Shown here one piece after another: positions 1 to 33,223 of a stretch of DNA of 33,223 nucleotides; positions within the stretch are counted from its first letter, which is position 1, and every line of letters begins with the position of its first letter. The stretch is from Gracilaria domingensis (lineage: Eukaryota; Rhodophyta; Florideophyceae; Gracilariales; Gracilariaceae). The notes beneath the pieces are model-generated. The model did not search any database and was not told the origin of the DNA. It worked only from the letters and a program-made list of their open reading frames with translations. A program made the position numbers and the translations under genes. The DNA is taken from contig VCMS01000395.1 in assembly GCA_022539475.1 (NCBI GenBank), positions 74,306-107,528 of the forward strand. Direction: 5' to 3'.

Positions 1-383
1 TCCATAGAGAGAAGGAAAAATCGCGCAGTCTCTGGTCCTCATCCCGTCCTTCTTGTCAAGAAGCTTCGTTACAAGATATCGCTGTTCCACAGGTTTGTTA
101 TTCACAACACTCTTTCGCAGCTGTTGCAGTGTCAAGTTCTGCAGGTTCTTGGAGTTAGTGGCCTCCTCAAACATCTTCCTTGCCTCCGGAATATCCTTAT
201 AGTTCTCGGCGCAGAACTCTATTAACCCTCTAAACCCACGTCCCGTGGCCGATCAGGGCCTCCATCGCTGTTTGCCAAAGCATCGCGAAGAACCAAGAAA
301 AGTCTGACATATGCATGGAACGCCGGAGGCGGAGCACTCATGTCGATAGGATGTATCTCCTCTCCAACATCGGTGGAATCCAT
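1..383 (-). pseudogene. Broken 5' part of an unidentified helical protein gene, running off the left edge
   Basis: Read on the minus strand, an ATG at 383 opens 53 codons (starting MDSTDVGEEIHPIDMSA) and stops at 222-224. A different frame is then open without a stop from 225 to base 1 (75 codons, beginning LIEFCAENYKDIPEARKMFE). The second part is charged, helical and lysine-rich, and looks coding. The third frame also has a plausible stretch (MEALIGHGT) just before the switch, so one or two single-base changes near 225-330 seem to have broken one reading frame. I recognise no family. The start codon lies about 15 bases downstream of the left arm of the inverted repeat whose right arm precedes the gene at 1783, so both genes seem to have had the same promoter module. 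It could also be several spliced exons, but I see no convincing intron at the switch. Confidence 0.4.
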
Positions 384-628
384 CGCTTCAGCGCAAACAA
401 CGGAGGCGAGCCTTTAAATGGCGACTTACGCTGGGCACCCCCGCTTTCGGCAGCTCCTCCCAGCGCACTGCCAGTCTCGTCCGTGTCCGTGTCCGCTCGG
501 AGCGATAGCGTCGCGTGTCGGCCACGTCGCGATTCGGAGCTATTGCAACGGTCCCGTATTGTGCTAAAAGTCGCGGATCAAGTGGGTGTGAAGCGCTAGT
601 TTTCTCTAGTTTGATATATGTGTACGGC

Positions 629-1427
629 GTGTGCAGCGAAATCACTGCCGGAAGTGCCGGGAGGAGTGTTTTGGGAGGTCTCCGGAAGGCGCCGGAATGT
701 GACCAGAACGTGCCCGCGGGCGGGGGGGTCCGGTCGTGTTAGGGTAGGTACCCTAACACGACCGGACCCCCCCGCCCGCGGGCATAAAATCGCACATTTT
801 TCAAAAAATCGTCCAAAATGTGCCCGCGGGCGGGGGGTCCAGTCGTGTTAGGGTACCTACCCTAACACGACCGACCCCCCCGCCCGCGGGCACGTTTTCG
901 ACGATTTTTTGGCACCCTCCGGAGACCTCCCAAAACACTCCTCCCGGCACTTCTTGTACCCACTGCGTCACCTCAGTGAACCATCCCGGAAATTAGGGAG
1001 TGTCTGGAGGGTGGAGAAGACGGGATGGTCACCTCAGTGCACCATCCCGGAAATTAGGGAGTGTCTGGAGGGTTAAGATGACGGGATGGTGCACTAAGGT
1101 GACGCAGTGGGTACAGGAAGTGCCGGGAGGAGTGTTTTGGGAGGTCTCCGGAGGGTGCCAGAATGTGGCCAGAACGTGCCCGCGGGCGGGGGGGGTCGGT
1201 CGTGTTAGGGTAGGTACCCTAACACGACCGACCCCCCCCGCCCGCGGGCACGTTTTGGGCGATTTTTTGAAAAATGTGCGATTTTATGCCCGCGGGCGGG
1301 GGGGTCCGGTCGTGTTAGGGTACCTACCCTAACACGACCGACCCCCCCCGCCCGCGGGCATTCTGGCACATTCCGGTGCCTTCCCGGGACCTCCCAAAAC
1401 ACGCCGCCGCGCAGTGATTTCGCTACA
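629..1427. repeat. Nested GC-rich palindrome block (four palindromes in two inverted cassettes)
   Basis: The ends match in inverse orientation: GCGAAATCACTGC near 635-647 and its complement at 1411-1423. Inside are two cassettes. In the first, the 36-base arms 651-686 and 918-953 are perfectly inverse and enclose palindromes at 711-784 (36-base perfect arms, two-base centre) and 821-892. In the second, the arm 1117-1152 and a degenerate partner near 1370-1405 enclose palindromes at 1173-1254 (40-base perfect arms) and 1287-1360. Every palindrome runs from GTGCCCGCGGG through a G-run to GTGTTAGGGTA and back. The spacers are AT-rich (ATTTTTTGAAAAATGTGCGA or its complement). Short ORFs crossing the block merely follow the palindrome and are not genes. 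Confidence 0.9.
967..1088. repeat. Two tandem 61-bp direct repeats at the centre of the palindrome block
   Basis: Two near-identical 61-base units (967-1027 and 1028-1088) share GTCACCTCAGTG, ACCATCCCGGAAATTAGGGA and GTGTCTGGAGGG. The flanks TACCCACTGCGTCACCT (about 957-973) and AGGTGACGCAGTGGGTA (about 1097-1113) are inverse to each other, so the tandem pair forms the centre between the two palindrome cassettes. Confidence 0.8.
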
Positions 1428-1615
1428 CCCGGCCGCCGGTACGTTGGCGCCGCTGTCCACGTGTATTGGCGGGAGTAGGCTGTACATGGAAGTGAATGAG
1501 TGTACTCTTGACTACTATGCAAAGCATTTGAAGAGCATGATTAGAGAACGCGACCATTGCTCGCGTGAGTCATCATTGCGCGAACTCCACGACTCTAAAG
1601 CGTACAATCAGGTGC

Positions 1616-1782
1616 GAGCGGCCACGGACAGGACACGGACGAGACTGGCAGTGCGCTGGGAGGAGCTGCCGAAAGCGGGGGTGCCCAGCGTAAGTCGCCT
1701 TTTAAAGGCTCGCCTCCGTTGTTGTATCGTCCAGAGCGAGCGTATTGTTGATATACACCTTTCACTGCAATAGCTGTTCAAC
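1616..1782 (+). promoter_or_regulatory. Probable promoter of the 1783-5697 ORF chain
   Basis: A GC-rich stretch with AAAGCGGGGG and GTGCCCAGCGTAAG is followed by CTTTTAAAGG (TATA-like, about 1699-1708), a start-site region and an ATG at 1783. The same module in inverse orientation precedes the leftward gene at 383. That conservation next to two unrelated genes supports a promoter role. No transcription start can be read from the sequence. Confidence 0.45.
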
Positions 1783-2478
1783 ATGAAGCCAACTCGTGTT
1801 CGAAAGCGTACGCAAAGCGTGACTCCTCGCACTCGGCGGAGCACTCGATTATTGCAAGGTGGAATGCGGGTTTCTCTGCAGATGGATATTGAGGATGAAG
1901 GAAAGGTGATAGTCGGGGAAGCGTTGTTGCATGGAATTGGAAGTGTTCTACGCCGCGAGTTGCACGGGAAGCAATTGGACCCAGGTCTTGTGGTGGTTCA
2001 TAATATTCTCATCAGTCGAAGCGGTCAGACGTTCTACCCTTACCGGGCGGAGGGCCTGGATCTTCCACAATATATCCAGGATCTCCGGACGGCCGCTCCT
2101 TGGGATGAGAAAATGATGGAACCGGTGGCAGCCAGCATTCCGGCGTCGAAGCGAGGAACGGTGAGCGCTATGAGTGAGGTGATGACGCCGACAAGCCGCA
2201 CGGAGCCAATTCGAAGTTCATCAACACCGAGAGGTAGCGCATCAGTAGCACCTCCGCGGGCAGGTCCGTCGTCTGTTACGAAGCGGTCTATGGAGACGAG
2301 AGCATCCCCAGCTACGAAGCGGACAGGTCAAACAAAGTCTACCTCCGCTACGAAGCCCACTGCGTCGAAAAGGGCTTCTCCTGCGATGAATCAGACCGTC
2401 GACACAAGGGGACTTCTGCGTCGAAACAGACGGTTCAGCAGGGGACGGCTGTGCAAGAGGAGGAAGATGAGATCATGA
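1783..2478 (+). CDS. Basic low-complexity N-terminal segment of the ParB/dioxygenase chain
   Basis: 231 codons from an ATG just downstream of the promoter-like arm. Residues 1-27 are strongly basic (MKPTRVRKRTQSVTPRTRRS). Residues 28-115 look folded, and residues 116-215 form a Thr/Ser/Lys/Ala repeat-like linker with motifs such as SATKPTASKR. The last 15 or so codons (RGLLRRNRRFSRGRL) lose that character, while the frame one base back continues it (KGTSASKQTVQQ) and leads straight into the next ORF. I therefore read this as the N-terminal part of a longer protein broken by a one-base change near 2405-2415. DNA or chromatin binding through the basic tail is an inference. I recognise no named family for residues 28-115. 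Confidence 0.6.
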   Translation: MKPTRVRKRTQSVTPRTRRSTRLLQGGMRVSLQMDIEDEGKVIVGEALLHGIGSVLRRELHGKQLDPGLVVVHNILISRSGQTFYPYRAEGLDLPQYIQDLRTAAPWDEKMMEPVAASIPASKRGTVSAMSEVMTPTSRTEPIRSSSTPRGSASVAPPRAGPSSVTKRSMETRASPATKRTGQTKSTSATKPTASKRASPAMNQTVDTRGLLRRNRRFSRGRLCKRRKMRS

Positions 2479-3806
2479 AAGGTCCCCTTCCAGACGCGGA
2501 TGCGCAATCCGCGCAAGGAGCTGGTCCATCTGTACCCCAAACTGCACCAGAAACTGCGGAGCAGCAGGACGATGACGTTGTGCTTCTGTCCGCAAGAATG
2601 GCACGTTCAAGTGTTTCTGGCGAGCGGTCTGGAACACAAGGGACACCTACTCGGAGCAAGACGTACAGACGAATTCGTCAGAAGGTACCAAAGGTGAACC
2701 TCAATCAGTACCGGATGGTTGTTGTTACTGTTGACATCACTCTGGTGGACACTCCGCCCAATTTACTCCGTGGAGTAAGTAAACGCCACGTTGAAGCCCT
2801 TGTGAAGAGTATGGAGGAGCGGGGGATATTGCAGTCGATGGGTTCTCCAGTGGTGGCCTTACAAGATGCTACTACGGGAGAGAGGGATACTGACAAGGGA
2901 CGCCTAACGAAGAAGTGCTTCATTGTAGATGGTTTGCATCGTCTGAAAGCTATACAATATTTGGCAGCGACTGGTGCACCGAAGTGGAAGCGATTAGCCA
3001 AGTTTTGGCGTTGCAATCTGCTGATACGAAGAGATGGGAGGCCCATTGGGATGAAGGAATTGTTATGTGTTGCTTCGTACCTCAATGAGTCGACGAGTAC
3101 CATGCGAAGGATGATGTTTGCAGACAAGATACACTCTATAGTTAGTGTGGTCGCCATTCTAATTGAAGATGTTGAGGGGGTGACGCCGGCAGACGTGGAT
3201 CCTGCAGAAGTGACAGAAGTGTTGAAGGAGAGCCAACTGATTGGGACTGTGCAAGAGCGTCAGTACCTGAGATATGCCAATGTCGCCCTGCAACTCATGT
3301 CTCGTGAGGGAATGCTGGCCCATTTCGAGGATATATGTGAGACTGTGAGTGACATAGGTCTCACACATCTGTCCCATACTCCGCTATATGTTTTGGATGC
3401 CGAGGAGTTTTCCTTCATTCTTGATTGTCTTCAGATGTTTCTATTGAAGGGCAAGTCGACGAAGACAAAGCAATGGAAAAGCTTTGAGGAGGTTCGAGGT
3501 TTCTTTTATGATAGAGCAGTGTCTCTGTTCCGCGCGGCTAGAGCAGTGAGGAATGAACTGAACGAGGAAGAGTCCATGGAAGTGTTCCTGAAACGCGAAG
3601 TCAGTCTTTCTGCTCCATCGAATGAAGATGACGTTGAAGACCCAGACAACAACGCAGCTGTGTATCAGTTCCTTTTGGGACAAGTTGTGAACTTCAACAC
3701 TTTGCCGCGTGTTCGGAGCAGGACGAACTCAATTAGAACTGCCACGACTTCCGTTCAGAATCGATTGCGGACGATGCTCAAGGTAATTCCGCCCCCGCAC
3801 CAGTGA
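2451..3806 (+). CDS. ParB/sulfiredoxin-fold domain protein segment
   Basis: 451 codons. After an acidic Gln-rich lead (residues 1-60), residues 85-175 resemble a ParB/Srx N-terminal domain. VEALVKSMEERGILQ followed by PVVAL is the usual helix and strand, and IVDGLHRLKAIQYLA at 158-172 carries the DGxHR core (residues 160-164) that binds nucleotide or DNA in ParB-like proteins. Residues 180-420 are a long helical region without a family I know. The ORF opens at a GTG; its first ATG is residue 9. The reading frame is already open from about 2236 and overlaps the previous ORF. ParB-like domains act in plasmid and chromosome partition (CTP-dependent clamps) and as nucleases. Which activity applies here cannot be told. 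Confidence 0.7.
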   Translation: MQEEEDEIMKGPLPDADAQSAQGAGPSVPQTAPETAEQQDDDVVLLSARMARSSVSGERSGTQGTPTRSKTYRRIRQKVPKVNLNQYRMVVVTVDITLVDTPPNLLRGVSKRHVEALVKSMEERGILQSMGSPVVALQDATTGERDTDKGRLTKKCFIVDGLHRLKAIQYLAATGAPKWKRLAKFWRCNLLIRRDGRPIGMKELLCVASYLNESTSTMRRMMFADKIHSIVSVVAILIEDVEGVTPADVDPAEVTEVLKESQLIGTVQERQYLRYANVALQLMSREGMLAHFEDICETVSDIGLTHLSHTPLYVLDAEEFSFILDCLQMFLLKGKSTKTKQWKSFEEVRGFFYDRAVSLFRAARAVRNELNEEESMEVFLKREVSLSAPSNEDDVEDPDNNAAVYQFLLGQVVNFNTLPRVRSRTNSIRTATTSVQNRLRTMLKVIPPPHQ

Positions 3807-5065
3807 AGCAGTCCGTGACGAAGAGGAGGACTCCCGCTGCTGCTGCTGCAACATCTGCCAGTGAAGAAGGGGAGCCGCGAAGAAGTGCACGAGAACGGGC
3901 GCAGGTGAGTTATAGGGAAATTGAACACGGCCGAAATCGAGGTGCCATAGAAGTTCTGGATAGCTCTGAAGAAGAACAGCGGGCTCCGCCGAGGAAGAAA
4001 CGGAGAAAGACTTTCACACAACAGATGAGATCTACTCTGAACAGCATGACACCGGATGACCTGATGTCTCAACTAAATGAACATGTGCTGAGAGGAAGGT
4101 CGATGAAGGTTCAGTTCGTGGCATTGGGAGAGGGAGCGAATGCAGAGAACGCAGGCAGTTCTGCATTTGTGGATGACGATGAGCTTCTTTCTGTGACAGT
4201 TCCACGGGTTGTCACCGTCGAGAAAGATGCTGCGCCAGACGATCAGCAAGAGACAGGTGGGGGGTCATTTGATGACGAGTTACCTACAGCTCTTCCGGAA
4301 TCTGAGGAGCACGGACTTGTTCGAGGTGACCCATATGATGGCCCACTGAACCCATCATGGTGCGGGTATGCCAGGCTGAGACCGCAGGAATGGCAAGGGA
4401 AGAACGTAATTGAGCACAAGGACCCCTGGCTCAGAGTCATTCACTTGCCGAAGGGACATAGGTCGGAGCTGCTAAGTGTCTCGAATCTCAGAGATGTACA
4501 CCATCTTGTCTTTTGGCACGCTGCAAGGGCTGAACATCGCCTACGGGCGGAGACATTTGGTATGCAGTATCCTCGTACTCGACCGACAGGTATGGATGAT
4601 GAAGAGGTGCTGTGGGTTGCTGCGAAGGAGCATGACGAATTTGGGCAAATGTTCTTCGCCCGAATGCAAGCTGAGCTAAGGCAGAATGGATATTGCGTGC
4701 TTGATGGCTTTGCGACGGATAATGGTGTCCCTAAATGGGAGGAGTTGGAAGAAGTTCGGGAGTTCGGAGATGTGTCGGGGAAGTTGGTGGACTTCTTCGA
4801 GAATGAGTATGGAGCGATGCCGGATATACGGAAAGGAGAGGAACAGAAGTCGTTTGTTCAAATAATCAACGATGATGAAGGATGGAAGGACGGTAGCGAT
4901 GGACCATTTGAGGGGAGAGTGATGTCGACACGTTGGGGTACGGTGGAGAAGCCGGAGGATAATGAGGAGCTCAGGTGGGTTGTAAGGTCGCGTGCTTTAC
5001 TTGATGTTCGAATGGGTACAATTGCTGCGGCTTTGGGACTATGGGAAATGAAAGGGAAGCTGTGA
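3803..5065 (+). CDS. Nuclear-type linker plus N-terminal half of a 2OG/Fe(II) dioxygenase-like domain
   Basis: 420 codons. The ORF has no ATG until about residue 75, yet residues 1-74 look coding: Ala-rich, then acidic (EVLDSSEEEQ), then a nuclear-localisation-like PPRKKRRKTF at 62-71. This suggests it was read on from the previous ORF. The frame is open from about 3735, so the two ORFs overlap. Residues 180-420 are globular and lead into the oxygenase fold: a helical region around QMFFARMQAELRQNGYCVLD, a Trp-rich strand region, and RWVVRSRALLDVRMGTIAAA at about 387-406, which resembles the segment before the double-stranded beta-helix in this enzyme class. The fold is completed only in the next ORF. 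A nuclear location is inferred. Confidence 0.6.
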   Translation: MKQSVTKRRTPAAAAATSASEEGEPRRSARERAQVSYREIEHGRNRGAIEVLDSSEEEQRAPPRKKRRKTFTQQMRSTLNSMTPDDLMSQLNEHVLRGRSMKVQFVALGEGANAENAGSSAFVDDDELLSVTVPRVVTVEKDAAPDDQQETGGGSFDDELPTALPESEEHGLVRGDPYDGPLNPSWCGYARLRPQEWQGKNVIEHKDPWLRVIHLPKGHRSELLSVSNLRDVHHLVFWHAARAEHRLRAETFGMQYPRTRPTGMDDEEVLWVAAKEHDEFGQMFFARMQAELRQNGYCVLDGFATDNGVPKWEELEEVREFGDVSGKLVDFFENEYGAMPDIRKGEEQKSFVQIINDDEGWKDGSDGPFEGRVMSTRWGTVEKPEDNEELRWVVRSRALLDVRMGTIAAALGLWEMKGKL

Positions 5066-5697
5066 AGATGTACACTCCGAAAACTGGTGGTCGATTTCTG
5101 GGGACGACGAGAAAGTGCAAGCGCCAGACGCTGCACACCGACTTCAGTGGTCTGGTTACGAAGGAAACAATGAATACTGGCAACCCCGGATACTTTGTAA
5201 TGGCCTCTGGGAAAGAGGGCTTTCCTCTCTGGGTGAGCGCTGGAAGCCATCAACTGGTGGGGATGAACAACCAACAGTTGCGAGTGATGTCGGAGGTGTA
5301 TCCAGCGAAGAAGATAATCATCCCACCGTACTCTGTATTCGTGGGCCGTGGTGATGTGACACATGCTGGAGCAAGTGGGAAGGACAAGGTGGATAGGCCC
5401 GAGTCTATGGATTTGCTGGTTAGATACCACATGTACATGGTACCAGAGGGCTACGCACTACCTGATGCTGTTCATCGGGTGCGGGATTTCCGACCCACGT
5501 TTGTCAATGGTGACGAGGAGGAGGAGGCGGAGGATGAACTGTTGTCCGATAAGGAGGGTGGGGCGGTTGACATGGACGAAGACAAAGTGGTCGTGGAGAT
5601 TGGTGTGGAAGCGTACGCCGGTAGAACCGAAGTGCTCGAGAGTAGTAGTGATGACGATTTGCCAATAATGAGGCTGCGAGCGCCTCGAAGTGGATGA
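5041..5697 (+). CDS. Catalytic half of a 2-oxoglutarate/Fe(II) dioxygenase-like domain, acidic tail
   Basis: 218 codons from an ATG; the frame is open a little upstream. It shows the signature order of a double-stranded beta-helix dioxygenase: HTD at residues 32-34 (the HxD iron ligands), a VSAGSH strand at 65-70, the distal iron ligand in GRGDVTHAGA (His108), then RYHMYMVP with Arg128 placed to bind the 2-oxoglutarate carboxylate. Residues 158-185 are strongly acidic. Phytanoyl-CoA-hydroxylase-like and TET/JBP-like enzymes share this fold, and the substrate here is unknown. The domain's N-terminal half is in the previous ORF, so the two were one protein. The frame step lies near 5035-5060, where GGGAAATGAAAGGGAAG is shared. 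No canonical slippery heptamer was seen by eye. Confidence 0.65.
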   Translation: MGNEREAVKMYTPKTGGRFLGTTRKCKRQTLHTDFSGLVTKETMNTGNPGYFVMASGKEGFPLWVSAGSHQLVGMNNQQLRVMSEVYPAKKIIIPPYSVFVGRGDVTHAGASGKDKVDRPESMDLLVRYHMYMVPEGYALPDAVHRVRDFRPTFVNGDEEEEAEDELLSDKEGGAVDMDEDKVVVEIGVEAYAGRTEVLESSSDDDLPIMRLRAPRSG

Positions 5698-6030
5698 GAA
5701 TGAGATGTTAGTAAATTATGTGTGTCTTGCGAGTATTAAGAGTAGTATACTATTATAAGGCTATACATATGAACATAGAAAAGGTGCGGCAGGCTGGTAA
5801 TTGAACAAATGTCAAACGTCTTTGGTCCAGTTGCGTCTAATTGCAACATGCCAAATGCTCGGTATCGTTAACATCATTGGTGGCACCAGTCAATTCGCAA
5901 TTGAACATGTAGCGTCCTAACATTTCTGAAACTGCACTTAAGGTTGCTTTTAAGAGAAGTGGAACTGAGAAGTCTATACAGTTCCTGTCTATGCGGTACT
6001 TGTGGCAGTATGGTGACTGTATCAGGAAAA
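5698..6030. other. Spacer without recognised gene
   Basis: AT-rich sequence between the dioxygenase-like ORF and the HAD pair. It should hold the 3' end of the first and the promoter of the second. I see no repeat or palindrome that would pair with the block at 0.6-1.4 kb, so a right-hand end for a mobile element is not evident here. Confidence 0.5.
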
Positions 6031-6869
6031 ATGGCAGAGGAACAGAGAGACTTGGCGGAAATTTCACCAAATACCTTGTCTAAGTTCATATATGCCAATG
6101 GTTACGGTATATTAAGTTCCGTTGATGGAACGTTGAGAAGAGAAGGAGAGTCAATTCCAGAAGAAGTTGTGAAGTGTATGAAGTTCATTGACGAACGTGT
6201 TGGTTTCGGACTTGTCACAGGGGGTGATGTGGGCGACGTGGAGGGGAAAATGGAAGGACTCGGAGACTATAAGTTTGGTGTCTCGGCGAATCATGGAGCT
6301 TTCCTGCGTTTCTCTGACGAGAGGGAAATTAAGGGTGCATTCAATGATCACACCCTTGACCACACTGTTGACGGACTACTGTTCCTGGCAAGGGATTTGA
6401 ATAGGAGGCATGGTATTGTGAATGATGATGACAAGGGGTTCGTGGAGACCAGAAGTGATAGTGGCCTTCCCAATTTCGTGTACAACAAACTGTGGCAGTG
6501 GAAAGAAGAAGTGGATTCTGCTATTGGGGACCTGTTGCAGAAGATGGATGCGTTTGTTATCTATCCCGGCGATAAAAGTTGCGAAATTGTGGACAAGCGA
6601 TACACAAAAGGAAGCGGAGGAGAAAATCTTGTGGATAATGAACCGAGATTTATTGATACGGATGACGTCGTGACGTTCGGAAGTGCTTTGAGCGACGGGC
6701 CTTTGCATGAGGTAGGCGTGTACGGCGTTCACGTCAAAGAAGATTGTATCCCGGTGGAGTACACAACCTGTTCGAAAGCGTGGAGGATGTACATTCGACA
6801 ATTATGTTGGTGGCTCTGTTGTACGGCTACGAGGAAAAGCAGCACGATAAAAACCACCATGACTCATAA
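6031..6869 (+). pseudogene. HAD-superfamily phosphatase-like paralog with lost nucleophile and a late frameshift
   Basis: This is a paralog of the gene at 6922-7794. I chose the ATG at 6031 because it aligns exactly with the equivalent Met of that paralog, 11 residues before the shared (I/V)(S/T)PxxL motif; the frame is open further up. The HAD motif I position reads SSVDGTL where the paralog has NDVDGTL, so the nucleophilic Asp is Ser. Motif TGRD is TGGD. The late acidic loop reads FGSALSDGPLHE. Near 6765-6775 the frame changes: the frame one base back continues as LFESVEDVHSTIMLVALLYG, matching the paralog's VDGVEDVHETIRRVAELYG, and ends at 6869. Changed catalytic residues plus a frameshift point to a dead or regulatory copy. 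The substrate family may be trehalose-phosphatase-like, with low certainty. Confidence 0.65.
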
Positions 6870-6921
6870 AAGGGTATTGAGATATACACGACACTTTTGT
6901 TACTGAGATCTCATATCATAG

Positions 6922-7794
6922 CTAAGTATTAAAGGCATCGTAGCACTTGAAACAAATTCCAAGAGCATTTCTTAACCTTTGACACTTGCATTTTGTGTAC
7001 CCGTACAGTTCTGCCACCCTTCTGATGGTCTCATGCACGTCCTCCACGCCATCAACAAGATATGTTACCGCTGCTGGATGGTCTTCTCCCTTCACATGAA
7101 CTGCCAGGGTTGCCATTTCATATAGAGGGCCATCATTGGAAGCATTCCCGAAAGCAACGATTAAATGTGTGTCGAACTGGGGGTCGTTTTCAACCAAGGC
7201 TAGCGCCCCACTATTTTTCGTGAAACGAATGTCCCCTATGTCACAGTTTTCATCTTGAGGGTACGCAACCAGGTTCGGAAAGGATGTCAACACTTTTGAA
7301 ATACCGGAGTTAACTTCTGTTTTCCACTTCGAGAGTCCATTGTACGTGAAGTTAGGGAGTCCACTGTCTTTTCTAGTGCTCACCACTGCTTGTTGACGCT
7401 CTTCGTGAAGTCCGTGCGATTCATTTAAGGAGAGTGCAAGTCTCTCAAGTTCGGCTGCACATCTTTCGTAACCTTCCCTGTCAAGGTCCTGATCAATTTC
7501 GGTACCATTGGATAATCTCACCCGTGCGCCTTGGTTTCCAGAGATGCCAAAAGTGTAGCCACCCAGGTGCTCCATGAAACTCTCGGCATCCTCTATATCT
7601 CGCCCAGTAGCAATTCCGAAACCAACGCGTGCGTTGATGTACTTCATGCATTTGACTGTTTCGGCAGGAATGTTCTCCCCAGCTCTTTTCAGAGTACCGT
7701 CAACATCATTAATCACGGCGTAGCCATTTTCGAATATTTCGTTAGCCAGCTGCTGAGGAGTTACTTCTTGGGCTCTAACTTCCGAGTTATACAT
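6922..7794 (-). CDS. HAD-superfamily phosphatase-like protein (trehalose-phosphatase-like type)
   Basis: 290 codons from the ATG at 7794, chosen because it aligns with the paralog; the ORF could extend to 7872. Motif I is VINDVDGTL, with both Asp of DxD present. GFGIATGRD follows about 28 residues later (HAD-IIB-like spacing). There is a cap-like central region, and then FGNASNDGPLYEM, which sits where motif IV (GDxxxD) of trehalose-6-phosphate phosphatases lies, with Asn in place of the first Asp. About 290 residues is a normal size for this class. The gene lies tail-to-tail with its degenerate paralog, only about 50 bases apart, so an inverted duplication is likely. The reaction would be phosphate-ester hydrolysis using Mg2+ and an aspartyl intermediate. 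The substrate is not shown by the sequence. Confidence 0.7.
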   Translation of the reverse strand: MYNSEVRAQEVTPQQLANEIFENGYAVINDVDGTLKRAGENIPAETVKCMKYINARVGFGIATGRDIEDAESFMEHLGGYTFGISGNQGARVRLSNGTEIDQDLDREGYERCAAELERLALSLNESHGLHEERQQAVVSTRKDSGLPNFTYNGLSKWKTEVNSGISKVLTSFPNLVAYPQDENCDIGDIRFTKNSGALALVENDPQFDTHLIVAFGNASNDGPLYEMATLAVHVKGEDHPAAVTYLVDGVEDVHETIRRVAELYGYTKCKCQRLRNALGICFKCYDAFNT

Positions 7795-8416
7795 GTTTTG
7801 AAAGCTTTCGAAAGGGTTCGTTTTGCAAATGGGTGTGGGTATACGAATGAGAAGGATGTGATTGGTGTTCACAAGGTGTTTCGTAGTATAAAAAGAGTCT
7901 AAGAACGACCATATACGGGTATTGTAGTACTGTTTTAAAACGTTACTAGGAGGAGAAGTTTTTGCATCGATTTGAAGTAAAGAAAGGATGATTTAGTCAT
8001 AAATTATATGTACGGGTTCAACTGGGTAAAGAAAACTGTAAATATCTTTAACATGAGCTTAGAAATCAAGAAGAGTAAAACAACCTCCATTATGGGTTGA
8101 AACCCATAAAAGGTTTACCTTACTTTATACGGGTGCCCCAAGTAATGCGAACGCTTAGTTCTTCAGAAATATCACAATTTTTGTACTTGTTTCGTTACTA
8201 GTATCGTGCACTTTAATGATATGGAATGACCATTTTCTATCTAGCAAAATCTTAGCGAGGTATTAGTGATAACGGATGTAGGATTTAAAGGGGCATATTT
8301 GAACCACAGAAGGACGAACAATATAAGTAATGTAATAGGAACAGGTCATTTCGATAAAGTATATGTTTAACTATCTCTAAAAGGTTTACAACACCGAAAA
8401 GTCATGTGTTCTAACC
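7795..8416. other. AT-rich intergenic region
   Basis: No ORF or repeat that I can support. Close upstream of the leftward HAD gene the minus strand reads CTTTTTATAC (about 7887-7896), a possible TATA region for that gene. A short hairpin, TATGGGTTGAAACCCATA, lies at about 8091-8108. The rest is AT-rich and featureless to me. Confidence 0.5.
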
Positions 8417-9319
8417 TCAAACCTGGGGGAATGGGGAGGGGGATAACTTTTCCTTAACAACGTTGACGTAGTTTGTATGAAAAGGAGCGGGGTCACCGCC
8501 TACAATGTTTCTTTCTTGGCGGGAAAAGTCGTAGAAGTACGCGTTCCTAAACTGAAAGTCGGAGAAAGAAGTAGGGAAGCCAACGAGAGTTTTCCCATAT
8601 GCAAGAAGTCGCCCAACGGTCTCTTCCAGGTTGAAAGTAGTACCTGTCTTAAGCGAAACTATCTTCAACAGCTCTTTCATTATTGTGAGCACAACTGTAC
8701 TGCACTCCGTAGCGACTACGTCCATAGGAATGAAACCTCTTGAGGCCCCGACGATGTTGAACGCTGATAGCCACACGAGCTTCTCATAATAGCTTACGAG
8801 AAATGTGTCTTCGTCGACAACCCCGCAAGTGAGACCCATAGACCTAAACCTGTCTGCAACGTTGGAGGCCCACTTTCCTGTTGCGACAGTGAGACCATCC
8901 GGACTTTGAGGAGTGACACCATCCTGCGGAGCTGCGTTTCTTGAGGGGACACCAACGTATAGGACAACTTTTGAACATTTGTCCACACCGAGCTTCGAAA
9001 GCAATGGTATGATGTCTCCATTCTGGAAGAAAACGAGATTCTCTCTGAGCGAATAAGGGCAAGCCTGAATTACGGTCTCCAGGGTGTTCTTTCTTCCACA
9101 AACTAGTATCGGTACATCAGAAAGATGAGAGGTAGCAGCCATGCTGCAGAATTCGTGTGCGGAAATGACCGTATCTTCTTCGTTCGCCAGCATGGTACCT
9201 ATACGCCCCCTTCCAACAATAACGGCCCGAGCCCTTCGGGCGGGAGATGAGGCCTGAGGGACGTCAGAGTATCTGGGACTCGGAGGCGGACTGGGAGGCA
9301 TGTCGGACTGGGAGTTCAT
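8417..9319 (-). CDS. Ketopantoate-reductase-like Rossmann-fold oxidoreductase
   Basis: 300 codons from the ATG at 9319 (MNSQSDMPPSPPPSP). The frame is open to 9520, but that upstream part looks like leader sequence. After a Pro/Ser-rich N-terminus comes AVIVGRGRIGTML, a dinucleotide-binding GxGxxG loop (G36-x-G38-xx-G41). Then follow VPILVCGRKNTLETVI, a NLVFFQNGD strand typical of ketopantoate-reductase-like proteins, DGLTVATGKWA, and a helical C-terminal domain with YEKLVWLSAFNIVGASRG, where the Lys and Asn positions of the substrate site would fall. I recall conserved proteins with these blocks in plants and algae, without a settled reaction. The gene is intact, unlike most of its neighbours, and is probably a functional host gene. 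NADPH use and substrate are inferred. Confidence 0.75.
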   Translation of the reverse strand: MNSQSDMPPSPPPSPRYSDVPQASSPARRARAVIVGRGRIGTMLANEEDTVISAHEFCSMAATSHLSDVPILVCGRKNTLETVIQACPYSLRENLVFFQNGDIIPLLSKLGVDKCSKVVLYVGVPSRNAAPQDGVTPQSPDGLTVATGKWASNVADRFRSMGLTCGVVDEDTFLVSYYEKLVWLSAFNIVGASRGFIPMDVVATECSTVVLTIMKELLKIVSLKTGTTFNLEETVGRLLAYGKTLVGFPTSFSDFQFRNAYFYDFSRQERNIVGGDPAPFHTNYVNVVKEKLSPSPFPQV

Positions 9320-9716
9320 TGCAAGTGTTCGAATGTTTTTGTGTGACGATAGAAATGAAAGATGGGGCGGAGAACTGCTGGGGTAAAGAGTGATACTTAA
9401 GTACAAACGGTTGGGAAGCGCAGAACGGGAACATGGTTCACTTTGTGAAAGTGAGCGAAATGTATGATATGTGATTGTACTGAATGAATGATAGGGCTTG
9501 TATGAGACGACAAGCCACAAAGTGTGATGATGTTTTATGAAAAGTAGGTGGAAGAGTAGAAAGTGTACAATGAATGAAACTGATTTCGAACCTGAGTTGT
9601 AAAGTAGTTGTAAAGTACGAGTTACGGGGAGCTTGAATACAGGATGAAAGGAGCCATTTTGGCTTCATAAATGACGTGAACGGGTTCTATAGCTTCACTT
9701 GGATTGCCATAATTAA
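9320..9716. other. Upstream region of the reductase gene; no epimerase N-terminus
   Basis: It should contain the promoter and leader of the leftward gene at 9319. I looked here for the missing first half of ribulose-phosphate 3-epimerase (start APSLLSADF, metal-site HxDVMDG) and found neither in any plus frame. Confidence 0.5.
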
Positions 9717-10037
9717 AAGGATGGAGTTCGATTGCGCCCGAATACGTCTATAAAGGTCGTAGAAGCACTTATGAAGGAAGGAGTTGTAGACATGTTATTG
9801 TTGATGACGGTGCAGCCAGGGTTTGGAGGACAGGCGTTTATGGAGGGTGTTCTTGATAAGGTGCGACATGCAAGGAAGTTGTACCCAAGAATAGGGATAC
9901 AGGTGGATGGAGGTATTGGACTGAGTACTGTGAAAGCAGTAGTGAAGGCCGGTGCAAACATTTCAGTTGCAGGATCTGCCATCTTTGGCTCGAGTAACCC
10001 AGCTCATGTCATAGCTGGTTTTCGAAAGGTTGGTTAG
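9717..10037 (+). pseudogene. rpe: C-terminal half of ribulose-phosphate 3-epimerase
   Basis: 106 codons follow an in-frame stop (TAA at 9714-9716) and read KDGVRLRPNTSIKV, then LLLMTVQPGFGGQAF, IGIQVDGGIG and VAGSAIFGS, ending normally at 10037. These are the phosphate-binding and catalytic second-half motifs of ribulose-5-phosphate 3-epimerase (Calvin and pentose phosphate pathways; TIM barrel, metal-dependent). The full enzyme has about 220-230 residues; here only the last half exists and there is no initiating Met. The sequence AAAAG just before the fragment could be a splice acceptor, but no first exon is visible in the preceding 400 bases. I favour a 5'-truncated duplicate or a retrocopy fragment; a distant upstream exon beyond the opposing reductase gene is possible but unlikely. 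Confidence 0.8.
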
Positions 10038-10104
10038 AGATAGTAGCATAAAATTATTGTTTATTACATTGTTACCTTTACGTGTTATCACGACTATATT
10101 CTCC

Positions 10105-10440
10105 GTGTCCATTGGAGATGTATTTCTCTTGTATCACAACCGGGAAAGGATGTGAGAGAACATCAATATATCCCCAGTGGACGCTGAGAGGGAGGATGAA
10201 CTACTCTACGTGCTACCATTGTTACCCATCCGGTGTCGAGTGGTGACATGTTCTTTTTTTGTCACAACCCACAAAGGATGTGACGGAAGAAGAACATGCC
10301 CCCAGTCGAGACAGAGGGTGAGCAACTCTAAGTACAATCACTAGTCCCTAGCTTGCCTCCACTGGCAATATCTTCCTGTTTTGCTATAACCATCGAGTGG
10401 GGTTATGGTGGAAGAGAAAAATATCGCCGGTCGAGGCGAG
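10105..10440. repeat. Three tandem hairpin units with diverged but still pairing stems
   Basis: Hairpins at about 10105-10184, 10233-10312 and 10351-10440 share one plan. Outer stems are GTCC-TGG, GTCGAG and GCCTCGAC-like, then an inner stem such as CATGTTCTT with AAGAACATG, then TCACAAC facing GATGTGA around a short loop (GGAAAG or CACAAAG). The third has TATAACC facing GGTTATG. The spacers are also similar (GAGAGGGAGGATGAACTACT and GAGGGTGAGCAACTCT), giving a repeat of about 120-130 bases. Sequences differ between units while pairing is kept. They sit about 230 bases upstream of the ATG at 10671. Confidence 0.75.
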
Positions 10441-10670
10441 GTGGGTGGGGACTATGTGAAGAGGGGGCAGAGAGATGGCGCTTAAATAGTGGAAGGTGCG
10501 GAGGTGTACAGTAGATGTTTTGGCGGGAAATGGGATGAGGGAAACAGGGACAATCATGGTGCTGGATATAGCCCGCGTGGTTGGACAGTGGGGGTGGACA
10601 GCACAGTTTAGCTCGATTGCACTGTATCGCAGCGGAAACTTCGATCCAACTACTACTTCTTCTTCTGAAG

Positions 10671-11600
10671 ATGTCGAACGGATACGTGAAGGATGAGGAG
10701 CTGTTGGCGCTGTTGGAGGGGAAGGAGGTACCGCAGACGCCGTCACCAAAGCGGGAAGAGGACGTGATTACGGCGGCTGGTCGGATGTCGCAGAAGAAGG
10801 AAGTGGCTGATGAAGGAAAGAAGTGTGAGGCGAGGAGAGGGGATGGTGATGAGGTGGAGAAGGGGGTAGAATTGGAGGTGGAGGGGGTCGCAATGGAGAG
10901 AAGGGGTGCGGTGCATCTGAGTCAGTTAGAGGTTGGAGACCAGATAGAGAGTGGGGGCGGAGAGGGTGACAGGGAGATGCGGTTTGTGGGGGAGATGAAG
11001 GCGAGGGTGGGGATGTTGGGGTTGGTGATGAAGGAGCAACTGGACGATGGAATTGTGGAGATTGTAACGGAAATGGGCGGTGTGGTGCTGAGTGGGGGTG
11101 GTAGTGGTGTTTCGGTTGAGGCGATTTCGAGCCTGCGGAATTCGTTGTCGGTATTGGGAGTGGAGATGAGAAATCATGTGTATGGGATAGTGGAGTGTGC
11201 GGGAAGGGAGGTTGGAGAGTTGCGGGAGGAGAATAGGGTTCTGAACGAGAGGTTTGACGTGCTGGAGAAGGAGGTGAAGGAGCTGGGCAAGAGGCAAAGA
11301 TTGGTGGAAGAGGAGACGCTGAAAGGAGGTGTGGAGGGAAAGACGGAGAAGGGAAGTGTGGGAAGGGTGGCGGTGCAGAAGGGGTCTCCTGTGACACCGG
11401 AGACAAAGGGTGGTGGGGTTGGGGATGGGAAGAGCCGTCTGAAGAAGAGGCGTAAGGAGATGAAGAAGGTGGTGGAGGAGGTGCCGCGGGAGGGAGTGGG
11501 AGCTCCGGTGGTGACTGGGTTTAGGAGTGCGGCGGAGGTAGCGCGGACTGCGAAGGGGATTCTGAGGGGACAGGAGGAGAGAAGGATGGGAGGGATTTGA
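10671..11600 (+). CDS. Unidentified basic/acidic coiled-coil protein (Gag-like by architecture)
   Basis: 309 codons from the ATG at 10671, which follows a CT-rich leader (TACTACTTCTTCTTCTGAAG); the frame extends up to 10581. There is no family I recognise. Charged low-complexity regions flank a central helical part, with a coiled coil at about 185-230 (REVGELREENRVLNERFDVL and onward). The C-terminus is Lys-rich (RLKKRRKEMKKVV), then a short helix. Codon use is extremely G-rich, with many GGG and GGA, so the opposite strand also shows long but meaningless ORFs. A GSPVTP motif after the coiled coil resembles GTPVTP in the broken gene at 24.5-25.4 kb. A structural (Gag-like) protein of a retroelement, or a nuclear protein, are both possible. 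Confidence 0.5.
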   Translation: MSNGYVKDEELLALLEGKEVPQTPSPKREEDVITAAGRMSQKKEVADEGKKCEARRGDGDEVEKGVELEVEGVAMERRGAVHLSQLEVGDQIESGGGEGDREMRFVGEMKARVGMLGLVMKEQLDDGIVEIVTEMGGVVLSGGGSGVSVEAISSLRNSLSVLGVEMRNHVYGIVECAGREVGELREENRVLNERFDVLEKEVKELGKRQRLVEEETLKGGVEGKTEKGSVGRVAVQKGSPVTPETKGGGVGDGKSRLKKRRKEMKKVVEEVPREGVGAPVVTGFRSAAEVARTAKGILRGQEERRMGGI

Positions 11601-12023
11601 AGCCGTTTTGGGGCGAGGCGGGGATACGAGAAGGGGGAGGGTTGTCCACCTGACTTCTAAAAAATGACGTTTGCGGAGACGGAGAGAGAGGATGCGACCG
11701 CGTGATGGGCGAGAAATGGGTAAATAGCGGGGGTGGTGTGGACTGGGAAGAAGTGATGGGATGATTGAGGTGGGATGAATTGCGATTGGCATTGCAACAT
11801 GGGAGAAAATGGAAACGCAAACTAGCACGAGTGCAGTTTTGAGAGAGGGTCGCGGAAAAGAGTGAATGGGGTGGTGCGGCGAAGTAGAACCTCTACAAAA
11901 ACTAGGGGACCCAAGAACTAAACTGCGCGAAATGGAATTTAATATTCCAAAATTTCTTAATTTTTTGAGTGCCAGCCTCTGCTACCCCCTCGCGCGCCCC
12001 AAATAGCCCCAAAACTAGCTTAG
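11601..12023. other. Spacer before truncated retroelement
   Basis: The G-rich strand bias continues to about 11900, then changes abruptly to AT-rich sequence (AATTTAATATTCCAAAATTT) around 11940-11960 before the integrase frame opens. No gene is supported. The composition change may mark the 5' junction of the truncated retroelement. Confidence 0.4.
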
Positions 12024-12656
12024 TTTCCAAAGCGAACAGACTATATTCCACTTTGCAGAACACAGACGTTCTTTATGGACGTATGCCGTATCTTGGATGT
12101 CAAGAATTTGTTTACAACAACCTATCATCCCCAGTGTAATGGGCAGGTAGAACGATTTAATCGTACAATGCTTAACGCATTACGATCCTATGTTGCGGAT
12201 CACCCAAAGGATTGGGACTTGTACAACGATGCTATTACGTACGCGTATAACACCCAAGTGCATCGGGTAACGAAGCTTTCGCCGTTTGAACTCGTTCTTT
12301 CGAGGATACCGCCACCGGTAGCAATCGAATCACAACCGACGCTAGTCTCTTTCCAGTCACCACGGATTTACAAGTACACCTGGAAAATTTGGTTAACCAA
12401 GATGGTACCGGTAGCCCGGAAGGCCATATACAAGGCACAGCTTACGTACAAGCGCAATTTTGATCGCCGACTTCGCGGTACACCAAAGGTGGTAGAGCCC
12501 AACAGCTTTGTGTTCCTTCCGAAGGAGTATTACAATCCTGACAAGGAAAAGAGACATAAGCTCTCCCCCATCGCTGATGGACCATATCGCGTCATTTCCG
12601 TCAATCCGGATACCGTCGTACTAGACATTGACGGACGTCATGAACGAATCGCGTGA
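12024..12656 (+). pseudogene. Ty3/gypsy (chromovirus) integrase, C-terminal part of the core and GPY/F domain
   Basis: The frame is open from 12024. Integrase similarity begins about 12066 with FFMDVCRILDVKNLFTTTYH, then PQCNGQVERFNRTM, which contains the last catalytic Glu of the DDE core. Next come the usual C-terminal helices (AITYAYNTQVH, SPFELVLSR) and a GPY/F-type region, LSPIADGPYRV, with VVLDIDGRHERIA at the end. Everything upstream (protease, reverse transcriptase, RNase H, the first two catalytic Asp) is absent, so the element is 5'-truncated. At 12656 a stop occurs, but the frame one base forward continues as ESRDRVVPAPMPPT, the normal sequel, indicating a further frame break. Confidence 0.85.
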
Positions 12657-13275
12657 CCGCGTTGTGCCCGCCCCGATGCCACCCACCGCAACCGGGCCCC
12701 CCTCAACCAATACCCAATCAGGGGATCCTCAACAGGAGGCAGAACCGTCAACAGCCGCTACACTACCGTCGCGCCAGGCGATTCTTCCGCACTCGGATCG
12801 AGGATTAATTGATCTACCTACAGTTGGTACTTCTGACCACAGAACTGAACTTCCTACTACTTGGACGAATTCCAACGACTCTGCACGAGTATTTACAAAA
12901 GTAACCCCCCTACCCGATCTCGTGATGGAGCCTGTGGCGCCATCTAAGGAGGGGGAGAATGCCGCAGCTGCTGCGAATGGCATTGATGCTCCGGTGTCGC
13001 CCGGTTTTCCAACCACGGGAAATGTGATCCACACTGACAATCCAGTCGCTCCCGTAGGAGAATCTTGTGACACAGTTGCCTTGTCGCACCCCAACCGTGA
13101 GGATTCGGCCGTATCGGTCTCCGTTACCACGGAACGTGCCCGCGAGAGGCGCGACGCCGCCGCAGAACCAGCTACCCACTCTGGGACCTCTAACCGCTTG
13201 AACTCGCGTATCCGCGCTGAGAAGCATAGCCGAACTGTGAAAACGGTTTCCGCTGATTCGCACCAGCCGCCATAA
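12628..13275 (+). pseudogene. Low-complexity linker of the retroelement Pol, downstream of integrase
   Basis: This frame overlaps the integrase end and carries on as a Pro/Thr/Ser/Ala-rich stretch to 13275 (for example PQQEAEPSTAATLPSRQAIL). Such a linker between the GPY/F domain and a chromodomain is usual in chromoviruses. It ends with basic residues and a stop. Between 13276 and 13985 no single frame is convincing, although 13326-13754 is open. That stretch is probably the decayed remainder of the linker. Confidence 0.5.
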
Positions 13276-13985
13276 GCGGAAGAAAAGCGCTGCAACCCTG
13301 AAAGGGGAAGCCTCGTGAAGGAGTTGTGCTGAGTATTACCACTCATTATGGATTCACTTGTAGGATTTTGAACGATTTCGTGGAAGCCGACATTCTACAG
13401 TGTGCACCACTTTGGGCGTGGAGAAGCTCCAGGAAGCCCTGGCATTCCATCGCCACTGCACCCTTGCAATCTTCGGACACGGGGCCTGACGGAACCAGGC
13501 GCGTGCCACGCGACGCACGTTACAACGTGGAAAGCCCTAATGAGCGGTCGGCGACCTTTCGCGAACGGATGGCCGAGCACGGCACGCGTACGATTGTCGT
13601 GGTCGCCAATCTGTGGCGTAGAGCCAATCAGAGCTCTTGGCATAAGCCCCGTGGACCGGGTGAACCGCCGCTCTGCCAAGGGAGTGCCGTGCGCACCTCC
13701 GTCACCGAAACGGTTATCCCCGTGAAGGCCGGGAGATTCGTCAACCGGAAGTAATACCGTTTGTCGGTCTCTCGACTCTCGTCGAATAACGTGATGCCGT
13801 TGGACTCGTCTGATCGAGAGCTTTGCAACTACCTCTCTAGCTCGAGGATAGGACGCGTAGGACGCGAGTTACAGTACGGCAGCCACAGCGGAATGCGTTG
13901 AAAACCGCGGCAGTAAGCCCCTCTCCAACACTTAGAAAGCTTCACCTGCGTGATTTTAGGCAGCTACAGAACCTCTCCAGGTGAA

Positions 13986-14248
13986 ACTGTGTCAGCAGGA
14001 GTGGCCCATACGCCATGGAGGCCCGCGAACGGGAAGTGTTCCCACAAGAATTCGTTATCGAACGCATCGTGAGTCACGTCGTGAACCCCGATGGGGAGAC
14101 TGAATACCAAGTCCGTTGGTACGGATACTCCCCTGAGGAGGATACTTTTGAGCCGATCGAACATCTGCCTCGATCGAAGGTTCTCGCCTACTGCCGGCGC
14201 AAGCGCTTACCGCCACCTCCAAACTTGGACGCTACCCAGGTAGGGTGA
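13986..14248 (+). pseudogene. Chromodomain at the C-terminus of the retroelement integrase
   Basis: The frame is open from 13986, with an internal ATG at 14015. The core reads EFVIERIVSHVVNPDGETEY, then QVRWYGYSPEEDTFEP and IEHLPRSKVLAYC, a complete chromodomain: three strands with the Trp and Tyr of the aromatic cage in RWYGY, and the final helix. The usual Trp of NTWEP is Phe. In chromoviruses this module steers integration to chromatin with particular histone marks. It lies about 1.35 kb past the integrase domain and in a different frame, so as written it is cut off from the enzyme. It could only be expressed alone (77 residues). Confidence 0.85.
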
Positions 14249-14637
14249 GAGTACTACTGTGCTATGAGGTGAACCGACGGGCGCACTTGTGGGAGAATTA
14301 TTGATGGTACTACCAAGAAGTTTGGGTTGTTCCTACGGAAGGAAGTATTGAAGGGATGAAAGAAGAAAGATGATTTCCGTCTAACGGACGCCGATTTATC
14401 GGAAAGAAGCGAGCTACCGTCTAACGGTCCCTGTGAATATTTAGTGAAGCTACACGCGTAATGGAGAATCGTATTGGAACGATGGTGCGCCAAAGGCATT
14501 GAACCGTAATCCGGTTATGAAGGAACTGATATCGAAGTCGATTTTATTCTAAGGAGAATTTGTACCGCTAGCTATTGCGGAGTGCGTTGGTCGCAGAGCC
14601 TACCACAGCCCATCATGGAGGGAACCCACCGTTGGGA
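14249..14637. other. Convergent spacer between chromodomain and antisense ORF
   Basis: Contains a purine-rich stretch (GGAAGGAAGTATTGAAGGGA and onward, about 14338-14370) that could have been a polypurine tract, and two copies of CCGTCTAACGG (about 14377 and 14419). No coding sequence is seen. Confidence 0.4.
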
Positions 14638-16452
14638 TCACTGCCATTCTGTCCAAGGACCGGCACCTCCATTGTTGGACGGCCCCGCTTGGGGAGGCTG
14701 ACTGGCGAAAGCCTGCGTGCCCAATGCCAACAGCTGGCCGAGGTCGTACATATCCGGTGGAACCGGCACCCCAAGTCCGAAAAGTTGGTTGCGCATCGCT
14801 ATCACGCGAGGGTCAATATTCCCCTGCGAAGGGCCCACGCCCCAACCGATAGGAGCAACTGGCGCAGCCTCCCCTCCGGCAACCGGAACTACTGCGGAAG
14901 CCGCCGACGGAACTCCCGTTGCCGGGTCTTCCACAGTATAGTCCACCATTAGATCGTCCTCCTCCGCTACTGAGTAATAGCTGTCAGAAAACATGAACCC
15001 AATAGAGTGATCGCTCGGAACCACTCGAGGAAGTCCGCGTAGGACGAGAACCCGCTCCTTCGGGACGGTAACTCCCTCCCAGGGATCGTAATACACGAAG
15101 TCACCGGCACCCGGATGTCTTCGCCCTGGCGAACGGTCGTAGTGCGAACGAGTGCCCCTGGGGACGTTTTCCGCCGGAACGGTACTCCATTCAATGGAAT
15201 CGATGAGATCGATAAGGCTGATGACCTCGCTGACGTTGTCGTCCGAACCGAGCGCGGTGTATAAGTCCAGTGATCTAATCACATTCCGTAGCCTCGGAGG
15301 CAAATACCAAACACGGTTCTGGTCGTATGCTTCCCATAGCATAAACGCGGCAACGCGAGCGGCCCATTCGGTGATGAAGAGCACCCAATACTCCGAGTCC
15401 GGATTCGCAATCATGCGTGACCCCACATAGGAGATGCACGGAGGCAATTCCGGGAAACACCCGCGTGGTACCTCATGGTGAGCCCACCACGATGGGAGTG
15501 GAGCGAATCGACCCGCTAGTGCGTCCGGACGCAAACGATCAACCTCCATGTTCTGGTGCGGAATCAGATACCCGAATCGGGATCGCCATTTGCGTTCGTT
15601 TCGCAGTCGGTCGAAGAAGCTTCCCTCTCCCGAAGGACGATGTAGATATCGGAACTCCGCCCGCAGGATCGGCCTGTTGAACAGGAGAATGCCCGCCGGC
15701 ATCGCCTCCGCGAAGTCTTCCGCCGCTTGGAAGTCCGCGAGGTTCGCGCCACACTTGACCTCTCCGTAAGTTCGCAACCGAGAAAAGTCGAACCCGTATG
15801 ACTCGGGAATCCTCTCGGGGAACGAGGCTCGGTCCTTCCGAATGTATGCCAATCGCGCCATAGCCGTGCGCGCTTCATCTAGCGCTTCGTATCCACGGCC
15901 GCGCCGTTTCAGTGACAACACTTGAAGTGCGACCGCCACGCGGTTTCTCCAAACCGAGGAATCCACCAAATCTCGGTGTAGGCCGCCAGGCAGCATACCT
16001 TTCTCGGTATATGAATCCATCAACGCACTGTTGCGAACCGCTGTCGGGTGAAACCAGGGCGCTCTGGAATAGGCCCAGCTTCTTCCGGTAGTCGGATCTT
16101 GAACAAGGAGCGATTCACGCGCTATCGAGCCAGCTGAAGTCGCCAGCAAGGGCAACGCCTGAGCGGAATTCCACGCCGCGACGTCAACCGGGTTCGGTGT
16201 AGTCGTGTGATGTTGACTCTGAGGCAGAGGGGCGGAGGCGAAACCGCCGAGATACCCTGTCGCAGGAGTTGCGGGACCCGAAACGTTCGGAGCCCCGGCT
16301 TGGGAATGCTGCTCGTCGCCCTGGTGAGGGTTCATCGAATCGTCGATCGCAGAGGAAACTTCAAGTACTGAATCGTCTGAGTGCAGAGAAGTTGAGTGCG
16401 CTTGCACGTGTGTCTCGTTGTGACGAGGAACCGGAATCTCGGATATGTCCAT
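14638..16452 (-). CDS. Intact 604-residue protein of unknown function, antisense to the retroelement
   Basis: A single open frame of 604 codons from the ATG at 16452. I recognise no domain. Residues 1-110 are low-complexity and acidic/His/Pro-containing. Residues 120-430 look globular, with many Trp, Arg and Tyr residues (ILLFNRPILRAEFRYLHRP; WVLFITEWAARVAAFMLWEA, a hydrophobic helix). Residues 480-604 are again low-complexity, Gly/Pro/Ala-rich, ending WTEWQ. It has no transmembrane or nuclease signature. A TATATAAG-like motif lies only 12-22 bases before the ATG, too close for a normal start site. It is convergent with the broken pol fragment and is complete while pol is decayed, so it is either a younger insertion or under selection. 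An antisense accessory protein of a retrotransposon, or a capsid-like protein, are both speculative. Confidence 0.6.
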   Translation of the reverse strand: MDISEIPVPRHNETHVQAHSTSLHSDDSVLEVSSAIDDSMNPHQGDEQHSQAGAPNVSGPATPATGYLGGFASAPLPQSQHHTTTPNPVDVAAWNSAQALPLLATSAGSIARESLLVQDPTTGRSWAYSRAPWFHPTAVRNSALMDSYTEKGMLPGGLHRDLVDSSVWRNRVAVALQVLSLKRRGRGYEALDEARTAMARLAYIRKDRASFPERIPESYGFDFSRLRTYGEVKCGANLADFQAAEDFAEAMPAGILLFNRPILRAEFRYLHRPSGEGSFFDRLRNERKWRSRFGYLIPHQNMEVDRLRPDALAGRFAPLPSWWAHHEVPRGCFPELPPCISYVGSRMIANPDSEYWVLFITEWAARVAAFMLWEAYDQNRVWYLPPRLRNVIRSLDLYTALGSDDNVSEVISLIDLIDSIEWSTVPAENVPRGTRSHYDRSPGRRHPGAGDFVYYDPWEGVTVPKERVLVLRGLPRVVPSDHSIGFMFSDSYYSVAEEDDLMVDYTVEDPATGVPSAASAVVPVAGGEAAPVAPIGWGVGPSQGNIDPRVIAMRNQLFGLGVPVPPDMYDLGQLLALGTQAFASQPPQAGPSNNGGAGPWTEWQ

Positions 16453-16869
16453 GGTGGACCACGCTTATATACTCGCTCGCTGATGAGTCTCCGCTTGCAA
16501 ACCGGATGTTTCCTGCGCTAAGGAGGGGGATATGTAGAGCAAAACGTGCTCGCCCGGTATACGGGGAAAGATTTCATATACCCCTGGTAAGGATGATTCC
16601 GGGTACTCGGAAGGTATGAGTATTGGCCCACGGATGGGATACTTTTTGGCAGTATTGAGGTATGGTACCCTGAGCGGTCGGCCATGACGTGGCGCAGATG
16701 AGTATTGGTCGCGTGTACGCGTGTATAGGAATGGGTGTGTTCACACATGTCTTGTTATGATTGTCGGATATTTTACTGGTCGCTGCCGCGGGTTGTCACG
16801 TGCACCACGTGTATGGACCTGCTTAGGTGTGCATTAGAATATTTAATTTAGTTTAACTAATTTATCGGT
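16453..16869. other. Upstream region of the 604-residue ORF; nothing else recognised
   Basis: Holds the TATATAAG-like motif (minus strand, about 16464-16473) and E-box-like CACGTG motifs near 16798-16810. No gene is supported. The boundary of any long terminal repeat cannot be placed because no second copy lies in the window. Confidence 0.35.
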
Positions 16870-16903
16870 TACGATATAAGAGGTGACCTCCCGGTCACCT
16901 CTT
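16870..16903 (+). promoter_or_regulatory. TATA-like box followed by an 11-bp perfect stem-loop
   Basis: GATATAAG (about 16873-16880) runs straight into AAGAGGTGACC / GGTCACCTCTT (16878-16888 and 16893-16903, four-base loop). A TATA box with a stem-loop at the expected transcript start, followed by pyrimidine-rich sequence at 17080-17102, is compatible with the U3/R part of an LTR. No partner LTR is present in the window. Confidence 0.3.
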
Positions 16904-17570
16904 CCTTCAGTAAAGGGTAACCGAGTTCGGCTCTGAACTAGTTCGCCATCGCGAAGTGTGCCACTCCAGCTGGAGGGTCACCGCGTACGGTACAAGTTAG
17001 CTTCATCCCTCGGGATCACTCAGGCAATACTGACCATTGTGGCCTTGCCTTAGGGCTTATTTATTCCGTGTCTTCGGACTTTCTGTTTCTTTTTCTGTGC
17101 AGTTGTACTGCTTTCACCACAATTGGTAGCGTTTCCGTCTCTGTATAGAGTTGTGCCGCGTGGGCTGAATACACATTGTCTTCTCCCGTCGCCGGGTCTG
17201 TTGCCGGTTGCCGCACGTCCCGTCGCAAAATTCCTCTCCTTTCCTCCTTTGGTTCGCCTTCTTTTACCCCCTTTTGCCTGGGGCTTACACCGCTCTACGG
17301 TACCTTTCCTTCCTACCATTCTGTCACTTCTCGCCGGCTTCCTTGATCAGGCCCGTTCACCACTCAACCTCCGTAGGTATATCCCGTGCCACGGACGGTC
17401 TTACACACGCATTATCCGTATTCGGAGGGCTCACCACTCAGTTCATCTCGTCTAGAGGGCAAGGACTCGAACGCCTTGAGAGACGATCCCGTCGCTGGGG
17501 TTTTGCTCTACAGATTTACAGCCACACTGGAGGATACGGGGTGCGCGGTCGCTGTGCGAACCTCTCTTGA

Positions 17571-18957
17571 GAGCGGGGATTCGAACTGCCTCGGTGGCTT
17601 TTCCCTTTCTGGGATTGCTCCACAAATTGGTCTCCCGACCTAGAAGCGCTCAAGCTTAAGCTTGAGCGCTCCTATCCGGCATCCGGACTTCACATCGGCT
17701 TCTCCACATCCGAAAAAGAAAAATATCTCAACGGTTTCTTCACGACAGACGGCATCAGGGGTATGTTGGAAGCCAAGGACTACCGTTCTCTTCATATGGT
17801 CTTGCCTTTCATTGGCGCTTTCTTTGACCGCTGTTATGGTGAGAAATCCTGCACCCCTATTACTACCGTGTTCACATTCTACGTTGACCTCATCAACAAC
17901 GTCCTTCGCTACAATACCACTCCAGAATGGACGGAGCATCGCATAGATGCGTTGGAGACTATGATCAAGAACTTCAAGTTTCACACAGTCTTCATTCTCG
18001 GCCCGTACCAAGCCTCTAACTTTCCTACTCTTACGTTCCACATCCTTGACCACATCATGCCAGACATACGGTGATACGGAGGCCTGCACTTTGGCGATGC
18101 AGGCGTGTACGAACATGCTCATCTTCTCTTCAAGAACCACTATCGTCGAACTTCTCGAAGGCGAACTACAGCTCATAAGGAAACAATGAACGCCATTGAA
18201 GAGTCGCAGGACTATTTGCACTCCTTTTCAGTCAGAAGTCACTTCTCTGCCTCCTCCAACTCTCCTAGTTCTTCCATCAACCGCTTTCCGGCCATGGTTC
18301 GCGACGGTAACTCCTTCTAACTCTTTGACATCATTAGAGCTGACAAGTACCTACGATCGCATCCACATGTATCTTTTTCGCCTGTGGCAGAACATTTCTC
18401 GACAACCACACTGCAGTTCATCAACCAAATATCTCGCGAAGCTCTCACCTCGTTCCGTACCCTTTGTGTAGAAACTATTCAACAGCTGAAGAACCCTCAC
18501 GAAATCAAACTCACTGTCGTTAATTGTGCATACGTTCTTAGCAGCTTCTGCCCCTCTCTCGGTGATTAAGATCGGCATCTTCGATGCATAAGACTGAGAA
18601 AGCCCGATGTACAACTATGTGAACGCATCTTCGCTACGACCTCTTTCAGACCTTCCAACTTGCCTAAGTTCTCCATGGTTCTCGTGCACGGAACATCCGC
18701 TCCCAACTGTACGTTTGCCACAGCGTGGGTATGCAGAGTATTTGCATTGATTCGCGTCAGGGACAAGACCTTGGACAACTCTGAATCGGAGCTCGCTTTC
18801 GTTCGTTTCTTCGAAGTGACAGAGCCCTTGGATAACTTTCATGAAACTCTGAACTGTATATCACTCCGTTGGGCCACCGACGACGAGCATGATCACACCG
18901 TGCATCCAAGTACGTCAAGAATGAAACCTCGTTCTGCTATGGTCGCTCCTTGATTCG
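17571..18957 (+). pseudogene. C-terminal half of a Plavaka/KDZ-like DDE transposase, broken
   Basis: The main frame is open from 17571 to a TGA at 18072-18074 and continues in the same frame to 18320. It contains ERSYPASGLHIGFS, MLEAKDYRSLHMVLPFIGAF, then FYVDLINNVL and LETMIKNFKFHTVF, then NFPTLTFHILDHIMPDIR. After the stop come YGGLHFGDAGVYEHAHLL and KNHYRRTSRR. This order (target-arm helices, a late helix with N-P-L-H spacing, then EHAH and YRRTSRR) is what I know from the C-terminal half of Plavaka and KDZ cut-and-paste transposases. The stop is TGA where CGA (Arg) would fit. After 18320 the remaining coding traces (QFINQISREALTSFRTLCVE near 18420; FALIRVRDK and LAFVRFFEV to 18953) are in other frames. 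The first half of the protein is not adjacent. Confidence 0.6.
17645..17670. repeat. Perfect 26-bp palindrome
   Basis: AGCGCTCAAGCTT followed directly by AAGCTTGAGCGCT, with no loop. It lies inside the open frame of the transposase half (ALKLKLER) near the point where recognisable similarity starts, so it may be coincidental to the coding sequence or may mark a junction. Confidence 0.8.
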
Positions 18958-19149
18958 GGTTTATTCCCTTCTCCTCAATCAAAGGCTCCATACACGTAAT
19001 TCGCCAAAACTACCCTGCACGATCATTTTTTCTTCCCCTTCACTGGCAATTCCATCGTATCTACATTAACAGATTGTATCGTAACCCTCGACCCCACATT
19101 CATCATACTCGTACTACATAACATTCTTAAGATAAACTGTTCATGTACT

Positions 19150-21846
19150 TTAGATATTCTCCTCCTCGTATTCCATCTCGTGCTCATTGTCTACGGCTCC
19201 CCCGTCTCGTTCCCTACTTTGTTCCCAGACATTCGTATTACAATCGATCACATTATTATCTCTGATTTCATCGATTGCTCTTATAGAGAAGTATACGCGA
19301 TCCCGTGGGTCACAATACCCAGTATACCAATCCAATACGGCTCCAAGATGTTCCGTAATCTCTTCCATGAATACATCTTCTCGAACAGCTAGATATAGTT
19401 TCTTCTTCTTAGACGGTATCCAGTATGCCACAGTTCTCACACGGTGATCATTTCCATGGGGTGGATCTTGAGCCATTGAGTCGTTCCTGAACTCCGTTCC
19501 AAACGTCTGCTCCATTCACTCGTACAGTCATCAGTATACATTCCAAGGGCTGTGCAACATATTTTCGGAAAAAGTTGGAGAAAAACACCTGCCTTTTACC
19601 CCCCCCGCCCTCCTTCAAACTCTGTAGCTCGAACAACTGACGCGATCCAAGCGTCTAGACGCGCCAACTGCAGTAATGTGCCATCCACTGGGTCCTTGTC
19701 TCCCGCATTTCTCGAATCCTTTTGGTTCACATGGTAACCAAGAAACTCCCGTAAGATCTGTAGGCTTAGAACGTTTCTGAACAGCAATTCTTGCGGTTTG
19801 TTCTCTTCGCCACGCATTTTGAACCCAGAAAATGATATTTCCTCTCTTTTGGATGTTCTCCATTTGGAGAGAATCTCAGACCCTTTTGCATCTAGCGGCA
19901 GAAGCTTCTCCCGTAGTTCCTTCGCTTGTTTTAGGTATGTGCTCCTCTCCCTTTCATGAGATGGTAACTTCACCAACATGTCATAACGTAGCCCCATCAA
20001 CAACTTCTCCTTCCCATGGCGTTCTCGAACCACCACCGCATCGCTCAAGGACTGCTTCAACCTCTTCCGTAAGCACATGTAGCTGGTCAGCTGTCTGATG
20101 CAGTCTTATTCCATCTTCATCTCCCGGATGGATTCCCAACGAGGTTTCATTAGCTCCGTCTCCACGATTTGAATCAGCAAGTTATGACCCGTACCACGAA
20201 TCGATGGAGTATACGCTCTCATCCCCATCGCGAACTCTGTTGGACAGCGTGGAACAATCTCTTTCCCATCAACGACCAGGACACTGTACTCAATCTCAGA
20301 TCCGAGTGTCTTACTTCGATTCCCACAGTTTCTCGCCGGTGAACTCGTCTCGAAGCACAATTCTTTTTTCTCGTCTTTCGCGTATCGCAGTATGGACTCG
20401 TATACTGTCTTCGCTACCTCTACATAGGCGTCGTTCACATCAATCTCGTATCTTTTCCTTCCCCTTTGCGAATCATGCTCCCTCCGTGTTGCTCCTCGCT
20501 TCAGTGCCCCTCGAAGTGATTGTATAAGAATATCTTGCTCCTTCACCTTTAGATCTAGTTCTGTCACGCTTTTCTGTGCTTTTCTTACGCTCATCTTCAG
20601 GCTTTGATTCTCCTCGGTTACTCGAAAGAGATCGGCTTTCAAGTCTCCAATCTTGTTCATCAGCTCGTAGCTTGGCGTTAGGCTTTCATCTTCTTCACCT
20701 TCTTCGTCTACACCAGAAAGAGCACGAGATGGAAGCGTACGGTTAATTTTTCGACCACCTTCCACATTACAACCCCTTTCGTCTCATATCTCTGTTGGTA
20801 ACTCTGACCCCAGCTTTGTCCGTTCCCTACGCCTCTCGCCAAAGAAAATCGAGGTCGAACCCTTCCTTCTCATTGAACCTATTCTGCGATGGCACGAGGA
20901 GCAGGCTGTATCTCGTCGACTTCTTCCTTCTTCGTACGACGTTTGGGATGACCCACGCGCAACTATCTGTCATTAGCTTTTCAATCCAATTCCTATATGT
21001 GCCAATTTTTTCTTAGTACTCCAATATCTTTTCAATGGCAATTACGTGTCAAAGTTTTTGGCTTGCCATCTCTCAATAGAAATTCAACATGTTACCGTTT
21101 TCTTCAATTAACAGAGTTCCTAAAGGATTCTTTTTGAAACGTGAATGAAATCTTAATGACAGAAGCACTCCAGTATTTCCGCCTGGGTGAATGGAATCGT
21201 TTCTATTCCGGAAACTCTTCCTCGACGGTGCGGGCGCACGTACAGAGAACTGTATATTATCGACTTCTTCCTCGTCACTAGCACGATTGGCATGAAGGGA
21301 ATCGTTCCGATTTCTGATCTCCCTTCGCGATGTTGCGAGTGGACGTACAGTGCGTTGTATATCATCGGCTTCTTCTTCGTCCCTACTACGTAGAGGTTAA
21401 ATGGAATCGTTTGTAATGCGCCTCGTCCTACCAGGTGAGATTGCTCTTTCATGTCTGTCCAACTCTTCTTCGATGACATTGTTTCTCAAATTTCTTGTCC
21501 GTGTTCCTTTCGGTCTCGTACGTCTCTCGGCACCATTCTCTTCCACATTCGCATCATCGATTATTCTTGGCACTTCCTCTGCAGCCATGTGTCGTGTCCC
21601 CGGCCCTCTCACTGCGCTGTGATGTGGTAACACTACTTCGCTCTCTGTCACTTCCGTTGTGGTCATACTAACACCCAGCTTCGGTTTCGGTTTTGCCTTC
21701 GAAGCCCGGAGTGCTGACTTCGAACCAGACTTCTTTCCAGTAAGCCCGACACGGGGAGCTTGTCGTCCAGTACTTCTTCGGGTCGCGGTAGGCGGAGGGT
21801 TCTTGCGATTGGCGACGCCAATACCAAATCGTGAGATTGTTGGGGA
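19150..21846 (-). pseudogene. Decayed or spliced coiled-coil protein gene with acidic repeats
   Basis: Consecutive minus-strand frames look coding and follow one another. 21846-21397: basic, with GKKSGSKSALRASKAKPKPK. About 21395-21075: two repeats of the form DEEEADDIQ and DEEEVDNIQ, each followed by RNRNDS; a third relative, KKEEVDEIQPAPRAIAE, lies near 20870-20940 in another frame. 20765-20106: 219 codons with a coiled coil (LKADLFRVTEENQSLKMSVR) and a globular end. An in-frame TAA at 20106-20108 interrupts, and the same frame resumes directly to 19596. Then there is a one-base step in a G-run at about 19602-19609 (KRQVFFSNFFRKYV), and a last piece from 19515 to 19150 ending in acidic residues. 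I recognise no family. Introns could explain some steps, but the in-frame stop and the G-run step suggest decay or sequence error. Confidence 0.5.
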
Positions 21847-22306
21847 TCCCTACGTCTCCTGGTGGTCCGCGTTGCTGGACTTTTATGGAGCCATGATTGC
21901 GATTCAGAATCGTGTGAAAAGGAAGGGATTATGTTCGGATTATGGAGTGGTAAAACGGAAGCTTCTGGAGTTCTACTCGTAGTATGGGGTGAAAAAGCGG
22001 AAGGGGGGAAGCTTGTGAACCTTTTGAAGCAGATGATGGAGACCTTTAGTGGATCTTGAGCCCTGATTGTGGTGGTCCATTCCTGTGGCAGACATTCATA
22101 CCAATTTTCCACATTTCCCAGTGCCGTATTCGTCATTGGCTATGTTCTATGTGCCAAGTCCGTCTGTCGGGTCCCTTCATGATGAAGGTCCTCTGTTCCT
22201 AGGTCCAACCTCCCGGCTGTGAGGTGTTAGTTCTCAGGTGTTACTTTTGAGGTGGTACCTCTGACCGCTGCGGAGTATTATCAGTACCTCTTTGCTTAGC
22301 ACGACA

Positions 22307-22459
22307 ATGTGTCCTTGTGCCACGTTCTCGTGCCACGATGGGGAGGAAGGGGACGAAGAGGATGAGTTGATGGTCGAAGAAGGGAACAGCGACGAAGAAG
22401 ACGAGAACTATAAAGCGCAGGGGATGGAGGAAGGGACAGAGGATGAGGAGGAGAACTGA
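22307..22459 (+). CDS. Short, strongly acidic ORF, possibly a C-terminal exon
   Basis: 50 codons, MCPCATFSCHDGEEGDEEDE and onward, ending TEDEEEN and a stop. Half of the residues are Glu or Asp. It is too short and too biased for a firm call. It could be the end of a spliced gene or a remnant. The rest of 22137-22690 holds no supported gene; TTG repeats occur at about 22530-22546. Confidence 0.2.
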   Translation: MCPCATFSCHDGEEGDEEDELMVEEGNSDEEDENYKAQGMEEGTEDEEEN

Positions 22460-22696
22460 AGGAGCCAAGAATTTATGATTTTATGATATTGTAGTTGACG
22501 AGTGGATATTCAGAGATGTCGTCACTATGTTTTGTTGTTGTTGTTGAAGATATTGATTGTTGTTTTGCGTAGAAACCTATGTCACAAGTGCTATATATAT
22601 GTCCATATGTTTCCACAAACGGACTTCATTAAAAAAGAGTTAAATTTTTGTTCTTTACCTATGTACTACTAATAACTATCGTAGTTAGTGTCCGAA

Positions 22697-23824
22697 TTAT
22701 TTCTCCAATAGATGCCGAGTCTGGGGTCTAGGATGCACTCCGAGTGCACACAACTGCCTCTTGAGGTTGACCCGTGGTTCGTGCTTGACGATACCCGCAC
22801 TCACAAGAAGTGCAACGAATAGGGTGTTTGTAAGAAGAGGTGGGATGCTTCTGTACATAAAAAAGGCTGATGGTTCTAGCGACTCAGAAAGCGTGTGGGC
22901 GAAAAATACTGGGACCACTCTGTTCAAAAACATTCTGATGGAGAGCAATACATCATAGAAAAAGACAGCCTTTCTGAAGGAGTGTAGGACAGAACGGATG
23001 TAGAGACAGAGCCTTTCCCATCGAGTTCCTATGCGGTGCGAGAGCGGTACAATGTTGTTAAAGGTGTTGCCTGTAGAGTAGAAGATAGATAGTGCGTTCA
23101 CGACGATATTGAATAGGCCGAATAGAGATCCACCCGGAAAGAAAGCTGTAGAGGCTGTTCTGACAGAATCTATAAGATTGGGCGGGGATAGACAGAGTTC
23201 AAAGGTGACAAAGATGGAAAGGTTGAGAGCGAGAAGGCCACCGACCGCTATACCCAAGTATTTATTCCTCAATATGGAGGAGATGCTCGTCATGTGCGAA
23301 GGAATCATCGGTCCAAGAGCTAGAGTACCGTATCTTGCGGCATGTAGGGAAAAGGCGAGGTCGAAGAGAATAATGTGTAACATGGTCTCCAGAATGCTAT
23401 ATAGAATGGTGAAACCTAGCTGAGCATGGCGAGAGGAGCTCTTGAATAGAAGCGCTTGGGCCAAGACGGGCTCGATGATACCGTAAAGCGCGCCTATGGC
23501 TACCGTTAACAATGAAGCAAATAAAACCATTGAAGGTGGCGAAAGCATGCTGAGACGATTCCGAGGGTAGAATATTGACTGATATATATAATTCGAAAGC
23601 TCTGGGAGAGTTCGAATAGCGTGAGTAAAGGGTGGGTGCTCCAGAATACTTTCGTGACCGGGTGTGTCATGTAGTATTTCATAGAGCTCATTGAGCTCAT
23701 TCTGCAGCGCGGGAGTGATGAGAGTTTGCGCCCTACGAATGTGACTTTCTTCAGCATCGAGGTCGTACTGTAACTGAAGGCAGTTGTTGAAAGTAATGTA
23801 CGTTGCAGATGGGAAAGCATCCAG
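22697..23824 (-). CDS. Multi-pass membrane protein of unknown function (3' exon, or N-terminally incomplete)
   Basis: The frame is open for 375 codons from 23824. The first Met is at 23548, but the 92 codons before it look coding: NELNELYEILHDTPGHESIL, then FTHAIRTLPELSNYIYQSIF. TAG directly precedes the open frame and would make a normal splice acceptor (TATCTAG), so this is probably the last exon of a spliced gene. About six hydrophobic segments follow, for example MVLFASLLTVAIGALYGIIE, FTILYSILETMLHIILFDLA, YLGIAVGGLLALNLSIFV and LLTNTLFVALLVSAGIV. The C-terminus is basic and short. No transporter motif is recognised. A short open stretch further upstream (about 24018-23860 on the minus strand, with FENETVPQWSSAIY) may be an earlier exon, but the splice phases I tried do not join it. 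Confidence 0.6.
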   Translation of the reverse strand: MDAFPSATYITFNNCLQLQYDLDAEESHIRRAQTLITPALQNELNELYEILHDTPGHESILEHPPFTHAIRTLPELSNYIYQSIFYPRNRLSMLSPPSMVLFASLLTVAIGALYGIIEPVLAQALLFKSSSRHAQLGFTILYSILETMLHIILFDLAFSLHAARYGTLALGPMIPSHMTSISSILRNKYLGIAVGGLLALNLSIFVTFELCLSPPNLIDSVRTASTAFFPGGSLFGLFNIVVNALSIFYSTGNTFNNIVPLSHRIGTRWERLCLYIRSVLHSFRKAVFFYDVLLSIRMFLNRVVPVFFAHTLSESLEPSAFFMYRSIPPLLTNTLFVALLVSAGIVKHEPRVNLKRQLCALGVHPRPQTRHLLEK

Positions 23825-24330
23825 CTAGATACGTACAGAACGCAGTCGATTGTTTAGCGGGATTTCCCGTACTTGGTGTATATTGCGGAGGACCATTGCG
23901 GAACAGTTTCGTTTTCGAATTCGTACCAAAGGAGAGTAAAAGAGGCTTTGGATGGTTGTAGAGATGCTGTACATTTATTCGTATGAACGTGGACTGTTTG
24001 TAAGTTACAATACATAGGAAAACAACTCTACTATTACGCTTCTTGAAAATGGAGGCTACTAACATGTAGAGAACGTGGTTTTCATAAAAAATTGATTAGA
24101 CTGGTTGCTATTATACTATACTATGAGACGAGGCAGTGATATAAGTAAGGAACAAGGTACATGGATAATGATGAATTGGTAATATAAAGAGGGGGAGACG
24201 GTTGAAAACTAGGGGATTGGGCTAGAATTTATGAAATTATTTTTGAGAGACAACTTGTTTCACAGCGATAAGAACGGGTGCTAGGCAGTGGTGGTGAAAG
24301 CACGTACATAAAAGCCAGGGTTTTCGCGCC
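23825..24330. other. Possible upstream exon, otherwise featureless AT-rich DNA
   Basis: The only coding-like trace is the short minus-strand frame at about 23860-24018 mentioned under the membrane protein. 24060-24290 is AT-rich with no supported feature. Confidence 0.35.
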
Positions 24331-24369
24331 GTGGTACGTTCACGGAGCACTTACGCACGAATAGAGTTT

Positions 24370-24482
24370 CGTCTTCTCCCGTTTCGGATCCCTTCCGTTT
24401 TGGATCCCTTCCGTTTCCGTTCCCCTCCGTTCCCGTTCCCTTCGGTTCCCTCCCTTTCCGTTTCCTTTCCCTTTTTCCTACC
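24370..24482. repeat. Pyrimidine-rich tract with TTCCGTT-type tandem repeats
   Basis: Repeats of CCCTTCCGTTTTGGATCCCT type pass into CCGTTCCC and CCTTTCC runs over about 110 bases, ending about 30 bases before the ATG of the following broken gene. It resembles a CT-rich leader or a simple-sequence expansion. Confidence 0.7.
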
Positions 24483-24511
24483 GATACGTTCCCACTCATT
24501 GAAATCTGATC

Positions 24512-25398
24512 ATGAGCGGCAGGTCTCAATCGACGTGAAGTGGCCTAGGGATCCCAGCAATGGGGAGAGGTCGCATAAGAAGATTAAGACGATTTTTGCG
24601 GAGGAAGATGACGGGGAGGACAAGAATGAGCTGGACTGGTGGTCGATGACGATGTTGGTGTGCGCAGGGGCGATGGGGACCCGCATTGGTGAGGAAGTGC
24701 GTCGACTGACGAAGAAGGTCACAGGATTTGTTGCTAGGGAGCTAAGGGGATTGAAGGATGGGCAAAAGAAGTTGATGGGTAAAGTGCAGGAGCTGCGCGG
24801 AAGCTGAAGGAACTCAATGAGAAGCGGGAGGATGTACGTCAAGTCCGAGGTACTCCGGTGACTCCTGCTCTGAGGATTGTGAACGAGATCGGGGTCGGTG
24901 TCGATGGGGCTAGTTTGGATGCAGATGAGGACGCGAGGGACTTTGTGCCGGCTACGAAGAGTTTGGGTGAGGATGAAATTGCTGCGGTTAATGAAGGAAA
25001 GAAGAGGGGCCGAAAGAGGAAGTACGGAAAGAAGACGCCAATCGTGGTGAGGAAGCTGAAGGTGGAGGAGGATGAAGTGAAGCCGAAGGTTGGAAAGGAG
25101 AAGATGGAGAAGATGGAGAAGAAGAAGAAGACTAGAGTTGGGTTCAGGTGTGTTCCGTCCGAAGCCGGTGTGGAAGGGAAGCAGCGTTGTGGGATATCAG
25201 GAGAAGTGGAGCTGGGAAGATGTGGAGGAAGAGGAAAAGGAGGAGGAAGGGGGCGATGATGTGGCGAAAGGGTTTGGGCCGTTGTCTTTTGCAGATGCGG
25301 AGATAGAGGAGGGCGGTGGCGGTGCACTGTTGTATATAGAATGCAACTTGAAGTGGTATGGGGGTGGTGAGATGCATGCGCGCGGTTCCGTAAGATGA
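24512..25398 (+). pseudogene. Broken basic coiled-coil gene
   Basis: An ATG at about 24512 opens only eight codons (MSGRSQST). The neighbouring frame then continues convincingly: DVKWPRDPSNGERSHKKIKT, acidic AEEDDGEDKNE, and the amphipathic helix RLTKKVTGFVARELRGLKDG, to a stop near 24805. The next piece is in another frame: ARKLKELNEKREDVRQVRGT, PVTPALR, then a Lys-rich segment (KKRGRKRKYGKKTP). The third is in yet another frame (WKGSSVVGYQEKWSWEDVEE) and runs to 25398. There are thus at least three frame steps in under 900 bases. The composition and the G(T/S)PVTP motif recall the intact gene at 10671-11600, so these may be two members of one family, but I cannot align them throughout. Confidence 0.45.
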
Positions 25399-26083
25399 AT
25401 GTTATACTAGGTAATCGTAGTAGTGATGACTATTCTAGAATATTTGCAGAAAGTTAGCGAACGTAAATATGGTGGCACAGGTGGACATCACATAAGGTCC
25501 TCACACGACGACAAATAATACGTCTGATACTTTCATTTCGTGAACATACACTAGCAATCGTGGCGTACGTCAACTGTTCTGCATAGACGTCTGTCTCTTG
25601 CAGATGCTAGTTTTTGGCGAGGGTCGTCCAGAAATTGGCAAGGGTCGTCCAGTAAATTTTTTGAAAAAATATCGAGATCAATTATTTCAAAATTTGCAGA
25701 TAATTGCTTGGGTCGTCCAGAATCGCTGTGCAGTAAATACTGGTGGAGTTCCAATCGTGCTAGTTCTTTAGTCGAGGGCTACCTGAACTGTATTTCGCGA
25801 AGTCTAGGTTCAGTTTCCATTAAGGTGCACATTACACGATACCTTCTGCGGAATGATACCCTGCAACGCATGGAATACTAGTGCTAGTACAGATGATGCC
25901 CATTATGAAATCATACCGTTTTATTCGTATCTATTCTTCTATCGACCGCTTTTGCTAACCACTACTTCGCTATATTACATGTACCATATCCCCATGATGG
26001 AGCGGGTGTAGGCGCAATCTGCGGCAGATGCGGCAGACTGCACGTCCACCATCGGCTGTATCGGTAGAACAAATACGCACTCC
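25399..26083. other. Intergenic region with three GGTCGTCCAG copies
   Basis: GGGTCGTCCAG occurs three times at about 25620-25631, 25643-25653 and 25710-25720. Between them, TTTTTTGAAAAAA is a short AT palindrome. No coding sequence is supported. Confidence 0.5.
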
Positions 26084-26116
26084 GAGAGGATGAGGCGCTT
26101 CGCGCCTCATCCTCTC
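26084..26116. repeat. Perfect 15-bp stem hairpin
   Basis: GAGAGGATGAGGCGC, loop TTC, then the exact complement GCGCCTCATCCTCTC. It is immediately followed, one base later, by a second and longer hairpin. Confidence 0.9.
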
Positions 26117-26117
26117 C

Positions 26118-26169
26118 GTTCCTCATGTAGGGAACCATGCCCAGATGCATGGTTCCCTACTTGAGGAAC
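26118..26169. repeat. 23-bp stem hairpin with one mismatch
   Basis: Left arm 26118-26140 begins GTTCCTCATGTAGGGAACC; right arm 26147-26169 ends GTTCCCTACTTGAGGAAC. The loop is CCAGAT. The arms pair except at one position. Together with the hairpin before it, this makes a double cruciform about 86 bases long. Confidence 0.9.
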
Positions 26170-26216
26170 CTGCACCTGCAACTCGTGAGCTACGTCCGCA
26201 TCAAAAGTCATTTACC

Positions 26217-26726
26217 TGTATACGCAAGCAGAAAGTATCCATAAGTTAGTCAATTCTCCGTTGAATGCATTTGAAATGCGATGGAACGTACCATTGATAA
26301 GAACAAAACAGAAACGTTGCGCTAGAAAAGTCGAGGGACCTAGTAACTCGCAAAATGAAAAAGAAGAAGGAAAGGGATCGGTTAGATTACCAGCCCACCA
26401 TCATCGTAAAGCGCGAAAGGTGTCGAAGCGAGAACTCACAACCAAGGACACCAAGAATGCCCATGCAGCAAACATACCTCAAGATGCGATAAACGAAAGA
26501 GCAGCCTATGTCCCAACCAAGTACCAGAATCGCCTATTCCGAACAGCCAGAGATCGATCTTGAGAGACGAAATGAAATTGGTCGTTTACTTGTATACGCA
26601 AGCCGAAAGTATCCATAAGTTAGTCAATGCTCCGTTGGATACAGTTGAAATGCGATAGAACGTACCATTGATAAGAGCAAAACAGAAACGTTGCGCTAGA
26701 AAAGTCGAGGGACCTAGTAACTCGCA
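26217..26726. mobile_element. Candidate miniature LTR-type element (136-bp direct repeats)
   Basis: Two 136-base direct repeats (26217-26352 and 26591-26726) start TGTATACGCAAGC and end CTAGTAACTCGCA, so they have TG...CA ends. They differ at only a few positions; weaker similarity continues about 10 bases outward on the left side of each. The 238-base internal part starts A-rich and purine-rich (AAATGAAAAAGAAGAAGG). It contains part of a 100-codon ORF that I do not consider a gene. Size and layout fit a TRIM-like element; no target-site duplication is clear, so a simple segmental repeat remains possible. Confidence 0.5.
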
Positions 26727-26731
26727 AAAGT

Positions 26732-26979
26732 AACCCAAAGCCGTTTTCTTGCCGTGTACATGTCGCAGAGCGCGAAGAGACGTGGTGAGGATTGGTTAGT
26801 TTAGAACAAAGATACGTAGAAGGAAATGGAAGCACGTACGAAAAGACTGCACGGAATACATCCGTGAGATACGGATGCTGTCCGCTTTATGGAGGCATCC
26901 GACGAGGGCGGAGAAAGAGAATGAGGTACGCTTCATGTCCGCTTAATGGATTCCATTCTCAGCACGCTACTTCGTAATC
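26732..26979. other. Short intergenic stretch with small repeated motifs
   Basis: TGTCCGCTT(T/A)ATGGA occurs twice (about 26879 and 26937), each copy preceded by a short ATCCGT- or ACGCTTCA-type stretch. Nothing coding is seen. Confidence 0.4.
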
Positions 26980-27041
26980 CGTCGTACTTTTTTCCGCCCT
27001 CGCACTTCGTAGCGAGTGCGAGGGCGGAAAAACGTACGACG
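26980..27041. repeat. 27-bp stem hairpin with one mismatch
   Basis: The arms CGTCGTAC...CCGCCCTCGCACT (26980-27006) and AGTGCGAGGGCGG...GTACGACG (27015-27041) pair over 27 bases with one mismatch around an eight-base loop (TCGTAGCG). The flanks pair weakly beyond this. The GC-rich core and T-run resemble a foldback (MITE-like) core. Confidence 0.9.
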
Positions 27042-27407
27042 GAGCGGAGTAGAACGCGAGGATGGCACGGATCACGACGGTAACAAAAGGTCGGACGTCG
27101 GACGGGCGGGGGCGGCGGCGGAGGGAAGAGATTTATTTTTCTGTGCGAGATTGGACAAGTGTACAGCGTACAACGTTGGGAAACCACAGGTTTATAACCA
27201 GTGGTAGATAATACGAGAAGTACACCCTTGTGTTGAGGTCGACGTGTACCTACGTTCCTTTTTGAACGAAAGCACGTGATTAAAACTCAAAATATATCCT
27301 CCGTTCTGAGCAAGACGTCGATATTGACTGTCGCTCGACCTCCTTCTCCCTTCGGACGCCCTTCCCTTGCAGTCTTTGTCGTCGTTTCTCGTTCATTTCT
27401 TCTTCCC

Positions 27408-29045
27408 ATGGTCTACTACTGTACACATAAGAAGCATGGGTGCCCCTTCGTTACTCGCCGAGGAGTCTTATCCCTTCAACAGCATGTCAACCATTGCCCG
27501 TTTCGTCTGAAAGCAGCGCTGGAAGACGACAATAGCCGGCCCATTCGGAGAAGCAAGCGTCTCAAGCTTTCCGCACCCGCGCCGGCATCTTCCGAAACGG
27601 TCACTGCCCCTTGTCGCCTTCCCGAGCCTCCAGTGTCCGAGGACATCGTCGACCCCACTCCGTGCGCCCCTCCCATTCCGGACACTTCGCATTGTGTTTC
27701 TCCTTCCCCGGGTCCCGCGTCATTAGAGCGAGAACACGGAAGCAGTTCCCGCCCAGTGCCTTCTGAGGAGGCCCTAGGTGATTTGCATATGGATTATCTC
27801 ACGGTTTGTCTGGCTTCAGTAGCTTCCAACCTTGGTCATCGTGAGGCGGACGAGCTAATTGGGCTACTTCGGGACCCGCGATTCTCGCAAAAGCGATTCA
27901 ACGAGACCATAACAAGTTCCAAGCGCTGTACAGAACTGAAGAACGCCATTTTCGAACGATACGCCTCAAAGGACGGTTTCAATCGCAGAACTGTCTCGCC
28001 AGAAGGATGTAAGTTCAGCGCCACCCTCTACACGAGAGACCCCGTTCAGACACTTGTGAAACAGCTCCAGTTGGCTAACAACGAAAACACATTCTTCCAC
28101 CCTATACCTCAGACCCACTCCACGAAAATATCTCACCCCATGTCCGGCTCTCTCGCAAGAAACGCCACCTCAAAACTTAAGGAAATGGTCATGGGCTCTT
28201 TGGATAGTAGAATAGTGTGGTACTCCCAAGAAATAAGTTACAGTGAATCTTTCGTAGGTATTCTGCATGTATACACCGATAAGTCTTCAACAACTCTAAA
28301 GCAAACATCGGTTACCCCTGTACTCTTCACCTCATATTTCTCAACTTCTCCGACGAGCTACGCCGTAAGCGCATCCGTGATGACCTCACAGTAGTGGCAT
28401 ACTTTCTTACAACACTGGTACAGGTTTTCGCATCTGAAGCAGACGCAATGCCATTCGTTTCTAGCAAGTCTCTACGCGATTCCAGGATGGACATCCTTCA
28501 AGAATCTCTTCGTCAAGTCCTGTAGCAAATTATACATCTAATGCAGAAAGGTTTTCAGTTCATCGGCGAAGACGCAGTATATCGAGTGTGCTATCCTCTG
28601 CAAGTCTTTGTGCGGATATTCTGAGGCTAAGGACATTCTGTCTACTCTTCATAGGAGCCAAACGGAAAGCCCTTGTCATAGATGCAAACTCCCTTCCTCA
28701 TCTTTAGGCGGTAATGTTCTTACGTCATTCACTGGACTCTCCCAAAACCACACTAAAAGCGTCAGAAAGACATACTCAGTTATTCTCGAATATGCAAAGA
28801 AAGGCGAAGGAGAAAGAAACTTACGTCGTACAAGGGAGACGAGATCCAAGTCGGATATTTTCATGCGTTCCAATTCCATATCTCTCATTCTCTCGTCCAT
28901 CAAAACCGCCTTGACCGTAAGATTCATCCAGGGGTTATTTCTATGCAGTCTGTTCGAAACAAGGAGAGCTCGCTTCGAACAGTTACGCAACTTGCATCTC
29001 GGCATATTGAAACTGATTAATATTCCAGAAATCGAGAGACTGTAG
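27408..29045 (+). pseudogene. N-terminal half of a Plavaka/KDZ-like transposase, broken
   Basis: From the ATG at 27408 the first 328 codons are open. A Cys2-His-Cys-type finger comes first (C5, C12, H26, C30; YYCTHKKHGCPF...QQHVNHCPF), then a Pro-rich linker, then RDPVQTLVKQLQLANN and VGILHVYTDKSSTTL with LFTSYFS, the order seen before the catalytic core of Plavaka-type transposases. At about 28345 the sense moves to another frame (DELRRKRIRDDLTVVAYFLT), with a TAG near 28523, then AVYRVCYPLQVFVRIF, and then to the frame ending at 29045: EAKDILSTLHRSQTESPCHR with CKLPSS (the CxxC-type knuckle) and LHLGILKLI. Similarity stops there. The C-terminal half is not downstream but lies at 17.57-18.96 kb. 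Confidence 0.6.
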
Positions 29046-29055
29046 TCAGAGACCC

Positions 29056-29098
29056 TAAGCACTGCAATAGAATCATCATGTTTCTATTGCAGTGCTTA
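29056..29098. repeat. 17-bp perfect stem hairpin at the end of the transposase half
   Basis: TAAGCACTGCAATAGAA (29056-29072) and TTCTATTGCAGTGCTTA (29082-29098) are exact complements separated by nine bases. It lies 11 bases after the last open frame of the N-terminal transposase half, at the point where transposase similarity ends. Confidence 0.9.
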
Positions 29099-29140
29099 GA
29101 GCGGATGATCCGCGTCACGTTCATTTCGAACGATACGTAC

Positions 29141-29599
29141 TCAAATCCAGAACTTTACAAACGCAAATCTATCTTCCATGCAATGCAACTTTTTTGTCAG
29201 AAGTTTGCCTATAGATTTGTCCACGACGAAGAAAGGCAGGTTACTGAATGGAACCTTCACCAAGGCAGATCTCCTTTGAATGATGGAGGCCAAAGCATAC
29301 AAAGACATTGACATATTTTTCCTTTCATGATGGAATTCTTTGAAATCTGATGGGGAGCGCAGGACACGGCCCCAATCAGAAAAATTTTCTCTCAGTACTC
29401 GGGCGTTGCTTGGAATAATTATAGGTGCATTAGTGGGCCATGATGTAATGAAAGCTCTATTTCGTCTCTTCGGTGGCAGATTGAAGCCTCCAAATGCTGC
29501 TCGACAACGTAGTCGGCAGCAATTCATAGCTCTGGAAGTGGAACTCTGAAGTTTTATAACGGCTCTTAACAGAAGAAGAACTAACACCTTTGGCAGCAT
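29141..29599 (-). CDS. Doubtful ORF with a hydrophobic N-terminus
   Basis: 152 codons from an ATG at 29599. The start MLPKVLVLLLLRAVIKLQSS could act as a signal peptide. The rest is basic and not recognised (RAFITSWPTNAPIIIPSNAR, then FKEFHHERKNMSMSLYALAS). There is no repeat or domain, and plus-strand frames across the same DNA look about as plausible. It could be a spliced exon, a small secreted protein, or chance. Confidence 0.2.
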   Translation of the reverse strand: MLPKVLVLLLLRAVIKLQSSTSRAMNCCRLRCRAAFGGFNLPPKRRNRAFITSWPTNAPIIIPSNARVLRENFSDWGRVLRSPSDFKEFHHERKNMSMSLYALASIIQRRSALVKVPFSNLPFFVVDKSIGKLLTKKLHCMEDRFAFVKFWI

Positions 29600-29620
29600 T
29601 TTACGGTATCTCCACAACAC

Positions 29621-30640
29621 GTCGATTTATATCTTCTCTTGTATTGTTGCTGACAGGCCTTGTTACCGAGAGGCGAAGCGATAGGAGTTCAATATTGGAA
29701 CTATTGTCATGTGCTACAAGCCCAAGCATGCCGGGCTGAAGGGTTTTCATAACTACCATATGTTTTGCTTTCAACTACCACTCTTGTTGCGTTTTTCTTC
29801 CATAGATTTTTATACTGAATGAATTTAGCATATAGGAGCTGCTACAGCCCCCGTTCTCTAAACCTGTGAGGATCATGTAGTAGTTAGCTGATCAAAACTC
29901 CATTTGGTTCTTTTTAGTGTTCCGCAGAGAAATCCACTACCACTATAATTCAGGGATTCTATGATCGTTGAAGGCCTTCTGTGCTGTTTACCAGCCCGTC
30001 AGAACGACCCAATTAAATTTCGATATTGGCGTAAAAAGCCAGAGCCGATGGGCTCATGCTAGACGATATTACCTCATCTACATCGGTGAATTTGTATCTT
30101 CACCGAAAACAAGGGTGGCGAGTATTTTAAGTAGCTACCTACTGTCATCACTCTGTTTATCTGCAGCTCATCCCGGCGCATTACCACTTTTGTGCGTGAG
30201 AGTGTTGAGGCGCTTTTGTAGTTCGTCACCGTGCTGCTCTGAGCAGTGTAAATAGTGTAGTTTGTCAATAAGTACACAACTTGTAGCAAACACATGGTCG
30301 TGGGGTTTTTTAACTAGATGAGCATCATTTGGATACGAAAACTAGTTGAGTCTTGTCCAATGAATGTATATTGTGCTTCCAACAAAAAAACTGTGAGTAA
30401 TGCATCAAACTGTGTTTTGGGAGGTTTGGAAACGCTGCAAAACGGTTTAAAAATTTGTCTGTGAACAGGTGGTTGTAGTGGATTTAGACTTATGCGAGTA
30501 ATCACTGCGCTCTCAAATTGTGCTTTTTAAGAGCTTATAAAACTTGAGATATACTCTTATTGATGTACAGCCGGCGTTGTATATACAGCTCTTTTACCTC
30601 CTGCCAATCCACGTGGCCAGCAGCGTTCACGTGTTGGCGG
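29621..30640. other. Intergenic kilobase without a supported gene
   Basis: AT-rich and repeat-poor. Short ORFs here are scattered over both strands, with no coherent composition. An unusual detail at its right end is the stretch CACGTGGCCAGCAGCGTTCA with TTGGCGGGCAG, which distantly resembles the flank of the palindrome block at about 1460-1480. Confidence 0.5.
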
Positions 30641-30655
30641 GCAGGTGCACCGTAA

Positions 30656-31023
30656 TAAGTGCGGGAAGTGTGGAGGAAGGTGTTTTGGGAGGTCTCTGCA
30701 TGGTGCCAAAATGTGGCCAGAACGTGCGCGTGGGCGTGGGGGGGGGTCGGTTGTGTTAGGGTGGCTACCCTAACACAACCGGACCCCCCCGTCCGCGGGC
30801 ACGTTTTGGCCGGTTTTCTAAAAAATGTGCTTTTTTATGCCTGCGGGCGGGGGGGTCGGTCGTGTTAGGGTAGGTACCCTAACACGACCGGACCCCCCCG
30901 CCCGCGGGCACGTTTTGGCCGATTTTTTGAAAATGTACGATTTTATGCCCGCGGGCGGGGGGGTCCGGTCGTGTTAGGGTACCTACCCTAACACGACCGA
31001 CCCCCCCCACCCGCGGGCACGTT
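30656..31023. repeat. Second palindrome cluster, three palindromes, right arm missing
   Basis: An outer-arm relative (GTGTTTTGGGAGGTCTCTGC, about 30680-30699) is followed by three palindromes of the same family at about 30721-30805, 30836-30915 and 30944-31023. Each is built as CCCGCGGGC-type end, G-run, TGTGTTAGGGT, centre, mirrored. The spacers match those of the left cluster (CGATTTTTTGAAAATGTACG). The first palindrome has diverged (GTGGCTACCC centre, TTGTGTTAGG) but its arms changed together, so pairing is kept. No inverse outer arm follows the third; the sequence changes after GTTTTCGACTCATTCTGG. Confidence 0.85.
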
Positions 31024-32173
31024 TTCGACTCATTCTGGTAGCGTCCACAGACTCATGCGGCAGTCTTCCTTCGAGACGACGCTGTCGCGCAGCGACTCAT
31101 CAGCCCCAATCAGCCTGTGGCATCGCCGGCACTTGAGCTATAGTCGGCACCGTTGTACCGTTGGTACCGTCGGTACCTTCCGCAAACCGAATCCACGCCC
31201 TACACCCGCGCACCGCTCCCGCTTCCCGCACTGCACGCGTCGCAGGCGCTCGCCACGAGAACATGCACAAGATGGACGACAGTCGCCAGCGCGTGATGCT
31301 CAAGCCACGGCTTCGTGCCGCGTGCGAGGCCGACAAAAATGGCTTTCTCCTCGAGCAGCAGCTCCTCCAACTGTGAAGGCATTTGGCAGCGACGACTGCG
31401 TCTGGCAGGCCGAACGCAACCGTGTAGGATCTTCCTGCATGGCGGTCTCGTTTGTCACGAGACTTGCGGAGAGATTCAACCAACGGGAGGATGTCATGCC
31501 GCTGAAGTGGATTGGTTCCCTCGGGTGCCATTTACGCAGGTGAACGAACGAAGGAATTGATTTACTCCCGTGTCTTTAGCGATCGGCTACGCATGCGAGC
31601 GCCGCGTTGGCCGCTGTGCTGCTCAAGACGGCGGCGATTTCAATCGCCAGCCACAGAGGTAAACGCTTGTGACAAGCGTTTTGCCCTCCGAAAATGCCAT
31701 TATGTTCTTCCAAGCTTGTCCCTGCCATGCCGCTTGTTTGTGGTTTCCATCTTGCATGAACCCCTTGGGTGAGGTAGGGTGCCATGGCGTTTGGTCGATT
31801 GCTTCGCTCCGATAGGGGTGAAGCAGCTCTGATATAACATATCAAGCCACCTTGTTCTGCTAGACCAATCTGTGTTCCATATTCCTTACGTGAGGCGGGA
31901 TCGATGTGTCCTGTAGAGACCTCAAGCCGTCATAAACCCTGCAGATACTGAATCTGACAGGAAACCAACGCTTTTGATTCGCTCTCATGGATGTGTTCCC
32001 AGCTGATCCTCTTCAGTCAAACCTGCACAGGACTCAGTTGGTAAGCAATGATAATCTCATCTACTCCGATGCGCTCCCGGAAATCACGACTCGTGCCTAC
32101 TTAGATCTCGGCTGCACTGATTCGAATCCCTACCTCAAAGTCGACTCGTTCGCCACCGCCAAACTACGCAAAG
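31024..32173. other. Region between palindrome cluster and haloperoxidase-like gene
   Basis: Several medium ORFs overlap on both strands at 31055-31560, none with a recognised domain. The GC-rich sequence, with small repeats such as GTTGGTACCGTCGGTACC (about 31158-31175), makes open frames likely by chance. 31600-32173 should hold the promoter of the gene starting at 32174. I do not call a gene here. Confidence 0.4.
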
Positions 32174-33223
32174 ATGAAGCAACTTTTCATCTCATTCTTC
32201 GTATTCCTTGTACTTCTGTCCGCGGCCAGATCGCAGAGCAATCTACCACCCGAACAGATTGCTGAGGAGCTCACCATTCCCTTGACAATCTTCAATGAGC
32301 TTGTCACTGTCCTATTCCCGAATGAAATCTTGCGCATGGAAACACCGATCGCTGTTCGATACGCACTGTTATTCGTTGTCGCCATTCATGAATATACATC
32401 GGCTTTTCATCCCTTCGCGTTATCGTTCCTAGGAATTCGCCACTCCATACCTTCTCGCTTCTGCTCATCACCGCTTTTCTCTGGCTATCATCGAACGTCA
32501 AATCTTTTTCCGTTTGATCGAGCCAGAGTTCTCTCAGGAGATTCCCCCATACGCCGCCTTTCTCCAGCGTTTGATACCATTGACAAACTCCATTCGACAA
32601 CTCGACCGACACTGATACTGAAGTGGGCTGGGCAAACGTCGTATCGAAGGACCTGGTAGAATACTTTACCGAAGATGGTTGAACTCTTTGGGAGATCTGT
32701 AGAGGAATGATTACCTCGCACCGTTCGAAGATGCCACTGGTTACGAGCCGCAAAATCCAGCAAACTTGTCTCCTAGTAAGCTATTCAAACCACTTCGATG
32801 GCAACACTGACTCAGCAGTCTGACTTCCGTGGCAGGTTTGCCACACAGGTGCACGTTGCGCCTCACCTCGGAGCACTCGGAAAACCGCTTGTGATTGGAG
32901 AACGGGAGTTCGAATCCCGCAGAGTTCCACCTGTTTACGACACCCCAATCGGAAGAAAAGATTGGCCAAAGGGATCTCCGAAAGTGAACAAGTTCATCGC
33001 GGATCTCGTTGTCTGTGATCGAGATCCGTTTACGCCAGGAACAATGTGCACTGGCCTATTTGGTGGGGAATAAGTTCTTCTCCTTGGGTTCCTCATTCCT
33101 TATCTATGGAAGGCAATGAATTTGACGCCTGTAGCGCTTTCCAGCCACCAAACAGTTGTTCCTTGGAGAGATGATGGCCTCAAGCACCGACGCATTTCTC
33201 CTCGCTTGGAAGAGAAAAGACGC
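32174..33223 (+). pseudogene. Broken secreted vanadium-haloperoxidase / PAP2-like gene, running off the right edge
   Basis: From the ATG at 32174 there is a clear signal peptide (MKQLFISFFVFLVLLSAARS), then PEQIAEELTIPLTIFNELVT and RYALLFVVAIHEYTSAFHP. The sense then moves between frames: ASAHHRFSLAIIERQIFFRL (about 32445-32612); EVGWANVVSKDLVEYFTEDG (to about 32670); LNSLGDL, a TAG at 32700-32702, RNDYLAPFEDATGYEPQNPA and LFKPLRWQH (to about 32790); TQQSDFRGRFATQVHVAPHL and onward to 33073; and from 33135 ATKQLFLGEMMASSTDAFLL then AWKRKD to the edge. The order (Ala/His-rich helices, GWxNxVxxxL, TGYxPxNP, RWQ, FLLAWK) is that of the N-terminal part of vanadium-dependent haloperoxidase-like PAP2 enzymes. 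The vanadate-binding motifs would lie past the window. At least four frame steps and a stop make it a likely pseudogene. Confidence 0.65.

Follow-up and report, generated by a model that had tools for sequence, protein, structure and literature searches.

A ParB-like/2OG-oxygenase fusion gene, decayed in one copy, is carried by a giant Plavaka-type transposon of the red alga Gracilaria domingensis

The gene at positions 1783 to 5697 of the window (the whole stretch of 33,223 nucleotides of Gracilaria domingensis DNA that was analyzed) resides in a giant Plavaka-type DNA transposon of about 22 kb. We consider it reasonably probable that this locus is a decayed copy of the gene for a giant Plavaka accessory protein, in which a ParB-like domain tethers a 2OG/Fe(II) oxygenase to the DNA of the element and a methylated base is oxidised there. 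The protein comprises an N-terminal part, a ParB/Srx-fold domain, a basic linker that by eye resembles a nuclear localization signal, and a C-terminal 2OG/Fe(II) oxygenase domain. The features of the window are collected in Table 1.

Table 1. Positions of the features discussed, in window coordinates.
Feature	Position	Strand	Remarks
N-terminal part of N6_N4 DNA methyltransferase gene	1..383	-	Met at 383; frame broken in window
Left 93-nt arm	396..488	.	12 bp upstream of methyltransferase Met; mirror of 1631-1723, 99%
Long-palindrome array	711..1361	.	core GTCGTGTTAGGGTA-NN-TACCCTAACACGAC; cores at 733, 842, 1199, 1309
Right 93-nt arm	1631..1723	.	59 bp upstream of ParB-oxygenase Met
ParB-like/2OG-oxygenase gene, decayed copy	1783..5697	+	single bases missing near 2413, 3792, 5047
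ParB/Srx-fold core, DGLHR inside	2718..3096	+	residues about 313-438; structure matches, motif
2OG/Fe(II) oxygenase-like region	4694..5466	+	residues about 972-1229; HxD codons 5134-5142, distal His 5362
HAD-type phosphatase-like gene of element	5944..6906	+	Hydrolase_3, E 6.7e-5
Second HAD-IIB-like gene	6922..7872	-	E 1.7e-12; 47% identical to first HAD over 236 residues
Gene without assigned family	8417..9520	-	GRGRIG motif resembles Rossmann loop (by eye)
Charged, possibly coiled-coil ORF, no assigned family	10572..11600	+	
Right terminus of element	12051..12068	+	...AACACAGACG
Left terminus of second element copy, same family	25588..25607	+	CGTCTGTCTCTTGCAG
Broken transposase of second copy	27237..29557	+	aligns to L027 (ORF: Plavaka PF18759, 1.4e-14)

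A preliminary description of this DNA had read the segment as four overlapping open reading frames (ORFs), possibly belonging to one protein of about 1,300 residues. The four ORFs are present at 1783-2478, 2451-3806, 3803-5065 and 5041-5697, and their starts modulo 3 (1, 0, 2, 1) follow the frame order given there. When aligned with L009, an intact copy from the same genome, the segment was 98.7% identical across 3,915 aligned columns, with exactly three gaps, each corresponding to one base missing in the window. These three losses explain both the displacement of each frame by one base and the lack of an early ATG in the third ORF. Introns were also considered as the source of the frame steps, and were ruled out because natural copies read through uninterrupted and exactly one base is absent at each step. 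The longest open frame in the segment has 522 residues, whereas 200 mononucleotide shuffles gave 110 on average and 218 at most; the open frames of the segment exceed chance expectation.

We searched the genome of G. domingensis (77.9 Mb, 680 contigs) with ORF 2 of the window and obtained 94 scored matches among 716 candidates, the weakest being 91% identical. A stop-free open frame of 1,294-1,308 residues was found in seven of the 94, a count that excludes C424 (2,760 residues, across an N gap) and C169 (1,336 residues, with an internal stop). Six of the seven long copies were fetched, and two of these six encode the full 1,305-residue protein. In L009 and L010, 1,308 residues are open between stops, and both the usual Met and the usual C-terminus are present; L011 and L012 have an open frame of 1,299 residues that ends a few residues early, L013 has one of 1,294 residues without the usual start, and L014 has one of 1,295 residues with its C-terminal end in another frame. 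The idea of a single protein of about 1,300 residues is thus backed by natural intact copies, as well as by eight homologues that form one chain. Values of dN/dS among intact copies ranged from 0.61 to 0.91 in the nine pairs computed, those involving L014 being inflated by its shifted C-terminus, and constraint on the gene after insertion is weak.

The homologues came from two rounds of database searching. The first returned two G. domingensis proteins (P0001 and P0002) and two distant ones (P0003 and P0004), and a search with the oxygenase region of P0004 added six further distant proteins; a database protein of G. domingensis was 92% identical over 78% of the query. All eight distant homologues, which are 1,050-1,456 residues long and 23-30% identical to L009, carry both domains in one chain, and not as the four separate genes that would have spoken against the preliminary description. 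Residues D383, G384, H386, R387, R416 and D418 of the ParB-like part and H1119, D1121, H1195 and R1215 of the oxygenase part (L009 numbering) are invariant in nine of nine members. Nothing else speaks as strongly for a real, selected fusion as the alignment of both domains and the invariance of these key residues throughout. P0001 and P0002 are public gene models named "cell-wall-anchored protein SasA" and "mediator subunit 15-like", and both lack the stretch that holds the oxygenase core. A search with profile A1 found just the two G. domingensis proteins among 7,988 candidates scored, and Protein Data Bank sequences queried with P0004 and profile A3 gave nothing relevant. Searches with one or two short peptide patterns yielded 68 pattern stretches in viral contigs and two in prokaryote genomes, with no confirmed relative in either set.

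The ParB-like assignment is borne out by matches of the predicted structural model to the ParB/Srx fold, and the DGxHR motif on which it had been based is present and invariant in all nine members. The corresponding motif of bacterial ParB is GERR. None of the nine members matched the Pfam ParB family at E 1, while ORF 2 of the window alone matched GmrSD_N at E 0.23 and a PHROG ParB-like profile at E 0.0085. The domain is therefore predicted from its model to fold like a ParB, but by profile it does not belong to the Pfam ParB family. For the oxygenase part, the HxD, distal His and Arg named in the preliminary description are invariant in nine of nine members, and 2OG/Fe(II) oxygenase folds were matched, although from a model of low confidence (mean pLDDT 45). 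None of these Foldseek matches reached E 0.001, and other cupin-fold proteins appeared further down the list; the closest folds among the matches listed were small-molecule 2OG enzymes and a prolyl hydroxylase. In a viral fold library the same model gave one match below E 0.001, followed by weak ones that included phage 2OG proteins; the best viral match overall was UPI0000161E52, an unnamed protein of 574 residues (E 3.1e-6). Far from neither a ParB nor a DSBH fold being found, a ParB/Srx fold was matched, as were 2OG folds from the low-confidence oxygenase model. By contrast, the term "TET/JBP-like" is not supported in its narrow sense, as the Tet_JBP profile matched none of the nine members at E 1. 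The capped lists of fold matches for the oxygenase model included no TET/JBP fold, an absence that carries no weight against one. Pfam 2OG families likewise gave no match in the nine members at E 1, and NCBIfam gave no ParB, 2OG or Tet_JBP family match in the three members tried.

Carriage by a mobile element, previously a conjecture, is shown by ends that occur in many copies, by sharp junctions with new flanks and by a transposase in the same element. The Plavaka transposase domain PF18759 was matched above the cut-off in L027 (1.4e-14), a copy with an internal deletion from which the transposase ORF of family A (the family of the window) was taken, and in L055 (2.3e-24). Two copies measured end to end were about 22.4 kb (C165) and 22.8 kb (C23). 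The right end is sharp, with a different flank following ...AACACAGACG in 4/4 and 10/10 copies (one with small changes), and the left end CGTCTGTCTCTTGCAG is sharp in 12 of the 14 flanks fetched, the flank differing each time, the other two being without the first bases. By eye, the ends are short imperfect inverted repeats, CGTCTGT...ACAGACG, in which TGT..ACA sits four bases inward and not at the very end; termini of Plavaka (CMCT) are given as TGT..ACA or CATCA..TGATG in the part of the source available to us (PMC12730594). Plavaka elements are characterized by target-site duplications of 2-3 bp; among four flank pairs, a duplication of 2 bp (AT) was found in C60 and none in C23, C165 or C53, the last of which is nested. 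A LINE-like, 5′-truncated element was entertained in view of 164 left-marker as compared with 566 right-end matches. We rejected this reading, since the marker (TACATG...) proved to be internal, with the left end at another place, and since the element has a DNA transposase; the imbalance could result from internal deletions and assembly gaps.

The order of genes was assembled from C51 (which has a 1,304-base N gap after the transposase), C22, L012, L025, L027 and the window. From left to right, it begins with the Plavaka transposase, and then come three genes that read leftward (coiled-coil-like, SET and DNA N-methyltransferase). The array of palindromes is next, followed by the gene for the ParB-oxygenase, the two HAD genes, the gene of no assigned family (131 genomic matches scored among 528 candidates) and the charged gene. 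The methyltransferase matched PF01555 in L012 (E 4.4e-15) and has the motif TDPPFN, of the DPPF/DPPY type. C22 contains a related family, B, whose left part is the same, with a methyltransferase 30% and a SET protein 42% identical to those of family A. Family B (L055 with L054, C22:685430-697429) includes an 830-residue methyltransferase with the motif TDPPYG, a SET gene and a Plavaka transposase frame of 989 residues. Across the whole 78 Mb red-algal genome, 150 N6_N4_Mtase matches were scored among 328 candidates.

Beyond the right terminus, the flank at 12069-12656 holds part of a retroelement integrase (rve_3 at E 3.8e-4, which falls short of the cut-off); the junction between element and integrase recurs in C279 with two mismatches, and on inspection by eye the left flank of the C137 copy looks like the neighboring part of the integrase. 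An open frame of 608 residues at 14638-16464 on the minus strand had no family match above the cut-off. Remnants related to family B follow, namely a transposase piece (17664-19091) and a piece of a coiled-coil gene (19324-20702), with 70-72% DNA identity to C22. The second copy of the element (25588-33223) has its own palindrome array, at 30750, 30859 and 30968, and the piece of its transposase at 27405-28391 had no Pfam match when taken alone.

Two other readings bear on the state and setting of the locus. The frame breaks may be errors of sequencing or assembly, in which case the window copy would actually be intact. All three breaks are single-base losses, a usual error type of long reads, and the record contains N gaps, one of them directly left of the window. 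However, 20 of the 94 scored matches, including the window's own, extend to query residue 451, the position of the window's stop, and so have the break near 3792 in common, while the remaining 74 stop at other ends. Fourteen of the 20 (again with the window's) agree with ORF 2 at every one of its 451 residues (100%), and C178 and C222 are 100% identical over residues 1-449 yet do not have the end at 451. Since the break is common to so many copies, they may descend from a recent lineage that spread with its gene already split near 3792, or there may be a systematic sequencing error; we regard an intact window copy as unlikely. That these are separate host genes, neighbors by chance with no transposon involved, is barely conceivable: NCBI does name two copies as unrelated host proteins, but there are 566 genomic places that match the terminal right-end 36-mer with up to 2 mismatches and 94 scored copies of the ParB-oxygenase gene, the ends are sharp in new flanks, a Plavaka transposase is present, and one copy of the element sits inside the methyltransferase region of another.

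The ParB-oxygenase gene is paired with the methyltransferase gene across a symmetric region. The methyltransferase Met (383, leftward) and the ParB-oxygenase Met (1783, rightward) each lie downstream of one of two mirrored arms, with the palindromes between them. The rest of the methyltransferase gene would fall left of the window, at an N gap in the record; in L012 its frame stays open for 776 residues, at which point the fetched sequence ends. Both arms were found at length in 12 of 16 further loci, one arm in L014, L017 and L024, and one arm with a 43-nt piece in L016. In all 18 loci with a gene start, which represent 17 distinct copies (L025 is the window copy), a palindrome with at most 3 substitutions lies 472-492 bp upstream of that start, together with up to five more; L016 has one palindrome 128 bp upstream of the start. 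The palindrome 30-mer occurs at 1,358 genomic sites with up to 2 mismatches, as compared with 0 for the reversed pattern.

The ParB-oxygenase protein probably helps the element to rewrite chemical marks on its own DNA. Judging from the anatomy of the region, the methyltransferase, as an N6A/N4C writer, and the ParB-oxygenase, as an oxidiser, would be made together from the symmetric control region, and their divergent pairing would co-regulate them; the SET protein would be a third chromatin enzyme of the element. The ParB domain may bind the DNA of the element, plausibly the palindromes, and thereby tether the oxygenase there. By analogy with parS for ParB, the palindromes beside the gene are candidate ParB sites, but they could instead serve the transposase or be promoter hairpins. 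The oxygenase would then oxidise a methylated base (5mC or an N-methyl mark), so that host silencing may be countered or the element's own methyl mark edited. A more elaborate version, which we put forward tentatively and regard as rather doubtful, is a self-addressing epigenetic module in which the ParB-oxygenase loads on parS-like palindromes, spreads, and erases or remodels methylation while the methyltransferase writes a different mark, the element being tagged as active chromatin.

The same transposon protein might instead act on a protein substrate, such as histone tails or the transposase, with the ParB domain serving solely as an anchor to chromatin. The closest folds listed for the oxygenase model, with a prolyl hydroxylase next to the small-molecule enzymes, and the SET gene in the same element would fit this, while the divergent DNA methyltransferase gene behind the opposite mirrored arm favors DNA as the substrate, as do fungal Plavaka elements with TET/JBP genes, to the extent covered by the available part of the source (PMC12730594); we think a protein substrate improbable. 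Hypermodification, in which a hydroxymethyl base produced by the oxygenase is the substrate for phosphotransfer by the ParB/Srx-like domain, perhaps with the HAD phosphatases involved, would build on the fact that the ParB/Srx fold is also that of free serine kinase and sulfiredoxin, and appears highly unlikely. Tethered oxidation of a methylated base in the element's DNA is the reading that we prefer.

Several published systems resemble parts of this arrangement. TET-bearing transposons of fungi include Plavaka, KDZ, hAT, EnSpm and others (Kojima 2025, PMC12730594), and in the sections available to us their TET/JBP enzymes are argued to remove silencing marks (PMC12730594). The fungal Plavaka elements among them are likewise DNA transposons in which a Plavaka-type transposase is accompanied by an Fe(II)/2OG oxygenase, with an anti-silencing role proposed, but the enzyme is TET/JBP and those sections mention no ParB fusion (PMC12730594). 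The Gracilaria element, in contrast, has no Tet_JBP match, a ParB-fused oxygenase, a DNA methyltransferase and SET in addition, and a red-algal host; the terms "red alga", "Rhodophyta" and "Gracilaria" have 0 occurrences in PMC12730594. Sola1-1_Ec32 of the brown alga Ectocarpus is also giant (21.5 kb) and, according to the part of the source at hand, encodes an accessory protein with a ParB-like and an N4C/N6A methyltransferase domain (PMC12477816). It is a Sola and not a Plavaka element, and it has ParB and methyltransferase in one protein of 1,104 aa (PMC12477816), whereas in Gracilaria the fusion partner of ParB is the oxygenase, and the methyltransferase has a divergent gene of its own. 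In the same part, the authors of that study raise the possibility that proteins joining ParB to a methyltransferase attach to the transposon that encodes them and modify it (PMC12477816). Red algae also have giant EnSpm/Plavaka elements, namely those of Chondrus (Kojima 2013, as described in PMC6431247) and of Bostrychia; they are similarly CACTA-like, 16-20 kb or more, and endowed with several ORFs. HarbingerS and MuDR elements are likewise DNA transposons carrying a SET gene, but belong to other superfamilies, and an oxygenase or N-methyltransferase goes unmentioned for them in the available sections (PMC12730594). Bacterial ParB/Noc with parS share the ParB-like domain fold, the palindromes here lying just upstream of the gene; no ParA was found among the ORFs scanned for families.

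The kind of transposon is therefore known, since giant red-algal EnSpm, fungal TET/JBP Plavaka, SET transposons and algal ParB-methyltransferase proteins are all in print. A ParB-oxygenase fusion was not described anywhere in the literature that we searched, which did not extend to the Bostrychia paper, the likeliest place for one. The giant elements of Bostrychia were reportedly identified as Plavaka by Petroll in 2025. The arms race over silencing can be observed directly in transposons that carry chromatin enzymes. The family described here unites a SET protein and a DNA methyltransferase with an oxygenase fused to a bacterial-type ParB fold, candidate target palindromes adjoining, and the finding accounts for two mis-named predicted proteins of Gracilaria domingensis. 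If true, our reading would be a testable proposal for how a mobile element aims base modification at itself.
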